DNA of 64,000 bases from Methylocapsa acidiphila B2 (lineage in GTDB: Bacteria; Pseudomonadota; Alphaproteobacteria; Rhizobiales; Beijerinckiaceae), in assembly GCF_000427445.1 (NCBI RefSeq), contig NZ_KE386496.1, positions 372,001 to 436,000 of the forward strand. Reading direction: 5' to 3'. The position numbers and the translations under genes were made by a program. The notes below the pieces were generated by a model that saw only the letters and a list, made by a program, of their open reading frames with translations, ran no database searches and had not been told where the DNA came from. Of this stretch, positions 1-64,000 are shown one piece after another; within the stretch, counting starts at the first letter, position 1, and each line of letters begins with the position of its first letter.

Positions 1-1
1 T

Positions 2-193
2 GGTGACCAAGGCGGTCACAGCGGCGGAAGCGGGGCTCCGAAGAGCGGTGGCGGGGGCACCGGGGGAGGGGGCGGTGGGCCAGGGGATGATCAAGGCGGT
101 CACAGCGGCGGAAGCGGGGCTCCGAAGAGCGGTGGCGCTGGCGCCGGGGGCGGCGGTGGCCCAGGTGGTGATCAAGGCGGTGGGGGCCACTGA
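2..193 (+). CDS. C-terminal part of a glycine-rich repeat protein (cut by window edge)
   Basis: The open frame enters from before the window and ends at the TGA at 191-193, giving at least 63 residues. It is almost entirely Gly with Asp, Gln, His, Ser and Pro. A unit beginning GDQGGHSGGSGAPKSGG is repeated twice, and a third shortened copy ends the protein in GGGGH. A second frame starting at base 3 is also open, but it encodes an Ala/Val-rich string without sense; simple repeats leave several frames open. The low-complexity Gly/His tail resembles the C-termini of secreted or surface proteins, but the N-terminal domain that would define its function lies outside the window. Function unknown. 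Confidence 0.55.
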   Translation, partial: GDQGGHSGGSGAPKSGGGGTGGGGGGPGDDQGGHSGGSGAPKSGGAGAGGGGGPGGDQGGGGH

Positions 194-263
194 ATAAATT
201 GCTTGAAGCACACGACTTGGTCGAAGGGCATTCTGCGGAAACATCCAAACAGGAGACCCCCGG

Positions 264-392
264 ATGAAACCTATCACTATGGTAATTATTGGCGCGCTGC
301 TTGTTGCGTTAGCCGTAGTTGGATACCTGTATTATCAGAGAACGAATAACGATATCACAATCAAACTGCCAAAGGTCGAGTTCAAGCAATAA
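264..392 (+). CDS. 42-residue single-span membrane protein
   Basis: A short gene of 42 codons plus stop. A good ribosome site (AGGAGA at 251-256) lies 7 bases before the ATG. The protein begins MKPITMVIIGALLVALAVVG, a textbook hydrophobic segment at residues 4-25. It is followed by a short polar tail (YYQRTNNDITIKLPKVEFKQ) that would sit in the periplasm if the N-terminus stays inside. Small proteins with one N-terminal span and a tail ending in IKLPKVE occur in rhizobia as unnamed hypotheticals. It lies 88 bp before the LTXXQ-type gene at 480 on the same strand, so co-transcription is possible. No function can be assigned. Confidence 0.6.
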   Translation: MKPITMVIIGALLVALAVVGYLYYQRTNNDITIKLPKVEFKQ

Positions 393-479
393 GATCTTGC
401 TCGAAACAGACGCGCATCGGCCACGGAAGGGCATTTTAGCGTCAGCTCAACATCAGAAACCATCTGGGAGACAAAAGTC

Positions 480-1061
480 ATGCAGAAAAGTATTGCGTCC
501 TGCCTAACGACCCTGGGCATTGCAGCTGCCGTAGTTCTTCCTTCGGCCTATGTCGCTCATGGTCGGAGCGATCGGGCAGAAAGGCCCGCCTTTTCAATCA
601 GCCAATGGGTCGACCATGCCGACGCGGGCATCGCGGATCTCAAGGCAAACCTTCGCCTGTCGGCCGAGCAAGCCAAACATTGGCCCGGCCTTGAGTCCGT
701 GCTGCACGATATCGCGGTGAAGCGCGCCAAGAGTTTGGCAGGCGAGCGCGATGGTCAAACCGGCAACGCCTCCAGCGAATCATCAGCCCTCGCTTCCCCT
801 CCGGTGGCAGAGGAAGACGAAAATGTTGAGGCCCCGACGGAACGGGACGCACGTAGTAATATGGCCCCTGACGACATTGGGGAGATGAGGCGCGAGGCCG
901 ATGCCCTTACGGTGCAGTCCGCGAACTTGCGGCAAATCGCCGACGCAGCGAAGCCGCTCTATGACTCCCTTGACGACCATCAACGCCGACGGCTTGTGCA
1001 GTTCGTCCATAACGTTTTGCGGGGCGACGAAGCGGAGGATTCGCGCGACCGGCGCCGCTGA
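480..1061 (+). CDS. Secreted LTXXQ-motif (Spy/CpxP-like) family protein
   Basis: 193 residues with an N-terminal signal peptide (about residues 1-28, hydrophobic core GIAAAVVLPSAYVAHG). The mature part carries LRLSAEQAKHWPGLESVL near residue 58, which matches the LTxxQ...W..le pattern of the LTXXQ family common in rhizobia. A Glu/Ala-rich linker follows. The C-terminal helical half (DALTVQSANLRQIADAAKPLYDSLDDHQRRRLVQFVHNVL) repeats the same helical motif. By family, these are periplasmic helical proteins related to Spy/CpxP chaperones. The particular role is unknown. The very C-terminus is strongly charged (DEAEDSRDRRR). Confidence 0.7.
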   Translation: MQKSIASCLTTLGIAAAVVLPSAYVAHGRSDRAERPAFSISQWVDHADAGIADLKANLRLSAEQAKHWPGLESVLHDIAVKRAKSLAGERDGQTGNASSESSALASPPVAEEDENVEAPTERDARSNMAPDDIGEMRREADALTVQSANLRQIADAAKPLYDSLDDHQRRRLVQFVHNVLRGDEAEDSRDRRR

Positions 1062-1572
1062 GCGAGATGCGTTCGGCAAAGAGGGGATCGACCATCGCCG
1101 TTGACACGTCTCTCGATTCGGTCCCCGATCAAGCTTGAATCCACTCTGACTACAGGTGCCTGCTGGTTGTGATCTAACGCCCAAAAGTTCTTGGAAACTG
1201 GTTATGACTTCGAAGACAATTCAACGTTTCACGTAGTGTGTGATAGGCGAATCAAGGACTAGACATTCTGCCAGCGGCCTTGAGCGCCGGCCCAGCGGAC
1301 GCGTGACTGTATTATCGATGGGGCGCTCGGGCCGCGAGCCACACGCCGGCATGATGCCGAGACAAGCCTCTGCTGCTCTATGCAGTTTAACGACTCTACA
1401 CTGACCGGGAAGATGAGAAGACTGGTGCGCAGATAACGCCACACCATGGTGTTCTCCTTGTTATCAAGTTAAATTCAAGGGGACCCGCGAATCCGATAAA
1501 TTATCATTGCTCTACGCGCAATTCGGATGCACCTTCACTATGCAAATGTCTATTGTCTTGAAGGAGGAATAG
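1062..1572. other. Gap of 511 bp, no confident gene
   Basis: No open frame here has convincing composition. The only point of note is a 62-codon minus-strand frame starting at 1447 behind an unusually good ribosome site, listed separately. The bases just before 1573 form the leader of the His/Tyr-rich gene. Confidence 0.5.
1259..1447 (-). CDS. Possible small ORF with a strong ribosome-binding site
   Basis: On the minus strand, AAGGAGAACACC directly precedes an ATG (1447-1445), a near-ideal Shine-Dalgarno site. The encoded 62 residues start MVWRYLRTSLLIFPVSVESL, a possible short hydrophobic segment, and continue with an Arg/Ser-rich tail of doubtful quality. Nothing is recognised in it. It may be the intact start of a gene whose 3' part has decayed, or a leader peptide. 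Low confidence; only the translation start is well supported. Confidence 0.25.
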   Translation of the reverse strand: MVWRYLRTSLLIFPVSVESLNCIEQQRLVSASCRRVARGPSAPSIIQSRVRWAGAQGRWQNV

Positions 1573-1842
1573 ATGAAATTCATACGAATAGTCGTTCTAG
1601 CGGCCTGCGCCGCCTATGGTGCAATCATAGGCGGCGCCAACTTGGCCCAAGCCACGCCAATGAATGGCGTCGGCATGACGGCGCCGGCGGTGCTGATTAT
1701 TGAAAAGCCTATTGCGGATGCGTTCCCCGTCGAAAAGACATACTACTACTACCACAGACGGCATTATTATCATCCTTATTACCATCGTCGGTATTATCAC
1801 CGCCATTACCACCACCGGTATTATCACCACCGCTATTGGTAG
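1573..1842 (+). CDS. Secreted His/Tyr-rich protein
   Basis: 89 residues behind GGAGGAA (1562-1568). Residues 1-28 form a signal peptide ending in AQA. The last 35 residues consist almost only of Tyr, His and Arg (KTYYYYHRRHYYHPYYHRR and similar). Such tails are metal-binding candidates (Ni, Cu, Zn) in periplasmic or outer-surface proteins. Two other secreted His/Tyr-rich proteins occur in the window (10809-11183 and 50171-50515), with different N-terminal sequences. A 9-bp-stem hairpin at 1866-1894 closes the transcript. Function unknown; metal binding is inferred from composition only. Confidence 0.65.
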   Translation: MKFIRIVVLAACAAYGAIIGGANLAQATPMNGVGMTAPAVLIIEKPIADAFPVEKTYYYYHRRHYYHPYYHRRYYHRHYHHRYYHHRYW

Positions 1843-1865
1843 GGAAGCGAAACGCGGATAGCGGT

Positions 1866-1894
1866 ATAGAGCCGGCTTGACGGGTCGGCTCTAT
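1866..1894 (+). terminator. Hairpin after the His/Tyr-rich gene
   Basis: ATAGAGCCG at 1866-1874 pairs perfectly with CGGCTCTAT at 1886-1894 across an 11-base loop, 23 bp past the stop codon of the preceding gene. There is no long T tract, so it may act as a weak or factor-dependent terminator. Confidence 0.45.
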
Positions 1895-1909
1895 TAGTGA
1901 GTGTCCCGA

Positions 1910-2017
1910 TCAAATAGTTCGTTTGGGCATAGTCAATTTAATGAGGAGGTAGAGTGCGCCGAGGCCGATGAGAGTGATCGGCCCCCATTGATGGGTCCGG
2001 TTTCGATGTTGGCGCAT
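1910..2017 (-). CDS. Possible 35-residue membrane peptide beside the IS6 end
   Basis: Reading the minus strand from an ATG at 2017 gives MRQHRNRTHQWGPITLIGLG followed by ALYLLIKLTMPKRTI. The middle is a plausible single membrane span. The start lies only 5 bp outside the IS6 terminus at 2022, so this could be the 3' end of a membrane protein gene cut by the insertion rather than a complete gene. No ribosome site is seen. Confidence 0.2.
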   Translation of the reverse strand: MRQHRNRTHQWGPITLIGLGALYLLIKLTMPKRTI

Positions 2018-2021
2018 TGAC

Positions 2022-2853
2022 GGGCACCGTCACATTAACGGACATGGAGCGAAAGGTGGGGTAAGCATGAGCGATGTCGAACCTTCGCGAACCGCTTTAT
2101 CGGCGTCATCGGTTTCCCCCTGAGATCATCAGCTATGCGGTCTGGCTCTATTTCGGCTTTCCCTTGAGCCTCCGCATGGTCGAGGAGATGCTCGCGGTGC
2201 GAGGCATATGCGTGAGCTACGAAACCGTGCGGCGATGGGCGATTAAATTCGGCCGGACGTTCGCCAGTGAGATCCGCCGAAGGGCCCCGGCGCGCGGGGA
2301 CAAATGGCATCTGGACGAAGTCGTGGTTTCCATCGCTGGCGAGACGTACTGGCTCCGGCGGGCGGTCGATCAGCACGGCTTCGTTCTCGACGTTCTGATC
2401 CTCAAGCGGAGAGATCGTCGCGCAGCGCAGCGTCTCCTGACGAAACTTCTGAAACGTGCAGGCGTTCCTCCTCGGGTCATGATCACCGACAAGCTTAAAT
2501 CCTACGGCGCGGCGCGGGCGGAAGATGGGCCTTCAGGTTGAGCATCGCCAGCATAAAGGCCTGAACAATCGGGCCGGGAATTCGCATCAGCCGACAAGGC
2601 GACGAGAACGGATCATGAAGCGTTTCAAGTCGAGAGCGCAGGCGCAACGGTTCTTGTCCAGCCACGATCAAGTCGCCAATCTCTTTCACATCCCTTATCC
2701 AGAATACACAACAGCGGACGAGCGCCACGCCGCGAGTGAACGCGCTTTTACGGCGTGGCGCGCAATTTCCAAAGCAGCCCTCGCCGCATGATATAGGCTC
2801 GGCCCCATATGGACGCCCTCTTCTACCTGAGTCAGGCTAATGTGACGGTGCCC
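2022..2853 (+). mobile_element. IS6-family element, degenerate, 832 bp
   Basis: The ends are inverted: GGGCACCGTCACATTA at 2022-2037 is mirrored by TAATGTGACGGTGCCC at 2838-2853. The interior is one transposase gene of the IS6 family, now frameshifted (see next entry). No 8-bp target duplication is seen (GCATTGAC on the left, CTCGATGA on the right), so a flank has probably been rearranged. A second, truncated copy of the same element lies at 41798-42036, where the adhesin pseudogene reads into it. Confidence 0.75.
2074..2791 (+). pseudogene. IS6-family transposase, frameshifted and with a mutated catalytic Glu
   Basis: Two overlapping frames together make one IS6-type transposase. The first (2074-2541) holds the N-terminal helix-turn-helix, the first catalytic Asp (WHLDEV) and the second (MITDKLKSY). 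It shifts frame at about 2508-2520, where one extra base seems present in a GC run. The second frame, up to 2791, continues LQVEHRQHKGLNNRAGNSHQ. In the family the last motif reads NNRAENSHQ, with Glu as the third catalytic residue; here that residue is Gly. The enzyme is therefore doubly dead: frame broken and DDE changed to DDG. The ATG at 2074 (MSNLREPLYRRHRFP) matches the family's usual start. Confidence 0.8.
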
Positions 2854-2949
2854 CTCGATGATGCGTAGCCCGTCCCTGATCGGAGATCGATCCGCGTCAT
2901 TCGGACCTCGCCCGTCAACGAGGGCGGCTCAGCAGTCGCGCAAGATGCA

Positions 2950-3420
2950 GAATCTCGCGATGGGCGCGGCTCATGGCAAAAAGACAGGAGCTGTCGGAAA
3001 GAAGATTCGCGAGCTGCGGATAGATGGCGTTTTCGTCCGCACGCTCGCATGCCGCTTGAGCTGCCGGAGAATGGTCGTGTCGCTGGCCGCCATGCCCAGA
3101 CAGCACAGCAGCCTTTCGCTGACGCGGCCGCCAGCGGCGTGTCCAAAGAGCCGCAGGAACTCGCCGACGCGGCGTGTTCACCGAGCGAAAGCGGGCGGCG
3201 CCTGTCAATTTCTCGATGACGGTCTTCTGCCCACATTCCTCGTTGCGGCATCTCCAGCGGCCTGTCCGTCCGCAGCCGGACGATCACCGGCGCGCTCTGG
3301 AGCGGAAGATCCTGCAAGCGCCGCACGTGTCAACTGTGCCTCAACGTCGATTGCGTCGCGCACCTCGGGCAAGATCGCGCCCCGGTTCCTTGCGCCGAAA
3401 CAAGCCAACGTCCGTGGAAA
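2950..3420 (-). pseudogene. ISL3-family transposase remnant, several frameshifts
   Basis: Read across frames on the minus strand, this stretch gives DLPLQSAPVIVRLRTDR, then a Cys-containing stretch (CRNEECGQ), then AAGGRVSERLLCCLGMAASD followed by TTILRQLKRHA. Together they follow the N-terminal third of ISL3 transposases: a short zinc-binding region, then the AGGxxGxRLaxxLG-type segment before the catalytic core. No single frame covers more than about 30 residues of the match, so it is a decayed fragment. It begins about 100 bp right of the IS6 element. The remaining bases to about 3570 show no gene. Confidence 0.5.
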
Positions 3421-3826
3421 AATTCGACGCCGCGCACCTCAATCCCCGGCCCAAAGGACAATTTCGATTTTTTTTCTCCATGCCCTATCAGGACAAAAAG
3501 CGCCACCTATGCAATATCAAGTACGCAAAGTGAAGCAAACCCCTAGATCTGGAACAATCAAGGTGCGATGATCACTTGCGTCAGGCAGCGGGGGGATGGA
3601 AAATCTATCTCGACCTCACGCGCTGAAGGCGCGATTAGCAATGTCGTCATAAGCGGCATGAATAGACGCCGACAGATGCGATGGTCGGCCCCGCGGCGCG
3701 CACCGGGTACCGCAGGTGCGAACGCCCGTGCTTGACGGCCGCGGCGGCTCTCGGCCGTTCGAACTGCCGCCTAAGACCCAAGCGTTTTGCTCCCCGCAAA
3801 TTGACTTGGTCAAGATCGAGGTTTTC

Positions 3827-4540
3827 ATGCGGCTTCTTGCAATCGAAGACGAGCCCAGGCTCGGGCAGTTGATCGTATCAAACCTAACGCAAGCGGGGTT
3901 TGCCATAGACTGGTCGCAGACGTTAGGTGAGGGGAAGGAGTTTGTGGCGGCAAATTGCTATGATCTCATTTTGCTCGACCTGAGGCTTCCCGATGGGAAC
4001 GGCCTCGATTTCCTTAGAGCCCTCCGGCAGAGCCGTAACAATGTTCCCGTCGTCATCTTGTCAGCTGCGGACACCGTAGATGATCGTGTGATCGGCCTAA
4101 CAGAAGGTGCTGATGACTATATCGTAAAGCCGTTTTCCTCTTCCGAATTGGTCGCCCGAATACGTACCGTCTTGAGACGGCCCGGGGCAGCGCTTGGGAT
4201 CAACCTTGTCTGTGGAAATGTCGAATTCAACACCGTCAGCTCAGCAGTTTCTATCGGGGGTGCTCCGATCCAAGTGCCGCGTCGCGAACTCTCCATCCTC
4301 GAAGCGCTTATGCGGGCGAACGGTCGAGTAGTTACCAAAGCTGCGCTTGAGGAAGCCGCCTACGCCATGGATAACAATCGGCAGTCCAATGTCATTGAAT
4401 CGCACCTGTCCCGGCTTCGTCGTCGCCTGGAATCTGCCGACGCACAGATTAGTATCAGAGTGGCTCGTGGCATTGGCTATCGCCTGGAGGAGACAAGGGA
4501 CCAAAATGCGGTATCTGACGAATTCTCCAGCATCCCTTAA
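3827..4540 (+). CDS. OmpR-family two-component response regulator
   Basis: 237 residues from the ATG at 3827 (MRLLAIEDEPRLG). The receiver domain (about 1-120) has the acidic pair at E7/D8, phospho-acceptor D51 (LILLDLRLPDG), S79 and K101 (DDYIVKPF). A winged-helix DNA-binding domain follows (about 130-225; QSNVIESHLSRLRRRLE, RGIGYRL), so this is the TctD/QseB/PmrA-like branch. An upstream in-frame extension is open but lacks receiver-like sequence, and the REC fold begins at this Met. It overlaps the following kinase gene by 35 bp, the usual regulator-kinase operon. The signal sensed is unknown. Confidence 0.9.
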   Translation: MRLLAIEDEPRLGQLIVSNLTQAGFAIDWSQTLGEGKEFVAANCYDLILLDLRLPDGNGLDFLRALRQSRNNVPVVILSAADTVDDRVIGLTEGADDYIVKPFSSSELVARIRTVLRRPGAALGINLVCGNVEFNTVSSAVSIGGAPIQVPRRELSILEALMRANGRVVTKAALEEAAYAMDNNRQSNVIESHLSRLRRRLESADAQISIRVARGIGYRLEETRDQNAVSDEFSSIP

Positions 4541-5963
4541 AGCAAGACTGCTTGCTGCGCAGTGTGTTGTCTTCGTTGCAGCATTGCTGGCCTTCATCGG
4601 CACATATTTGGCATTTGAAAAAGGGGATATGCGATATCATGTCATCGATGCTACGTATGATTTGACCCATCAGTTGGCGCGGTCGATTGTCAAATCGCCA
4701 GATGGCTTTCCCGAGTTCGCAATCCCAATCAGTCTCGCCCACGAAATCGAACGGTATCCTCATGCGCAATATGGGGCCATCGATGAAGCGACAGGCGGCG
4801 CAGTCGTCAGTCCCGGGCAAGCAATGCCGCCGGCCGAATTGCCAAAAGAGCCGAATGTCTCCGAGGGATGGTTTCGCTATGTCGGATCGGACAATGTTCC
4901 GCGCAACGGCGCTTTCAAACGGGTAATAACGCCCTACGGTTCCTATCGCGTTTATTTCGTGCAGGTAGAATCCGTGTTTGGTCTGACATTAGCGGGCCTG
5001 GAAGACGAATTACACGACGAGATATTCCCTGTCTTTTTGCCAATGATGATAATCGGCCTACTCGTCACGTGGAATACCGTCCGGAGGGCGCTGCGGCCAC
5101 TGCAACGCGCATCGGATGAGGCGGCGACGATATCGATGGATCGTCCCGATAGTCGAGTATCGACCGATCGTTTGCCAGCCGAGATATTGCCTTTAGTCAC
5201 CGCGATTAACAAGGCGATCGGCCGTCTCCAGGCCGCTCTCGCGCAGCAACGGCGCTTCAGCGCCAACGCCGCCCATCAATTGAGAACGCCGCTCGCGATC
5301 CTGCGAACAAGGATCGATGGGCTTCCGCCCACGACGGTACGGACCGAGCTTTTGCGCGACGTCGATCGCATGACGCGTCTCGTCAGCCAGCTTCTCACGG
5401 CCGCCCGCCTCGAGGCGGGGCAAATGGCAAATTTTGAAGAAGTCGACCTGACGGAATTCGTCAGACGAATACTGGCCGAAATTGCGCCGCTCGCCCATGC
5501 CGCTGATCGAGATCTGGAACTTGATTCGCCAGGCAAAGTGACTGCGATAGTAAGCGCCTCGGCTCTTGAGGAAGCTGTTCGCAACCTCGTCGACAATGCC
5601 CTACGCCATACCCCGCCCGGCAGCACGGTAAGTGTCTCCTTGCAGCCTGGCGCGACGATCGAGGTTCGTGATAGTGGGTCCGGCGTGCCTCTAGAGCTCC
5701 GCGGGCAAGTCTTTGAGCCTTTTTGGTCGGCTGCGCGCAAATCTGAAGGAGGCTCCGGACTCGGGCTGGCGATTGTGCACGAGGCGATGCAGGCCCAAGG
5801 CGGTTCGGTGGAAATTGCCGACGCAAAGGGTGGGGGAGCCATCTTCCGACTCGCGCTCCCACAGGATTCGATGCTCGTACGAGGACTCGGCCTTGCGTCA
5901 GTCGACGCCTCCCACGCGGCTGGGACGGCGATGGATCCTGGATTTTCAGCTACCAAAGCCTAG
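4506..5963 (+). CDS. Sensor histidine kinase partner of the preceding regulator
   Basis: 485 residues from the ATG at 4506, preceded by AAGGGA with 5 bases spacing; the frame is open further upstream but inside the regulator gene. Domain order: TM helix (about 15-35), periplasmic sensor region, second TM (about 175-195), HAMP-like linker, DHp domain with phospho-acceptor H257 (AHQLRTPLA), and a catalytic ATPase domain with N-box NLVDNALRHTPPGS, G1 RDSGSGVP and G2 GGSGLGLAIV. The overall plan is that of TctE/QseC-type kinases, which often sense carboxylates or cations. All key residues are present, so the pair should be functional. Confidence 0.9.
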   Translation: MRYLTNSPASLKARLLAAQCVVFVAALLAFIGTYLAFEKGDMRYHVIDATYDLTHQLARSIVKSPDGFPEFAIPISLAHEIERYPHAQYGAIDEATGGAVVSPGQAMPPAELPKEPNVSEGWFRYVGSDNVPRNGAFKRVITPYGSYRVYFVQVESVFGLTLAGLEDELHDEIFPVFLPMMIIGLLVTWNTVRRALRPLQRASDEAATISMDRPDSRVSTDRLPAEILPLVTAINKAIGRLQAALAQQRRFSANAAHQLRTPLAILRTRIDGLPPTTVRTELLRDVDRMTRLVSQLLTAARLEAGQMANFEEVDLTEFVRRILAEIAPLAHAADRDLELDSPGKVTAIVSASALEEAVRNLVDNALRHTPPGSTVSVSLQPGATIEVRDSGSGVPLELRGQVFEPFWSAARKSEGGSGLGLAIVHEAMQAQGGSVEIADAKGGGAIFRLALPQDSMLVRGLGLASVDASHAAGTAMDPGFSATKA

Positions 5964-6035
5964 AGGCCCCAATTCAACCGCATGCGATTGCGGTCCGATG
6001 CAACCGAAAGCCTCGCGCCACGCCGGCCATTCGTA

Positions 6036-6210
6036 GAAATTTCGATAGCGAGGAGGAAGCCAAGCTGATTGCTTTGGCGGGATCCTATCCCCCCGAGGCC
6101 CACGTTTCGCGGATACCGTGATTGTCGGAGAACGAGGCCGTAGAGCTGGACATCATCGTTCGCGGCAGTGACAGCACGAACTGGTGCACTCTCAATGAAC
6201 CGGCGCGTAA
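6036..6210 (+). pseudogene. IS630-family transposase remnant
   Basis: One frame reads NFDSEEEAKLIALAGSYPPE, then a stop, then LSENEAVELDIIVRGSDSTN followed by CTLNE. This follows the helix-turn-helix part of IS630 transposases, where the pattern is like e.AkLialAcs.PPeGhaRWtlrLLaekvVel...s..TvgrtLkkn. Stops and small indels show it is dead. No IS ends are recognised nearby. Confidence 0.45.
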
Positions 6211-6775
6211 GTCTGCCGTAATACTGGGGTCAGACTACGGTTAACATAAACTAATATAGTCTCCTCGTGCGGTTAGAAGCGAGTCACAGAACTTATGCCT
6301 GAAGCCCCGATGGATTTCGAAAGTCGCTCTTAAGCTTGCCACTTCCGTTCCGTCGAACTCGCGGAATTCAATTGTCTCTCGTGTCAAATATCGCTTTCTA
6401 TTATCCCTGGTGGGCGAGCTCCTGCTAGCAGCCTCCGCCATCGGGCCGCTTGCCCAAGCGGCCGTGCGCGGAGATGCAACCCCAACGGTGCGGGTTGTCG
6501 ATCCGCTGGGCCTTTGTCATGCGCCAGGACAGAAAGGCAGCCGCGGCTGCCTCCAAGCGAACAGGCGTGGAGGCTGGGTTCTTCTGGGGATTCGGGCGAC
6601 GAAACGAGAGGCGAAGCGGGTGCAATCTGCGCGGAGGGCGCGCCTGGCTCATTGGCGCCTCGGCCGAATTTTGGCCTCAAAGTACGCCGATTGGCGACAA
6701 TCCGAAGCATACCGAATAGTTCCCGAACGCTAATATCATCGAATGTAGCGATCGCAACAAGTTAGTGCAGGTGCT
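6211..6775. other. Gap of 565 bp without a recognisable gene
   Basis: Several short frames are open on both strands, but they overlap each other, have poor composition and lack ribosome sites. Nothing is recognised. The last part must hold the promoter and leader of the 6776 operon. Confidence 0.4.
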
Positions 6776-8293
6776 ATGAACCGGATGGCTATCAAAACTA
6801 TGGCGCTACAAGCATCTTCAGTCTCGCAGTCTGGCCGATGCCCGCTTGCGTTCGCGGAGAGATTCTCGCCGCTGCCGGGTTGCTTTGCTTCCCCCAGTCG
6901 GCGTGACGGTCTGGCAATCGGAATACCAACGTTGATCGCCTTGGCGCCGATGCTGGGTCATCGCCTCGATGATCGGAAAATTGTAGCCAGACGACAGGCT
7001 TCCGACCTTGCTTCGCATTATGCCCTGGCGTCGGAAATTCCATTGCCTGCCGGAGTGGACCTAAAGGACTTTTTTGTCGCGCCGCTCGACATTTTGCCGT
7101 TTCGACGAGCTGGCCAGCGGCGCTTTCAGCTGCTTGAGCTCAATGGAACTGGAATCGGCGGCCTGACCAATATGCCGGTCGAATTAGTCGAAGAAATCCT
7201 CGATACGATCGGTGAGATCGGAAATGCCTGCAAAGGGCCAGCGCCGCTCGTGGTGGTGGCGTCTTCAGGACGGGAGGCGATGGGCGATCGCAAGCCTAGT
7301 CACCTGCTGCATGAGAAGCTTCTATTCGTCGATCGGATCGCCCGGGCTCTGGAAGAGCGCCTTGGCGATGTCGAAATTCTCGCGCTTGATACGCTAGTTG
7401 CGAATGGCGGGTGGCGAGGCCCCTCCCGTCCGACTGTGCTCCTGGGATACACCCGAGAGCTAGTTTCGCACACTCATGTCATCTGCGGTATGCCGCGTTT
7501 GTTCGGCCGCAGGGTTGCTGGAATTGTCAATGACCGGTTCCTGTTCAATCTGACAGCGGCATATGGCGCCTTGGATGTCGACTCATTCTTACCAGCCAAC
7601 CGGTGCTATGAATCCGGAGCTGACAAGGCGACCGCCTACCGCCATGTAAATTCCTTCGCCGCCCGCAATACCTTCGACGAGGTGGGTGCAGCAATCCACT
7701 TCGACGTTTGCAAAGATGCAGAAGGCCTAATCGAAACCGTCCAGACTCGCCTCGGCCGCGGCGAGCAGATCGTCATCAAGCCGAGCGGCACGGGGCACGG
7801 CGACGGCATCGAGTTCTTCTTCGGCGGCGAAGACGAAGAAGTTATCCGAGAGCGGTTAGGGCGCTCGCTGGCCGTCGTTCATGAACGTTACGGACAAGGC
7901 GCCGGCTTCCCCTACGCCGCGACGGAATATCTGGACGCCGAAGTGATCAGGACGCCGGGCCATATCTTGAAGGGCTGCAAATTTGAGCTGCGGATCGTCG
8001 TTTACCGCAGAGGCTCGATGTTGCGGGCAGTTCCGTCAATCGCTAAGGTGGCGCCGGAAGTCTGGGATGCGCACAATCCGACGCGCGGTTCCCTTATCAA
8101 CAATATTTCTGCCTCGGTCAGGGGCGAAAAGACCGGCGGCGCGGATCATCTGCTGCCGTTGTGCCTGCCGGAGACGCTATCCATCCTAGATCTCGATGAG
8201 GACATTCTGACCAAATTGTGCCGTTGGGGGACAGGTTATGTCGCCCATGTCCTTTCGGAAACTCGGCGCCCGTCGTCCACGGTGGGCCTGTGA
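6776..8293 (+). CDS. ATP-grasp-like ligase, first gene of a coupled trio
   Basis: About 505 residues; the first 40 may be too many, and M4 or M9 are alternative starts. Motifs suggest an ATP-grasp fold: ELNGTGIGGLTN near residue 122, a lysine loop with a Gly-rich turn IVIKPSGTGHGDGIEFF near 334, an acidic strand FELRIVVYR near 404, and a metal-binding type SLINNISAS near 442. These resemble the order in ATP-grasp carboxylate-amine ligases, but I cannot name the subfamily. The stop overlaps the start of the next gene (TGATG at 8291-8295), which in turn overlaps the MFS gene, so the three are translated as a unit. Inference: it ligates an amine or carboxylate onto a peptide or small molecule that is then exported. 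Confidence 0.65.
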   Translation: MNRMAIKTMALQASSVSQSGRCPLAFAERFSPLPGCFASPSRRDGLAIGIPTLIALAPMLGHRLDDRKIVARRQASDLASHYALASEIPLPAGVDLKDFFVAPLDILPFRRAGQRRFQLLELNGTGIGGLTNMPVELVEEILDTIGEIGNACKGPAPLVVVASSGREAMGDRKPSHLLHEKLLFVDRIARALEERLGDVEILALDTLVANGGWRGPSRPTVLLGYTRELVSHTHVICGMPRLFGRRVAGIVNDRFLFNLTAAYGALDVDSFLPANRCYESGADKATAYRHVNSFAARNTFDEVGAAIHFDVCKDAEGLIETVQTRLGRGEQIVIKPSGTGHGDGIEFFFGGEDEEVIRERLGRSLAVVHERYGQGAGFPYAATEYLDAEVIRTPGHILKGCKFELRIVVYRRGSMLRAVPSIAKVAPEVWDAHNPTRGSLINNISASVRGEKTGGADHLLPLCLPETLSILDLDEDILTKLCRWGTGYVAHVLSETRRPSSTVGL

Positions 8294-8451
8294 TGAAGCG
8301 GCGGATCTTTTCGCTTCTCGAAATCTTGCTTGGTATCGCCTTGTTGCGAGCAGCCCGCCGCGCTCACCGCCAGCGGGTCGGTCTGGTCCATAGCAAGGAC
8401 TGTCTACTAGAATTTGGAGACGCCCGCCCGCATCGGGTGGGCGCCGCATGA
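8293..8451 (+). CDS. 52-residue protein sandwiched between ATP-grasp-like and exporter genes
   Basis: Its ATG overlaps the stop of the ATP-grasp-like gene by one base, and its TGA overlaps the ATG of the MFS gene (ATGA at 8448-8451). Such double coupling argues strongly that it is translated. It starts MKRRIFSLLEILLGIALLRA, a basic N-terminus and a hydrophobic helix. Then come an Arg-rich stretch and a C-terminal part containing HSKDC, LLEFGDARPH and RVGAA. It could be a precursor peptide modified by the ATP-grasp enzyme, a small membrane partner of the transporter, or just a coupling ORF. Nothing known is recognised. Confidence 0.55.
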   Translation: MKRRIFSLLEILLGIALLRAARRAHRQRVGLVHSKDCLLEFGDARPHRVGAA

Positions 8452-9755
8452 CAGGGCGAGCGGCGCCGCTGCCACGGGCATGGCGGATTTATGCCGTCTG
8501 CAATTTCATCAGCCAGATCGGGACCTGGATGCAGTCGACGGCGCAGGCGTGGCTGGTCCTCGAACTGACGGGGTCGTCGGAGCTGCTCGGCCTTTTGGTC
8601 GCAATCCAATATTTTCCGGCGGTCGTTTTGGCCATACCGGCAGGGAAAGTAGCGGATCGGTGGGGTAGACGAAACCTTTTGCTGTACGGCCAGGCCGCGA
8701 TGGCGATGCTGGCTGGAGGGCTGGCGGCCGTCGTGGCGGCCGAGAAAGCCATTTATCCCGTTCTCGCAGGCTTTGCGTTGCTGCTCGGCATTGGCAACGC
8801 GCTATCGCAGCCAGCCCGCATCGCCATGGCCGCGACTTTGGCTGGTGGAGAAGGCGCCGGAACTCACGGGCGCGTGAGAGCGGCAGGGATGGCGACGCTG
8901 TCTTTCAATCTCGCACGTATCTTGGGGCCGGCTCTGGCGGGTTTCGCAATCGCCGCATATGGTCCTACTTTCGCCTTTGCAATCAACGCCCTCTCTTTCC
9001 TTCCGCTTCTTCTGTTTCTTGCCGGCATGGATGCGGACGACCGGGTCTCGTCGAGCCTGCGGGGCTCCGGCCGTGCGGCGTTCAGTCTGTTATGGACCAA
9101 TTTGTCGACGCGGATTCCCCTGCTGACGGTGGCTGTAGTCGGGGTGTTCGCAATCAATGTGCAAACCCTCGTGCCGGCTTATGCGCGGTTCGGGCTGGGG
9201 CTCGATGCCAACGGTTTCGGATTGCTAATGGGCGCGTTCGGCGTCGGGGCCTGTCTTGGAGGATTTCTGCAATGGCGGTGGCCCGCCGCCTCGATCTGGC
9301 GCCCGCTGGCCGCGGCTGCGGCGCTCGGCTTATGCCTTGCCGCTTTGTCGGCGACCCATCGATTTCCGCTGGCCGCTCTCATCCTGACGGGATTTGGCGT
9401 CTGCACAGCGACCGTGCTTTCCTCAGCCTCGGCCGCGGTTCAGCGTTTAGTTCCCGATCATCTGCGCAATGCCGCCACCGCCTTGCAGGTGACGATTGTG
9501 CTTGGCGCCAATCCGTTGGGAAGCGCCCTGACAGGGTGGATGATCGAGCTTTTTGGCCCGGATGGCGGCAGCGCCGCGCTTGGCGCCATCACCCTCGCTG
9601 CCGTCATGGCTCTCACGCTTACCCGTCGTCTTCATGCAGTCGGTGCACTGAACGCCGTCAGACACAGATTCGCGCAGAAGCTTCAGCCAGCTCGATCGAC
9701 TAGCGCGGCGAAGGCGGCTGTCAGGTCAGCCGGCACCGTGTCAGATAGCGCTTAA
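8448..9755 (+). CDS. MFS exporter (MFS_3/EntS-like)
   Basis: 435 residues with about 12 hydrophobic spans. The N-terminal YAVCNFISQIGTWMQSTAQA, LVLELTGSSELLGLL and PAGKVADRWGRRNLLL are hallmarks of the MFS_3 (enterobactin-exporter EntS / transmembrane secretion effector) group; the cytoplasmic loop 2-3 motif is GKVADRWGRR. Members export siderophores, peptides and other secondary metabolites from the cytoplasm. Coupled to the 52-residue gene by a 4-bp overlap, it is the likely exporter for whatever the ATP-grasp-like enzyme makes. Complete and apparently intact. Confidence 0.85.
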   Translation: MTGRAAPLPRAWRIYAVCNFISQIGTWMQSTAQAWLVLELTGSSELLGLLVAIQYFPAVVLAIPAGKVADRWGRRNLLLYGQAAMAMLAGGLAAVVAAEKAIYPVLAGFALLLGIGNALSQPARIAMAATLAGGEGAGTHGRVRAAGMATLSFNLARILGPALAGFAIAAYGPTFAFAINALSFLPLLLFLAGMDADDRVSSSLRGSGRAAFSLLWTNLSTRIPLLTVAVVGVFAINVQTLVPAYARFGLGLDANGFGLLMGAFGVGACLGGFLQWRWPAASIWRPLAAAAALGLCLAALSATHRFPLAALILTGFGVCTATVLSSASAAVQRLVPDHLRNAATALQVTIVLGANPLGSALTGWMIELFGPDGGSAALGAITLAAVMALTLTRRLHAVGALNAVRHRFAQKLQPARSTSAAKAAVRSAGTVSDSA

Positions 9756-10044
9756 TTGGCTATTCCTCAATCTCTGTGAAAAGTGCCCGTCGATCGATCC
9801 TGCAAGCGGCTGCAAATACGAGGCCTTTTGGTCAAATTTTAGCGTTTGTCATTCTTTCCCAATTTTCGGCATCTCCCAATCCAAATCTGATCGACCTATC
9901 GAAGCGTTAGAAAACACGAGGTCGTGGGCTTTCACACAGTTTGAGGAAGAGCCAATCAGCGACATCCCGACAGCCATAGTGTCGCCGCAACATTCAATCT
10001 CTTTAAGCCTAGCGAATGTTCATGCAGACAAATGACGAGAGCTT

Positions 10045-10764
10045 ATGCATAAGATCAAATATCGATTCAGCGATCCCGGACTCAAACCGCGCCGGACGAA
10101 GCTAGATGTGCCTGGTTGGGGCGGAGGCCCAGAGCCTCGCAGGACCGGTTCCCACGAACAGCCATGGCATTGCATCCCCTTCACCGAAAGCGCACAATAC
10201 GGAATTGAACTGTTCTATCCGTTCGAGCAGGACCTGCGTGTGAGCACGCGGGATGGGCGCCTCGTAATCGAAGGCCGCTCGGACCCCGATGAGACAGGCG
10301 CCTATCAGCCGCCGTTCAGATCTTTCGGCGACCAATATTACACCTACCAAATACTTCTGGACCTAAAGGTTGAAGATGGGTTCGCATTTAGAACGGAACC
10401 ACATCCCCGCTTCTATACCGATGCGACCGACACCGTCCCCATCGCCGTGCCGGCGCTCTTGAGGAACTGGTGGCCCATGATGTTTTTTATGGTTTTCAAA
10501 TCGCCGAGCGAAGGCCGAACCCATATCTTCAGATTGGGCGAGCCCTTCGCGCAGATCATCGTCATCCCTGAAGATCCGGACTTTCAGCTGGTCCCGATGT
10601 CGGAAGAGGAGGCCGCTGAGCGCGAACTCCAAGCGCGGCGGATTTACAACTCCCGCTCGACGTTGTCGGCGGCAACCCAGTGGACTTCAACCACTAATAC
10701 GGTATTTGACGCAACCTATCGCCAGATCCACCGGGCGGCGACAGAGAAAAGCAGGAAGAAATAA
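10045..10764 (+). CDS. DUF6065-like protein, unknown function
   Basis: 239 residues, soluble, no signal peptide. Conserved-looking parts include WHCIPFTESAQYGIELFYPF (near 45), a GDQYYTYQILLDLKVEDGFAF segment, PHPRFYTDATDTVPI, and a strand pair FFMVFKSPSEGRTHIFRLGE with FAQIIVIPED. This order (WxxxPl..a...Gwe...P / f.tG..f.tp.g / GePfa.i.pvp) recalls DUF6065 proteins, found as accessory genes near tailoring enzymes, but the match is from memory. It lies 289 bp after the MFS gene on the same strand, perhaps in the same locus. It also resembles a jelly-roll fold. Function unknown. Confidence 0.5.
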   Translation: MHKIKYRFSDPGLKPRRTKLDVPGWGGGPEPRRTGSHEQPWHCIPFTESAQYGIELFYPFEQDLRVSTRDGRLVIEGRSDPDETGAYQPPFRSFGDQYYTYQILLDLKVEDGFAFRTEPHPRFYTDATDTVPIAVPALLRNWWPMMFFMVFKSPSEGRTHIFRLGEPFAQIIVIPEDPDFQLVPMSEEEAAERELQARRIYNSRSTLSAATQWTSTTNTVFDATYRQIHRAATEKSRKK

Positions 10765-10808
10765 TCGCCCGCAACCCCTCCCAACCATCTTGACCGCAAA
10801 TGCCTCAC

Positions 10809-11183
10809 CTACTCGGGCTGCCCATCATTTTCCTCATAATAGTGGTGATGATGATGATGATGGTGATGATGGTAGTAGTAATCGTACGGCGGATAATAAT
10901 GATGGTGATGGTGATGATAATAGGGATAGTCGGGATAGGCTGGGTAATATTGCGCTGCTCTCACATTTGCATTTCCTGAAGCCGTCTTGTTGGTGAATGC
11001 GCCTCTGGCCGCCGCGGCGTCTGCCGCACGTAGAAGGGCCGCCGCATTTGGTATGGGCTCCAGCAGTTCGGCGTAAGAGCCGGGGTTCATCAGCTTGGCG
11101 ACATTCTCCGTTGAGGCTTGCGCCGCGCTCCCCGACGCCACGGCGGATATTGCGCCAATCATTCCAACAATCTTCTTATCCAT
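10809..11183 (-). CDS. Secreted poly-His/Tyr protein
   Basis: 124 residues from the ATG at 11183 (MDKKIVGMIGAISAVASGSA), chosen over a GTG four codons upstream because AGGAAG sits just before it. A signal peptide (1-25, cleavage after AQA) is followed by about 55 ordinary residues, then a tail of His and Tyr with runs of six and ten consecutive His, ending DYYYHHHHHH...YYEENDGQPE. Such a tail can bind several Ni2+, Cu2+ or Zn2+ ions. It is convergent with the DUF6065-like gene (44 bp between stops). One of three secreted His-rich proteins in the window. Biological role unknown. Confidence 0.65.
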   Translation of the reverse strand: MDKKIVGMIGAISAVASGSAAQASTENVAKLMNPGSYAELLEPIPNAAALLRAADAAAARGAFTNKTASGNANVRAAQYYPAYPDYPYYHHHHHHYYPPYDYYYHHHHHHHHHHYYEENDGQPE

Positions 11184-11846
11184 CTTCTTCCTCACCGCAG
11201 GATTTCGTTTACGAAATCCGGGACCTGACAGTAGACGCGTCGGCGCTCAAGGCGCAAAAGCCAGTCGAGTCCACACGGATGACTATCCTTTGAGGCTCTT
11301 TTGAGGGAGATTTCGGTGCTACCCAAAATTCAAGCTTTTTGCGACGAGCGTTTTGGCGTCAGCCCGACAGCACCTTATGAATGCGCCCCTTCCGATGAAT
11401 TGGCCATGAATGGAATATGGCCCGCTGAGGTCAGCGCCGCGAAGGCCGCACCGGGGAAAACGGTTCGAGCCGGTTTAGAATCGAGCGTTAAGAATCATAG
11501 TGGGGGGGTCACCAAGAAATCATGGCGCGTCCGGCCGCTTCCTCGTGAGGATCTTGCGGCCTGTGAACATGGCCGACGTGATGCTGGATGCCGAAGGCCG
11601 ACCTGCCGTTGGCGATTTACGACCAAAGCCATACGCTCGAAGGATTTGTTCGGGCTTTCGACATCAGATGACGAAACCACGGAAATCCGGGCAGACCGCG
11701 TAGACTTCGACGCGGGATCTGAGGTTTTTCATAGGCGCTGGCTTCTGGCAGTTTTGGTCTCACGATTATGATCGTCGGTGTCGCTTGCTTGTCATCAATG
11801 TTAAAGTGGGCTGTCGATATGCGACCTTTTAATGATGTCGATTTGA
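11184..11846. other. Gap of about 660 bp, no gene recognised
   Basis: This contains the promoter region of the minus-strand His-rich gene and then debris. Frames up to 156 codons are open but have no ribosome site or family-like sequence, and open frames on opposite strands overlap over 11500-11916. I see nothing that can be named. Confidence 0.4.
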
Positions 11847-12494
11847 GTACCGACCCAAAGTTTCGGAGCCCTGCCAACGGATCTGGTGTTCTCATGGTTC
11901 GCTGACTCCGGCGCATGGCCTGAGCATCTGGGAACGGGATGCGGCGTCGTCAATAAAGAAGTCGTCGGCCCGCTTCGCTTGCTCGACCATGTCGAGACGA
12001 TACTGGGCCTCGGACGCCCCGAGATCGCCGCCGTCCGGCGCATCGCCATCTATGGGCGCAAGATCGAGGCGGCGGGGACAGTCAGGTTCTGGTCCGAATC
12101 ATTCCGCGTCGACCCATAGTCTGCGGCTCGCGAGCTGCTCGCATGGCGCGACGAGCTGATCGAGGCCGGATGGCGCCCAAACGTCGGACTCGCGCGTAGC
12201 CGCCTCGCGGATCTCGCGGCGGCGGAACAGGTCGGCCCCGATCTGCCGTCGGGCCGCGCGGATCGCCTGCGTGCCGCCATCGACGCGCTCGGCCAGACGC
12301 CGCACCTTCCTCTGGATTCCCTCACACTGGTCGACTCCCGAGCCGTCCTGCCGATCGGCTGGCGCGCCCTGCTCCACGCCTTGGAGCGCTGCGGAACGCG
12401 CATCGACGAATTAGGGATCCATTCGCTGCCCGTAACACATGACACGACTTGTCTTCTCGTCGTTTGCGCCCTCGTGCGAGGAACTATTCGTTAA
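11847..12494 (+). pseudogene. Fragment of a PD-(D/E)XK nuclease/helicase-like gene with an internal TAG
   Basis: One frame reads SFGALPTDLVFSWFADSGAW, then PEHLGTGCGVVNKEVVGPLR, LLDHVETILGLGRPEIAAVR. It runs on past a TAG at 12117-12119 into SAARELLAWRDELIEAGWRP and DRLRAAIDALGQTPHLPLDS. The expected residue at the TAG is Trp (TGG), so it is a one-base nonsense change. This is the N-terminal part of a long (about 850-residue) family I recall as PD-(D/E)XK nuclease family proteins related to AddB-like repair helicases. The frame has no start codon before the match and departs from the family after about residue 195. It is a truncated 5' fragment and not functional. Confidence 0.55.
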
Positions 12495-12621
12495 CCCGAC
12501 CTACCTAGCGTCGCCTCCGGACCGCTTTGCGTATCGGTTCCGATTTTCAAAAGAGCCTCGTTCGGAGGCAAGCCTGGCCGGGATTTGTCGCTGAGACGTT
12601 TGCAGGCCGACAGGAGGGATC

Positions 12622-12894
12622 ATGAGTGGACAAGATGGGGTGGTGGGCGATCGTCTTCGCTCTTTCGTCGAGCGCATCGAGCGTATCGACGAGGACCTCA
12701 AGGCGATGAACGACGAGAAAAAGGACGTTTTTGCCGAGGCCAAGGGCGAGGGCTTCGACGTCAAGATCCTGAAGGAGGTCATCCGGCTGAGGAAGCAGGA
12801 CCAAAACGAGCGCGATGAGCGTGATACGCTGCTCGACCTTTACCTTCGCGCAATTGAGACTGCCCCAGCCCTGACGGCTCAGGCCGCCGAGTAA
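12622..12894 (+). CDS. DUF2312 protein, GapR-like
   Basis: 90 residues behind AGGAGGG (12612-12618). The segment VGDRLRSFVERIERIDEDLK, then VFAEAKGEGFDVKILKEVIR LRKQDQ, is the DUF2312 signature shared with GapR, a nucleoid protein of alphaproteobacteria that binds AT-rich or overtwisted DNA as a clamp-like helical dimer/tetramer. Chromosomal GapR is encoded once per genome; additional DUF2312 copies are common in phages and integrated elements. Here it sits beside DUF5681 and ParB-methyltransferase genes on the other strand, so this is probably the phage-like version. Confidence 0.8.
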   Translation: MSGQDGVVGDRLRSFVERIERIDEDLKAMNDEKKDVFAEAKGEGFDVKILKEVIRLRKQDQNERDERDTLLDLYLRAIETAPALTAQAAE

Positions 12895-12995
12895 AACCTA
12901 ACTCCACCCCGACCAAAAGGCGTCCGGGGCGGGTTTCGCATTGGCGGCAAGCGGCTAGGGTCCGACGAAAGCCGGGCCTGCTCCGTCGACGATAT

Positions 12996-13335
12996 GTCAC
13001 AGCTCGGCGAGCGCCTCGATGCGATCGAGATCGAGCTTGCCAGCCGCGCCCACCCTCTGACGCCGCCCGGGATTTCCGGGCGAAACTCTTCATAGAGGCG
13101 ATAAGCCCGTAGGGCGATCTCTTGCGGTGGCAACGAGCGCGCTAACTTCTCCATCGCTCGACGCGCGGTCTGGAGACTATCGCCGAACTTGCCGGGCAAG
13201 TAGCGCTCCATGCTGGCCGCCGAAATCGGCCGGTCCTTGCTGAGCGCGCGAAGCCCATCGGGCGTGCGGACAACCGCCGCGGCGCGATGCAGCAGATCCC
13301 ACTCGACTGTCCGGCGTCATCGCCTGATCTGCACA
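12996..13335 (-). pseudogene. Phage-block hypothetical gene, frameshifted at both ends
   Basis: The central frame reads VEWDLLHRAAAVVRTPDGLR, ALSKDRPISAASMERYLPGK, FGDSLQTARRAMEKLARSLP, PQEIALRAYRLYEEFRPEIP. This is a compact soluble protein of the kind found next to DUF5681 genes. The natural ATG overlaps the stop of the upstream DUF5681 gene (CGATGA at about 13316-13320) but is in another frame, so a 1-2 base indel lies near 13310. At the 3' end the frame shifts again near 13045; the next frame gives KLDLDRIEALAEL and a stop at 12996-12998. Two independent shifts mean a dead gene. Function of the family is unknown to me. Confidence 0.5.
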
Positions 13336-13700
13336 GGCCCAATTCGGTCGGCCGCCTGATCCCAGTTTCCGTCCGGCAAGCCGCCGATGACTTTGATGAT
13401 CAAGGGGCCGGCGTCGCCATGCTTTTGGGCATGGGCGCGCATCTTCAGGAGCGAAGCGGCGCCGCCGACGTCTCCCTTGACCGCGGCGGCGGCAAGCTTG
13501 CGGATGGTCAATTCGATCCGCGACGCTTTCTTCATCTTGCCGCGCTCTCGAAACTCGACCGGAGCGTTCAGAACCTTGTCCATGATCTCGCCGACCTGGA
13601 GATCGCGGCGCTTGCCTCGGCCGCGCGGATTGGGACAGACGCCCTTCTTGAACTGCGAATGCTTTGGCGGCTTGCCATAGCCGACGTCGTAATCACTCAT
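13317..13700 (-). CDS. DUF5681 protein (second copy)
   Basis: 127 residues from the ATG at 13700 (MSDYDVGYGKPPKHSQFKKG). YGKPPKHSQFKKGVCPNPRGRGK is the DUF5681 hallmark (GkPP..tqFkpGqsGNPkGrpkG), a basic N-terminal motif of small proteins found in prophage and gene-transfer regions near terminase or ParB-type methylase genes. A helical rest (LNAPVEFRERGKMKKASRIE...LIIKVIGGLP) follows. It overlaps the upstream DUF5681 gene by 8 bp and so belongs to the same transcript. Probably a DNA-packaging accessory; not proven. Confidence 0.7.
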   Translation of the reverse strand: MSDYDVGYGKPPKHSQFKKGVCPNPRGRGKRRDLQVGEIMDKVLNAPVEFRERGKMKKASRIELTIRKLAAAAVKGDVGGAASLLKMRAHAQKHGDAGPLIIKVIGGLPDGNWDQAADRIGPVQIRR

Positions 13701-14064
13701 CTCGCGCGTCCGGTTCCAACAGGTTTTGCTGGCGCTCATACTCAACGATAACTTCGCCTGGGCCGCCCTGCGCGGCGACGAATTCCTGATATTTCAAACG
13801 GACCGCCATGGCGCGTCTGTCGCCGGACATCTCTTTGGTCGACAGTTGCAGAAGAATGGCTTCAAAGACGCTGATGCGCCGGGATGCGCCGTTTTCGACA
13901 ATGTCGATTTGCTGCGCGAAGGCTGCGTCGATCAGCTCAACAATTCCTTTCGACGCGCGTCTCTTATAATGGCGCTTTAGATTGCCGCATTGTCCCCTTT
14001 TCCACTGCGCGCTTTTGGGCGGCCGCTTGTAGCCGACCTCGTCGTCCTTGCGCCGGAGGCTCAT
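13693..14064 (-). CDS. DUF5681 protein (first copy)
   Basis: 123 residues from the ATG at 14064 (MSLRRKDDEVGYKRPPKSAQ). The DUF5681 motif reads VGYKRPPKSAQWKRGQCGNL, a diverged form in which the usual GNPKGRPKG has become GNLKRHYKRR. The remainder (IVELIDAAFAQQIDIVENGA, ISVFEAILLQLSTKEMSGDR) is typical of the family. Its ATG overlaps the end of the ParB-methyltransferase gene by 4 bp, and its end overlaps the next DUF5681 gene by 8 bp. Two diverged DUF5681 genes in tandem are common in these blocks. Confidence 0.7.
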   Translation of the reverse strand: MSLRRKDDEVGYKRPPKSAQWKRGQCGNLKRHYKRRASKGIVELIDAAFAQQIDIVENGASRRISVFEAILLQLSTKEMSGDRRAMAVRLKYQEFVAAQGGPGEVIVEYERQQNLLEPDARDE

Positions 14065-15376
14065 GGCGTCGGCCTCCGCTTGGCTTTGATCTCTGCGAAT
14101 GTCTCGCCGGAGGCGTGGCGCGCCTGTTGTCTGGTTATGTTTTGCCAACGCTCGATCGCGGTATCGACATAGAGCGGATCGATCTCGAGGCAATAGCCGC
14201 GCCGGCCGGTTTGCTCGGCGGCGAGAATCGTCGTGCCGCTGCCGCAAAAGGGATCGAGAACGACGTCGTTACGCTTGGTCGAATCCAAGATCGCGTCCGT
14301 CACCATGGCGATCGGTTTGACCGTGGGATGCAGGTCAAGTCCGCTTCGCCGTCCTTTGCGTGGAAAGCTATTGGCGCCGGCGTAGTTCCAGACATTTGTG
14401 CGATTGCGGCCGAAGCGGCCGAGCTGGACATTGTTGCGGTGGCCTTGTTTGCCGTTCCTGAACACGAACACAAGTTCATGCGGGAGCGGTAAAGCGAGCC
14501 CATGCCGCCATTGCTCTTCACCCAAATACATAAGTTGATGAGATCGAATCCATTGGCGCGGCCGGCGGCGAGCATTTCGCCCATATGGCGCCAATCCATG
14601 CAGGCGTAGAGCAGGGCCCCGCGGGCGGAGCGAGAACCGGCGAGCTTTAACGTCGCAATCAAGAAGCGGGCGAACTCATCCTCGGTCATCTCGCCTGAGG
14701 CCATGGCGAATTCGCGATGCTTTTTCGCGCCGCCGCCGCAGACATGGCCGTCGACCTTGACGTTGTAGGGAGGATCGGTGAACACGGCCGCCGCTTTCTC
14801 GGTCCCGAGGAGGGCGTCGTAAGCCGCGCCTTCGAGCGCGCTGCCGCAATAGAGGCGATGATCGCCGAGCAGCCAAAGATCGCCGAGGCGGGATGCGGCA
14901 GGCCCAGCGGCCGCCTTGAACTCATCAGCGGCGTCGGCAGTCTCGGGCGCATCCAATGATTGGATGCGAAAGTCTATTTCCGGAGGCTCGAAGCCAATGG
15001 CCTCGATGTCAACATCGAGAGCGATCTCGGACAGCTCCTTCAGATGCAAGGCCAATCCGGCGTCGTCCCAGGAGGATCTGTCGTTGAGTTTATTGTCCGC
15101 CAGCATGTAGGCTCTGGCTTGAGCCTCGGTCAGATGGTCGAGACAAATGACGGGGACTTTGTCGGACCCGTTCAGCTTGGCCGCTTCATAGCGGCCGTGG
15201 CCGGCGATGATCTGTTTGTTCCGATCGATCAGGATTGGCGCGTTGAAGCCGAACGCCTCAATGCTCCTGGCGATGGCTCGAAGCTGGGCTCGATCATGCT
15301 TGCGCGGATTGCGCGGGTCGGGGGTCAAATCTGCGATCGCGAGAAATTTGAGTTGATTGGCGGGAGCCTTGGTCAC
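14061..15376 (-). pseudogene. ParB-nuclease/DNA methyltransferase fusion, frameshifted
   Basis: The first frame (15376 down to about 14480, GTG start) holds a ParB/sulfiredoxin-like domain (residues 8-100; IIAGHGRYEAAK, ADNKLNDRS) and the first half of a beta-class N4/N6 methyltransferase with the catalytic DPPYNV near residue 202. One base is missing near 14480-14490. The next frame carries LPHELVFVFRNGKQGHRNNV, HPTVKP and the SAM-binding VLDPFCGSGTTILAAE, ending at 14061. Together they make the standard phage-type ParB-methyltransferase of about 440 residues that modifies DNA and may protect it from restriction. With the shift lying between the catalytic and SAM motifs, activity is unlikely unless the shift is a sequencing error. 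Confidence 0.75.
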
Positions 15377-15849
15377 TGGCGGCCCCGTCCGAGGTGCGGG
15401 CGATGACCGAAAAGGAAACGACGTTTTTCGCGTCCCACGCGAAGTGTTGGAAACTGCGGACTTTGATCTTGAGCGGTTCGCCGCTCCCTTGTGGCGCCAG
15501 GCCGCCTTCCATCAACGGGGCTCGGCGCCCCGAGCCGCGGCGGCGCGTTCATCCGTGTGGTCGGACGGGGGAGGGTGTGTGCGCCCAAAACGAGAGGCTC
15601 CGCCGCCGCCGAGCCTCGACAGTGGCATGAATCGCGCGCCTGGCGCTGCTTATTTGCGAAAAAGCGCCTCGCTTCGGCGCGGCGGAGGTGGCGGCGATCG
15701 CAGACAGGATTTAAGGGCAGCATGATCAGTTCCTCCGCCGCGCCTCGATTGTGTGGCGCTTGGCAAAGAAACGATATGGCTGTGTTCACGCCCGAAAAAG
15801 TCGCCCGATTTTATAATATGAAAAATAATATCGGGCGGTTCGCGCGGCC
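15377..15849. other. Gap of 473 bp, no confident gene
   Basis: The minus strand has overlapping open frames, one of which reads GEPLKIKVRSFQHFAWDAKN upstream of and overlapping the methyltransferase start. None has a ribosome site or a recognised family. It may hold a small phage gene in decay. Confidence 0.35.
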
Positions 15850-16575
15850 CTATTTTGTCGACGCCTTTAGCTCCCGAAGGAGGCCGGCCAGCCTGTTCCC
15901 TAATGTCTTGTTTTTCGGTGTGGGCGCATTTGGATGTTCGTGCGCCACCCATGCGCTCATGTCCAGAGTCCACTCAGCGGTCGCTTTCGAAGCGCAATCG
16001 GGCCCGAAACGGCGGCGCACCTCGGCTTCCACGAGGAACCATGACGTGGGCCTTCCGGGCAGACCGGTTTGATAGGCGGGCGTATCTGCTGTTGAAGGAG
16101 GCTTTGCGGCCTGTTCGGTTGGCTTTTCAGGAAGGGCCTCTAATGCGCTGTCGAGCTCGTCCGACGGAACTCCCCAGAGCGGCGGCGGCAACGGGCGTCC
16201 AACAGTGAAAACGATTGCCATTGGTTTGGCCATAAATGGCTCCATCCAGGCCATTTCCGGGTCTCGGGCGAATTTTGGCGGTGCAGTGGAACGCCGCGCT
16301 TGCGCGGCCTGCAGACCCTTCTTCCGGCGCATTCGCATTTCACGAATGGCGTATAAGCAGATCCCCTTTGAAGCCTGCTCATCGACATAGGTCTTCATCT
16401 CCGGGTATTGCCTATAATAGTCCTCGATGACAGCCTCCCGAGCGATAGGTCCTCGTAGTCTATGCTTGGCGTAGCCTTCCGCGACCGCCAAGAACCATAT
16501 TTCGTCCTCAAGCGCCCTCTTTTGATCGAGCAGGGTGAGGCTGTTTTCGCTGTTGGCTATGTCAGTGGTCGGCAT
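15850..16575 (-). CDS. Hypothetical protein of the phage-like block
   Basis: 241 residues, start ATG 16575 behind GGGAGAG. The N-terminal third is helical and charged. The middle is Pro/Ala-rich (ALPEKPTEQAAKPPSTADTP). The C-terminal 75 residues (TGLPGRPTSWFLVEAEVRRR...AWVAHEHPNAPTPKNKTLGN) carry the tGlPGRPts..lve.E...R motif that recurs at the end of unnamed proteins on alphaproteobacterial prophages and genomic islands. It may bind DNA, but no catalytic motif is visible. Complete, not obviously damaged, and transcribed toward the methyltransferase gene. Confidence 0.6.
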   Translation of the reverse strand: MPTTDIANSENSLTLLDQKRALEDEIWFLAVAEGYAKHRLRGPIAREAVIEDYYRQYPEMKTYVDEQASKGICLYAIREMRMRRKKGLQAAQARRSTAPPKFARDPEMAWMEPFMAKPMAIVFTVGRPLPPPLWGVPSDELDSALEALPEKPTEQAAKPPSTADTPAYQTGLPGRPTSWFLVEAEVRRRFGPDCASKATAEWTLDMSAWVAHEHPNAPTPKNKTLGNRLAGLLRELKASTK

Positions 16576-16636
16576 TTCGCTCTCCCGTCCGCTCGAGCCC
16601 GCGTGAGGGACCTCGTCGTTCGCTGATACGGCTATG

Positions 16637-16710
16637 AGTTTCCCTGTTGCTTTCGAAAAACTCCCTGTTTCAGAATAAAAATTCCCTGTTCCCTTGCACA
16701 GGGAACTTCA
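16637..16710. repeat. Array of TTCCCTGT motifs, left part
   Basis: The octamer TTCCCTGT or a one-base variant appears repeatedly within 75 bp (near 16640, 16664, 16681 and, inverted as ACAGGGAA, near 16699). A second cluster follows the IS1595 right end at 19580-19612 (TTCCCTGT, TTTCCCTGA, ACAGGGAA). If the IS1595 element is removed, its flanks rejoin as AAATTCCC-TGTATTTTCC, restoring one more copy. These are likely operator or recombination sites linked to the recombinase locus. Confidence 0.5.
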
Positions 16711-16841
16711 GAGGAACATCCTGATTTTACGCAGATATTCGCGCTGATTTTCGGGAGGACGGGAGAGATTCAGCGAAATTCCCGGTATTATGGCGCAACC
16801 GCCACAGGAAATGAATCGGGTCCGCGCCTAAATTTTCAGGC

Positions 16842-17285
16842 ATGGCCGACCCTCATGTTATCTCTGCATTACGATTGAAACGCGCTGAAATCAGCGGTTA
16901 CATTCACGATCTTGAAAAGCGGCTTGCGCGCCAGCGGGCAAGCCTCGCGAATATCGACGCAACGATTAGGCTTTTTTCGCCCGGCACCAACCCCGAGGCC
17001 ATACCGCCAAAGCGGGTCTATCGGCGCACGCTATATTTCGCCCGCAATGAACTGTCGCGCCTTACCATGGATACCCTACGATTGGCGAGGGGTCCTTTAT
17101 CGACGGCGGACATTGCGAGTGCCGTCATACGGGCTAAGGAAATGCCTTGCGACGATCTCGGCTTGGGCGAGATCGTCTTGGACCGAACGCTTGCGGTGCT
17201 GCGTGGGCTTCTTAAACGCGGGATGGTAGCCAAAACCGGGACGACGCGGTCTGCTCAATGGGCGGTCGCGCCGTCGCTTTTGTGA
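16842..17285 (+). CDS. IS1595-associated passenger protein, coiled coil plus winged-helix-like
   Basis: 147 residues. Residues 1-45 are a predicted coiled coil (VISALRLKRAEISGYIHDLE...). A Pro/Arg linker (PEAIPPKRVYRRTLYFARNE) follows, then a C-terminal part (about 70-147; LRLARGPLSTADIASAVIRA, LDRTLAVLRGLLKRGMVAKT) resembling a winged helix. A clear paralogue of exactly the same length lies at 35401-35844, likewise convergent with, and overlapping the 3' end of, an IS1595 transposase frame. Its last 31 bp overlap the transposase gene. The repeated pairing says it is a fixed part of this IS group, perhaps a regulator or target-choice factor; unproven. Confidence 0.65.
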   Translation: MADPHVISALRLKRAEISGYIHDLEKRLARQRASLANIDATIRLFSPGTNPEAIPPKRVYRRTLYFARNELSRLTMDTLRLARGPLSTADIASAVIRAKEMPCDDLGLGEIVLDRTLAVLRGLLKRGMVAKTGTTRSAQWAVAPSLL

Positions 17286-18253
17286 CGCTGCCAGTAGCCG
17301 ACGAAATCGGGGCTGCTCTTTTTGTGCATCGCCAGACCGGCGACCATATGAACTTGTTCGCCGTTCGACATACGGCGATGATCTTCGCGCCAGCTCGCTT
17401 CTTGCGCATAGCGAAGCAGATAGATGCCGGCGATATGATGATGATGGCCGTGCTCGGCGCGACGCATGCGGCTGAAGAACTCCTCCGCCCAATTCGTGCA
17501 AGCGCCGTCCATGCTGTAAGCCTCTTGGTGATTGATGCGCTTCATCTCGTATTGGGCGTGCAGCGCGTCCCAAGAGCTTCCTTCATCTGCATTGATGACC
17601 GTTCCCTTGGCGATGCGCGAGCGGATGAAGGAAAGCGCCTGTCCCTCAGTGCGGAAGACGGCCGGAAGCGAACGACCATTGCGCTCGCGGACGATGACGA
17701 CGGCTTGGCGCTTGCCATTTTGGTTGCGGCCTAAGCGGCGATCGACGCGGTTTTCCTTGATGTTCGCGGGCTTGATGTACCCGCCGAAATATCCACCGTC
17801 GATCTCGGCGACCTTTCCTTCGCCGCCGACCGTGCGGCCCTTCATTTCTTCGGCCATGGCCTCGCGCAGCTTGTGCAAGAGCACGAAAGCCGCCTTGTAA
17901 GAAAGCCCGAGATCGCGGGAGATCGCCAGCGCGGACTTACCCTTCACTTCGTTGCAGAAGATCGCGATGGCCGCGAGATAAGCCCGCAAGGGGAGCTTGT
18001 GAGATGCGAACAGCGTTCCCGACGTGACGCTGAAATCCTTCTTGCAGGCGCGGCACCGAAAGCGCGGCGCGCCATTTGGGCGCCGGCAATCATAGGCGTC
18101 GAGGCCGCCGCAGTTCGGGCAAACCGGCTTTCCTTCCGTCTCAAGCCAGCGAACCTTGCAGAACATCGCCTCGGCTTCCGCGTCCGACATGCGGAAGACC
18201 TGAGCGAGGCTCAGGGTCTTGGCAGGGCGGGAAAGAAGGAAATGCTGTGGCAT
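17255..18253 (-). CDS. IS1595-family transposase
   Basis: 332 residues, complete. The N-terminal zinc ribbon has two CxxC pairs (CPNCGGLDAYDC, CRACKKDF), followed by the conserved TLFASHKLPLRAYLAAIAIF. The catalytic domain begins with EIDGGYFGG (Asp), followed by INADEGSSWDAL and INHQEAYSMDGACTNWAEEF (Asp and Glu/Asn region). This is the IS1595 architecture (formerly IS1016/ISXO2-like). Nothing is broken, so the element may still move. It overlaps the passenger gene tail-to-tail by 31 bp and is divergent from the DUF6471 gene over 107 bp. Confidence 0.9.
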   Translation of the reverse strand: MPQHFLLSRPAKTLSLAQVFRMSDAEAEAMFCKVRWLETEGKPVCPNCGGLDAYDCRRPNGAPRFRCRACKKDFSVTSGTLFASHKLPLRAYLAAIAIFCNEVKGKSALAISRDLGLSYKAAFVLLHKLREAMAEEMKGRTVGGEGKVAEIDGGYFGGYIKPANIKENRVDRRLGRNQNGKRQAVVIVRERNGRSLPAVFRTEGQALSFIRSRIAKGTVINADEGSSWDALHAQYEMKRINHQEAYSMDGACTNWAEEFFSRMRRAEHGHHHHIAGIYLLRYAQEASWREDHRRMSNGEQVHMVAGLAMHKKSSPDFVGYWQRHKSDGATAH

Positions 18254-18360
18254 CTGTCATATCCGCTAGGAACCTAGCTAAAGTGACAGCTTAATCTGTC
18301 ATTGTCAACAGCAATCTTTCATATATGATAGCCTCCGATCAATTTTGATGGGAGGGCGCC

Positions 18361-18600
18361 ATGGGAATCGCGACCAGCGAAAAAGAACTGGCCCAAAAGA
18401 CCGCACGGTTTTTGAAAGCGGAGATGAAGCGAGCCGGCGTCACCTATTCCGAACTCGCAAAGCGATTAGAGGGGCATGGCCTGCAGGAGACTGAGGCGTC
18501 CATCACTAGCAAGCTCGCGCGCGGGACGTTTGCTGCAACTTTTTTCTTGGCCTGCCTCGCGGCATTAGAGATTGGAGGGATGCGGCTTGATGATCTTTAA
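18361..18600 (+). CDS. DUF6471 small HTH-like protein
   Basis: 79 residues behind GGAGGG. The segment ARFLKAEMKRAGVTYSELAK, with RLEGHGLQETEASITSKLAR and FFLACLAALEIGGMRL, fits DUF6471, a lambda-repressor-like helix-turn-helix fold (LAkrLe..G..eteasi..KlaRG.F.a.Fflacl.alg). It lies inside the IS1595 element and is divergent from the transposase, so it may repress the transposase promoter in the shared 107-bp gap. This is inference from arrangement. Confidence 0.7.
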   Translation: MGIATSEKELAQKTARFLKAEMKRAGVTYSELAKRLEGHGLQETEASITSKLARGTFAATFFLACLAALEIGGMRLDDL

Positions 18601-18609
18601 ACGCAAGCC

Positions 18610-19416
18610 TTACTCTCCCATCCCCTCTCGCATCATGCGGCTTGTACCTCTGAGTTCGAGGTGTAGGCCAATTTTTGTAAAAATATCATCAAGTTTTGCT
18701 ATATCTTGAATTGATAAATCTTCTTCATAATAAATAATTACTTTTTTAGAAAACTTAAATTCAGGCAATATAATTGCCTCTTTCCCTTTCTCTTTAATTG
18801 CTGATAAAACCCCTTTATTGGCGGCATCAGTTGCAAATGGTTCCGCATACGTCGAAATATCTGATATAAACTGAAAAGCTGGTAAATACGAACCAATGAA
18901 TGCGGCAAAAAAATATGTTTTGCTTTGTATATTGAATATAACTTTATACGGTATTTGTATTTCTATAAGTATTCCATTATTAATAATTGTTTTTGTTGCG
19001 GTCCCCTCTTCAATAATATTTTCTCCGTTTGTATTAAACGCGTTATTGAATATATCCTCCCCGGTCTTTGTTGTTATTTTTGGCTTCAGCGTATCTTTGG
19101 CGCTATCTGCAGCAATATTTTCTAGCTTGTATGCAGATGGCCAAAAATACCACCCTGCGCCGCACAATATTGTGGCCCCTACAATTATCGGGGTCAGAAA
19201 TATCAATAGCTTCTTTCTATCATGTAGATATACGTTTCCAGATTCAGAACGAACCTCCAGCAAAAGCCCGATTAACCCAACAACGCCGCCTATCCAGAAA
19301 ATCCAGGCCGCCACCCCATGTGAGAAATGTAAATAATCTGGCGCAGCCATCATTGCCCCCGCAAAAGCTTGGGGCCAGAGCTTGCGAATAAACGACAAGA
19401 AGACGTTGTTATCCAT
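18610..19416 (-). CDS. AT-rich membrane protein carried by IS1595
   Basis: 268 residues from the ATG at 19416 (MDNNVFLSFIRKLWPQAFAG); an upstream start at 19467 is possible. Three or so hydrophobic spans at about 30-50, 55-75 and 80-105 precede a mostly soluble C-terminal domain rich in Ile, Lys, Asn and Phe (YYEEDLSIQDIAKLDDIFTK). The gene is strikingly AT-rich against its GC-rich neighbours, a clear sign of transfer from a different host. It is not recognised. Membrane anchor plus variable domain, small HTH neighbour and IS carriage would fit a cargo or defence-type effector, but no motif proves that. Confidence 0.55.
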   Translation of the reverse strand: MDNNVFLSFIRKLWPQAFAGAMMAAPDYLHFSHGVAAWIFWIGGVVGLIGLLLEVRSESGNVYLHDRKKLLIFLTPIIVGATILCGAGWYFWPSAYKLENIAADSAKDTLKPKITTKTGEDIFNNAFNTNGENIIEEGTATKTIINNGILIEIQIPYKVIFNIQSKTYFFAAFIGSYLPAFQFISDISTYAEPFATDAANKGVLSAIKEKGKEAIILPEFKFSKKVIIYYEEDLSIQDIAKLDDIFTKIGLHLELRGTSRMMREGMGE

Positions 19417-19577
19417 ACTCGTACCACTGACTCCGCCTGCTTGATTCCGCAACGGGTAGCCGAGCATTGATTAGTGGAAAGCGCGCACCGCGCAGCCCTG
19501 ATCACTCACTGACTCCTTTCGGACTCAGATGGGGGGCTGGAGCTAAATCGCTTGTGGCGGTTGCGCCATAATACCGG

Positions 19578-20120
19578 AAATTCCCTGTATTTTCCCTGAT
19601 AACAGGGAATTTTGGTGTGGAGACGGGTTCGCCGTGGACTGTGTCGTCAGCCAGCGTTTAACATATTTATATTGCAGATGCTTTTGTTTTTGGGTCAGAG
19701 CGATTTCCGCCGCGAATTCACGGCGTTGTCGGCTCGTCTGGAACCGCGCTCGGTGACAGAGACGGTTCTCGACGTCGTCGTCGCCAGCCGCCGCCTGATT
19801 TTCTCTCCACGGCCATTCCGAGGTTCACTGCTCGGTCGCTAACGAGCAGCTTGCGCCCGCCGTCGCGGAAGGCGTCCCGCCAGAGGCAGTGGGCCGGCGG
19901 ACCGTTAGGGTGTGTTCGGTTCAGCATTGCTCCGAGCTTGTCGCCTTGGTAGTCGTCCGCACTTCGGTCGATTGTCAGCGGGGCCTCGACCCTTAACCGC
20001 AGTTTTTTGACGAGAGTTCTCGATCACCTCTCGCTGCCGCGAATGCGTTGTCGGGAGGTCTTAAACTAAGGGTCGATCAAAGCCGCGGCGCCGCGCTTGG
20101 ACTGGCGTCGTCTGAGCGAT
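19578..20120. other. Gap of about 540 bp between IS1595 and the first recombinase
   Basis: It starts with the right half of the TTCCCTGT array (19580-19612). The remainder has open frames on both strands, one minus-strand frame beginning MLNRTHPNGPPAHCLWRDAF, but none is convincing. Nothing else seen. Confidence 0.4.
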
Positions 20121-21902
20121 TCAAGCTGAGCTGCCGAGATGCGATCCTCGACCAGTCTCGTTGTTTGAACGGAAGCCCAAAAGCATTCTCTGTTCGACCC
20201 AATCGGCCGGCAGTCGCGGCAAGAGCCGCATCAGGGATTTGGCGGTAAGCTCAGATGGCTGTCGGCCGTTGACGAGCGCAGTCGTGATGTCCGGGGCCAA
20301 CCAGGGCAGGCGCAGGATCGAATAGAGGTGCGGCGCCGTCACGCCCTCGTCGTGCGCAAGGTCGCGTACGCTGAGCGCGGGATTCCGACTGAGCCGCTCC
20401 TGAACGCTATGGGCGCGCGCAAGAATGCGCAGAAGGCTCGGATCGGGCGCAGCCTGATCGGCGGCGCCCTCGATCAGCATGCGCATTTCGCGGCCGACGC
20501 GCTTGAGCGCCACAGGCGATGAGAGCGTGACGAGATCCTCGCGGGCGGCCGCTGGCGCGCAACCTTGCGCCTCGAAATTGATCGTTCCATGGAGAACCGC
20601 CATGAGTCGGGATCGGGCGAGCATGACGTTGAGACGATCGCGGCCGACTTCGATGCGGCACTGCAGTCTGGCGAGGATCGCTTTGATTGTCTGCGGCGCT
20701 GAACCGCCAAGGTCTTCGGCGATCTGACGGCCGGCTTCGATCAGCCGGCCGGCCGTCGCGATGTCGGCTTTGCAAGCGCATGCGTCGAGGATTGATCCGC
20801 CGTCGGCGAAGAAGTCGAGCAGCCTGGCAATCACGAGGGTTTCCAAATCGCCGGCCGGGATCCGTCGGCCGTACGATCCCTTTCCTTTTCCTTCCCCCCT
20901 CACAAGCGAAGAAGACACGTAGTAGCGGTAGCGCGCACCCTTCTTGACGGCATGGGTCGGTGTCAGCCGTTCGCCATTTTGATCGAAGACCATGCCGGCG
21001 AGCAGGCTCGGCGATTCGGCGCGCGCGCCGGTCACGCGATCCACGCGGTTGGCGGCGAGCGTCGCCTGAACAGAGTTCCAAAGTTGCGCGTCGACGATTG
21101 CCGTATGCTCGCCCGGATAGACTTCGCCCTTGTGGCTGATCTCGCCGCGAAACAGGCGGTTCTGCAGCAGGGCATAAAGCGCGCCGCGCGAAAAGCCCTG
21201 GCCGCCATATTCTGAACCGTCGGCCCGTAAGCGGCGCTTGCTGCCGATCCCGGCGTCGGCTAGCTCATCGCGTAGCGCGTGAACCGATGTCAGGACGAGA
21301 TAGCGCTGAAAGATATCGACAACGACAAGCGCCTCTTCCGCGTTGACGACAAGCTTGCGATCCTTGACGTCGTAGCCGAGCGGCGGCATGCCGCCCATCC
21401 ACATGCCCTTCTTCTTCGAGGCGGCGATCTTGTCGCGCACCCGCTCGCCGATCACCTCGCGCTCGAACTGCGCGAAGGAGAGCAGTACATTGAGCGTCAG
21501 CCGGCCCATGCTGGTCGTCGTGTTGAACTGCTGGGTGATCGACACGAAGGAGACCCCACGGCGATCGAAGACCTCGACGAGCTTGGCGAAGTCGGCGAGC
21601 GCGCGGGTCAGCCGGTCGACCTTGTAGACGACCACAACGTCGACGCGTCCGGCTTCGATATCGGCAATCAGCCGTTTCAGGGCCGGACGCTCCATCGAGC
21701 CGCCGGAATAGCCGCCATCGTCATAGTGGGTGGGGAGCGCCGACCATCCTTCGTGTTTCTGCGAGAGGATGAAGGCGGCGCAGGCTTCGCGCTGGGCGTC
21801 AAGCGAGTTGAAAGCCTGGTCGAGGCCTTCCTCGGTTGATTTGCGTGTGTAGATCGCGCAACGCGCCCTATTGGCGGCTCGTCGCTGAGTTGTTTCACCC
21901 AT
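20121..21902 (-). CDS. Large serine recombinase (triad A)
   Basis: 593 residues from the ATG at 21902 (MGETTQRRAANRARCAIYTR). The resolvase catalytic domain (1-165) contains nucleophile S22 in YTRKSTEEG, VDVVVVYKVDRLTR and FAQFEREVIGERVRDKI. The recombinase domain follows (about 190-300; MPPLGYDVKDRKL, FSRGALYALLQNRLFRGEI), then a C-terminal region with an HTH-like end (LSVRDLAHDEGVTAPHLYSI). It cuts and rejoins DNA at two att-like sites. It overlaps the DUF2924 gene by 8 bp and shares long identical stretches with the copy at 23349-25091, but has a 15-residue C-terminal extension. Confidence 0.85.
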   Translation of the reverse strand: MGETTQRRAANRARCAIYTRKSTEEGLDQAFNSLDAQREACAAFILSQKHEGWSALPTHYDDGGYSGGSMERPALKRLIADIEAGRVDVVVVYKVDRLTRALADFAKLVEVFDRRGVSFVSITQQFNTTTSMGRLTLNVLLSFAQFEREVIGERVRDKIAASKKKGMWMGGMPPLGYDVKDRKLVVNAEEALVVVDIFQRYLVLTSVHALRDELADAGIGSKRRLRADGSEYGGQGFSRGALYALLQNRLFRGEISHKGEVYPGEHTAIVDAQLWNSVQATLAANRVDRVTGARAESPSLLAGMVFDQNGERLTPTHAVKKGARYRYYVSSSLVRGEGKGKGSYGRRIPAGDLETLVIARLLDFFADGGSILDACACKADIATAGRLIEAGRQIAEDLGGSAPQTIKAILARLQCRIEVGRDRLNVMLARSRLMAVLHGTINFEAQGCAPAAAREDLVTLSSPVALKRVGREMRMLIEGAADQAAPDPSLLRILARAHSVQERLSRNPALSVRDLAHDEGVTAPHLYSILRLPWLAPDITTALVNGRQPSELTAKSLMRLLPRLPADWVEQRMLLGFRSNNETGRGSHLGSSA

Positions 21903-22386
21903 GGGGCCCTCCCTTGCCGCTGCTATCGCCATTCACCCTCGGCAAGCCGAAGAAGCGGGGGCCGGACCAATGCGCCGAGGTGATTTTCTTCGCGATTTGG
22001 GTCAGCGACGGATAGGTTTCGCCGGCGTATTCGAATCCATCCTCCAGCACGGTGACGGTGTGCGAGCGGCCATGCCATTCCCGAATCAGGCGGCAGCCGG
22101 GCTTCAGATCAGAGCCCGACGTCGGAGCCGCTCGACCCGTCTCGCGCAAGGCCTTGGCCATAGTCTGCAGCTTGCGCCTGGTCGCTTTCCCGAGTCCGCC
22201 ATGCTCGACTTCCTGAATCCGGTAACCGAGCGCTAGAACGAACAGGTCCCGGCTGATTTGCGGCGGCTCGCTGCGCCAGAGGCGTCGCCATTCCTGTCGC
22301 AACTCTTCGAGGCCGAGCGCGCGAAAGCGCTCGACCTCGGCTCGAAGCGCGGCGCGATCGAACGACGGCCGTGACATGCGGGTCAC
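21895..22386 (-). CDS. DUF2924 protein (triad A)
   Basis: 163 residues. A GTG start at 22386 overlaps the DUF3489 stop by four bases (GTGA); an ATG at 22377 is the alternative. DUF2924 signatures are visible: LRQEWRRLWRSEPPQISRDL, GLGKATRRKLQTMAKAL, LIREWHGRSHTVTVLEDGFE, TYPSLTQIAKKITSAHWSGP RFFGL. The C-terminal half looks like a small beta domain for DNA or protein contact. By context it is a fixed partner of this recombinase type. Biochemical role unknown. Confidence 0.8.
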   Translation of the reverse strand: MTRMSRPSFDRAALRAEVERFRALGLEELRQEWRRLWRSEPPQISRDLFVLALGYRIQEVEHGGLGKATRRKLQTMAKALRETGRAAPTSGSDLKPGCRLIREWHGRSHTVTVLEDGFEYAGETYPSLTQIAKKITSAHWSGPRFFGLPRVNGDSSGKGGPHG

Positions 22387-22772
22387 GCAGCTTTCCGGCG
22401 CGTCTTTTCCTTGCGCGGCGGCGCGTTGTCCACAATGCGGTAGATCCGGGCATCGCCCGGTTTTTCCGACGCTAGCGTCAGGCCGAGCTTCTTGCGCACC
22501 ACTGCCGCGAGGAAGCCGCGGACCGAATGCTCCTGCCAGCCGGTCGCCGTCATAATGGCGGCAAGTGTCGCGCCCTGAGGACGTCGGAGCATCGCGAGCA
22601 CCGCTTCCTGCTTTGTGCCCGCCCGCAGCGCAGGCTTTTGGCCGGGCGACGCAACGGCCGCGGCTTGTGCGTCGGCCTCGACCTTCGTGCTGGTGGGAGC
22701 GATGGGGGCGCCCGCCGCAGTCCGGCGGGTTTTCGGCGAGGCGATTTTATGCAGCGGTTTGCTGTCCGACAT
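22383..22772 (-). CDS. DUF3489 protein (triad A)
   Basis: 129 residues from the ATG at 22772 (MSDSKPLHKIASPKTRRTAA). A disordered Ala/Pro/Lys-rich head of about 55 residues leads into the DUF3489 winged-helix-like domain: [60 protein letters not shown]. Basic at both ends and HTH-like, it is a candidate DNA-binding regulator or recombination directionality factor of the triad. First gene of a three-gene operon with 4- and 8-bp overlaps. Confidence 0.8.
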   Translation of the reverse strand: MSDSKPLHKIASPKTRRTAAGAPIAPTSTKVEADAQAAAVASPGQKPALRAGTKQEAVLAMLRRPQGATLAAIMTATGWQEHSVRGFLAAVVRKKLGLTLASEKPGDARIYRIVDNAPPRKEKTRRKAA

Positions 22773-23348
22773 TTTTCGAGGATCCTTCTTGCGTTGGGAC
22801 GGCATGCGCCGTCACCACCGCAACCCCGCAATGGCCGCATCGCCAGCGGGGCAGGATCAACAAAGGCCAAAGGGTCCTTGTCTTGTGCAGACAGTGACGC
22901 TCTCTTCGCCGCGCAAGTCCACTCTTTTCTGAGGCTACATTCACACACGGGTCTGCTTCAAAAGGCGACCAAGCCCACCGTCTCTGCATCCGAGAGTTCG
23001 AATTCTGCTTGGCCAGCCAGTATATAACTAATTGATATTACATATATTTCTATTCCAGGCCCGCGCCTATGTCCCCGCGGAATGGCGGGGTTTTTCGGGC
23101 TGGCGCCGCATCGGATTTGCGGCGGAGACGGTTTGCCGCGCGCTCTCGGCTTCGGCGGTCCGAAAATCTCTCCGGGCCCATTTCGGGGTTTACTTTTTTC
23201 GCCGAAGTAGCAGCGGGTTTCGCGGCGAAGCCGGGGCGCATCGCGGCCAAGTTTGAGAGACCAGCGCCTAGAGCGCTTCCCGATCAGATGGAATCATCTG
23301 AACGAAAAGGAATCGCTCAAATTCATAGAATCGGAACATGCTCGGACG
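22773..23348. other. Conserved leader of triad A and inter-triad spacer
   Basis: The bases 22800-22950 match the corresponding leader of triad B (25920-26120). Shared blocks include GCCAGCGGGGCAGGATC, GACAGTGACGCT and AGTCCACTC, at similar spacing. Since this is upstream of both operons and mostly non-coding, it is a good candidate for promoter plus operator or an att site. The rest to 23348 contains a hairpin with T-run (23073-23095) and a repeat-like GAGCGCTTCCCGATCAGATG stretch of the sort found intergenically in alphaproteobacteria. Confidence 0.5.
23073..23095 (+). terminator. Rho-independent-type hairpin, plus orientation
   Basis: CCCCGC at 23073-23078 pairs with GCGGGG at 23085-23090, followed at once by TTTTT. 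This is a classic terminator shape, but the T-run is on the plus strand while all nearby genes run on the minus strand, so it would stop antisense or plus-strand RNA. Confidence 0.5.
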
Positions 23349-25091
23349 TCAGCGAAAGCCGAGCAGCTTTCTCTGTTCCGCCCAGTCGGGCGGCAGGCGC
23401 GGCGTCAGCCGCATCAAGGTCTTGGCGGTGAGCTGCGGCGGCTGTCGGCCGTTGACGATCGCCGTAGAGATGTCCGGCGCGAGCCAGGGCAGGCGCAGCA
23501 GCATATACAGATAGGCGGCGGACACTCCTTCTTCGCGCGCGACGTCATGCACGGTCAGCTCGGCGTTCTGGATCAGCCGCGCCTGGACATGGTGAGCGCG
23601 GGCGAGGGTCCGCAGCAAGCTCGGATCGGCCGTCCTCTGGTCATCGGCGCTCTCGACCAGCATGCGCATCCCGCGGCCGACGCGCTTCAGCGCCGCCGGC
23701 GCCGTCAAAGTCAGCATGTCGCCGGGCGCATTCGCCGGTTCGTGGTGCTGCGTCGCCGGATTGATTGACCCGGCCAGCAGTTCCGAAAGTGCGGTTTGAG
23801 AAAGTGCGATGCCGATGCGATCGGATCCGATTTCAACGCGGCAATGCAGCGCCAGGAGAATCGCTTTGACTTTGTCCGGCGCACCAGCGGCAAGCTCTTC
23901 CGCAACCTGACGGCCGCGTTCGATCAGGCGGCTGCATCCTGAACCGCTATCCGCTTCAGCCCCCATCGTGTCGAGGATCGCTCCGGGGTCGGCGAAAAAT
24001 GCGCGCAGCCTGTTGATCACCAATCCTTCCAGATCGCCGGCCGGAATCCGTCGGCATCTCGATGAGCTCTTTCCCGTTCCGGTGATGAGGGAGGTCGAAA
24101 CATAATAGCGGTAGCGTGCGCCCTTCTTGACCGCATCGCTCGGTGTCAGCCGCTCGCCGGCCTCGTCGAAGACCATTCCGGTCAGCAGGTTCGGATGGCT
24201 TGCGCGCCCGCCCGTGGCACGCTCTACCCGGTTTGCGGCGAGCGCGGCTTGGACCGCGTCCCACAGCGGCTGGTCGACGATCGCGGAATGTTCGCCGGGA
24301 TAGGACCCGCTCTTGTAGGCGATCTCGCCGCGGTAGAGGCGGTTCTGGAGCATCAGATAGAGCGCGCCGCGGGACAGCTTCTGGCCGCCATACTCCACAC
24401 CGTCGGGCCGCAGGCGGCGCTTGCTCTTGATCCCTGCCTCGGCAAGCTCGTCCCGAAGGGCATGAACCGACTTCAGCGCGAGATAGCGCCGAAAGATATA
24501 GAGGACGATGCCGGCTTCGTCCTCGTTCACGGCGAGCTTGCGGTCTTTGACGTCATAGCCCAAGGGCGGCATGCCGCCCATCCACATGCCTTTTTTCTTG
24601 GACGCGGCGATCGTGTCGCGCACCCGCTCGCCAATCACCTCGCGCTCGAACTGGGCGAAGGACAAAAGCACGTTCAGGGTCAGCCGCCCCATGCTCGTGG
24701 TGGTGTTGAATTGCTGGGTGATCGATGCGAAGGAGACGCCGCGGCGGTCGAAGATTTCGACGAGCTTGGCGAAATCGGCGAGCGCGCGCGTCAACCGGTC
24801 GACCTTGTAGACGACGACCACGTCGATCTGGCCGGCCTGGATATCGGGGATCAGCCGTTTCAGGGCAGGGCGCTGCATTGTGCCGCCGGAAAAGCCGCCA
24901 TCGTCATAGAGCGTCGGCGCGGCCGTCCAGCCTTCATGCTTTTGCGAGGCGATGAAGGCGGCGCAGGCTTCACGCTGGGCGTCGAGCGAGTTGAAGGCCT
25001 GCTCCAGGCCTTCCTCCGAGGATTTTCGCGTGTAGATCGCGCAGCGGATCTTTTTGGCGGCCTGGCGCGGCGTCTTTTCGGCTTCACCCAT
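23349..25091 (-). CDS. Large serine recombinase (triad B)
   Basis: 580 residues from the ATG at 25091 (MGEAEKTPRQAAKKIRCAIY). Same layout as the triad A enzyme: nucleophile S24 in YTRKSSEEG, VYKVDRLTRALADFAKL, EREVIGERVRDTIAASKKKG, recombinase domain (LSRGALYLMLQNRLYRGEIA), and a C-terminal HTH-like part (LTVHDVAREEGVSAAYLYML). Long blocks are nearly identical between the copies while the region about 330-480 is diverged, as expected for paralogues with different DNA targets. It overlaps its DUF2924 gene by 8 bp, exactly as in triad A. Confidence 0.85.
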   Translation of the reverse strand: MGEAEKTPRQAAKKIRCAIYTRKSSEEGLEQAFNSLDAQREACAAFIASQKHEGWTAAPTLYDDGGFSGGTMQRPALKRLIPDIQAGQIDVVVVYKVDRLTRALADFAKLVEIFDRRGVSFASITQQFNTTTSMGRLTLNVLLSFAQFEREVIGERVRDTIAASKKKGMWMGGMPPLGYDVKDRKLAVNEDEAGIVLYIFRRYLALKSVHALRDELAEAGIKSKRRLRPDGVEYGGQKLSRGALYLMLQNRLYRGEIAYKSGSYPGEHSAIVDQPLWDAVQAALAANRVERATGGRASHPNLLTGMVFDEAGERLTPSDAVKKGARYRYYVSTSLITGTGKSSSRCRRIPAGDLEGLVINRLRAFFADPGAILDTMGAEADSGSGCSRLIERGRQVAEELAAGAPDKVKAILLALHCRVEIGSDRIGIALSQTALSELLAGSINPATQHHEPANAPGDMLTLTAPAALKRVGRGMRMLVESADDQRTADPSLLRTLARAHHVQARLIQNAELTVHDVAREEGVSAAYLYMLLRLPWLAPDISTAIVNGRQPPQLTAKTLMRLTPRLPPDWAEQRKLLGFR

Positions 25092-25563
25092 CGCGCGCTC
25101 CCTTGTTCGGGCGCTCGGCGCCTGCCGCGGGCAGGCCGAAGAAACGCGGACCCGACCAATGCGCGCCGGTGATTTTTCTGGCGATCCTGGTAAGGGACGG
25201 ATAGATCGTCCCGCCATACTCGAATCCCTCCTCGGTCACCGTGACGGTGTGGGTGCGGCCGCCGCCCCATTCCCGGACGAGACGGGCGCCGGGCTTCAGG
25301 CTGAGGCTCGGCGTCGCGCCGACCCGGCCCGTCGCCTGCAGGGCCTTCGCCATGGTCTGCAGCTTGCGTCTTGTCGCCTTGCCGAGCCCGTCATGTTCGA
25401 TCTCCTGAAGTCTGTACCCGAGTGCAAGGACAAGCAGGTCGCGGCTGATCCTCGGCGGCTCGGAGTGGCAGAGCCGCCGCCATTCGCGTCGCAGGTCCTC
25501 GAGGCTGAGCGACCGAATGCGATCGATCTCGCGCTCGATCGCTCGTGTGTCTGTCCCAGCCAT
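25084..25563 (-). CDS. DUF2924 protein (triad B)
   Basis: 159 residues (MAGTDTRAIEREIDRIRSLS). It shares with its triad A paralogue the segments LRREWRRLCHSEPPRISRDL, LGKATRRKLQTMAKALQATG, HTVTVTEEGFEYGGTIYPSL and GAHWSGPRFFGLP. The N-terminal 20 residues differ fully. It begins 2 bp after the DUF3489 stop codon. Conserved order and spacing with the recombinase argue for a functional complex. Confidence 0.8.
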   Translation of the reverse strand: MAGTDTRAIEREIDRIRSLSLEDLRREWRRLCHSEPPRISRDLLVLALGYRLQEIEHDGLGKATRRKLQTMAKALQATGRVGATPSLSLKPGARLVREWGGGRTHTVTVTEEGFEYGGTIYPSLTRIARKITGAHWSGPRFFGLPAAGAERPNKGARDG

Positions 25564-25565
25564 GT

Positions 25566-25913
25566 CTAGGCGGCCGGTTGTGTCGAGGCCTTCGGCTTCG
25601 TTTTGGGCGGCTGCTTGTCGGTCACGCGATAGACGCGCTCGTCGCCGGCCTTTTCCGAGATCAGCGTCAAGCCGAGTTTCTTGCGCACCACGCCGCCGAA
25701 AAAGCCGCGCACCGAATGTTGCTGCCAGCCGGTCGCTGTCATGATGGCGGCGAACGTGGCGCCCTTTGGCTGTCGAAGGAGGGCGAGAACGGCCTCCTGC
25801 TTAGTCCCGCCGCGCGCGGAACCCGCGGGAACGATCCCGGTCCCTGCGGGCTCCTTCGCGCGGTTCTTCGTGCGGGCCAGTGTGATCTCTTCGGGGGCTT
25901 TGCGATTTGACAT
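25566..25913 (-). CDS. DUF3489 protein (triad B)
   Basis: 115 residues ([20 protein letters not shown]), shorter head than in triad A. Domain: [60 protein letters not shown]. The 3' tail is Lys/Pro/Thr-rich. Leads the second triad. The leader DNA before it (25914-26130) resembles that of triad A (see 22773-23348). Confidence 0.8.
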
Positions 25914-26211
25914 TTTGAGGGATCCTTGCGGGCTGTGGCGGCGTCATGCGCCGTCACCGCCGAAGCCCCACAATGGCGGCGGCGCCAGCGGGGCAGGATC
26001 CCGGATGGGGCCAACCGGCCCTTATCTCCTGGCGACAGTGACGCTTCCTTCGCGCTTGAAGTCCACTCCTTTCTGCGAAGAAAATCGACGGCCGAACGCC
26101 CGGTCTCTGCGTTGAAGAGTCGCTCTGGCGCTCACGCGTTTCTGCATTCAAGATGTGAATAAGCTGGAATAAGGGCTCTGACGCAATCTTGATGGCTATT
26201 GAGCTTTGCGG

Positions 26212-26547
26212 CTACACGGCGCCGATGACGCGGGCTTGAAGGAGATCCAGCTTTCCTCTGCCGTACATCTGGCGTTTTACGAGTTTGAGTTTGGTGATCT
26301 GACCTTCTGTCTGGCCGTTGGACCAGGGCGATGTGATCGCGGCGCTGACGGCCGCCTGGTCCTTGACGACGCCGTTGGCGAAGGAGGCTGCCAAGCCTGA
26401 TCTGGCCCGCTCCAGCCATGGCTCGAGATCGGCAAGAGACTTCTTGCGGATCATCATCTGGAAGGCGGCAATAATTTCTCTCGCCTCGACCAGCAAGGGC
26501 ACGCCTGCCTCGATCGCCGCGATAGTGACGGTTTCGTACTTGGAAAG
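26212..26547 (-). pseudogene. ISL3-family transposase, C-terminal fragment
   Basis: About 112 codons: [96 protein letters not shown]. The sPWSNGQ.EGQ.tKLKl.KRQMYGR.. motif is diagnostic for the end of ISL3 transposases. Its 5' part is lost exactly where the IS21 end begins (26548), so IS21 insertion or a later deletion cut it. Too little homologous overlap exists to say if it belongs to the same copy as the remnant at 2950-3420. Confidence 0.75.
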
Positions 26548-26696
26548 TGTCAAACAGCATCGAATAGGGACCGCGGATTTGCATGGAAAGGGGACCGCAC
26601 TTTGATGCGGCAGGAACGACAGCGCTCGCCCCGGCGCAGCTGGTCGGGGTTGCGCAGCCGGGGCGAGCGCGGTGGGGAGAGGCTTTGCTTTGAAGG

Positions 26697-27435
26697 TCAG
26701 GCGCGGTTTTTGAAGCGCCAGCTTTCGTTGCCGGTTTGACGATGTCGCAGTGATGGGTGAGACGATCCAGCAGCGCGGTCGTCATCTTGGCGTCGCCAAA
26801 GACGCTTGGCCATTCGCCGAACGCCAGATTGGTGGTGACGATTGCCGAAGTGCGTTCATAGAGCCGGCTGACGAGATGGAAGAGCAATTGCCCGCCGGCC
26901 TGCGCGAAGGGCAGATAGCCGAGTTCGTCGAGAGCGATGAAGTCCATCCGGGTGAGGTAATCGGCGATGCGTCCCTGACGCCCGGCGCGCGTTTCCGACT
27001 CCAGCCGATTGACGAGATCGACGACATTGAAGAAGCGCCCACGCAAGCCGGAGCGGATGCAGCTGCGCGCGATGGCGATGGCGAGATGGGTCTTGCCGGT
27101 TCCCGTGCCGCCGACGAGAACGATGTTGCGCTGCTGCGCCACGAAGCCGCCGCCGGCGAGATCGCGCGCCAGGGTTTCGTTGACGGTCGCCCCGTCAAAC
27201 TCGAAGTCGTCGATGTCCTTCGCCAAAGGAAGTTTGGCGATGGTCATCTGATATTTGATGGAGCGCGCTTGTTTTTCGGCGATTTCGGCCTTGAGTAGAT
27301 CGCCGACAATCTGTGGCGGCTCATGCTGCCGCTTGATGCCGGTCGACATCACTTCATCACTTCATCGTAGGCGCTCCTCATGCCGAACAGCTTGAGTTCT
27401 CCCATGAGGTCGAAGATTTGCGTGCGTTCCATCAT
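26697..27435 (-). pseudogene. istB: IS21 IstB helper ATPase, two frameshifts
   Basis: Starts [20 protein letters not shown] overlapping the istA stop by one base. After DEVM an 8-bp tandem duplication (GATGAAGT twice near 27355) causes a stop and a frame change. The next frame carries the AAA+ core: Walker [18 protein letters not shown], Walker [13 protein letters not shown], sensor TTNLAFGEW. Near 26735 one base is missing, so the normal end (roughly [19 protein letters not shown]) turns into an unrelated tail. IstB is the ATPase that picks target DNA for IstA. Re-initiation at the internal ATG near 27352 could still make most of the protein. Confidence 0.75.
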
Positions 27436-28934
27436 CAGCCTGAATTCCTCAGTTGATCGTAGCGGGCGCAATCGGCGAGCGGGACATGCCGGAGCTTCAG
27501 GGCGTCCGGGGTGACGATGGTCAGCGGCGGACCAGGACCGCGGCGGCGCGCCAGAATGTTGAGAATGACGTCGGCGGAATGGACGCCCTGGTCCAAAGCC
27601 TCGGCGCAGGCGGCCTCGACCGCCGGCAAACCATCGTTGATAACCGCCGCGAGGATTTTCACCATCTGGCGGTCGCCGTCGGCGGAGCCTGTGAGCTTGC
27701 GCCGGATTTTCTCCATCGCGGCGGGCAAAACCCAATCCTTGAACGGCGCGCCGTTCCTCAAGGCGCCGGGCTTCTTCGCCAGAACCGGCACGTAATGCCA
27801 AGGATCGTAGGCCGTCTCTTCGCGGCCAAAGCGGCGGCGGTGTTCGCCGACCACGAGTCCATCCTGACGGATGACGATGCGGTCGGCGTAAGCGTGGATC
27901 TCGACGGGGCGGCCAATGGCGCTCGCCTTGACCGAATATTTGTTGCTGTCGAAGCGCACCAGGCAGGTCTTGGACACCGAAGCGCTCACCGCGTGGAAGC
28001 CGTCAAAGCGACCGCCCAATGGCGTGAGCTTGGGGCGCTCTTCCTCAAAAGCCTCCCACACCGTCTTGTCGGCAATTTCGGGATGACGATGGGCCTTGGC
28101 GTAGGCGACGCATTTGTCGAGAAGCCAGGCGTTCAACTCGTCGTAGCTCTTGAATCGCAGACGCGGCGTGAAAAAGCGCTCGCGCACCAGGCCGACCTGG
28201 TTCTCGACTTGTCCCTTTTCCCAGCCGGACGCCGGCGTGCAGGCCACGGCCTCGACGAGATAATGCCCACACATCTGAAGAAAGCGGCGGTTGTATCGTC
28301 GGTCCTTGCCGACGAGGATCGTCTCCACCGCGGTTTTCATGTTGTCGTAAATGCCGCGCGCGCAGGCGCCCTTGAAAAAGGCGAAACCACGGTCATGCGC
28401 GTCGAACATCATCTCCTGCGTCTCGCGCGGATAGGCGCGCGCAAACAGCATGCGGCTGTGGCAGAGCCGCATGTGCGCGACTTTCACGGTCGTCGTCACG
28501 CCGTTCAGCACGACGATTTCGTGGCCCCAGTCAAACTGGTAGGCCTCGCCAGGAGCAAAGGCGAGCGGCACATAGGCTTGCGCCAACGCCGCGCCGCGCT
28601 CCTTGCGCCAGCTTATCGCGTAGCGCCGAACCGCGTCATAGCTGCCGTCATAACCAAAGCCGCGCAGGTCTTCGAACAGCCGAACAAGCGTCAATCGCTC
28701 GCGCGCCGGTTTCGCTTCGTTCTCCAGCAGCAGGGCATCCAGCCGCTCGCGCCACGGCCCGATCTTGGGAATCGGCTGCATCGAGCGCTCGTAATGGAAC
28801 TCGGTCGCTTCAGAACGAATGACCTTCCGGACGACCTTGCGGGACACATGCAGCTCCCGGCAGATCTCCTTGATCGGCTTCTTCTGAACAAAATACGCCC
28901 GACGAATTTTGGCGATCGTCTCCACAACAAGCAT
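27435..28934 (-). CDS. istA: IS21 IstA transposase
   Basis: 499 residues, complete. N-terminal HTH ([20 protein letters not shown]), DDE integrase core with Asp in YQFDWGHE, second Asp in [11 protein letters not shown], and Glu in [20 protein letters not shown] beta-barrel domain typical of IstA follows ([20 protein letters not shown]). It acts with IstB in cut-and-paste movement through a circular form. The frame is intact, yet its IstB partner is damaged. Confidence 0.9.
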
Positions 28935-29046
28935 TCCAATCTCGGCCTCCCAAAATCCAGGAGGCCAGTGTGGACCCTCAGCTCCGGGGCCCCGATTGGA
29001 CGCAAATCACCCCAAAACTGGCGTCCTTATTCCATGCTTATTCACA

Positions 29047-29313
29047 GGCAAGAGCGGCCGCCTGGCCGAGAGACTGCTCCGCCACGATCTCATCGTCATC
29101 GATGAACTCGGCTATCTCCCGTTCAGCCAATCCGGCGGGCAGTTGCTGTTCCATCTCATCAGCAAACTCTACGAGAACACCTCGCTGCTAATCACCACCA
29201 ACCTCGCCTTCGCCGATTGGCCCCAGGTGTTCGGCGACGTCAAAATGACCACCGCCATGCTCGATCGCCTGACGCACCACTGCGACATCATCGAGACCGG
29301 CAACACCAGCTAG
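29047..29313 (+). pseudogene. Second IS21 istB, 3' fragment
   Basis: A plus-strand frame directly outside the IS21 end reads [77 protein letters not shown]. This is the C-terminal 85 or so residues of another IstB, about 75% alike to the one inside the element and in opposite orientation. It lost its 5' part at 29047. The following bases to 29540 hold what may be the end of that older IS21 (a GATTGGACGCAAA-like piece at about 29500) but no gene. Confidence 0.75.
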
Positions 29314-29540
29314 CGCTTCAAAAACCGAACCTGACCAAGCCCTCATCCGCGCCGTCGCCCGGGACCTTCTCCTCGTGGGTGCACAGGGACCTCCCACGCC
29401 CTCCGCTCCGTGCAACGCCGAGGGCGCTGCGCTACGGGCGCGGGTCCCTCCTATGCACTACGTGAAGAAGCAAACTCCTTCACCCAAGAGGGGGCGAAAT
29501 TGGACGCAAAAACGCGGTCGTAGTTGGAAGCGAATTGACA

Positions 29541-29999
29541 TTCCGGACGGCGTCGGCCATGGCGTCCTCTGGCGCATCGCCGATCACGCGGCATGAGAAA
29601 ACTCCTCCTTTTGCAGATTGAGTAGAGTTCGAAACGGAAGCTTCCGGTAGGCGAGCAAGATTCCGCTGGTCGCTGAGAATTGCCGATGGCGGGACTTGCA
29701 TTTGAACACGCGGCGACACCGATAGGTATAGACGGCCGGGCAGCTGCAATGGGGGCAGACCGGGGAACCGTCAGAATCTGCCCACCGCATCTCGCAGAGC
29801 ATCTTGTGGGCTGCGTCTTCCGACAAACCGCAAAGATCGACTAGCGACAGGGTCCGCGCTGCCGCGGACATAAGAAAATGTTGCGCCACGGCAGCAATCC
29901 AGAAAAATGGCCATGGCTATGTTTTTACGGTATAGTGACGCTGACGTCTACTTTAAGTAATTGACTTTGTTGCTTGGTGCGTTTGCTCCATGATGCCGC
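29541..29999. repeat. 459-bp inverted repeat, left copy
   Basis: By eye this is the exact reverse complement of 34998-35456. It covers the last 18 codons of the IS1595-passenger gene, a truncated IS1595 transposase start and its upstream region. The repeats bracket the sulfotransferase and phospholipase C genes with their inner edges 4,998 bp apart. Confidence 0.85.
29584..29889 (-). pseudogene. IS1595 transposase, N-terminal fragment (left copy)
   Basis: 101 codons (MAQHFLMSAAARTLSLVDLC), zinc-ribbon part only (CPHCSCPAVYTYRC). The frame breaks off after SGILLAYRKLPFRTLLNL, exactly where the complete transposase at 17255-18253 continues into its catalytic domain. The last residues (KEEFSHAA) come from joining to the end of the passenger gene. 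The identical fragment is at 35108-35413. Confidence 0.8.
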
Positions 30000-30047
30000 A
30001 AAAGTCTCGCGCAATGGGGCGACCTCATAACTGGTTCCACCGCTGCG

Positions 30048-32063
30048 CTAATCGCGGTACCGACCGATTGCGTCGCCCAGCGCCTTTCTCAACGGATCGA
30101 GCCAGGGATCGTAGTGCCGCCAGTGGGAGATTCCTTCTCGGAACAGCGGCTGGCGCACCTGTTCCGAGCTGGGGGTGTTTATCGCGCGCGGGCTGCGGTG
30201 AAACGCCAGACATGCCGGGTCGTACTCGAGTCCGCAATAGGCAAGAATCCCGCGCACGCTGGCGCCGAGGTCCTCGACCAGGTCCTCGTAGCTGACCCGA
30301 AGAACCCGTCCCGGCAGGACCCGATCCCAGTGACGCATCAACTCGAGATACGTCCGGTAATACCGTGCGATCTCCTCGATCCCGTAGCAGAACTCCTGCC
30401 CTCTTGCATAGAGTTGCTTTAGGTTGCTGACGCAGCAGGCCATCGGCTCGCGCCGGATGTCGATGATCGTTGCATTCGGCAGCATCAGGTGGATCAGGCC
30501 AATGTGCCGGAAGTTGTTCGGCATTTTGTCGATGAAACGTGGCCGCCCCCGCCGATAGACACGAGTCTCGTCCAGGTAGCGGAGACCGAGGCGCTCAAAA
30601 TAGAGCGGATCCAGGCCCGGCAGCAGGTCGGGGTAGCGCGCACCGCCGCCATTTGATCCCTGCCCCTGGAATTCCGAAATGATGCGAGGGATGTCGTGCA
30701 ATTCCTGCGTGCCATCGACGTCCGGGTGCGAGGCCAGGATCTGTTCGAGCAGCGTCGAGCCCGAGCGTGGCAGCCCGACGATGAAGATCGGGTCGCGAGC
30801 CGCTGCGCCGGCGCCGGTGCGGGCGGCGAAGAATTCCTCGCTGCACACCTCGAGCAAGCGCCGGGCGGCGCCCTCAATCGCCTCAGGACGGTAGCCGCTC
30901 TTCGCCCGCACCAGCGAATTGCCGCGCTCGTAAAATGCCCAGGACCCGCCGTAGTCGCCCCGATCTTCCAGCGCCTTTCCGAGCGCGAAGCAAAGGTGCG
31001 CGCGGTCCGGCAGTCCCGGGCGAGAAAGCGCCTCAAGGCCCCGCATGCGCGCGACCTCGTCGTCGCTGAACCGATAGGTCTTCAGGTTGGCGAGGCTCCA
31101 ATAGGCGTCGCCGATATCGGCCTCGCCGCGGGTCGCATCCTTATAGGAGCGCACGGCCTCCTCGGCCCGGCCGAGCGCCTTCAGCGAGTGGCCCAGCACG
31201 ATCCGCAGATGATTGCGCTGCGGCGTCTGCGAGAGCAGCTCGCTGAAGATTGGGATCGCCTCGTCATGGCGTCCGAGGCCCGCGAGTATAGTGGCGCGAA
31301 GAAATCGGGCCTCGGGGTCGGAGGGCGCGGTCCGCAGCCGGTGCTCGACCTGCTCCAGCGCCGCCGGATATTTCTGGCGCTCTATTAGAATGCGGATGTA
31401 ATCGAGCCGCGCATCGGCGTAACCCGGCGCGGCTTCGACCACCTCGCGAACGAGCTCCTCGGCCCGATCCATCGCGCCACGCCGTTGCGCGATCCGCCCG
31501 AGCAGGCGCAGCGCCTCGACATGCCTTCCCTCTCCAGCGATCTGACTTGTCAGAAGATTTTCCGCTGCGGAAAGCTCGCCGTCGCAGAACCGGCCACCCG
31601 CCTCGACGATCGCGGGCGGTAGCTCCTGCAGCTTCGCTAGGCGCTGCGCCGCGACGCTCGCCCTCTGCGGCTCGCCGGCCGCGCTCAGCAGTCGCTCCAG
31701 CATCCCCCAGCTAGGCGCCAGGGCGGGATTCAGCGCGACCGCGCGTTCGAAAGACGCGATGGCGCGCGAGGGATCGCCCAGCGCTGCGAGGCAATGACCG
31801 CGCTCTTGAAAAAGGAGGCTGTAGTTCGGATGCGCCCGTTCAAACGCGTCCAGCGTCGCGAGCGCATCCTTCGCCTGACCGAGCAGCCGCTGGTTCAGCG
31901 CCGCCCAGTACAGCGCCGCCCGTTGCGACGGGGCCCGCTGCAGCAGCGCGCTGGCCGCCTCCAGCGCCTCGGCGTGCCGACGCCCTCGCGTGAGGTCCTC
32001 AATGCGGCGCAACTCGCTGGCGGCGGCGTCCGCCTCGGATTCGCGGAGATAAAGCTCAGTCAC
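30048..32063 (-). CDS. TPR-repeat sulfotransferase
   Basis: 671 residues, GTG start at 32063 behind AAGGA. Residues about 20-380 are tetratricopeptide repeats (for example ALYWAALNQRLLGQAKDALA, RFLRATILAGLGRHDEAIPI). The C-terminal about 270 residues are a PAPS-dependent sulfotransferase: 5'-phosphosulfate loop FIVGLPRSGSTLLEQILASH and the 3'-phosphate-binding strand RFIDKMPNNFRHIGLIHLML with DIRREPMACCVSNLKQ. Such TPR-sulfotransferases transfer sulfate to an unknown protein or glycan. It is divergent from the phospholipase gene (139 bp apart) and both lie within the 459-bp inverted repeat. Confidence 0.85.
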   Translation of the reverse strand: MTELYLRESEADAAASELRRIEDLTRGRRHAEALEAASALLQRAPSQRAALYWAALNQRLLGQAKDALATLDAFERAHPNYSLLFQERGHCLAALGDPSRAIASFERAVALNPALAPSWGMLERLLSAAGEPQRASVAAQRLAKLQELPPAIVEAGGRFCDGELSAAENLLTSQIAGEGRHVEALRLLGRIAQRRGAMDRAEELVREVVEAAPGYADARLDYIRILIERQKYPAALEQVEHRLRTAPSDPEARFLRATILAGLGRHDEAIPIFSELLSQTPQRNHLRIVLGHSLKALGRAEEAVRSYKDATRGEADIGDAYWSLANLKTYRFSDDEVARMRGLEALSRPGLPDRAHLCFALGKALEDRGDYGGSWAFYERGNSLVRAKSGYRPEAIEGAARRLLEVCSEEFFAARTGAGAAARDPIFIVGLPRSGSTLLEQILASHPDVDGTQELHDIPRIISEFQGQGSNGGGARYPDLLPGLDPLYFERLGLRYLDETRVYRRGRPRFIDKMPNNFRHIGLIHLMLPNATIIDIRREPMACCVSNLKQLYARGQEFCYGIEEIARYYRTYLELMRHWDRVLPGRVLRVSYEDLVEDLGASVRGILAYCGLEYDPACLAFHRSPRAINTPSSEQVRQPLFREGISHWRHYDPWLDPLRKALGDAIGRYRD

Positions 32064-32202
32064 AGTTCCTTCGCTTAAGCTTCATCAGCCAGCAATGACC
32101 AGTTTTTATGCATGCCGCGCCGGACGGACATTGGGGAGGCTGCAAGTCGGCCGGCGTCTATCCATCACGCACGCTACGTTACTCGGGGGAGAACCTAATC
32201 CG

Positions 32203-34512
32203 ATGAACAATACCGATCGCCGTCGGTTCCTGCAAATGCTGGGCACGGGCGCCATGGCTAGCACGCTTGGCTCAAGCGTCACGAAGGCGCTTGCGATCCC
32301 GGCCAACAACAGCACGGGCACCATCAAGGACGTCGAACATATCGTGATCCTGATGCAGGAGAACCGTCCGTTCGACCATCACTTCGGCACGCTGCGCGGC
32401 GTCCGCGGCTTTGCCGATCCGCGCGCGGTCCAGATCAATCTGCCGCTTCAGTCGGGCGGCGCCGTCAAGGCCTCGGTATTCCTGCAGCCGGCGGGCCCAG
32501 CCAACGTCAGCGCCGGCTTCAGCGTGCCGGCCAATTACGGCAATCTGGGCGGCCCGGCGAATGGCGTTCAAGTGATCCCGCCGTTTCGTATCGATCCCTC
32601 GAAAATCGGCTCCGGGCTCACGAGCCTCGGCTTCAGCTACATCGACGGCACCGACCACGGCTGGGACGGCACGCATCTCGCCTGGAACTTTGGGCAGTAC
32701 GACAGCTGGGCGATCCAGAAGGGCCCGCTGGCGATGTCCTACTTCACGCGCGCCGACATTCCCTATCACTACGCGCTGGCCGACGCTTTCACCGTGCTCG
32801 ACAACTACTATTGCTCGATCATGGGCCCGACTAATCCCAATCGTTGCTACCTATGGACCGGCTGCATCGGAAACGTCAGCTATCTCGGAGCGGAGGGCAC
32901 GGACGGCCACGGCTCGGGCCCGATCACCGGCAACGGCCTCAGCCCGCTCGGCAATTATCTGGCCTGGGAGACGCTGCCCGAGGTGCTGGACAAGGCGGGC
33001 GTGACCTGGCGGATTTATCAGGACCTAGCAGGCGCCACCTTCGCGCCGGACTTCGGCGACGGCTCAACCGCCAGCAATTTCGACGGCAACTACACCGACA
33101 ATGCGCTGCTCTATTTCGCCCAATATGCGGCGTCGAGCCCCGGAACTTCGCTGTTCGACAACGCCTGCACCGGGACGGAGCTGGCCGTCAACCAACCTCC
33201 AGCAAGCGCTCCGGCCTCGGCCTGGGAGACGTGGGCCGAGAGCCAGTTCCAATATTTCAAGGACGACGTGAAGAATGGCACGCTGCCCCAGGTTTCCTGG
33301 CTGATCGCGCCGGCCGGATACACCGAGCACTCCTCCAACCCGGTCAACTATGGCGCCTGGTACATCTCGCAGGTGCTTGAGACCCTAGTGTCGAAGCCCG
33401 AGTTGTTCAGCAAGACCGTCTTCATCGTCAACTATGACGAAGCCGACGGCAGCTTCGACCACCTCGTTCAGCCCTCGCCGCCGGCGACGCCCTCGTTCCC
33501 AGCTGCGCCCGATCTCGGCGGGTCGACGGTCGACTACCGCCTCGAGATCGTCACGACCTCGACGCCGAATGCCCCGATCGGCCTCGGCACCCGCGTGCCG
33601 TGCATCGTGATCTCGCCTTGGAGCAAGGGCGGCTATGTGAACTCGCAGGTCTTCGATCACACCTCGGTGATCCAGTTCATCGAGAAGCGTTTCGGGGTCT
33701 ATGAGCGCAACCTCTCGCCCTGGCGGCGCGCCGTCTGCGGCGACCTGACATCCGTGTTCAACTTCAAGAACCCGAATGACAAGCCGGTTGATCTGCCGTC
33801 CACCAAAACCTTCCTGCCTCCAGTCGGAGAGCTCTCTGGCGCCGTCAATCCGCCGAGCGTCACTCCTACGGCGAAGAATGTGATCATAGGCGTGCCCCCG
33901 CAGGAAAAGGGCGTCCGCCCGGCGCGCGCCTTGCCCTACGAGCTGAACGTCCACAGCATGGTCCGCGCTTTCACCAACACGGTCGAACTGCGCTTTGTCA
34001 ACAGCGGCAGCGCGGGCGCAGTGTTCCAAGTGCGCTCTGGCAAAACAACCGATCCGGTCCGCAACTACACAGTCGAGGCTGGCAAACAGCTGTCGGGAAG
34101 CTGGACGGTCTCTGGCTCATACGACCTGACCGTCTACGGCCCGAACGGGTTCACGCGTTACTTTAAGGGCAGCGTCGGCTTGAGCGCCGTGGCGGTCGAT
34201 GTCCATTCCGAACACGAATACGGATCCGACGACAACGGCTCGTTCTCACTGTCGGTCCGGAATGCTGGCTCGCGGAACGCTAGCGTGACCTTGCTTGATG
34301 CGTACACGGGCGAGAAGGTCCATCGCGCGCTTCCCTCGGACGGGCATGCCGACTTCCAGCTGTCGCTTGACCGGTTCCAAGGCTGGTACGACGTGCTCGT
34401 CACGGTCGCGGAGGACCCGAGCTTCGAGCGTCGCCTGGCCGGGCATGTCGAGACCGGGCGCGACAGCGTGTCGGATCCGGCGATGGGCGGTCTGGTGACC
34501 CTGAAGGCCTGA
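32203..34512 (+). CDS. Tat-exported phosphocholine-type phospholipase C
   Basis: 769 residues from the ATG at 32203 (MNNTDRRRFLQMLGTGAMAS), behind GGGGGA; an open extension upstream lacks a signal-like sequence. A twin-arginine signal (RRRFLQ) is followed by the phosphoesterase domain: HIVILMQENRPFDHHFGTLR, near 190 DGTDHGWDGTHLAW, IMGPTNPNRCYLWTG, FIVNYDEADGSFDHL, and PCIVISPWSKGGYVNSQVFD HTSVIQFIEKRFG. Two C-terminal beta domains (DUF756 type; about 575-665 and 680-765) complete the family layout. The enzyme cleaves phosphatidylcholine or sphingomyelin outside the inner membrane, in phosphate scavenging or virulence. Intact. Confidence 0.9.
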   Translation: MNNTDRRRFLQMLGTGAMASTLGSSVTKALAIPANNSTGTIKDVEHIVILMQENRPFDHHFGTLRGVRGFADPRAVQINLPLQSGGAVKASVFLQPAGPANVSAGFSVPANYGNLGGPANGVQVIPPFRIDPSKIGSGLTSLGFSYIDGTDHGWDGTHLAWNFGQYDSWAIQKGPLAMSYFTRADIPYHYALADAFTVLDNYYCSIMGPTNPNRCYLWTGCIGNVSYLGAEGTDGHGSGPITGNGLSPLGNYLAWETLPEVLDKAGVTWRIYQDLAGATFAPDFGDGSTASNFDGNYTDNALLYFAQYAASSPGTSLFDNACTGTELAVNQPPASAPASAWETWAESQFQYFKDDVKNGTLPQVSWLIAPAGYTEHSSNPVNYGAWYISQVLETLVSKPELFSKTVFIVNYDEADGSFDHLVQPSPPATPSFPAAPDLGGSTVDYRLEIVTTSTPNAPIGLGTRVPCIVISPWSKGGYVNSQVFDHTSVIQFIEKRFGVYERNLSPWRRAVCGDLTSVFNFKNPNDKPVDLPSTKTFLPPVGELSGAVNPPSVTPTAKNVIIGVPPQEKGVRPARALPYELNVHSMVRAFTNTVELRFVNSGSAGAVFQVRSGKTTDPVRNYTVEAGKQLSGSWTVSGSYDLTVYGPNGFTRYFKGSVGLSAVAVDVHSEHEYGSDDNGSFSLSVRNAGSRNASVTLLDAYTGEKVHRALPSDGHADFQLSLDRFQGWYDVLVTVAEDPSFERRLAGHVETGRDSVSDPAMGGLVTLKA

Positions 34513-34553
34513 GAACAGGCTCCTCGTCGCGCAAGCTCTTGGGAAAGCGAGGA

Positions 34554-34577
34554 ACGGCCGTGCCTATGCACGGCCGT
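34554..34577 (+). terminator. Hairpin after the phospholipase C gene
   Basis: ACGGCCGTGC at 34554-34563 and GCACGGCCGT at 34568-34577 form a perfect 10-bp stem with a 4-base loop, 41 bp past the stop codon. No T-run follows. Confidence 0.55.
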
Positions 34578-34618
34578 CCTTGGGGATGCTGCACAACAAG
34601 CTCTAGAGCGTTTTTCGT

Positions 34619-35023
34619 TCATGTTGCATCATATCCTGCGGCGGCGAAGAATTTTACGCATTCTTGCCGCGTGAAGAGGTCGATGAGGCGGCCGATGGCG
34701 TCCCAGAGGCCGCTGACGGTTCCTTCGGCGGCCTTTCGCAGATGCGCTTCGAGTTTGGAGAAGGCTTTCTCGATCGGGTGGAAGTCCGGGCTGTAAGGCG
34801 GCAGGTAAAGCACGCTCGCCCCCGCCGCTGCGATCATTGCGGAAACGGCCGGACCCTTGTGGCTCGACAGATTGTCCATCACGACGACGTCGCCGGACAG
34901 TAAGAGCCCGCCGACGTCGCGGCGGCCGCAGTGATATCTGTAACGCAATTTCGTAAGCTTAAATACCGCCTCCGCATCAAAATCATCTGATAAATCCGCG
35001 GCATCATGGAGCAAACGCACCAA
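34619..35023 (-). pseudogene. IS630-family transposase, C-terminal fragment
   Basis: The second half carries the IS630 catalytic end: VVVMDNLSSHKGPAVSAMIA, ASVLYLPPYSPDFHPIEKAF SKLEAHLRKAA, and the final HTH-free tail FTRQECVKFFAAAGYDAT. D in VVMDN and E in PIEKAF are two of the three catalytic residues. The N-terminal piece (MVRLLHDAADLSDDFDAEAV) is unrelated to the family and comes from flanking DNA, 25 bp of it shared with the left inverted repeat. Hence a fragment; the 5' half is lost. Confidence 0.7.
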
Positions 35024-35456
35024 GCAACAAAGTCAATTACTTAAAGTAGACGTCAGCGTCACTATACCGTAAAAACATAGCCATGGCCATTTTTCTGGAT
35101 TGCTGCCGTGGCGCAACATTTTCTTATGTCCGCGGCAGCGCGGACCCTGTCGCTAGTCGATCTTTGCGGTTTGTCGGAAGACGCAGCCCACAAGATGCTC
35201 TGCGAGATGCGGTGGGCAGATTCTGACGGTTCCCCGGTCTGCCCCCATTGCAGCTGCCCGGCCGTCTATACCTATCGGTGTCGCCGCGTGTTCAAATGCA
35301 AGTCCCGCCATCGGCAATTCTCAGCGACCAGCGGAATCTTGCTCGCCTACCGGAAGCTTCCGTTTCGAACTCTACTCAATCTGCAAAAGGAGGAGTTTTC
35401 TCATGCCGCGTGATCGGCGATGCGCCAGAGGACGCCATGGCCGACGCCGTCCGGAA
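34998..35456. repeat. 459-bp inverted repeat, right copy
   Basis: Exact reverse complement of 29541-29999. Unlike the left copy, it continues on its outer side into the full passenger gene (to 35844), so the right copy is probably the parent and the left the duplicate. Confidence 0.85.
35108..35413 (+). pseudogene. IS1595 transposase, N-terminal fragment (right copy)
   Basis: Identical 101-codon fragment to the one at 29584-29889, here on the plus strand. Relative to the complete enzyme at 17255-18253, it lacks about 220 residues including the whole catalytic domain. An internal deletion has brought the zinc-ribbon coding part up against the 3' end of the convergent passenger gene. Confidence 0.8.
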
Positions 35457-35844
35457 CAAGCAGCCCGCGTTTGTTGAGGCGGTTCAGAGTGTCTCTGACC
35501 TTCCACTGAACGCGGGCGAAGCTTTGGCGATCGGCGGGGGCGAGACCTTTGTCGATCATCACGGCCCGGACTACATCGGGCGCGCGGATCGGCTCATCCG
35601 CCCGCCGCAGCGCGTCGAGCATGCGGCGCGGCAATTCTCCTTGCTCGAACCAGAGATCGGCTTGACGGACTCTCATCGCCGGGATCGTCTTCGGCTCCAA
35701 TTCCGGAGCAAACAGGCGAAGCGCAGCGTCAAGATGAACGAGATCTGCGCGGAATTGACCAAGCTGGCGCTCTGTTTGGGCGATGACGCCTGCAATCTCA
35801 GCGCGCTTCGCGACCAGCGCGGACACAACGTGGCTCTCCGCCAT
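35401..35844 (-). CDS. IS1595-associated passenger protein, paralogue of 16842-17285
   Basis: 147 residues from the ATG at 35844 (MAESHVVSALVAKRAEIAGV). It aligns end to end with the protein at 16842: coiled-coil start (VSALVAKRAEIAGVIAQTER), LRLFAPELEPKTIPAMRVRQ, then LDALRRADEPIRAPDVVRAV and VRDTLNRLNKRGLLVPDG. Same length, same convergent position against an IS1595 transposase. The partner transposase is deleted, but this gene is open and intact, so it may have a use of its own. Function unknown. Confidence 0.65.
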   Translation of the reverse strand: MAESHVVSALVAKRAEIAGVIAQTERQLGQFRADLVHLDAALRLFAPELEPKTIPAMRVRQADLWFEQGELPRRMLDALRRADEPIRAPDVVRAVMIDKGLAPADRQSFARVQWKVRDTLNRLNKRGLLVPDGVGHGVLWRIADHAA

Positions 35845-36344
35845 GACCTTCCTCGATCTCGAAACGATCAAGGTGATTATCGTCCTCAAGCCAATATGAT
35901 GTCAGCCCGGCGCTTGGTGCGTTTGCGCCATGATGCCGCGGATTTGCCAGAAGAAATGACACGGCGTGCCAAAATTCGTGGGCATTATGTGCCAACTGGT
36001 CGATGAGGATCGCCGCTCAGCGCACGTTCGGCTCGAATTTTGTCTCCAGTGCGCCGATACTGTTGAAAAAGTCGGTGGATGATTGATGCAATGACGACGC
36101 CGTGAAGCGCTGCTCCTGGCGATTTGGCGGGGCCCGGCGGCCATGATGGGACTTCCGGGGGCGTCGACCCGGTCATTCGAGATTTTTGCTTCGACGTCCA
36201 TGTACCTTATTTTCTAGGGCGGCGGCTCCCATGGGGGGCATTAGGCAGTGGTGGCGGATGAGAGACATCAAAGCCTTGGTGGCTGCACATGAGTTGTCCC
36301 CACTAAGGAGACTACAGCTTCAGCTTATTCGTTGCGAAAAAATG
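35845..36344. other. Gap of 500 bp with IS debris
   Basis: Contains a near copy (35908-35940) of the GCGTTTGCTCCATGATGCCGC stretch found at the inner edge of both 459-bp repeats. The stretch 36007-36180 also looks like the end of an IS5-type element (a CCGACTTTTTCAACAGTATC-like piece, minus strand). No gene is recognised. Confidence 0.35.
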
Positions 36345-36860
36345 TTATCTATCGGCCGCCCGCTCTCGCTCAGGCGGTCCGACCGGGACTCCGTTCTCCA
36401 GGCGTATGGCAAACCGCGTGCCGAAACCAAGGGCGTTGTCGATGTAACGGATGCGTGCTGGCCGAAACACATGCGCGCTGACTTCAAAAGCCTTTTTGGC
36501 CAACTCCAGCGGGTTCAACGTCAGGTCGCGTGCGAAAGGGAACTTGGCGAAATAGACCATGAACGCGTGCGCCGTCGCCTCGACGCTGGCCACGGGCTCG
36601 GCCATTCCCTCCATCTGTAGTCCTTTGATCTCACGCCACGAAGCAGCCGGCGGATGCACCGTGGCGGCGCAGGCTGAATTTGCCAGAAGATTTTGACAAT
36701 GTCGGGAAGCAGCCGAGGAGAAAAAGACGAGTTCGTAGCCGTTTGCCGCGAAATAAACATCTGTCGCCCACGGACGCCCGTCGACACTGGTGGCCAGCGT
36801 CATGGTCGTCACGGAGGTCAACATCGTTTTGACCGAGGCATCAAATTGATCGAGTGTCAT
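36345..36860 (-). CDS. Pyridoxamine 5'-phosphate oxidase-like flavin split-barrel protein
   Basis: 171 residues from the ATG at 36860 (MTLDQFDASVKTMLTSVTTM). The pattern MTLATSVDGRPWATDVYFAA, YELVFFSSAASRHCQNLLAN, EGMAEPVAS is the FMN/F420-binding split-barrel family. It overlaps the ubiX gene by 20 bp and ends the decarboxylase operon. By context it might shuttle reduced flavin (FMNH2) or guard the prenyl-FMN cofactor. The substrate is not readable from sequence. Confidence 0.75.
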   Translation of the reverse strand: MTLDQFDASVKTMLTSVTTMTLATSVDGRPWATDVYFAANGYELVFFSSAASRHCQNLLANSACAATVHPPAASWREIKGLQMEGMAEPVASVEATAHAFMVYFAKFPFARDLTLNPLELAKKAFEVSAHVFRPARIRYIDNALGFGTRFAIRLENGVPVGPPERERAADR

Positions 36861-37419
36861 CGTTGCCCCATCGCCGAAACAGATCATGTTCGATTTCGAA
36901 CTGATCGAGCAATTTGCCGACGGTTTGGTCCACAAGATCCATGATAGTCTTGGGTCCATGGTAGAAGGAGGGCGCCGGTGGAAGAATCACCCCACCCATT
37001 TCCGCTATAGCCGCCATGTGCCGCAGATGACCCAGGTGAAGGGGCGTTTCCCGTGGAACAAGGACCAGCTTGCGGCGCTCCTTAAGGGTCACGTCGGCTG
37101 CGCGTGCGAGAAGGTTGTCGCTGAGCGATAACGCGATTTGGGCCAGGCTCTTCATGGAGCACGGAACGACCGCCATGCCCATAACTCGAAACGAACCGCT
37201 GGAAATAGAAGCAGCCAGATTGCCGGGCTCATGAACGACGTCGGCGAGGCGTTTGACCTCCGCGATGTTTTTTTCTGTCTCTAATCCCAGCGTGACTTCC
37301 GCGCCCTTGCTCACAACGAGGTGGGTTTCGATCTCTGGGATGTCTTTGAGGACTTCGAGGAGTCGAACGCCGAATATGACGCCGCTGGCTCCGGACAGTC
37401 CAACGATAAGTCGTTTCAT
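36841..37419 (-). CDS. ubiX: UbiX-type flavin prenyltransferase
   Basis: 192 residues, MKRLIVGLSGASGVIFGVRL with the FMN-binding SGASG loop. Further motifs are the S/T-rich VVPCSMKSLAQIALSLSDNL, RAADVTLKERRKLVLVPRET PLHLGHLRHMA, and GGVILPPAPSFYHGP. These are the UbiX/Pad1 signatures. The enzyme attaches dimethylallyl phosphate to FMN to make prenyl-FMN, the cofactor of UbiD decarboxylases. It lies 105 bp after a ubiD gene on the same strand. As it is encoded with two ubiD genes, it likely serves aromatic or unsaturated acid decarboxylation, not ubiquinone synthesis; that is inferred. Confidence 0.9.
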   Translation of the reverse strand: MKRLIVGLSGASGVIFGVRLLEVLKDIPEIETHLVVSKGAEVTLGLETEKNIAEVKRLADVVHEPGNLAASISSGSFRVMGMAVVPCSMKSLAQIALSLSDNLLARAADVTLKERRKLVLVPRETPLHLGHLRHMAAIAEMGGVILPPAPSFYHGPKTIMDLVDQTVGKLLDQFEIEHDLFRRWGNDDTRSI

Positions 37420-37524
37420 GACATTCTCTCAGTTTGAGCGCGCCAAACGAGCAGGCTGGCGCAAACCGCCAGCCGTCGGAGTCCCGGGCGTCCACGTGTT
37501 TAACAATAACGCAGGCGACGAATT

Positions 37525-39333
37525 TTATTCATCGGTATCGAAACGATCCTTCAACGGGAATCCTGGTGGGTAGTCCACCTGTCCGGTCTCTTCGTTCCAG
37601 GTAACCACCCCTGCGTGCGGCACGCCGGCCGTAGGACCGCCTACCGCGTCGGTATCCACGAGCCGTGCGGTTCTCAGGCCGTTGATCAGCCAGTCTCCGT
37701 TAACGGCTCGTTCGGCGCATCTCGTCCACTCGTCGCACCAGTCGCCTAAGCTGTAGCCGAACCATTTCCAGCGTGGCGTGACAGGTGGGAGGCCTGCCTT
37801 CTCCCATATAACCCTGGCCTCCTCCATGATTTCCTTGGAGGGTAGCGCCACCGGCGGCATGGGATAATGCATGGTTGCGTCGATCATGATCTTGGCTTCC
37901 CACTCGCGGTCGCGCAATTTGGGCGCGTGACCGTTCGCCTGATGGTCCTCGATTTTCACGGATTTCGTCAGGTCGGTGCGGTAGGCGATCGCCCATAACA
38001 CTTCTTCGACGCTGTTCGGGTTTATATCCTCGTCAACGGCTACGCTGATCTTGCCTACGGAGCGCATAAAGGTCGTGGAGCCCTCCAGGGCGCGCCAAAT
38101 CTCGGTTCTTGGCGTATTCTTTTCCAGGACGATCACGGTGAACCTCGAAACCCCAATCATAGGGCCATGAAGGACGACGTCCTTCACCTGCCGGATATAC
38201 AGGGTGTTCTTCAGATGGTTCAGCATAACCGCGCTATAATTGAGCTGCTTGATGACGCCGGATTCGGACGGGGCCATCTGCGAAATCATCGAGGTCAGAA
38301 TCGCCTTTTTCCGGCGCGTAATGGCAGTGACGGTTATGGAGTGATTGTATTCTTCCACGGACATATTGCCGTAGGATTCACCGAAGGGGGCTTCCATTTC
38401 CAATTTACTGGGATCAAGCCAGCCTTCAATAATGATCTGCGCGTCGGCAGGAACCATGAGCGGTATTGTTTTGCACTTCACCTTCCGATAAGGTGCGCCG
38501 GCCAGCGCTCCTGCAACATCCATGTCATCCAGATATTCGGGAACTTTCTGAGGTCCGACAACTTGCAGGGTCGGAGGCGCCCCGACGATCAAGGCCACAG
38601 GCATCTTTTCGCCGCGCTCTTTGTACTTTGCCCAGTTCTGATGAGCGCCGCCGTTGGTTTGAATGAGCCACATGCCGGTCATGCGGTCGGAATTCTTCAG
38701 ACTGCAACGGTTCTGGCTGATGTTCTGAATTCCGGTGTCCGGATTCAGCGTGACGAAGAGCCCAGCCGAAAAATACGGCGCGGTGTCCCAACCCGGCGTG
38801 TTGTTGGGAACCGGAAGTGCATCCAGCCCTTTTCCAGCGCCACCCTGAATATCCTTCTCTAGGAGAATGACTTCATGAACAGGCGCCTCCTCCGAGGGGA
38901 TTTCAACGGCAGGGAGGGGGCTTTGAAAAGCATGGGTCCATTTTTCAAAAATCTTTTGCGAGAGGTCCGAAAGGCTTTCGCCCTTATAGTCTATGCCCAT
39001 TGACGCCGCATATATCTCCGGCGAACCGGCCGTGCCGCCGACTTGAACGTCGCAGTCTCCCTTGTATTTCCGGCCCTTTGCGTCAGTAACATTGGTGAAT
39101 AAGAACGCTCGCTTCGGATTGTTCGCCAACACGGTTCCAACGTCGCCAACATAACCCCAACGGACAAATGCGTGCAGATGCTTGTCCTTGTTCATTTCTT
39201 CGTCGATTGTCCACAGTAGGTTTGAGTTCTTCAGCTTCTCAAGATGGTCGTTTAGGTCATCATAGTTGCGTTTGAAACCCGCTTGTGCGGGGGCATGTCT
39301 CGCTGGATTCTTTTCAAGAGAGATATCACTCAT
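37525..39333 (-). CDS. UbiD-family decarboxylase B
   Basis: 602 residues from the ATG at 39333 (MSDISLEKNPARHAPAQAGF); the frame is open farther upstream but that part is non-coding ubiD debris. prFMN-site elements: a TGIQNISQNRCSLKNSDRMT strand, the acidic EAPFGESYGNMSVEEYNHSI TVTAITRRK, and SVAVDEDINPNSVEEVLWAI. The sequence is nearest in plan to the AroY/hydroxybenzoate-type decarboxylases (about 500 residues), with a longer C-terminus (PGFPLKDRFDTDE). Reaction: reversible loss of CO2 from an aromatic or alpha,beta-unsaturated acid. The true substrate is unknown. Intact. Confidence 0.9.
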   Translation of the reverse strand: MSDISLEKNPARHAPAQAGFKRNYDDLNDHLEKLKNSNLLWTIDEEMNKDKHLHAFVRWGYVGDVGTVLANNPKRAFLFTNVTDAKGRKYKGDCDVQVGGTAGSPEIYAASMGIDYKGESLSDLSQKIFEKWTHAFQSPLPAVEIPSEEAPVHEVILLEKDIQGGAGKGLDALPVPNNTPGWDTAPYFSAGLFVTLNPDTGIQNISQNRCSLKNSDRMTGMWLIQTNGGAHQNWAKYKERGEKMPVALIVGAPPTLQVVGPQKVPEYLDDMDVAGALAGAPYRKVKCKTIPLMVPADAQIIIEGWLDPSKLEMEAPFGESYGNMSVEEYNHSITVTAITRRKKAILTSMISQMAPSESGVIKQLNYSAVMLNHLKNTLYIRQVKDVVLHGPMIGVSRFTVIVLEKNTPRTEIWRALEGSTTFMRSVGKISVAVDEDINPNSVEEVLWAIAYRTDLTKSVKIEDHQANGHAPKLRDREWEAKIMIDATMHYPMPPVALPSKEIMEEARVIWEKAGLPPVTPRWKWFGYSLGDWCDEWTRCAERAVNGDWLINGLRTARLVDTDAVGGPTAGVPHAGVVTWNEETGQVDYPPGFPLKDRFDTDE

Positions 39334-39457
39334 CGCTGATGCTCCGATTAAACAAGATACTCTTGAGATAGCTTTCAATTTAGTCCGTATTTGCCGCTGG
39401 CTTCCTAGCACCCATACACGAAACACGTATCCGCGAGCGTGTGCGGATATCCAGGCT

Positions 39458-39739
39458 AGCGGTCGGCGATGCGGTCGAGTTCCTGGCAGCGTTTGGCGTT
39501 GACACGCGAATTGTGGCTGGCGTTTCGCATGTTGACGTTTGTTTCGTCTTTCGACCGTTACATAAGCCGGTACATGCCACAGTTGATGAGTTGGGTGTCG
39601 GGGTAGCGCTAGACGACGCTGGTCTCTTGGATATAGGCCTGGCTGTCGTGAGAATGGTGAAGGAACAGCGCAAAGCGTGCGAGGTCGTCGTCGTTGCCCT
39701 TTATGACAACATCCTTGCACGGGGCGGTGTCGATCAAGA
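39458..39739 (-). pseudogene. Remnant of a third ubiD-family gene
   Basis: In the spacer between the two intact ubiD genes one minus-strand frame reads DTAPCKDVVIKGNDDDLARF, ALFLHHSHDSQAYIQETSVV, stop, RYPDTQLINCGMYRLM, stop, RSKDETNVNMRNASHNSRVN AKRCQELDR. It follows the UbiD N-terminal region (aPC.dvv..gdd.DL...P...........t.g...v..dPdTg..N.GmyRlmyr.kd). Two in-frame stops and missing ends mean a dead gene. It is not close to either neighbour, so it was a separate paralogue, perhaps once part of a multi-subunit enzyme. Confidence 0.5.
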
Positions 39740-39757
39740 CGGGTGAAATTCGGCGCC

Positions 39758-41464
39758 TTAGCTTTCTTTTTCCAGCCGGATATTGTCGACCCTCTCTTGC
39801 GGTTCAGCCGAGTTGCTCTGAGATGCTTCCGACCGGCGCCCGTTCAAGAACCAGTCGCCCTCGACAGCACGCTCTGCGCATTGATCCCACTCATCATTCC
39901 AATCGCCGAGCGAATAGCCAAACCACGGAGACTCTGGCTTCAGTTTAGGTAATCCAAGCTCCTCCCAAATGGCCTTTGCGCGCTCCATGAACTCGCGCTT
40001 TGGGAGAGCCACAGGAGGAAGGGTTCCTTTGGCAGTTGCGTCGACGAGCATTGTCGAGTTGTCTTGCGCGCTCTTTAGACTCGGACCGTGGCCTTTGCCG
40101 CGATGGGGCACGACGTGAATGTCCTCGATCGGATTGCAGCGGTAGGCCATGGCCCAGAGAACATGGTTGGTGTCGCCAGCGTCGATGTCTTCGTCGACTG
40201 CGATGCAGAATTTGCCGATTGCTGGCGTGAACGACGCCGCGCCCGTCAAAGCCCGCCAGATTTCAGTCTTCGGCGCGCCGTGTGTGACCGTGACGAAAAC
40301 AAAGGGACGAAGGTTCGTTAAGGGTTCATGCAGGGTGACGCGCGAGACGTCTTTGATATTGAGCGTGTCGCGCAGATGAGAAAGGTAAAGCGGTTCATAC
40401 GCCACCTTCTTGATGACGCTCGATTCGCTGGGTGTAATTTGGGAGATGATGGAGGATATAATGTATTTTCGGCGCCGCGTGATTGCCGTCACGTTCATCC
40501 GGAAATTATACTCCTCCAATGCCATATAGCCGTGGCTCTCGCCGAAGGGGCCTTCCGGCTCCAGTTCTTTCGTGTCGATCAGTCCCTCGATGATCACCTG
40601 GGCTTCGGCGGGCACGAGGAGGTCGACCGTCTTGGCGCGCACTACATTAATGGGGCAGCCCGCCAATCCTCCGGCGACTGTCAACTCATCGACGTCGAGG
40701 GGAAGCTTCTGTGGCCCGGTGAACTCCACGATCGGAGGCGCTCCGAGCACGACGGCCACGGGCATAGGCTCGCCCTTGGCGCGGTATTTCTGCCAGTGCA
40801 CGTAGCCGCCGGCCAATGTGGTGCGCTCCATCATCACGGCCAGTCGATCCGGCGCTTTCAAGTTGCCGCGGTAGAGGCCGAGATTCTGGACGCCTGTTTC
40901 CGGGTCCCGAGTGATCCACAGCGCCGCAGTTAAATAGGGCGCGACGTCGAAGCCTGGAGTGGAGATTGGAATAGGGAGGGCGTCGAGGCCATTGCCTTCG
41001 CCCTTCAGCGCATCGCCGGTGATTAAGATCTCCTGGCAGGGGGCCTCAGCCACCTCGCGCGGGGAAACGGGATTGGCGATTGCATCGAGCCACGCCGCGC
41101 CGATGTCTTTGGCCGGCCGGTTCATGCCGATCGCGTAGATTTCCTCGGTCCCGGCAAGCGCCCCGATCGCCACAGAGCCATCCGGGTACTGACGCCCTTT
41201 GGAATCCGTCACGTTTGTGAAAAGAAAGGCTTTGCGGCCATCTTCCGGTATGCCGCCACGGTACTGCCAGCGAACCAATGGATGCATCTCGGTGTCTTTG
41301 TTGATCGGGCGATCAACGGTCAGCAACAAGCCTTTTGCGGCAAGCGTATTAATATGCTCCGGGAGATCGACGTAGCCGTGTTCAGCGGTTAGTTTCATTT
41401 CGCTAGCCTGATCCGTTGGATAAAAATACGTATTGTGGGTGCCTTTAAGGCGATCAATCCGCAT
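39758..41464 (-). CDS. UbiD-family decarboxylase A
   Basis: 568 residues from 41464 (MRIDRLKGTHNTYFYPTDQA), or 546 from the internal ATG at 41398 (MKLTAEHGYVDLPEHINTLA); neither has a strong ribosome site. UbiD signatures: TGVQNLGLYRGNLKAPDRLA, EPEGPFGESHGYMALEEYNF RMNVTAITRRRK, CIAVDEDIDAGDTNHVLWAM. About 45% alike to the downstream UbiD by eye and lacking its long tail. Both share the ending PWFGYSLGDWNDEWDQCAER AVEGDW. Possibly two isoenzymes, or two subunits of one complex, fed with prenyl-FMN by UbiX. Substrate unknown. Confidence 0.9.
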   Translation of the reverse strand: MRIDRLKGTHNTYFYPTDQASEMKLTAEHGYVDLPEHINTLAAKGLLLTVDRPINKDTEMHPLVRWQYRGGIPEDGRKAFLFTNVTDSKGRQYPDGSVAIGALAGTEEIYAIGMNRPAKDIGAAWLDAIANPVSPREVAEAPCQEILITGDALKGEGNGLDALPIPISTPGFDVAPYLTAALWITRDPETGVQNLGLYRGNLKAPDRLAVMMERTTLAGGYVHWQKYRAKGEPMPVAVVLGAPPIVEFTGPQKLPLDVDELTVAGGLAGCPINVVRAKTVDLLVPAEAQVIIEGLIDTKELEPEGPFGESHGYMALEEYNFRMNVTAITRRRKYIISSIISQITPSESSVIKKVAYEPLYLSHLRDTLNIKDVSRVTLHEPLTNLRPFVFVTVTHGAPKTEIWRALTGAASFTPAIGKFCIAVDEDIDAGDTNHVLWAMAYRCNPIEDIHVVPHRGKGHGPSLKSAQDNSTMLVDATAKGTLPPVALPKREFMERAKAIWEELGLPKLKPESPWFGYSLGDWNDEWDQCAERAVEGDWFLNGRRSEASQSNSAEPQERVDNIRLEKES

Positions 41465-41797
41465 TTATATTGAGTAGTGTAAGGCGTCGTCTTTCGGCTT
41501 GGGTTGCCGACTCTCGCTCTGCGCGCGTATGTCTTACGGATGGGGTATTCGTCGTTTTATTGGCGAATTAAATAGCACTAATATTTTAGGTGCCGTTCGC
41601 TGTGATAAAATGATTTTAATCAATCTTCGATCGATTTGCGTCGGAGCATTTCGTTCTGACCGTTTCGAGCAGCCTTGGCGACATCGGAGGGAAAGGGCCG
41701 CCCACTCTCTGTTTCGCGGCGAACTCCTGGCAATGAATAGGCTTCGCCAGATCGGCTCGATAGATCTGATGCGCATCAGTCGGGGCTGCGGCATCTT
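41465..41797. other. Gap of 333 bp upstream of the decarboxylase operon
   Basis: No gene seen. It is noticeably more AT-rich near 41540-41640 than the flanks (TTTTATTGGCGAATTAAATA and similar) and should hold the promoter of the ubiD operon, reading leftward. Confidence 0.4.
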
Positions 41798-42036
41798 CGT
41801 CCGGCCCAATTTAATTGCCTATCGCCGCACGGTTTCGTACCTCACGCATACGCCTCGCGCCGCGAGCATCTCCTCGACCATGCGCAGGCTCAAGAAAAAA
41901 GCGGAAATAGAGCCAGGCCGAATAGCTGATGATCTCGGGCGGAAACCGATGACGCCGATAAAGCGGTTCGCGAAGGTTCGACATGGCTCATGCGTACCCC
42001 GCCTTTCGCTCCATGTCAGTTAATGTGACGGTGCCC
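41798..42036 (-). mobile_element. Truncated IS6-family element (second copy)
   Basis: The right end TAATGTGACGGTGCCC at 42021-42036 equals the ends of the IS6 element at 2022-2853. Leftward (minus strand) the transposase start MSNLREPLYRRHRFPPEIIS can be read from about 41984, then shifts frame within 25 residues. Homology to the first copy stops at CGTCCGG near 41798. About 88% identical to copy 1 by eye. Only the first quarter of the element remains. Confidence 0.75.
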
Positions 42037-45000
42037 ACTGGCTCGGCGTCTCGTTCCTTTTTCGCGGAGTCGTCCTCGAGTTTGAAGCGTTGACCGTCGA
42101 TCTCGATATGGCGGATCGCCGCGCCATAGCCCGCGCCACGAGGCTTGGCGGCGGCCTTTCGAGCCGACTGGGCAATGTGACTCCGGCGGGGGCGCGGCGC
42201 GTCATCTTCCTCGGACTCGTCCCGATCGCTCGATTTCGCACCCGCATCGCCGCCCCGGCTGGCATGTCCCGCGCCGGCCGCGGAGGAGGACTCGCTCTCC
42301 TTGATCGTCAGGCTGTCGTCGATTTTGGGGCCGGCGATGGCGGCGACTTTCTCTTTGCCCGCGGTTGATTGCGCGCCGCTCGGCGGCGTCTGGGCCGTCA
42401 TTTCCACATTGGTGGTCGAAATCAGATTGGCCGCCGCCGTCGCGGTCGCCGCCTCCTGCGCAAGCTGTTGAGCTGCGGCGGTGGAGGTGGAAACGTTGGC
42501 GGCATTATCGTGATAGTCATTGTTTTTGAAGACGCCGCCCTCGCTGGATCCAACTAGCCCGCCGACGTGACTGCCATCGCCAGACACCGAGCCAACGGCG
42601 GTATTGCCGCCGAAAAAGCCCTCATTTGGAGAATTGCTATATCCGACATTCGCGCCGACCAGGCCGCCGGCGTAGTCGCCGGGCGCCGTCACATTCGGAG
42701 TTTAAAATGACGACCGGGCCGTAGCTGTCGCCCAGGCTCTTTCCAAGCAGCCCGCCAACATAGTTTCGACCAGTCACATTTCCCGAGGCGCTGGCGCCGT
42801 CAAGAAAGGAGCCGAATCCTTGCGCTCCTCCCACGTAATCGCGGCCCGACATTGTCCCGTAGGCTTGGGAATTAATGATTTCACCACCATCTCCAACCAA
42901 GCCGCCGGCGTAGTCGCCAGAAGCGGTTACATTTCCCTTGGCGTAATCGCGAATGAAGACGCCACCAGCACCCGCTACAAGGCCGCCGCCGTAGTTCCCA
43001 TTCGTGGCCGTCACATTTCCGGTGGTGTAGGAATCCGTAACGTAGCCTGAAGGCCTCTGGCTGTGTGTTTGGCCGTTCGACCCAAGCAGACCGCCGATCG
43101 TATTGCCGCCGGTCGCATCTCCTGTGGCGTAAGAGTAGCTGACATCGCCTCCGTCATTTTCGCCGATAAGCCCGCCAAGATTAGTAGAAGAAGCAACATT
43201 GCCCCTCACGGTCCAGGTGGCGTAGGAATGATCTATGTTGCCATTGAGAACGGAATCGCTAATATTGTAGCCGATCAGCACGCCAACGTTACCACAGGCG
43301 GTCACGTCGCCGGTCGCGTAAGAGCGGCTGATATTGCCGCCGTAATTGGCGCCTACAAATCTTCCGACGTAATTGGCGTAGCTGTCCGCGGCGTCAGTAG
43401 CGTCAATGACGGCCCCGCCCTTATCATATCCGAGCAGACCGCCGACGAAGCTGCCGCCCGGCGAATTGATTGTCACATCAGCGTAAGAATTGCTGATGGA
43501 GCTGTCGATGGATTCCCCGATCAACCCGCCAATCACGATGGCGCCCACTCCCGTGATGCTTCCGGTCGCGAAAGCATTGATGACTGAGCCATAGCTCGCG
43601 GCAATCAGCCCTCCATTATAGCCGTTTGCGCTATCTTCAGTAGCGGCGGCCCCGCTCGTAATATTGACATTGACCACCCTGATATTTCGGACAACGCTGC
43701 CTCATTCAACTGTCTTGATCAGGGCGTCATTGCCAGCGCCGCTGACGTCGTTGATGGTCAGATTGGATATCGTATGACCAAGCCCGTCGAGAGTAGCGGG
43801 CGTCACGACGGTGTGGAATCTAATTCTCTGGGTCTGGCCCAGCTCGGCAATCGGCGCGCCGCTCAAAGCCGTGCTTGGGGCAGTCAGATCGCTGGCCAAC
43901 GCATAATAGCCGGCGACGCCGCTAATAGCCGTCAATTGATCCCAGCTCGTGATGGGCGTGTAGACGTGGTTGTTTAAGGTAAGTGTTCTAGAACCGCTGA
44001 AATCCAGCTTGCCCACGAATGTCCCATTGCCAACGCCATCCGTTGTGCCAAACTCCATATAGAGTTCGTTCGAGCTGCCATCGACATTCGTCCTGGAACC
44101 ATAGTTTGCGACGAAGCTCGCTGTGCCGCTCGCGGTCATCACGGCGTTGACGTAAATATTGCTTGCCGCGTCGAGCGTCAACGTGTTCGCCGACCAAGAG
44201 ACAGGTCCATCAATGAAGATGTTCGCGGCGCTCACGCCGACAGATTGTCCGACCGATATATTGTTTCCGGCCACGAAGGCGAACGAGCCGGTATTGTCGC
44301 CAAGGTCCGTGACAGATGCGTTAAGGTTTATATTGTCTGCAGCCGTGAATGTCAGGAGGCCGGCTCCCGAGATCACAGGCGCATCTATGTTGATATCGCT
44401 TGCCGATGTCAGCACAAGGTTGATGTCTTTAAGCGAGGCGATCGAAAGCGGCGAGCTAATCGATATGGTCGAAAGCGGCGAGAGAGTCAGCGTATGACCG
44501 AAGCCGTTAAAGTTCCCAGTGAGTTGGTTTACAGACGAAAATCCGAGGGGTTTTACGTCTGCAAGAGTCAGATTGACGAGACTGGTGCCAAGCACGTAAT
44601 TCGAAGTTGGATTTTTCTGGACCGCATCAAGATCCTTAACCGATTGATGGCAGTATAATTCTGGCCCTGCAGAGTCACGCGCCCGTTGCTCGAAAAATAG
44701 ATCCTACCCGTGTAGGAGCCGGAGGTGTCGAGGCTCATGTAAAGCCCATTGGGGCTGCCATTGGCGTTTGCGCCTGAGCCATAGGTGGCGACAAGGCTTC
44801 CCGATCCGGTCGCGGTCATCAGATTGTTGACGAAGATATTGGCGCCGGCGTTGAGCGCCAAGGCGCCCGTCGTCCAGTTCGGTATGTCGCTTATGTTGAT
44901 GTTATTGCCCGTAAACGTCCACGATCCTCGTGCCGTCCAGCTTTGGGGGCCATTGATATTGATGTTGTCGCTTGCGGTCGCAGTGAGCGTATTGACTGCG

Positions 45001-46342
45001 AGGGTGGAAGGCGCGTTAATGCTGACGTCTGTTCCCGCGTTAAGCCCAAGCGCGCCGCTTCCGGTGATCGCCGCGTTGATGTTTATTGCGGAGTATGCGG
45101 AGAGCGCCAGCGGTGTATTTTCAGACCAGTTCACCGTATCATAGACAAAGATACTATTCGCGGCCGTAAACGCCCATGAGCCAGCTGTGGTCCAGCCCTG
45201 CGCGGCCTTTATATTGATGTTGTTGCCCGCATCTGCCGTGAGCGGATTGACGACAAAAGGGGAGGGCGCATAGATGTTGATATCGTACCCGGCTCTTAGT
45301 GTAAGCGCCGAGGCGGCGCCGCTTCCGGTGATCTTCGCGTTGACGTTGATGTTCGTGTCTGCTGTAAGCGTCAAAGCACCGCCTGATGACCAGGTCACCG
45401 GATTGTTTACGTTGATGGAGCCGCCATTGCCGTCTTTGGCCACCGCCTGGACCGTCACATCGCCATTGGCCAGCGGTTCCCAAGCTGGGCGCCCATTATA
45501 TCGCCGCCGGCAGCGATTGTGAAGTTCACCGGATCAATCAGCCAAGTGCCATTCTCGCCACTCGCTGATTTTGTCGTGATGACGGCGTCTTCGGCGATCG
45601 TCACCCGATTGCCGCTGGTCTCGATCTTGCCGCCATTTCCGCCCTTCGGCTCCGAGGCGTCGAGCTTGCCGGCGACTTTCACGGTTTCGCCCGAGGCCAG
45701 AAGCTTGATCGACCCAACATGGGCCGTGCCCGACGCGCCGGAGCCGCCCTTGAGCGCCGCCATGGTCTGCGCCTGGATGACGCCGCTATTGTTGACCTGC
45801 GCCGAGAGCACCGCGTCGGCCGCCTTGGCCGTCAGGACGACGCGGCCGCCGTCGGCCTTAATCGCGCCCTTGTTCTCCACCAGCGCGTTCAGCGTCCCTT
45901 CGTCGATCGTCACGTCGACAAGGGAATCTCCGTTGAAATTGAGGGTGATCTTATTGCCCGAGGCCATCGCGACGGTCCCCAGCGTGGCCGTGATCACGCC
46001 CTGGTTGGAGACCGTTTGGCCGAGCAGCGCGACATAGCCGCCGTCGGCTGCGTGGATCGTGCCCATATTGACCACGGAGGCCGAGGAGGAGCCAGAGAAT
46101 ACGTAGTTTCCGGCCATGAAATTCTTGTTGGAAATGTCGAGCGTTGAGGCGACGAATCCGCCGACATTGACCTGCGAATCCTTGGTGAAGAGGACGCCCG
46201 CCGAATTGATGATGAAGACCTGACCATTGGCGTTGAGCGCGCCGGAGATGACGCTTTGCTCATTGCCGATGACGCGGTTGAGCGTCACCGACGAGCTGCT
46301 CGGCTGGTTGAAGTTGACTGTCTCCTGGGACCCGATGGAAAA
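41988..46342 (-). pseudogene. Filamentous-haemagglutinin-type two-partner adhesin, broken
   Basis: The gene reads leftward. The N-terminal TPS secretion domain is present from SQETVNFNQPSSSS, RVIGNEQSVISGALNANGQV FIINSAGVLFTKDSQVNVGG to about 45483. A long region of beta-helix repeats (INVNNPVTWSSGGALTLTAD, NIFVNNLMTATGSGSLVATY) follows, then GLUG repeats (GGLIGENDGGDVSYSYATGD). Frameshifts lie near 45483, 44640 and 42705; an in-frame TGA sits at about 43704. The signal peptide end was removed by IS3 at 46342. The present C-terminus (GTVTLTDMERKAGYA) is translated from the inserted IS6 end. Secreted adhesins of this kind mediate surface attachment; this one cannot be made whole. No TpsB partner is in view. 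Confidence 0.8.
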
Positions 46343-46376
46343 TGACCTGCCCCCACTAGGTGGTCCGAGTTAAATG

Positions 46377-47240
46377 TTAGTGCATTACTGGTCTCAGGGC
46401 CAGCGGCTGAGCGCCCGGCGGAGCTGGTCGGGTTAGCGCAGCGGGGCGCTCAGGGAAGAGAACAATCGGCGCCGGCGGCCGATATCCCAGCGATGAATGT
46501 GGCCGGACTTCGTTGTAATGCCGTCGCCAGGCTTCGATCGCGGCCTTTGCCTCCTTGAGGGAATAGAAGATTTCTCCGTTCAGCATTTCGTCGCGCAGCT
46601 TCGAGTTGAAGCTCTCGCAATAGCCGTTCTCCCACGGGCTGCCTGGCTCAATATAGGCGGTCTCGGCTGCGACGGCTCCGATCCAGTCTCGCACCGCCTT
46701 GGCGACGAACTCAGGGCCATTGTCCGAACGAATGTGGTCAGGAACGCCGCGCAGGATGAACAAGTCCGACAGCACGTCGATCACTGTCGTCGAGTTGAGC
46801 TTTCGATCAATCCCGATCGCCAGGTATTCGCAAGTGACTTCGTCGATGACATTGAGCATACGATATTTGCGCCCGTCATGTGTCCGGTCCTCAACGAAGT
46901 CATCGGCCGATACATGGTTGGGTCGCTCGGCGCACACGCGCACGCAGGAGCCGTCGTTCAGCCACAGCCGGCCGCGTTTTGGTTGTTTTTGTGGGACTTT
47001 CAGCCCCTCCCGTCGCCAGATCCGCTGGACCCGCTTGGCGTTCACCATCCAGCCCGCGTGGCGCAGCAAAGCCGTGATCCGCCGATAGCCGTAGCGGCCA
47101 TAGGCCTTGGCGAGTTCGACGATGTCGGCGGTCAGAGCCGCCTCATCGTCGCGGCCGCGGGCGGGCTTGCGCTGAGTGGACCGGGGCTGCCGGAGCACCG
47201 CGCAGGCGCGACGCTCCAACACCTTCAGTTCCGACCGCAC
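46377..47240 (-). CDS. IS3 transposase OrfB
   Basis: 287 residues. An HTH_21-like start (YGRYGYRRITALLRHAGWMV NAKRVQRIWRREGL) precedes the integrase core rve: Asp in VSADDFVEDRTHDGR, Asp in IRSDNGPEFVAKAVRDWI, Glu in PGSPWENGYCESFNSKLRDE, and the ending RRHYNEVRPHSSLGYRPPAP. All three catalytic residues are present. Expressed as an OrfAB fusion by a frameshift in working IS3 elements; here there are 32 bp between the annotated OrfA stop and the OrfB start. Confidence 0.9.
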   Translation of the reverse strand: MRSELKVLERRACAVLRQPRSTQRKPARGRDDEAALTADIVELAKAYGRYGYRRITALLRHAGWMVNAKRVQRIWRREGLKVPQKQPKRGRLWLNDGSCVRVCAERPNHVSADDFVEDRTHDGRKYRMLNVIDEVTCEYLAIGIDRKLNSTTVIDVLSDLFILRGVPDHIRSDNGPEFVAKAVRDWIGAVAAETAYIEPGSPWENGYCESFNSKLRDEMLNGEIFYSLKEAKAAIEAWRRHYNEVRPHSSLGYRPPAPIVLFPERPAALTRPAPPGAQPLALRPVMH

Positions 47241-47272
47241 CTTATCGACGCAGGCGTGGCGACGGGCGGGGC

Positions 47273-47551
47273 TTAGAAGTTTCCCCGGGCGGCTTCGGTC
47301 AGGATCAGCTTGTCCAGGGTCAGGTCCGACACCACCCGCCGCAACCGGGCGTTCTCCAGCTCCAGGTCCTTCAGCCGCTTGACCTGGTCGCTCTTCAGGC
47401 CGCCGTACTCCGCGCGCCAGCGAAAATACGTCGTCTCGGTCACCGCAATCGTCTTCACCGCCTCGGCGATCGACTTGCCCTGCGCCGTCAGGACATCAAC
47501 CTGACGCAGCTTGGCGAGCATCTCCTCCGGCTTGTGCCGCTTTATTCCCAT
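47273..47551 (-). CDS. IS3 transposase OrfA
   Basis: 92 residues (MGIKRHKPEEMLAKLRQVDV). HTH_8-type DNA-binding part (SIAEAVKTIAVTETTYFRWR) and a leucine-zipper end (QVKRLKDLELENARLRRVVS DLTLDKLIL), as in the IS407 subgroup. Binds the IS ends. Complete. Confidence 0.9.
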   Translation of the reverse strand: MGIKRHKPEEMLAKLRQVDVLTAQGKSIAEAVKTIAVTETTYFRWRAEYGGLKSDQVKRLKDLELENARLRRVVSDLTLDKLILTEAARGNF

Positions 47552-47616
47552 CGCTCCATCCTTCCAAATGGTCCGCGGACCAATATACCGGATGGATCAC
47601 TTCAAGGGGCGCAGAC

Positions 47617-47798
47617 CACTCGGCGCCCGGACCCTCTATCTCTACCAAGGCGACAGGGACGCGCTGCTTTGCATCTATCGAACCAAAGAGCCGCAGACGA
47701 TCGGCAAGGCCGTCTCTTCAGGCTGCATTCGCATGATGAAAGCCGCCGCGATCAATCTTAACAATCGCATCGAGGGGGGCGCGCAAACTCACCGCTGA
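47617..47798 (+). pseudogene. L,D-transpeptidase (YkuD), C-terminal fragment
   Basis: Right after the IS3 end the plus strand reads PLGARTLYLYQGDRDALLCI, YRTKEPQTIGKAVSSGCIRM, MKAAAINLNNRIEGG. The active-site Cys lies in the conserved SSGCIRM. The usual HGTxxP block has mutated (IYRTKEPQTIG in place of IHGTNEPwTIG), so the His is gone as well. About 60 codons remain; the signal peptide and most of the catalytic fold are lost to the IS3 side. The enzyme family cross-links peptidoglycan. Confidence 0.75.
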
Positions 47799-48021
47799 AG
47801 GCATGACGCGAATCCTCTTCGCGCCATGAAATCATCTCAACCGTAAAAAGAATCCTTCGTGAGTCTGGAATGAAGGGCGTTGATATGAGTCCGAAGTGAA
47901 TTCATCAGTTAAGCAATTCAAATATTTAGTATCGGGGTCCCGCAGTTATCGACGTTCCGACGTCAGGCGGATTAGCCCCCCAAGTTTGAGACGGGCTCCT
48001 TAGCAATGGGATCATGATGCC

Positions 48022-48900
48022 CTATGGCGATAGCAATTTTCGGACGAACCGAAGGGTTTCCTCCACGGCGTCATGGGCAGCTTCGCGGTTGGCGACGATC
48101 CGTTGGCGTTTCTCGCTAGGATCGTCGAAACCATGCGTCGCGCCGGAAAACACCTCTATGCCGATGTCCCCGCCGCGACGCGCCGAGTTCTCGACGAGGC
48201 CAACGCAACGCTCGGCGGAAACTTCTTCGTCATTGTCGCCGGAGAACACGCGCACTGGCGCGTAGGGACGATAGGTCCCGTCGAAACGCTCATGCAAGGC
48301 GCAGGCGGGATAGAATGCGACCGCGCCCGCAAAGCCGGCTTGCGCGGCTGGCTGATTTTCCGCGAGAGTCGCATCCGACATCGCCGCCAGCGCCGCGCTG
48401 CCGCCATTCGACCACCCTTGCAGCGCGATCCGCTTCGGATCGACGAAAGCCTGTTGGCGCAAATAGACGAGCGCGCCATAGGCGTCGAGCGGACGCACGG
48501 TCACTTCATTGACCGCCTCCGGCCGATCCTTGTAGGAATGGATCGGAAATCCTTCCGGATAGCTGCGCGGGCCGAAACTGTCGACGAGAAGCACGACAAA
48601 TCCCTGATCCGCCCAGAACCGCCCCCACGCGGCGTGACGCCTCGACAGGGTGGAGGCGTCATAAACCCCATTGGCGGTCGAGGAGTAAGGACCGGCGCGT
48701 CCGTGCATCATGACGATGGCGGGTCGTGGGCTCCGCGCCGCCGTCTCGGGCATGAACACATAGCCGACAAGCTGCGTTTTTCCGTCGAGGCTCGGAAAGC
48801 TCACTGGCTTTGGTGGATTGTCGGTTGACCGCGCGGGGTCAAAGGGCGCGACGGCGACCACGAGAGTAAAAAGGAACAAAAGGCGCAGACGCGTGGACAT
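48022..48900 (-). CDS. Secreted dienelactone hydrolase-like alpha/beta hydrolase
   Basis: 292 residues with a signal peptide (MSTRLRLLFLFTLVVAVAPF). The alpha/beta-hydrolase core has oxyanion strand PAIVMMHGRAGPYS, nucleophile elbow GWSNGGSAAL (Ser, GxSxG as GWSNGG), acid VFSGDNDEEVSAE, and His in GATHGFDDPSEK. This is the dienelactone hydrolase (DLH) order, but with Ser in place of the usual Cys, as in periplasmic DLH relatives. Substrate unknown. It lies 32 bp downstream of the DUF4424-like gene and may share its transcript. Confidence 0.8.
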   Translation of the reverse strand: MSTRLRLLFLFTLVVAVAPFDPARSTDNPPKPVSFPSLDGKTQLVGYVFMPETAARSPRPAIVMMHGRAGPYSSTANGVYDASTLSRRHAAWGRFWADQGFVVLLVDSFGPRSYPEGFPIHSYKDRPEAVNEVTVRPLDAYGALVYLRQQAFVDPKRIALQGWSNGGSAALAAMSDATLAENQPAAQAGFAGAVAFYPACALHERFDGTYRPYAPVRVFSGDNDEEVSAERCVGLVENSARRGGDIGIEVFSGATHGFDDPSEKRQRIVANREAAHDAVEETLRFVRKLLSP

Positions 48901-48932
48901 GTGGCGCAGCTTTCATGAGAATCCTGGGAAGG

Positions 48933-49970
48933 TCACACATCGGCCGGGCTGAATATCACAATGCGCAATTCGCCATTGTCATTGTCCTCAGGAACCGTGC
49001 CGGTCACGATTTCCAACCCTTGCGATTTTTCATTGGCGCCGCAAAAGGCGACGATGGCGTCGGCCCGAGGCTTCTGCACCGAGAGGGCGATCGCTGGCAT
49101 TTCCAGAAAGCCGGACGGGCCATCGACGTCGATCGAGAGCTCAATCGCCCGCCAGGACCCACGCGACTTCAACCGCGCATGCAAGGCCGCCAGACTTTTC
49201 GCGGAAATGCAGTAATCGTCCTTCAGCTCGTCGAGGCTTTCTTCGTCGCCTTTGTCGACCGGATACTCCGCCTTGATGGGTGTGAAGGTCGCTTTGACCG
49301 GCGTGACAGTGTTGGCCGGCAGCTTGATCTGGAACTCGCGCACGACATCGAGCGTCCATCCCGCGCTCGGCGCCTCGTCGGACTTCGACGGATCGCGCGG
49401 CGACATCAATCCCATTTGCGCGAAACTGGCCGCGACGTCCGGCGGAAGCTCGCGTAGCGCCTTGTCGGTCGCGGCGCCGAACGGCAGAAGCGGTGCATGG
49501 GCGGCTTTCAAATCGGCGAAATGATTGAGCCCCAAGGCCTTCACCGAGGCATGCGGCTTCGTCTCGATATTTTCACCGCCGACCGAAATTTTGAGCCCGA
49601 CCGGATTTTCCGCGTCGTCGAAGGGAAGCTCCCAGGTCTCGCTGTCGTCGTTGCTCGCCGCCAGGGAGGGCATGCTGACGCTGGCGGCGAGGCTGAGCGC
49701 GGCCGTCCCGGCATTCTTGAGGCCATAGGAATAGGCGACGCGATTGGCGGCGATTTCTATGCTCATGCTGACGACGGCGACATGTTGATCGTCTCCCATC
49801 TCCATGGCGCCGACTGTCAAGGCGGTTGGTTGCGGGCCTTCGTCCTCGTCCGATTGCGGGGCCGCGGGCTTTTCCGTGGCGGGCTTCGCATGTTCGGCGA
49901 GGGCGCTCGTGGTCGCAAGCGCCGAGCCGGCGCAAAGGAGGGCCAATGTCGCAAGGAGAATTCGGCTCAT
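48933..49970 (-). CDS. DUF4424-like periplasmic protein
   Basis: 345 residues from the ATG at 49970 (MSRILLATLALLCAGSALAT), GAGAG in front. Signal peptide, then a Glu/Pro-rich stretch and a beta-rich body: MSIEIAANRVAYSYGLKNAG, ETWELPFDDAENPVGLKISV, KLPANTVTPVKATFTPIKAE YPVDKG, DDYCISAKSLAALHARL, FCGANEKSQGLEIVTG. The plan resembles DUF4424 proteins (exported, with a Cys pair). Role unknown. A strong 11-bp hairpin stands in its leader (50003-50032). Confidence 0.6.
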   Translation of the reverse strand: MSRILLATLALLCAGSALATTSALAEHAKPATEKPAAPQSDEDEGPQPTALTVGAMEMGDDQHVAVVSMSIEIAANRVAYSYGLKNAGTAALSLAASVSMPSLAASNDDSETWELPFDDAENPVGLKISVGGENIETKPHASVKALGLNHFADLKAAHAPLLPFGAATDKALRELPPDVAASFAQMGLMSPRDPSKSDEAPSAGWTLDVVREFQIKLPANTVTPVKATFTPIKAEYPVDKGDEESLDELKDDYCISAKSLAALHARLKSRGSWRAIELSIDVDGPSGFLEMPAIALSVQKPRADAIVAFCGANEKSQGLEIVTGTVPEDNDNGELRIVIFSPADV

Positions 49971-50002
49971 TTGCATTCTCTCAACAGGAAAAAGATGTGG
50001 GG

Positions 50003-50032
50003 CGGTCCTCCCTAGGATCAAAGGGAGGACCG
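50003..50032. promoter_or_regulatory. 11-bp-stem inverted repeat in the DUF4424-like leader
   Basis: CGGTCCTCCCT at 50003-50013 and AGGGAGGACCG at 50022-50032 pair perfectly over an 8-base loop, 33 bp upstream of the ATG at 49970. It may be an operator, an RNA leader hairpin, or the terminator of the His-rich gene that ends at 50171. Confidence 0.5.
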
Positions 50033-50170
50033 TGGACGGCTTTGAACGCTAGGGCATGTTCCGAAAAAGCCGCCTGACTTTTTCGATTGGGCCATGCTCA
50101 AGCTCAATCGATCTGGAGCATGCTCTTGTCGATTTGAGGATTCCATACAATCGGAACGCGCTCCATCGGC

Positions 50171-50515
50171 TCAATTCGGATGGCAGTAGCGGCCGAGATA
50201 GCCGAGGTGGTAGCCGGGCGGGCAGGCGCGAGGAGCGCCGCTCACCGCGACGCCATAGGAGTGATGGCGCCAGTGATAGTGGTAGCCGTAGCGGTAGTGA
50301 TAGTGGTACCGGTAGTGATGAAAGCGGTGATGATAGTGGTGAAAATGACGGCCCCAATGACCAAAATGGCCGTGCCGATGAAATCCGTGGTGGAAGTGAT
50401 GAAAATGGTGGGAGCGATGGGAGTGATGGAAGCCGCGGGCGAAGGCCTCTGACGACAAAGCGGCGACGGAGAGAGCGAGGCTGGCGGCGACGACGAGAGA
50501 TTTGAGGAGGCGCAT
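50171..50515 (-). CDS. Secreted His-rich protein
   Basis: 114 residues from the ATG at 50515 (MRLLKSLVVAASLALSVAAL), GAGGAG in front. After the signal peptide, residues 28-85 are dominated by His with Phe, Tyr, Arg and Gly (GFHHSHRSHHFHHFHHGFHR...). The last 25 residues return to normal: GAPRACPPGYHLGYLGRYCH PN. That ending (aCPpGyhlG..gr.C.pn) with two Cys is seen on many small secreted rhizobial proteins. Probably a metal-binding periplasmic or surface protein. Third of three in the window. Confidence 0.65.
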   Translation of the reverse strand: MRLLKSLVVAASLALSVAALSSEAFARGFHHSHRSHHFHHFHHGFHRHGHFGHWGRHFHHYHHRFHHYRYHYHYRYGYHYHWRHHSYGVAVSGAPRACPPGYHLGYLGRYCHPN

Positions 50516-50748
50516 GGATTTGAGACCTTTGTTGGTTCGAGCCTGGCCTTCGGGCTGGATGGGTTGTCCCTCGGGCATGAAGGGAATTTATCAGGGGCCT
50601 TCGCCCGGCGCTGTTCCCTCGGTGACAGGCCGCGACAATTGTCGAGATCTCCGCGAGCAGGCGTGCGCGTCAGCACCAGGTCGATGGAGGCGGCCCGATG
50701 GGCGCGGCCGAACCGATCCCCTCCCGTCGTCGGCGCGAGAGGGTCGCT

Positions 50749-51489
50749 TCAGACTTCCTCCCATTGCGCGATCCGAGCCAATTTCGCGCGGTCGCAGAAC
50801 AGCCGATCGGAGGCGCGCTTGATTGCCTCCGCGGCTTCGAGAGCGCCGAGCGCGGCGTTGATCTTGGGCCGGCTCGCGCCGAGCAGCAGGGCGAGCTCGC
50901 CCTGCGAATAGGGGAGCTCGAGCGGCGTGCGGCGGCCGCTCGCCTCGGGTCCGCCTTTCAACGCCACGCAGAGAAATCGCGCGAGCCGGATCTCCAGGGG
51001 ATAAAGCGCGATGGCCTCCATCTTGTCGCTCGCGTCGCGCAAGCGTCGGCACAGGCAAGCGATGACGGCGTCGGAGATCGCCGGGATGTTTGATCGAAGC
51101 TCGTGAAAGGCGTTGCGTTCGAGGCTGAAGGCGACAATCGCGGTCAAGGCGGTCGCCTCGGCGCTCCGGCTGCCGCCGTCGAGCAGCGCGATCTCGCCGA
51201 AGAGATCGCCGGGGCCGACGATCTGGAAGCTCAATTCGCGCCCCTCGCTCGTGGCGACAGCCAATCTGACGTGACCTTCGAAGATAATGTAGAGATGCGT
51301 TCCAGGATCGCCGCGCGCAAACAACATTTCACCGCGCGTAAATTGCGCTTCCCGAAATTTTTCGGCGCAGGCGGTGAGCGTCTCGGGCGAAAGGGCTCCA
51401 AACAAGGGCGCTCGGGCGAGAAGCTCCATGAGGCGCGACGGCCCGCTGCTTATCGGCTCCAAATCGTTTCCGCCATCGAGACGACCCAC
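50749..51489 (-). CDS. Crp/Fnr-family transcription regulator
   Basis: 246 residues from a GTG at 51489; an ATG at 51429 (MELLARAPLFGALSPETL) matches the usual family start and may be correct. cNMP-binding beta barrel (about 30-145; GHVRLAVATSEGRELSFQIV GPGDLFGEIALLDGGSRSAE ATALT), where the E and S/R of the phosphate cassette (GEIALLDGGSRSA) are conserved. So cAMP binding is likely. C-terminal HTH_Crp: LPYSQGELALLLGASRPKIN AALGAL. No Fnr-type cysteines. Its neighbour is an adenylate cyclase gene on the same strand, so the two may form a local cAMP circuit. Confidence 0.85.
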   Translation of the reverse strand: MGRLDGGNDLEPISSGPSRLMELLARAPLFGALSPETLTACAEKFREAQFTRGEMLFARGDPGTHLYIIFEGHVRLAVATSEGRELSFQIVGPGDLFGEIALLDGGSRSAEATALTAIVAFSLERNAFHELRSNIPAISDAVIACLCRRLRDASDKMEAIALYPLEIRLARFLCVALKGGPEASGRRTPLELPYSQGELALLLGASRPKINAALGALEAAEAIKRASDRLFCDRAKLARIAQWEEV

Positions 51490-51626
51490 AAGTTTAAAAC
51501 GCCCCCGCCGTTGTCGCGTGGGAGGTAGACCGAACGAAAGTAAAACATATTTCGTATAAGTTCCTAGACCTTTTCGAAGTTGGCAGAAGCCTCATTACGC
51601 CATGAAGAGCGCGTCTCAGCGCCCCT

Positions 51627-52898
51627 TCAAGGCTTGGCGATCGGACTCGTCTGACGTTGTGAGAGCACGATCCGGGAGCCTTGGGCATAGAGGTAGCAAC
51701 GCCCATCGGCTTCCCTTGCGGCGTCATCGTCGTTGCAGAGCTTCAGGGCCTGGGACTCGGCCCGTCGTTGTGACGCGGCGCCCGAGACGACGGTCAACAC
51801 CCCGCGCGGATGGATCGCGGCGGCCTTCGGCTCGGGCGCCTCGAGATAGCCGACCACATCGGCGCGCTTGGCGACCAATGGGCGAACGGCCGGAATTTGC
51901 TCGACATCGAATGGTCCGGCATAGGTCACGCGCGCCATCTCACGGGTCGCATGCGTCGCCCCGTCCGTCATCGGCGCCATGGCGTCGTCGACCGCCGCCA
52001 GTTCGCAGGGCTCGTTGTAGGCGATCTGACATCGCTCCAACACCTTTTCCTCGGCTGCGGCGACGGAGGGCCAATCTCCGGTCCACCAATGTGACTGCGC
52101 CTTGGGCGCAATTGCAAGCGCGCGGTGCGGACCAATGGCGAGGTAGTCGGCGACGAGTTTCGTCCGAGTCCTTTCATTCATTTTCGCCTGGCTGGCCGTC
52201 AGAACGGCCTCGAGCCTAGCCGCCAAATCGAGGCGCGCGGCGTGGCGCACGAGATAGAGTCCGCCGAGCGCGAGTGCGACGACGAGGCCGGCCGCAACGC
52301 CAGAAAACGCAAGCAGGCGAAAGGAGAATCTGGGCTTCGCAGGAGTCTGCCTAGGAAGGACGTCGATCGCCGCCGCCGCCAATGAGACCACCTCTACGGG
52401 GCGCGCGATATTCTTCACCTGATGCGCGCCTCCATCTGTGAATGGCGCGTCGATCTTGTCCCTGACTTGTTCGTAGGCCGCCAGCGAAAGGCAAATGCCG
52501 CCGGGCTCGGCGAGGGTTTGAAGCCGCGCCGCGACATTGACGCTGTCGCCGAAGAGGCTCCGATCCTGCACGATGACGTCGCCGATGTTGACGCCCATGC
52601 GAAAGACGATGCGCTTGCTTTCAGCGAGCTCGGCGTTGCGGTCGGCGAGCTGCTGTTGCAGGGCGATGGCGCAGCGGGTCGCGTCGCAGACGCTGCCGAA
52701 TTCGAGCAAGAGGCTGTCGCCGACCGCGTTGACGATGCGGCCGCGATGGCCAGCGATGGTCGCATCGATGAATTCGCTACGGCAACGGGTCAGTCGTTGT
52801 AGCGTGCCGGCTTCGTCTTCCCCCATCATCCGACTATAGCCGACGACATCCGCCAAGACGATCGCGGCGAGCGTGCGCTTGACGGCGATATCGTTCAT
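51627..52898 (-). CDS. Class III adenylate cyclase with membrane anchor
   Basis: 423 residues. The CHD catalytic domain comes first (1-175): metal Asp in VLADVVGYSRMM, VNAVGDSLLLEF with the second Asp, the GVNIGDVIVQDRSLFGDSVN strand with the transition-state Arg/Asn region (VNVAARLQTLAEPGGICLS), and KNIARPVEVVSL. A single TM follows (about 197-215; LLAFSGVAAGLVVALALGGL YLV), then a periplasmic region of about 200 residues. This is the reverse-order cyclase typical of Bradyrhizobium-type genomes. Makes cAMP. Intact. Confidence 0.85.
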   Translation of the reverse strand: MNDIAVKRTLAAIVLADVVGYSRMMGEDEAGTLQRLTRCRSEFIDATIAGHRGRIVNAVGDSLLLEFGSVCDATRCAIALQQQLADRNAELAESKRIVFRMGVNIGDVIVQDRSLFGDSVNVAARLQTLAEPGGICLSLAAYEQVRDKIDAPFTDGGAHQVKNIARPVEVVSLAAAAIDVLPRQTPAKPRFSFRLLAFSGVAAGLVVALALGGLYLVRHAARLDLAARLEAVLTASQAKMNERTRTKLVADYLAIGPHRALAIAPKAQSHWWTGDWPSVAAAEEKVLERCQIAYNEPCELAAVDDAMAPMTDGATHATREMARVTYAGPFDVEQIPAVRPLVAKRADVVGYLEAPEPKAAAIHPRGVLTVVSGAASQRRAESQALKLCNDDDAAREADGRCYLYAQGSRIVLSQRQTSPIAKP

Positions 52899-53276
52899 GC
52901 CAATCGTAATCCCGGCTCTTGACCCTTGCTCGGTCGATGTCTCGAAATTTCTATGGCCTTTCGGCCCGAACCGTCAAGCCGAAGCGACGCAAGGTGATCT
53001 TGGCGTCCAAGCGCCATTTACGATTTTAGCGCCTGAGGGTCGGCTCCATTGAGCGGAGCGCCCGTCAAAGCAGGTTTGATCGTCATCGGTGAATGCGCTC
53101 GATTATCGCGAAGGGCATGGCTGGCGCAGTCACGTCAACGCGACAGCGGCGCCCCCCCGCGAGTTCCAGCAAAGCCCGCCCTCCGATCCGTCCCGAAGGT
53201 CATAACAACCCGAAAACCAAACCACCCTTACGTGTGATACGGTCTCATTCGGGCATCCATTCAAATGTATCATTTG
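52899..53276. other. Gap of 378 bp, no gene
   Basis: Only the promoter of the adenylate cyclase gene is expected here (reading leftward). No family-like sequence is seen in any frame. Confidence 0.4.
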
Positions 53277-53500
53277 CTAGGCAAGGACAGTTTTGTTGAT
53301 TCGAGCGACTGAGGCGACGTCGATCGATGTCACAGCGATGCGTATCTCATTGGCGAAGATATCGAGCATATTTTCGACTCAGGCCCGTCCGCTCGCCGTC
53401 AGGGCGAAGACTGGAACGCGTCCGAGCATGACGTCTTTCGCTCCCAACACAAGCATGCGCACCACATCGAGCGGCGGAGGCCGCGGCCTCGGTTGGCCGG
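53277..53500 (-). pseudogene. lldD-type FMN-dependent alpha-hydroxyacid dehydrogenase, 3' remnant
   Basis: Two minus-strand frames join: LDVVRMLVLGAKDVMLGRVP VFALTASGRA, then after a one-base shift VENMLDIFANEIRIAVTSID VASVARINKTVLA and the TAG at 53277-53279. This is the C-terminus of L-lactate dehydrogenase-type flavoproteins (G.d..ka.alGA..vmlGR..lyalaa.G..GV...ldl...El...m...g..s...i). The FMN-phosphate motif GAKDVMLGR is still clear; everything upstream is gone. Confidence 0.65.
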
Positions 53501-53509
53501 GTTGACGCC

Positions 53510-53749
53510 TCAGCCCTTGACATCGGTCTCGGGCCGATCCCCGCCTGACGACGGTTCGTCGTGCCATCCACCGTTCTTGTCTTCATAAGAAATATCCGTC
53601 GCGTCTCCAGGGACGAGTTGTTCCTTCGCCGCGCGATCCGCTGCACTGCGGGCGAGCGCATGAGAGAGGAAAGTCTCGGAGAACACCCCATCTACCTTGT
53701 AGGCCCAGCCGCCGTCATGTTCGACGACCTCATAAACAATCTTGGTCAT
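53510..53749 (-). CDS. DUF2188 small protein
   Basis: 79 residues (MTKIVYEVVEHDGGWAYKVD). The pattern YEVVEHDGGWAYKVDGVFSE TF..H..A...A..AA.EQ with a charged tail matches the DUF2188-type small beta-alpha proteins of rhizobia (HDGGWAYk..g.fSE.F..h..Al.aA..AA.eq). Cytoplasmic, function unknown, sometimes stress-induced. Stands alone; a ribosome site AGGAGC is in place before the ATG. Confidence 0.65.
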   Translation of the reverse strand: MTKIVYEVVEHDGGWAYKVDGVFSETFLSHALARSAADRAAKEQLVPGDATDISYEDKNGGWHDEPSSGGDRPETDVKG

Positions 53750-53781
53750 GTATCGCTCCTTTTGCTTATAAGCGGCGCCAA

Positions 53782-53949
53782 ATGCCGAACCTCATTGCAT
53801 CCGACTGGATTGTAGGGCGCCACCCGTTCAATTTCATCGGCGCCGGCGCGCGCTTTGTCGATATTCTCATTGAAGAGGGGCCAAAGAACCTAAAGCGCCA
53901 AGCTCTATTGGGGGTGCTCGTTAATCCGATCATCGTGCAGCGACGATAA
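53782..53949 (+). CDS. Possible 55-residue ORF
   Basis: MPNLIASDWIVGRHPFNFIG opens a plus-strand frame with fair composition (FVDILIEEGPKNLKRQALLG VLVNPIIVQRR), but no ribosome site. It may be a gene fragment. The rest of the interval 53750-54144 shows nothing. Confidence 0.2.
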   Translation: MPNLIASDWIVGRHPFNFIGAGARFVDILIEEGPKNLKRQALLGVLVNPIIVQRR

Positions 53950-54144
53950 TGACACGCCAAGAAGCGAGCTCGAGGCCTTGCCTTCCAAGGTCGGCGTGCG
54001 TCGCATAGGGCGCTGCGCCAGTCCAGCTTCGCGTAATCAGCTGGAAATCGGCAAAATCGTCGGCCGCCCAAGCGCCGCCGGCTCATGGAGCCCCGTGCTC
54101 GCGCAGGCGGTTGCGGCCGCCAATTTCGATTCCTTCACAAGCTT

Positions 54145-55407
54145 TCAGGAATCCAAAGCGCGCTTCCGGTCTAGAACGCCGAAGCCGATCGGTCGGAACT
54201 GATCCTTCGCGTCATATTCGATCGAAACCGTCGACTGCAAATCAAGGCTGCGCCGGCCCGCCTCGAGGATCGCCGTCGTTTGGAGCTGTCTTTCAGGAGG
54301 CGGAAGCGTTGAGGGGATCGCCTCGACGCTTCCGCAGGCTCGCGCCCGGGCAACCGCCTCTATGAACTCAGCTATGCTCCGATATCCATAGCTCTCCTGG
54401 CCATCGAACCCGCCGTCGCTCGATGAATAGCGCATGAATAAGGGATTGGGACTGCTGTATCCGTCCGCCAAGGTCGCTACGCTATAGCCCCTATGCGCCT
54501 GGTCCACTCGGATCTCGCCGTCGCTCCAAAGCCCGAAGAAACGTTGCTGCGAATGGACGTCGGAAGGCGGCGCAACCCAGGACGCCGCATAGACAGCCGT
54601 GCCTTGCGCTCCACTTGGGATATTGGCCCAGTCCACGAGCAGCGTGATCGTGTCTTCGAGGGAACGGCCGAGCAAAGCCTCGCCCACGCCAGTAGCCTTC
54701 GAGGCGGTCACGCGCAGCGGCCGCCCGCGCCCCTCCATGGTCCATACGTGCCAGTCAACGTGATGCGCATTCAGGTAATAGCTGATGTCGCTATGGACGC
54801 CGGCCCAAGCGCTGAAGGTTTCGAGTTGTCTGCGGGGCTGGCTCATGTAGCTGGCGTAATAGCCGAAATCGCCGAGCCGTCGTGCGCGGTCGCGCGCATC
54901 CGCATAGATCGGATCCAGCCGCTTATGCATGTCCGTGAGAACCAGTACGTTTCGAGCCGCGTCGCATATGGCGAAATTCTCCTCGAGCGTCTGGACGAGG
55001 GGCTTGAGCACGAAGGCGTGAATCCCGAGGCGGGCCGCCCTAATCGTGATCTGCGCGTGGAGATGATCGGGAACGGCCACGATCGCGGCGTCGCCGGGCC
55101 GTAGCGCTTCCAGCGCGCTCTCCCACGATTGTTCGTCCACCTCATCATCGCCGGGCGAGGTTTCTATGTCCGAAGGGCGCAGGCCGGCATATCGCGAGAG
55201 GCTTTCGGCGATATGCGTCCGAATAGCCGGGTATCGGCGGCCGTCTCGACAGCAGAGGCGGATCTTGCCGATCTTTCCGCGCCGCTGGAGGTCCAGAAGG
55301 GAGAGGAGCGCCACCCCGGCTCGCTTGTCGGATCGCGAGGCGCCCGACGCGGTCCAGCCTGTGACATATTCACCGGCGCCGATCACCAGCACATCGGGCG
55401 TGGTCAT
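54145..55407 (-). CDS. Gfo/Idh/MocA-family oxidoreductase, last gene of a coupled operon
   Basis: 420 residues. NAD-binding start TTPDVLVIGAGEYVTGWTAS (GAGEY rather than the strict GxGxxG), LRPGDAAIVAVPDHLHAQIT IRAARLGIHAFVLKPLVQTL with the EKP-type lysine as LKP. YASYMSQPRRQLETFSAWAG and SYYLNAHHVDWHVW line the expected substrate site (H...D..H pattern). By family it oxidises or reduces a sugar-like or cyclitol substrate with NAD(P). Its ATG overlaps the previous gene's stop by 4 bp. The substrate is unknown; a role with the adjacent lactone oxidase is likely. Confidence 0.8.
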   Translation of the reverse strand: MTTPDVLVIGAGEYVTGWTASGASRSDKRAGVALLSLLDLQRRGKIGKIRLCCRDGRRYPAIRTHIAESLSRYAGLRPSDIETSPGDDEVDEQSWESALEALRPGDAAIVAVPDHLHAQITIRAARLGIHAFVLKPLVQTLEENFAICDAARNVLVLTDMHKRLDPIYADARDRARRLGDFGYYASYMSQPRRQLETFSAWAGVHSDISYYLNAHHVDWHVWTMEGRGRPLRVTASKATGVGEALLGRSLEDTITLLVDWANIPSGAQGTAVYAASWVAPPSDVHSQQRFFGLWSDGEIRVDQAHRGYSVATLADGYSSPNPLFMRYSSSDGGFDGQESYGYRSIAEFIEAVARARACGSVEAIPSTLPPPERQLQTTAILEAGRRSLDLQSTVSIEYDAKDQFRPIGFGVLDRKRALDS

Positions 55408-56720
55408 GCTTCGAGCGTCCTTTCAGTGAACGCATTGCGTAGCCGATTTTCAGGATCGAGTCTGCGCCGCAAGCGTCGAAAATCGTCCCAACGTGGATAG
55501 AGCCGCCGCAATGAAGCCGGCGATGTCTTGAAATATTTGGCCCAATGCGGCCGGCCTTCGAACGCCGCCATATGCTTGCCGAAGGCGTCGAACCATGGCG
55601 TCCAATCGCTATCCCGTCCCCAGGGAAGATAGGCGATCGCGCCGATCCAGCAGCGCGCCCCTCCAAATGCGGGACTGAGCCAAATATCGTCGCCGGCGGT
55701 GAAGCGGATCTCGATCGGCAAATGCGCGCGAAAGCCGTGACTCTCCACGAGAGCTCTCACCCCGAGCGCCGCATCCCGCGCGCAATGCGCGGGAACCGCC
55801 CATTCGCAGACGCGTTGCCGGAACAGACAATCCAGGGTGAGCTTTTCCTGGCTCCGCCCGCTTGACCCTCGTCCACGCGCGAGAAAGGCTTGCGCATAGG
55901 CTCGATTGACCGCGGGAAGCAGCGATGGGCGCAAGCTCGCGGCCCAGAGCGCCGCCTGATAGGCGTGATAGCCGAAAACCCGTTCGCGCATTCTCAGGCT
56001 CAGGCTGGCGCGCGACTTTTCTCGGTTCGCAGCGGGCTCGGTTCGAAACGCGCGCCAGCCCCAGGCCTGCTCGACATACGGAAGATACCAGATGCGGCAA
56101 TGATCCGCCGAGGACCACCATGACTCGTCGAGCGCGACTTCGAGTGTGATCGGTCCCTCCTCCACACGCAAATCGAAGGCCGGCGTGACTTTCAGACGAA
56201 AAGCCGTATGCACGCCAAGCGCGCCCAAGCTCAACCGCCCCGCCGCGAAGAGATCCGGTTCGCGTGTGGCGTTTGCGCGCTTCAGGCAACCGTCGACCGT
56301 GAGCATCTCGAGTTCAGAAATCCCGGTCGAAAGGACGCCGAACGCCGCTCCGGTTCCATGGGTGCCGGTGGCCAGCGCGCCGGCGACCGTCTGATCAGAG
56401 ATCGAGCCGAGGTTCGGCAAGGCCAGGCCATGCCTTTCGAGGATATCGGACAGAGCTCGAAGACTCACTCCCGCTTCCACCTCGACCTCGTTGCGATCGA
56501 AGTCGATGGCGCGAATTTTGTCGAGCCCCCGCAGATCAAGCAGGCGCTCGTCGCTCATCGCGATGTCGTTGGCCGAGTGACCGGCGCCGAAGACGCGCAC
56601 AGAGTCTCCGCTTCGCGCTGCGTCCTCCAGAGCTTCGGCGAGCTCATCGACCGCTCGGATGCGCTGCAGACGCAGAGGCCTGCAAGAGTGCGTGCGCGAC
56701 CAATTACGGATCGCCCTCAC
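55404..56720 (-). CDS. FAD-linked aldonolactone oxidase-like enzyme
   Basis: 438 residues from a GTG at 56720 (GTGA overlap with the upstream stop). FAD-binding_4 part: VRVFGAGHSANDIAMSDERL, VEVEAGVSLRALSDILERHG LALPNLGSISDQTVAGALAT GTHGTG. The his-linked FAD motif of this group (GsGHS) is GAGHSAND here, a normal variant. C-terminal ALO domain: FRAHLPIEIRFTAGDDIWLS, FEGRPHWAKYF, YPRWDDFRRLRRRLDP. Relatives oxidise D-arabinono-, L-gulono- or L-galactono-1,4-lactones or alditols. It is intact. The conserved HWaK motif near the end supports an active enzyme. Confidence 0.85.
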   Translation of the reverse strand: MRAIRNWSRTHSCRPLRLQRIRAVDELAEALEDAARSGDSVRVFGAGHSANDIAMSDERLLDLRGLDKIRAIDFDRNEVEVEAGVSLRALSDILERHGLALPNLGSISDQTVAGALATGTHGTGAAFGVLSTGISELEMLTVDGCLKRANATREPDLFAAGRLSLGALGVHTAFRLKVTPAFDLRVEEGPITLEVALDESWWSSADHCRIWYLPYVEQAWGWRAFRTEPAANREKSRASLSLRMRERVFGYHAYQAALWAASLRPSLLPAVNRAYAQAFLARGRGSSGRSQEKLTLDCLFRQRVCEWAVPAHCARDAALGVRALVESHGFRAHLPIEIRFTAGDDIWLSPAFGGARCWIGAIAYLPWGRDSDWTPWFDAFGKHMAAFEGRPHWAKYFKTSPASLRRLYPRWDDFRRLRRRLDPENRLRNAFTERTLEA

Positions 56721-57445
56721 TGGACGCGCACCCAGCCGCCGTTGATGCCGAGCGCCGCCAGGTGCCGCCTGGCCCGAATGTTCTTGCTCGCCAATTTCTC
56801 TCGAAACCATGGCGCGGCAGATTCAGCGCGACCGTTCATCCAATCTACCGAAGGGAGCTTGATCAGCCAAGCGTCGGAGGCGTCGGGGAACAACATCTGA
56901 TGAAGCGCGATCGTCGGAACCTCCTCGACGCCGCCGATCGGACTTCCGCCGAGATTATCGGAAATAAGCTGAAAGCCCACCATGGAAAGCCTAGAGAGAT
57001 TCCAAAGGGCGAATGTGTTCCAAGGGGAGGTTTCGCCTCCAAGCGCCTGCCGGCCGGGGGCGGCACCGTGTCCCGGATGCATGCGCGCGCCAACGACCAA
57101 TGTCTTCGAATCCATCAGATGCGACATCTCGACGACCGCCCCGCGAGTCGCCCGCACCTCCAAGCTCCACATCAGAATTGCGTCCGCAGTGACACTCGCT
57201 TCGGCGACCAAGGCGTTGAGAGCGCTGCTATAGCCATTCCAGGGGCTCACCGTGATGGCTCGGACCTTGGCGCGAGCGTGCAACACACCTCCGAGACGCT
57301 GGCGAGCGGGCGCGTCGAAAGCGATGATCGCCTCGTCGGCGCAGGCGGTTGCGCAATCAATCCATTCACGCACACGCTGCTCGGGGGGCAACCCCCTCGG
57401 CCCGGCGTGGATGCGCGTAGCCGCTATGATTTGTCGCTTCTTCAT
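56717..57445 (-). CDS. Unknown protein in the AMP-ligase operon, glycosyltransferase-like fold possible
   Basis: 242 residues from the ATG at 57445 (MKKRQIIAATRIHAGPRGLP). The start has the look of a Rossmann-like nucleotide-sugar fold: strand RQIIAATRIHAG, helix REWIDCATACADEAIIAFDA, LHARAKVRAITVSPWNGYSS ALNALVAEASVTADAILMWS LEVRA. The position of WSLEVRA is where GT-A enzymes carry their DxD or xED. The C-terminal part (DAWLIKLPSVDWMNGRAESA APWFREKL) is unfamiliar. It overlaps its neighbours by 1 and 4 bp. Not recognised as any named family. Confidence 0.6.
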   Translation of the reverse strand: MKKRQIIAATRIHAGPRGLPPEQRVREWIDCATACADEAIIAFDAPARQRLGGVLHARAKVRAITVSPWNGYSSALNALVAEASVTADAILMWSLEVRATRGAVVEMSHLMDSKTLVVGARMHPGHGAAPGRQALGGETSPWNTFALWNLSRLSMVGFQLISDNLGGSPIGGVEEVPTIALHQMLFPDASDAWLIKLPSVDWMNGRAESAAPWFREKLASKNIRARRHLAALGINGGWVRVQ

Positions 57446-59163
57446 CAGCGCGTCCTGAAGTCGGGATCGGACCCACCCTCCTTCACTGCGCGCAGGCGCA
57501 TCTCGTTCAGCGGAAGGTAACGGCCCTGATGAAGCACAAGCCATATGCCCGGCAGACCGCCCGGGCCCTTCTCGGCCAGATCGCTTTTCATCTTCTTGAG
57601 AGTCGCCGTGAGCGCGTGCGAAGCGTCGGATAATCGCAAAAAGCAGGGAATCGCGGTCGAGGGGAGGCGCATGCGCAATTGCTCTAAAAGCAGGTCCGGA
57701 TCGAAGTCGGATGCGGAGAGGATGGAGGCTAGACCGACTTTTCCATCATGCCCCGGAATCGGGACGCCGACGACCGCCGCTTCCAGGACGAGACCCGTCG
57801 CGAGCAAAGCCTCCTCGACTTCCACCGAAGAGTGATTTTCCCCTTTCCATCGAAAGCTGTCTCCCAGTCGATCCACGAATTCGAAAAACCCTTCCGCGTC
57901 GCGTCGCAACACGTCTCCCGACCGCCACCACATGTCTCCGGAAGCGAACAGGTTGCGCCAGATCTTCGCTTCATTGAGATCGGCGTCGAGATAGCCGTCG
58001 TATTTTCCTTCCGCTACGCGCAATAGTAATTCACCGGATTCCTCGGCGGCGACGGGGCATCCGGATTCGTCGATCAGGACGACCTCGTCGGCGTCCGGAT
58101 GGTCCGGCGGCACATAGCCGCAAGCCCCCGGTCGTCCGGTCCAATTGGTCAACGCGCCAGCCGGCATTTCTGTGGCGCCGTAGTGTTCGACGACATGGGT
58201 CAATCCGAAGCGTTCAACCGTCTTTCGCCAAAGATCGCGCCTCAGCCCATTGCCGAAAGCGATTCGCAAAGGCGTGTCCCGGTCGCTCTCAAGACGAGGA
58301 ATGCGGTCCAGCAAGCGCCAGAGCTCGCCGATATAGACCATCGATGTGCAACGGTATCGCCGCACGTCGTCGAGAAAGGCGCTCGCGGAAAATTTTGCGC
58401 GAATAACGGCCGTCGCTCCGATCTCAACACAAGCGCCGAAGGCCACCGCAAGGCCATTTCCGTGGTTCAACGGCAAGGAAATGTAGCAACGATCGTCACG
58501 CCTTATTCCCGTCCGCAATCCCCAAGCGACGCCCGCGCCGACGAGCCTCTTGTGACTGAACCGCGCCGCCTTGACGCGTCCGGAGGTGCCGCTCGTGAAG
58601 ATGACCAACGCCGTGTCGTCCAGCTTCACACTCTCTCTGGCGCTTGACGAAATTCCGCCTTGTGACATCGAAAGGATCGACTGAAAGGAATCGCCGGTCG
58701 CGCCCGGCGAAGGAGAGCCGATGACGATGTCGACGCCAGCCAAGCGGGCTCTGCTCGCACTAAGCTCGGGGGGATCCCTGTCGCTCAGCAACGCCGCTTC
58801 GACGCCCGCTTTCGTCAGGCCGACGACCGCGGCGAGATATTCGGCGCCTTCGCCGCGCAGTCCGATCCTTGCGCGGCCTGTGCTCGCCGCCCAAGCGCCA
58901 ATGCGATTGGCGGCGTCATCCAGCTCTTCCCAGGTCCAGCGCCGGCCTTCGACTTCCTCAACGGCGACGTCGTAGGGATGAGCCTCGACCGCCATATCCC
59001 ATCGATCGGCCCATGATCGAATGTTGACCAGTTCGCGCCAGCGCGAGGATTCGAGCTGCGAGAGCGCGCCATAGGCCTCAGGCAGTTTTGCCGATGGCTT
59101 GATCAGGGGCTGCCAGGATCTCGATGCGGCGTCATCCGCATCGGCGGCGGCGCTCTTCAGCAT
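57445..59163 (-). CDS. AMP-binding acyl/aryl ligase, first gene of the operon
   Basis: 572 residues from the ATG at 59163 (MLKSAAADADDAASRSWQPL); a TTG at 59193 is open too and no ribosome site is clear. ANL-superfamily motifs: P-loop ALVIFTSGTSGRVKAARFSH K, aromatic/acyl pocket HVVEHYGATEMPAG, YDGYLDADLNEAKIWRNLFA SGDMWWRSGDVLRRDAEGFF EFVDRLGDSFRWKGENHSSV EVEEAL, final Lys in ALTATLKKMKSDL. It is nearest to long-chain or very-long-chain acyl-CoA synthetases (FadD/FATP-like KGENVST as KGENHSS). It activates a carboxylic acid as AMP ester. Heads a four-gene operon; the next start overlaps its stop by one base. Confidence 0.85.
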   Translation of the reverse strand: MLKSAAADADDAASRSWQPLIKPSAKLPEAYGALSQLESSRWRELVNIRSWADRWDMAVEAHPYDVAVEEVEGRRWTWEELDDAANRIGAWAASTGRARIGLRGEGAEYLAAVVGLTKAGVEAALLSDRDPPELSASRARLAGVDIVIGSPSPGATGDSFQSILSMSQGGISSSARESVKLDDTALVIFTSGTSGRVKAARFSHKRLVGAGVAWGLRTGIRRDDRCYISLPLNHGNGLAVAFGACVEIGATAVIRAKFSASAFLDDVRRYRCTSMVYIGELWRLLDRIPRLESDRDTPLRIAFGNGLRRDLWRKTVERFGLTHVVEHYGATEMPAGALTNWTGRPGACGYVPPDHPDADEVVLIDESGCPVAAEESGELLLRVAEGKYDGYLDADLNEAKIWRNLFASGDMWWRSGDVLRRDAEGFFEFVDRLGDSFRWKGENHSSVEVEEALLATGLVLEAAVVGVPIPGHDGKVGLASILSASDFDPDLLLEQLRMRLPSTAIPCFLRLSDASHALTATLKKMKSDLAEKGPGGLPGIWLVLHQGRYLPLNEMRLRAVKEGGSDPDFRTR

Positions 59164-59414
59164 CCGGAGCGCCAACGCGGTTTGCGGGGCCAAAGCTCAA
59201 GTTGAGACTCTGACACAAAATCCACCGACATTTTGCGCCTCCTAATGTCGACCGATAGCGCCACCTGTTTATGATGGGCTGACCATTATCGTCAAGGTTA
59301 AGCAAAGTCTAGCACGTCGATTTCGTGGCGGTGGTCATTTGTGCGTGATTCATTCTGGGCGGCTGCGGTGCGGCTTTCTGCATGATTATAGAGTCGACGA
59401 AGAGGGCGGCACGG

Positions 59415-59545
59415 CGACAAGCGTTGGTGATCGAAGAGGAGGATTTGGTTCCATTCACCACGATTGCGCGCTCGTGCACGGAGCCGGCGAAGCGCGCGGA
59501 GCGGGCGCGGATCTCGCTCGCCTATCCGAAACTTCCACTAGGCGA
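59415..59545 (+). pseudogene. IS630 transposase N-terminal remnant
   Basis: A plus-strand frame reads ALVIEEEDLVPFTTIARSCT EPAKRAERARISLAYPKLPL GED, close to the N-terminus of IS630 transposases (itLs.eE...Le..arsrtep.r.veRArilLa). About 45 codons; nothing of the HTH or catalytic part follows. The other bases from 59164 to 59611 hold no gene. Confidence 0.45.
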
Positions 59546-59611
59546 AGACGGCCTAACAGCCGGCTTAAGGCGCTCCCGGATCGGCGTCGGTTCCGCGCTC
59601 GTCAGCGTTGC

Positions 59612-61216
59612 TCACGCGTCATTTTCCGTCGCGAACCAACCGAATTGGAGGGGCAAGAGACAAACCGAACGCCCCACGCTCTCGCCGCTTTCTAGATTGA
59701 CCATGGGAGCCGGAAAATAGATCTCCTCCTTATTTGAGGCCGACAGATTTGCTACGACATAGACCCTTTCATCGTGATGCCCCCTGGCGAAAATGATGGA
59801 ATTTGTAGTGCAACTTACGGGCGTGAGCGGACGATCCGCAGCAAGCGACTTCATTCTGCGGCGCGAGGAGAATATGCCGAGAACCCGCGCGAGCAGCTTT
59901 TCTCGACACGTGGACTGCAACAGATGATGGATTTCGGCGACGCCAAATTTATAACGGTTTATTGAACGCGGACCTTCCTCGCTATTCAAAGCGGCCAATG
60001 GGGCGGCCAATAGAGTGTTCAAATACACCATCGGTATCCCAGGCAGTGAAGCGAGCAAGAACATTGCGAGGGCGATGCGACCGCAAACAAGCTCGAAATC
60101 CCCGGGAAACATCAGATGCAGCGGCCCGGAAATCTGATATATGCGGTCTCCGCGCGCGACCGGAATACATCCCACTCGAATGGCGACCTCGACAAGATCG
60201 TCGACTTCCTTATCGTCCAGGATCGGGGTCTGCGGCCTTAGATACAGGCTGTCATGATTGGCGAGGAAGAGGATCGAACGGGAGAAATCGACGTCTGCGT
60301 TGCTGGAGATCCAGCGATAGAAGCAATCGCTTTTCCCGGTCACGAGCGAATGCGCGAGGCACGGGGCCAGATCGAAACGAAAAGCGAAATCGGCGCCGCC
60401 TTTCCCGAGGAAATGGCCTTGCAACTCAGCGTCGACCTCCGCGATCAGATTCGGTCGATCGGCCCCCAGGCCCGCTCGCAACAATCGCAACACATCCGCC
60501 GCCTGAGGCAGGTTCGCGCAAGATGACCCCAATTCCTTCCATACATAGGCGATGGCGTCCAACCGGAGCGACGACACGCCCTCGGACGCAAGTGATTGCG
60601 CGATATCTCGAATTGCATGGAGAACGGCCGGATTTTGATAGTTGAGGTCGACTTGATCTGGTCCGAAGGTCGTCCAAAGATGCCGGAGGCCGAGGCTTGA
60701 TTTGAAGGGCGACAACACGGGGGTGTCGCGCGGGGGGCGTTCGATCGCCCTGAGATCGGTCTTGGGATCGAGCTCGATGAAAAAATCGTCAAAGGCGGCG
60801 TCGCCCGCAAGAAATCTGGAAACCCAGGCGTGAGACGATGACACATGGTTCAGCACGAGATCGGCGATCAAACGAAAACGAGCGGATAATTTCCGAATCT
60901 CGCGCCAAGTCCCATATCGGCTCGAAACTGTTTTGTGGTCGGAGATGGCGTAGCCGCCGTCTCCCGTCGAAGGGAAAAACGGCAAGATATGCAGGGTTTC
61001 AAAAGCGCTTGCAAAGCGCTCGTCTAAAAATGCGTCGAGCTGCTCGAGCGTGTTGCCTCCGTCCGAAATATGATCGGGGTAGACGGAAAGGATGGCCGAG
61101 TTCGGAGCGATCGGCGAGGCTGGGGGCAGGTCGACCGACGCGCTGTCAGCATGGTCCAGCTGAAAAAGCTCGGCCACTTCAGGTCCGTATAGTCTCGTAA
61201 TCGCACTCCGAACCAT
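59612..61216 (-). CDS. Sucrose phosphorylase-like GH13 (subfamily 18-like) enzyme
   Basis: 534 residues from the ATG at 61216 (MVRSAITRLYGPEVAELFQL), chosen because GGAGACGGAG stands before it. The GH13 barrel reads AILSVYPDHISDGGNTLEQL, HILPFFPSTGDGGYAISDHK, RLIADLVLNHVSSSHAW, VSSLRLDAIAYVWKELGSS (nucleophile Asp), LIAEVDAE (acid/base Glu), FLANHDSL (third Asp). The short domain B and lack of a starch-binding domain fit GH13_18 (sucrose or glucosylglycerate phosphorylase). The family cleaves sucrose or a related glucoside with phosphate to alpha-glucose-1-phosphate. The exact acceptor cannot be read. Intact and stands alone. Confidence 0.85.
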   Translation of the reverse strand: MVRSAITRLYGPEVAELFQLDHADSASVDLPPASPIAPNSAILSVYPDHISDGGNTLEQLDAFLDERFASAFETLHILPFFPSTGDGGYAISDHKTVSSRYGTWREIRKLSARFRLIADLVLNHVSSSHAWVSRFLAGDAAFDDFFIELDPKTDLRAIERPPRDTPVLSPFKSSLGLRHLWTTFGPDQVDLNYQNPAVLHAIRDIAQSLASEGVSSLRLDAIAYVWKELGSSCANLPQAADVLRLLRAGLGADRPNLIAEVDAELQGHFLGKGGADFAFRFDLAPCLAHSLVTGKSDCFYRWISSNADVDFSRSILFLANHDSLYLRPQTPILDDKEVDDLVEVAIRVGCIPVARGDRIYQISGPLHLMFPGDFELVCGRIALAMFLLASLPGIPMVYLNTLLAAPLAALNSEEGPRSINRYKFGVAEIHHLLQSTCREKLLARVLGIFSSRRRMKSLAADRPLTPVSCTTNSIIFARGHHDERVYVVANLSASNKEEIYFPAPMVNLESGESVGRSVCLLPLQFGWFATENDA

Positions 61217-61740
61217 CGGTCTCCGTCTCCGGCGATCATCAAAATCGATGATCTTGGATCTTGAAAGCGTCTCGTGAAAAAATTTCGGCAAAGGCGCCTG
61301 CCCTTAAGCGAGCGCATTCGATTATCGCAGCTTTTCAGCCTAGCCAAGCGCGTTCCCAGTTCGGTCCGTGAATCGGCGCAATGCCGCAATCCCGACGGAA
61401 CCAGTCGCAACACCCCGACACCAAGGTCTGGGATGACGGCGACACGTCATCCTCGGGCGGCTAGCTTTTTAGAGCCGGAGTCCACGGCGAAGCACGCGCC
61501 GATCACAACGCCAAATGCGGCGCGGAACCGGGGGTGAAGTTCTACGCCCATATCTCCGATCTCTATTCGCCCCTCAACACCAAGGTGGTCGATCCGAACA
61601 TGCCCAAACCTATTGATGTGGAGCGAGTTCTTATCGATTGGAGGATTCCATCCAATCGCCACGCGCCTTATCTCTTCGACACCCGAGCGGAATACAAAGC
61701 GCTCGCGGCGATCATCGGCAGCGCGATCGATATTCCTGAA
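61217..61740. other. Gap of about 520 bp
   Basis: The first part is the leader of the GH13 gene. A plus-strand frame from 61534 (MKFYAHISDLYSPLNTKVVD) runs into the IS6 remnant; it has some repeat-like DNA (TGGAGGATTCCATCCAATCG near 61637, an intergenic motif also seen near 50130). No gene is supported. Confidence 0.35.
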
Positions 61741-62200
61741 CACGAAAAGCGCTGGAAGCGGTTTGCCCGCAAAGTGGGCCGATCATGGTGGATCGATGAA
61801 ACCTAGGTGGAGATCAAGCGCCGCTGGATCAATCTCTATCGTGACGTCGACAGGGATGGAAAACCGTCGATTTCCGGCTGCGCGCTAATCGAGATGTCGC
61901 TGACGCAAAAGTTTTTCCCGCGGGCATTCACGAGCCAAGGCAAATTGCCTCGCGCCATCATTCTCGACGGGCTATCAGGCGTCGAGCAGGGGAGCCGGGG
62001 AGTTTTTGTGCGAGCATCGGCGAGGTTGGCGGACCAAGGTGCGATCACCAAAGTATCTCGATAATATAATTGAACAGGACCACAGATCCGTCAAGCTTCG
62101 TTTGGGTCCCATGCTCGGGTTCAAGCGATTTCGGCGCGCGTCGATCACGATCGCTGGCGTCGACCTCATGCATCGGATTAGGAAAGGTCGATTCGCATAG
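61741..62200 (+). pseudogene. IS6-family transposase remnant (different lineage)
   Basis: The pieces HEKRWKRFARKVGRSWWIDE T, stop, VEIKRRWINLYRDVDRDGKP, FFPRAFTSQGKLPRAIILDG, then KYLDNIIEQDHRSVKLRLGP MLGFKRFRRASITIAGVDLM HRIRKGRF follow the IS6 catalytic domain in order, including the third catalytic Glu in NIIEQDHR. A stop after DET and frame changes near 62000 inactivate it. The sequence is unlike the IS6 elements at 2022 and 41798 (which have NNRAENSHQ), so it is a separate IS6 lineage. Confidence 0.65.
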
Positions 62201-62353
62201 AGCCTGCGAGGCGACTGTTTGCGCCAATACCCCTGCGATATTTCGCGGCGTCGCCTGCGGCCGCCGCGATTGGCGTCAACTATGTCGTGGACAGGTCGGA
62301 GCTATTCAGGCGACCGTGGAAACCATAAATAGCTAATTTATCAGGGACGTAAG

Positions 62354-62427
62354 TGGCTGGGGGACCTGGATTCGAACCAAGATTGACGGAGTCAGAGTCC
62401 GCTGTTCTACCGTTGAACTATCCCCCA
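62354..62427 (-). tRNA. tRNA-Gln (anticodon CTG)
   Basis: The minus strand folds as a full cloverleaf of 74 nt: acceptor TGGGGGA pairing with TCCCCCA plus G and an encoded CCA, D arm with GTTCAACGGTAGAAC, anticodon loop CTCTGAC giving CTG, T arm TTGGTTCGAATCCAG. CTG decodes CAG, glutamine. Lies between the IS6 remnant and cydB; tRNA 3' ends are common integration sites, but none is evident here. Confidence 0.93.
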
Positions 62428-62551
62428 AACGAGCCCTGCGGCCAGTCCGCGGCGCGCCTTCTCGATCGGCGCGGATGGACGCGTGGTCTAGTTCGTCGCT
62501 CGGCCGCTGTCAACGCCGGCCGAGGATTTCTCGGCCGGCCCGCCGAAAGCC

Positions 62552-63562
62552 CTAGTGATAGCCTTCTCCCTCGCGCAATTTGCCGCGGAACGTCCAATAA
62601 ACGAAGGCGGTGTAGCCGAGAATCACGGGCAGCATGATCGCGACGCCGAAGAGCATGATCTTCAAAGAGGCGGAGGCTGCTGCAGCCTGCCAAAGATCGA
62701 CTGAAGGCGGGACGAGATACGGATAAGAGGAAATAGCCAAGCCCAGGAAGCATAAAAGGAAAATGCCGATCGTCCCGAAGAAGGGCTTGAGCTCGTCCCC
62801 GCGCGCCAGCCAGCGCCACACGAGAAAAAACAGGACGGCGGTCGCGAGGGGCAGGGGCCAAAGAAAGTAAATATTCGGAGTAGCGAACCAGCGCGCCCCG
62901 ATATGTGCATAGCGTAAAGGCGTCCAAAGGCTGACCAGCGCGGCGAATATCGCAACCGTCACAAGAAATGGGGGCGCGACCCGGCGGGCGTGGGCCTGAA
63001 CGTCGCCGCCCGTCTTCATGATGACCCAGCATGAGCCGAGCAGCCCGTAGCCGGCGACGAGTCCGAATCCGGCCATGATCGAGAAAATCGAGAACCAGTC
63101 GAACGGTCCGCCGGCGAACTCGTCGTTGCGAACCGTGATTCCCTTGAGCAGGCCGCCGAGGATGAGGCCTTGTGCAAAGGCGGCGGTGATCGATCCGCCG
63201 CAAAAGGCCAGCGTCCAAAGCCGTTTCGGCTTAGCCGTTGCGCGGAACTCGAAAGCGACTCCGCGCAGGATCAGCGCCAGAAGCATCAAGATCACGGGAA
63301 TGTAAAGCGCCGGCATGATGATCGAATAGGCCAACGGAAAGGCTGCAAGCAGGCCGCCTCCGCCGAGCACCAGCCATGTCTCATTGCCGTCCCAGAACGG
63401 CGCGACCGAAGACATCATCGTGTCGCGATATCTGTCGTTTCCCGTAGTCAGATAAAGGACCCCGATTCCGAGATCGAAACCATCCAGAATCACATACATT
63501 GCGACGCCGGTCGCGATGATGCCGGTCCAGATGACAGGCAAATACCATTCAAAACTCATCAT
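62552..63562 (-). CDS. cydB: Cytochrome bd ubiquinol oxidase subunit II
   Basis: 336 residues from the ATG at 63562 behind AAGGAGA. About eight or nine TM helices. Hallmarks: WTGIIATGVAMYVILDGFDL GIGVLY, PFWDGNETWLVLGGGGLLAA FPLAY, ALILRGVAFEFR, GLLKGITVRNDEF and SYPYLVPPSVDLW. With CydA it forms the bd-type quinol oxidase (CioAB/CydAB), which reduces O2 with ubiquinol and has high O2 affinity and resistance to inhibitors. It follows cydA with a 36-bp gap. A CydX-sized gene is not seen after it. Confidence 0.95.
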   Translation of the reverse strand: MMSFEWYLPVIWTGIIATGVAMYVILDGFDLGIGVLYLTTGNDRYRDTMMSSVAPFWDGNETWLVLGGGGLLAAFPLAYSIIMPALYIPVILMLLALILRGVAFEFRATAKPKRLWTLAFCGGSITAAFAQGLILGGLLKGITVRNDEFAGGPFDWFSIFSIMAGFGLVAGYGLLGSCWVIMKTGGDVQAHARRVAPPFLVTVAIFAALVSLWTPLRYAHIGARWFATPNIYFLWPLPLATAVLFFLVWRWLARGDELKPFFGTIGIFLLCFLGLAISSYPYLVPPSVDLWQAAAASASLKIMLFGVAIMLPVILGYTAFVYWTFRGKLREGEGYH

Positions 63563-63598
63563 CGCCAATCTCCTTGGCTGATCTCCGCGGCGGGCTAA

Positions 63599-64000
63599 TT
63601 AGATGTCGTCGCTGGTCGCGGCCGAGAGCGGACGAGAGGGCATGGCGATCGGAGCAGCCAGAACATCGGGCGTCGGGCCCTTGTTGATCAGCCGGTTGAT
63701 TGCATAAATGCCGGTAGAAAAGACAACGCCATAGACGAGCACGAAAAGCGCGAGCGAAATCTGCACGGCCTGGACGTCGACCGGCGACGCCGCCTCGTCG
63801 GTGCGCAGGACCCCGGTCGCGAGCCAGGGCTGGCGTCCGATTTCCGTCACCATCCATCCGGCGATGATCGCGATGAACCCAGCAGGCCAGGACGCGGCCG
63901 CGACTTTCAAGAAAAGGCGGTTCGTTTCAAGCTTGCCGAAAATCCACAGAGCGCCGCCCCAAATGACGAAACCCAGAAGAGCGAATCCGATCGCGACCAT
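63599..64000 (-). CDS. cydA: Cytochrome bd ubiquinol oxidase subunit I, C-terminal part (cut by window edge)
   Basis: The gene enters from the right edge; the last 133 residues are here. TM helices surround the diagnostic VTEIGRQPWLATGVLRTDEA ASPV, which belongs to the CydA C-terminal quinol/haem domain (W-V..E.GRQPW.v.g). The tail is short (INRLINKGPTPDVLAAPIAM...). It is the first gene of cydAB; both run leftward. Confidence 0.95.
   Translation of the reverse strand: MVAIGFALLGFVIWGGALWIFGKLETNRLFLKVAAASWPAGFIAIIAGWMVTEIGRQPWLATGVLRTDEAASPVDVQAVQISLALFVLVYGVVFSTGIYAINRLINKGPTPDVLAAPIAMPSRPLSAATSDDI

What the first reader, a model, noticed from the sequence alone, without database searches (positions are those of the whole stretch)
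6776..9755. ATP-grasp-like enzyme / 52-residue protein / MFS exporter trio, translationally coupled
Three genes are joined by TGATG and ATGA overlaps. The middle one is tiny, basic and hydrophobic at its N-terminus, and lies between an ATP-grasp-like ligase and an EntS-type exporter. ATP-grasp ligases make peptide-like products and also modify ribosomal peptides (graspetides), so this may be an unrecorded RiPP-like or amide-forming pathway with its own exporter. The small protein is not a known precursor type.
Basis: partly seen in the sequence, partly recalled or inferred. Interest (0 to 1): 0.8.

Follow-up and report, generated by a model that had tools for sequence, protein, structure and literature searches.

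The report
Ligase-exporter gene pair, linker ORF
Two real neighbouring genes, a probable peptide- or amide-bond-forming enzyme of an uncatalogued family and a small-molecule exporter, are joined by a 52-codon reading frame whose protein sequence drifts freely, so it is probably a translational linker and not the suspected peptide precursor.

Summary
The three ORFs and both overlaps are as described. The 505-aa protein is under purifying selection and has no Pfam, NCBIfam or PDB match. A motif scan of genome contigs (84,980 species) gave three distant betaproteobacterial relatives (about 30% identity); their genomes added two paralogues. Invariant residues (D105, E121-x-N123, K335-P-x-G-x-G, L405-R406) lie in the order expected of an ATP-grasp ligase whose metal-binding last strands moved to the N-terminus. 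The fold is unconfirmed: one structure model failed, the second job was never accepted. The 435-aa protein is an MFS_3 exporter. The 52-residue ORF keeps length, frame and both overlaps in two other genomes (M. polymorpha plasmid, and one unnamed same-genus genome), but its amino acids evolve as if unconstrained (dN/dS 0.9-1.9; 20 of 52 identical to the most distant copy, while the exporter keeps 355 of 405). No such ORF follows the five betaproteobacterial family members. A RiPP precursor is unlikely; a translated linker coupling exporter to ligase fits best. Best reading: a bacilysin-like "ligase + exporter" unit, substrate unknown. In betaproteobacteria the three closest relatives sit beside CesT-type chaperones and an Asp/Glu racemase-like protein. 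Downstream, a DUF6065-like gene and a His-rich protein form a separate conserved pair.

The parts
6776..8293 (+). 505-aa probable circularly permuted ATP-grasp ligase; uncatalogued family
   Evidence: no known family; distant relatives and invariant motifs; dN/dS 0.22; codons 1-58 have 8 synonymous and 2 non-synonymous changes, supporting the ATG at 6776
8293..8451 (+). 52-codon ORF overlapping both neighbours; probable translational linker, not a conserved peptide
8422..8442 (+). 9-bp RNA hairpin (3-nt loop) just before the exporter start; identical in pRX1, register not kept in L099
   Evidence: 71-nt stretch: z -2.2, 8 of 200 shuffles fold as well; L099 comparison by eye
8448..9755 (+). 435-aa MFS_3 exporter
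   Evidence: PF05977 8.1e-43, above cut-off. TIGR00900 5.1e-29 and EntS NF007792 2.7e-13, both below their cut-offs; dN/dS 0.21
3827..4540 (+). OmpR-type response regulator upstream, conserved with pRX1
   Evidence: PF00072, PF00486 (scanned as 3716-4540). A regulatory role for the pair is inferred only
4347..5963 (+). sensor histidine kinase upstream, conserved with pRX1 (true start probably downstream of this first TTG)
   Evidence: HisKA, HATPase_c
10045..10764 (+). DUF6065-like protein, next gene downstream; a separate system (see Noticed in passing)
   Evidence: PF19541 7.5e-5, 22.8 bits, below its cut-off 26.6
10809..11195 (-). His-rich secreted-type protein, convergent partner of the DUF6065-like gene
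   Evidence: no NCBIfam match, (Pfam not scanned)

Best explanation
A ligase-plus-exporter unit. The 505-aa protein is an ATP-dependent carboxylate ligase of the ATP-grasp type: it would activate a carboxylate as acyl-phosphate and join it to an amine or hydroxyl. Here the strands bearing the presumed metal ligands (D105, E121, N123) precede the ATP-binding part (K335, Gly-rich loop, hinge around E384, L405-R406), i.e. a circular permutation. The small amide or peptide product leaves through the MFS_3 pump, as bacilysin leaves through BacE after BacD makes it. The 52-codon ORF is translated from the ligase stop (TGATG) to the exporter start (ATGA) so that ribosomes run on into the exporter gene; its peptide has no conserved role. 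Shown: gene order, conservation, protein families of the exporter and neighbours, invariant motifs, neutral evolution of the 52-residue sequence. Inferred: fold, catalysis, substrate, export of the product, coupling.
For: Invariant ATP-grasp-like residues in 6 of 6 aligned members, including a divergent Herbaspirillum paralogue. Window against the L057 relative: 144 of 489 positions identical, E 9e-56. MFS_3 exporter directly downstream. Purifying selection on both large genes. The ORF is open, ungapped and 52 codons long in 3 of 3 copies although window and L099 differ at 48 of 156 nt: neutral chance of no stop 0.31 (window to L099) or 0.22 (pRX1 to L099), of no indel about 0.03. Bacilysin BacD/BacE and the Hil operon (PF13535 ligase plus MFS) as precedents: passages of PMC3684760.
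Against: No Pfam match for any of the 6 members, no useful NCBIfam match (one member, E 0.059 to a trehalose-phosphatase model) and no ATP-grasp chain among PDB hits at E<=10. hhalign against 12 D-Ala ligase and 12 CP_ATPgrasp_2 sequences gave probabilities 0.1% and 0.2%, no better than the DUF6065 control (0.3%); no positive control was run and the profile is thin (Neff 2.1). The single-sequence AlphaFold model failed (pLDDT 33). No gene for an unusual substrate lies in the pair. The linker argument rests on 3 related copies and one indel rate; codon usage of the ORF lies at the 20th percentile of true coding segments and one antisense frame scores higher. The L099 ligase gene is incomplete.
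Confidence: 0.5

Rival explanations
1. RiPP pathway: the 52-residue protein is the precursor, modified by the ATP-grasp enzyme (graspetide- or pheganomycin-like) and exported by the MFS pump.
For: Gene order ligase, small ORF, exporter with overlaps; ORF kept open and equal in length in 3 of 3 copies.
Against: dN/dS 1.94, 1.26 and 0.91 in the three pairs against 0.16-0.36 for the neighbours. No leader/core asymmetry between window and L099: 10 of 26 identities in each half; pRX1 against L099 is 14 of 26 and 9 of 26. No Pro in the first 30 residues of the window and L099 copies, and the one Pro of the pRX1 copy is not followed by two hydrophobic residues, so no 'Phhx(1,2)h' leader motif (by eye; motif from passages of PMC8939145, which says it is found in only about half of precursors). 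No Ser or Thr in the last 20 residues of the pRX1 copy. No ORF of 30 or more codons overlaps the enzyme's stop in 5 of 5 betaproteobacterial family members.
Confidence: 0.05
2. The 52-residue ORF encodes a fast-evolving functional micro-protein (for example a membrane partner of the exporter) under relaxed or diversifying selection.
For: dN/dS above 1 in 2 of 3 pairs; open frame kept; net positive charge in all three.
Against: None of the dN/dS values is shown to exceed 1 significantly; the hydrophobic stretch fades in L099 (15-residue maximum 0.81 against 2.11) and gains a Pro in pRX1.
Confidence: 0.1
3. The 505-aa family is an enzyme of a different or new fold, and the motif resemblance to ATP-grasp is coincidental.
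For: No profile, PDB or Pfam match at any threshold tried.
Against: A K-P-x-G-[TS]-G loop, an E/D-L-R strand and a D...E-x-N strand pair are invariant or near-invariant across 6 divergent members; these are the recalled catalytic elements of ATP-grasp.
Confidence: 0.2
4. The ligase modifies a protein or polymer (for example the His-rich protein nearby) and the MFS pump does an unrelated job in the same operon.
For: His-rich and DUF6065-like genes lie next door and are part of the block shared with pRX1.
Against: The DUF6065-like/His-rich pair occurs without ligase and exporter nearby in 3 of 5 places.
Confidence: 0.15

Closest known systems
Bacilysin BacD (L-amino-acid ligase) and BacE (exporter); Hil operon HilD/HilE
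   Same: Ligase plus exporter: BacD ligates and BacE exports; the Hil operon can hold HilD, a putative PF13535 ligase, and HilE, a putative MFS transporter (passages of PMC3684760).
   Different: No sequence match of the 505-aa protein to PF13535 or any other Pfam model; no substrate-making genes between or beside the two; metal-binding strands apparently at the N-terminus.
Circularly permuted ATP-grasp families (CP_ATPgrasp_2, PF14403)
   Same: Same idea of a permuted ATP-grasp order (inferred here from motifs).
   Different: No Pfam match and no hhalign similarity to an alignment of 12 PF14403 sequences from related genomes.
Graspetides and pheganomycin-type RiPPs (PGM1)
   Same: ATP-grasp-like ligase beside a short ORF and an exporter.
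   Different: The short ORF is not conserved as a protein and shows no leader or core signature. PGM1 itself was not compared by sequence beyond the PDB and Pfam scans.
Uncatalogued betaproteobacterial homologues next to CesT-type chaperones
   Same: Same enzyme family, 29% identity over 489 positions.
   Different: Longer N-terminus; partner is an Asp/Glu racemase-like protein and CesT chaperones; no homologue of the exporter at E<=0.1 in the five stretches fetched.

Membership tests
ATP-grasp superfamily | Catalytic motifs: Lys plus Gly-rich loop, D/E-x-R strand, metal-binding Asp and E-x-N | tested here: met
   Invariant K335, P336, G338, G340, G344, L405, R406, D105, E121, N123 in 6 of 6. 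That these are the ATP-grasp motifs is recalled knowledge, and their order is permuted.
ATP-grasp superfamily | ATP-grasp fold or significant profile similarity | tested here: inconclusive
   No Pfam or PDB hit to an ATP-grasp protein nor in NCBIfam; thin-profile hhalign negative without positive control; AlphaFold pLDDT 33.
CP_ATPgrasp_2 (PF14403) | Match to the family model | tested here: not met
   No match; hhalign probability 0.2%.
Graspetide / RiPP | Conserved precursor with leader and Ser/Thr plus Asp/Glu core | tested here: not met
   features of the family from passages of PMC8939145.
Bacilysin-type ligase/exporter unit | ATP-grasp ligase adjacent to an MFS exporter | tested here: inconclusive
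   Adjacency to an MFS exporter in the window and pRX1 is shown; the ATP-grasp nature of the first gene rests on motifs only.
Bacilysin-type ligase/exporter unit | Ligation of amino acids and export of the product | not testable with these tools
   Needs enzyme assay and metabolite analysis.
MFS_3 (PF05977) exporter | Score above curated cut-off | tested here: met
   147.1 bits against a cut-off of 27.
EntS (NF007792) | Score above curated cut-off | tested here: not met
   49.7 bits against 324.
DUF6065 (gene 10045-10764) | Score above curated cut-off | tested here: not met
   22.8 bits against 26.6.

The most novel reading that the evidence does not exclude
An undescribed, circularly permuted ATP-grasp ligase family with two lives. 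In Methylocapsa-type methanotrophs it is a cytosolic ligase with its own exporter, making an unknown exported amide, its exporter coupled by a sequence-free linker ORF. In betaproteobacteria it is itself exported, with CesT-type chaperones and a racemase-like partner that carries a similar N-terminus, perhaps joining D-Asp or D-Glu to a target.
Probability: 0.25. Interest if true: 0.7.

Novelty: new variant of a known kind. Interest (0 to 1): 0.45.

Why it matters
If the fold is right, this is a ligase family missing from the Pfam, NCBIfam and PDB copies searched here, tied in one lineage to an exporter and in another to secretion-type chaperones and a racemase-like protein. The substrate question is then directly testable with one purified enzyme. 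The 52-codon ORF is a clean example of how a tiny coupled ORF beside an ATP-grasp-like gene can look like a RiPP precursor while three genomes argue that it is not one, a useful warning for genome mining. It would also be a simple natural test of a translational linker whose sequence is free.

Tried and rejected
Searches for relatives of the 505-aa protein: 397 genomes of the order (1 match, the window's own); 385 of the class at E<=0.1 (18 matched: own plus 17 short weak ones, of which 15 stretches are under 125 residues and the other two 139 and 157; I judged all 17 chance); 398 of the phylum with the two-row alignment A2 (own only; its sample overlaps the earlier ones); 364 of the class of G972 with A3 (0; the tool warns that an empty answer without a known positive shows nothing); 15 of the genus (2: own and a partial copy); 72,556 plasmid records (1 at E<=1e-3; 12 further short ones at E<=10); genome and viral scans with automatic peptide patterns (none). 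What worked was a hand-chosen DNA pattern for K-P-x-G-T-G-H-G-x-G-I: 5 stretches in genome contigs, of which 3 are true relatives and 2 chance; a shorter form in viral contigs gave 3 stretches, all chance. Relatives whose motif differs would be missed, as the two paralogues show.

Rejected: promoters and terminators around the trio (2 found against 2.4 expected and 2 against 5.3); the hairpin before the exporter as a conserved RNA element (identical in pRX1 but not kept in register in L099); the 496-aa product upstream of the DUF6065-like gene in Polymorphobacter as a ligase (it does not match); G540 and G171 loci as relatives of the unit. Codon usage could not decide the small ORF.

The second AlphaFold job (alignment A3) was never accepted: 'machine busy' in 16 calls. 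No fold search was run, because the only model was too poor.
Full report
1. Three ORFs on the + strand, 6776-8293 (505 aa), 8293-8451 (52 aa) and 8448-9755 (435 aa), overlap by TGATG and ATGA. The shared block holds a two-component regulator, the trio, a DUF6065-like gene and a His-rich protein.

2. The exporter. The 435-aa protein matches MFS_3 (PF05977, 8.1e-43, above cut-off); TIGR00900 and EntS match below their cut-offs. Of 165 plasmid records with a tblastn match, 164 are below 60% identity, so it is not a near copy of a pump in that collection.

3. The enzyme. The 505-aa protein has no Pfam match even at E<=10, no NCBIfam match at E<=1 and no PDB match at E<=10. Protein searches found only pRX1 (96.8%) and a partial copy in 1 of the 14 other genomes of its genus; the empty searches are counted in Tried and rejected. 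A DNA pattern for its Gly-rich motif then found three distant relatives in betaproteobacteria: Burkholderiales bacterium 67-32 (L057), Alcaligenaceae bacterium SAGV5 (L053) and Herbaspirillum sp. YR522 (L055). Searching those three genomes gave their full length, a second copy in SAGV5 and a divergent paralogue in YR522. Window against L057: 144 of 489 positions identical, E 9e-56. In the alignment of 6 (A4) P103, D105, E121, N123, G124, G126, G128, S164-G-R-E167, N252-D-R254, K335, P336, G338, G340, G344, L405 and R406 are among the invariant residues. From recalled knowledge of ATP-grasp enzymes, K plus a Gly-rich loop, a hinge (here TEYL, 383-386, not invariant), an E/D-L-R strand and, last, a D...E-x-N strand pair are the catalytic set. 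Here the D105...E121-x-N123 pair stands first, which suggests a circular permutation.

4. What is missing for the fold. None of the 6 members matches Pfam at E<=10; in NCBIfam one member has a single weak match (E 0.059). Profiles of the whole (3 hits at E<=10, all ribosomal protein S20) and of the C-terminal part (24 hits, best E 0.063, none of the listed names an ATP-grasp enzyme) find nothing. hhalign against 12 CP_ATPgrasp_2 and 12 D-Ala ligase sequences gives 0.2% and 0.1%, against 0.3% for the DUF6065 control; no positive control was run and the profile is thin. AlphaFold on the single sequence failed (pLDDT 33), and the job with relatives was never accepted. The ATP-grasp assignment is therefore motif-based.

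5. The 52-residue ORF. Between window and pRX1 it has 12 differences: 10 non-synonymous and 2 synonymous (dN/dS 1.94; codon positions 5/5/2). The ligase has 7/8/29, the exporter 7/6/22 and the DUF6065-like gene 2/4/21 (Fisher test against the ligase, P 0.009). One more genome of the genus (G1449, listed as 88% complete, 4% contaminated; L099) holds the last 82 ligase codons, the ORF and the exporter at 85.5% identity; the rest of its ligase gene is absent, which may be an assembly break. There the ORF is again exactly 52 codons with both overlaps and no indel, but only 20 of 52 residues match the window, against 355 of 405 for the exporter and 77 of 82 for the ligase end. dN/dS is 1.26 (window-L099) and 0.91 (pRX1-L099). 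Synonymous divergence of the ligase end from L099 (0.12) is lower than that of the exporter (0.41 and 0.42); I have no explanation.

6. Why not simply noise. With 48 random substitutions the frame would stay open with probability 0.31, or 0.22 starting from pRX1 (47 substitutions). Three stretches outside the genes show 10 indels for 141 substitutions, so no indel in 48 has probability about 0.03. That test assumes one indel rate: one stretch (289 columns, 28 substitutions) has no indel, and 7 of the 10 come from 2853-3826, whose non-coding status I did not check. Together this hints that length and frame are kept while the sequence is free, as expected if the ORF only carries ribosomes from the ligase stop to the exporter start. 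A 9-bp hairpin (8422-8442) lies before the exporter start and would be opened by such ribosomes; it is identical in pRX1 but shifts register in L099 (L099 by eye). Codon usage is indecisive.

7. Context in betaproteobacteria. In L057 the relative is flanked by two CesT-family chaperone genes (7.2e-12 and 8.1e-12) and an Asp/Glu/hydantoin racemase-family protein (3.3e-22); the same neighbours are seen by eye near the L053 and L055 relatives. PGA_cap and Beta-lactamase2 genes (L053) and an N-formylglutamate amidohydrolase gene (L055) lie further along. The neighbours of the two paralogues were not scanned. The N-termini of the enzyme and of the racemase-like protein resemble each other (hhalign probability 39%, E 3e-4). 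CesT proteins are type III secretion chaperones (recalled), so these relatives are probably secreted; no secretion apparatus was searched for. In 5 of 5 family members no ORF of 30 or more codons overlaps the enzyme's stop, and no homologue of the exporter (E<=0.1) lies in the five stretches of 12-20 kb fetched.

8. Function. The best-supported reading for the window is ligase plus exporter, as in bacilysin, where BacD ligates and BacE exports, and the Hil operon (passages of PMC3684760). The racemase-like partner in betaproteobacteria makes an acidic D-amino acid a reasonable first substrate to try; this is inference. A two-component regulator lies upstream and is conserved with pRX1, but regulation of the unit was not tested.

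9. Novelty. Searches of the paper library for DUF6065 (0 papers), Methylocapsa polymorpha (0), ATP-grasp with type III, effector and racemase (2, listing only), Herbaspirillum with type III effector and racemase (1, listing only), circularly permuted with ATP-grasp (11, listing only) and pheganomycin with ATP-grasp and peptide ligase (5 listed, passages of one read) showed nothing evidently about this family; most subscription journals are not held.

Noticed in passing
Possibly a metal-binding or modified-peptide system of its own.
   Followed up: partly
L057, L053, L055 (wider: L073, L069, L071): Betaproteobacterial relatives of the enzyme sit between CesT-family chaperone genes and beside an Asp/Glu racemase-like gene; a second large protein of unknown family recurs upstream (e.g. 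L057 180-2420, no Pfam match above cut-off).
   Followed up: partly
6776-6949: The annotation of the pRX1 copy starts 58 codons downstream, but codons 1-58 show 8 synonymous and 2 non-synonymous changes, so the ATG at 6776 is probably the true start.
   Followed up: yes
L099 from 5484: In one further genome of the genus the ligase gene is present only as its last 82 codons; the synonymous divergence of this piece from the window (0.12) is much lower than that of the adjoining exporter (0.41).
   Followed up: partly
20121-28934: Two large site-specific recombinase-like ORFs and an IS21-like pair, by eye from the ORF list: the region looks mobile.
   Followed up: no
36841-41464: UbiX-like and two UbiD-like decarboxylase ORFs in a row, by eye.
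   Followed up: no
41988-46288: Large filamentous-haemagglutinin-like ORF split over several frames, perhaps decayed, by eye.
   Followed up: no
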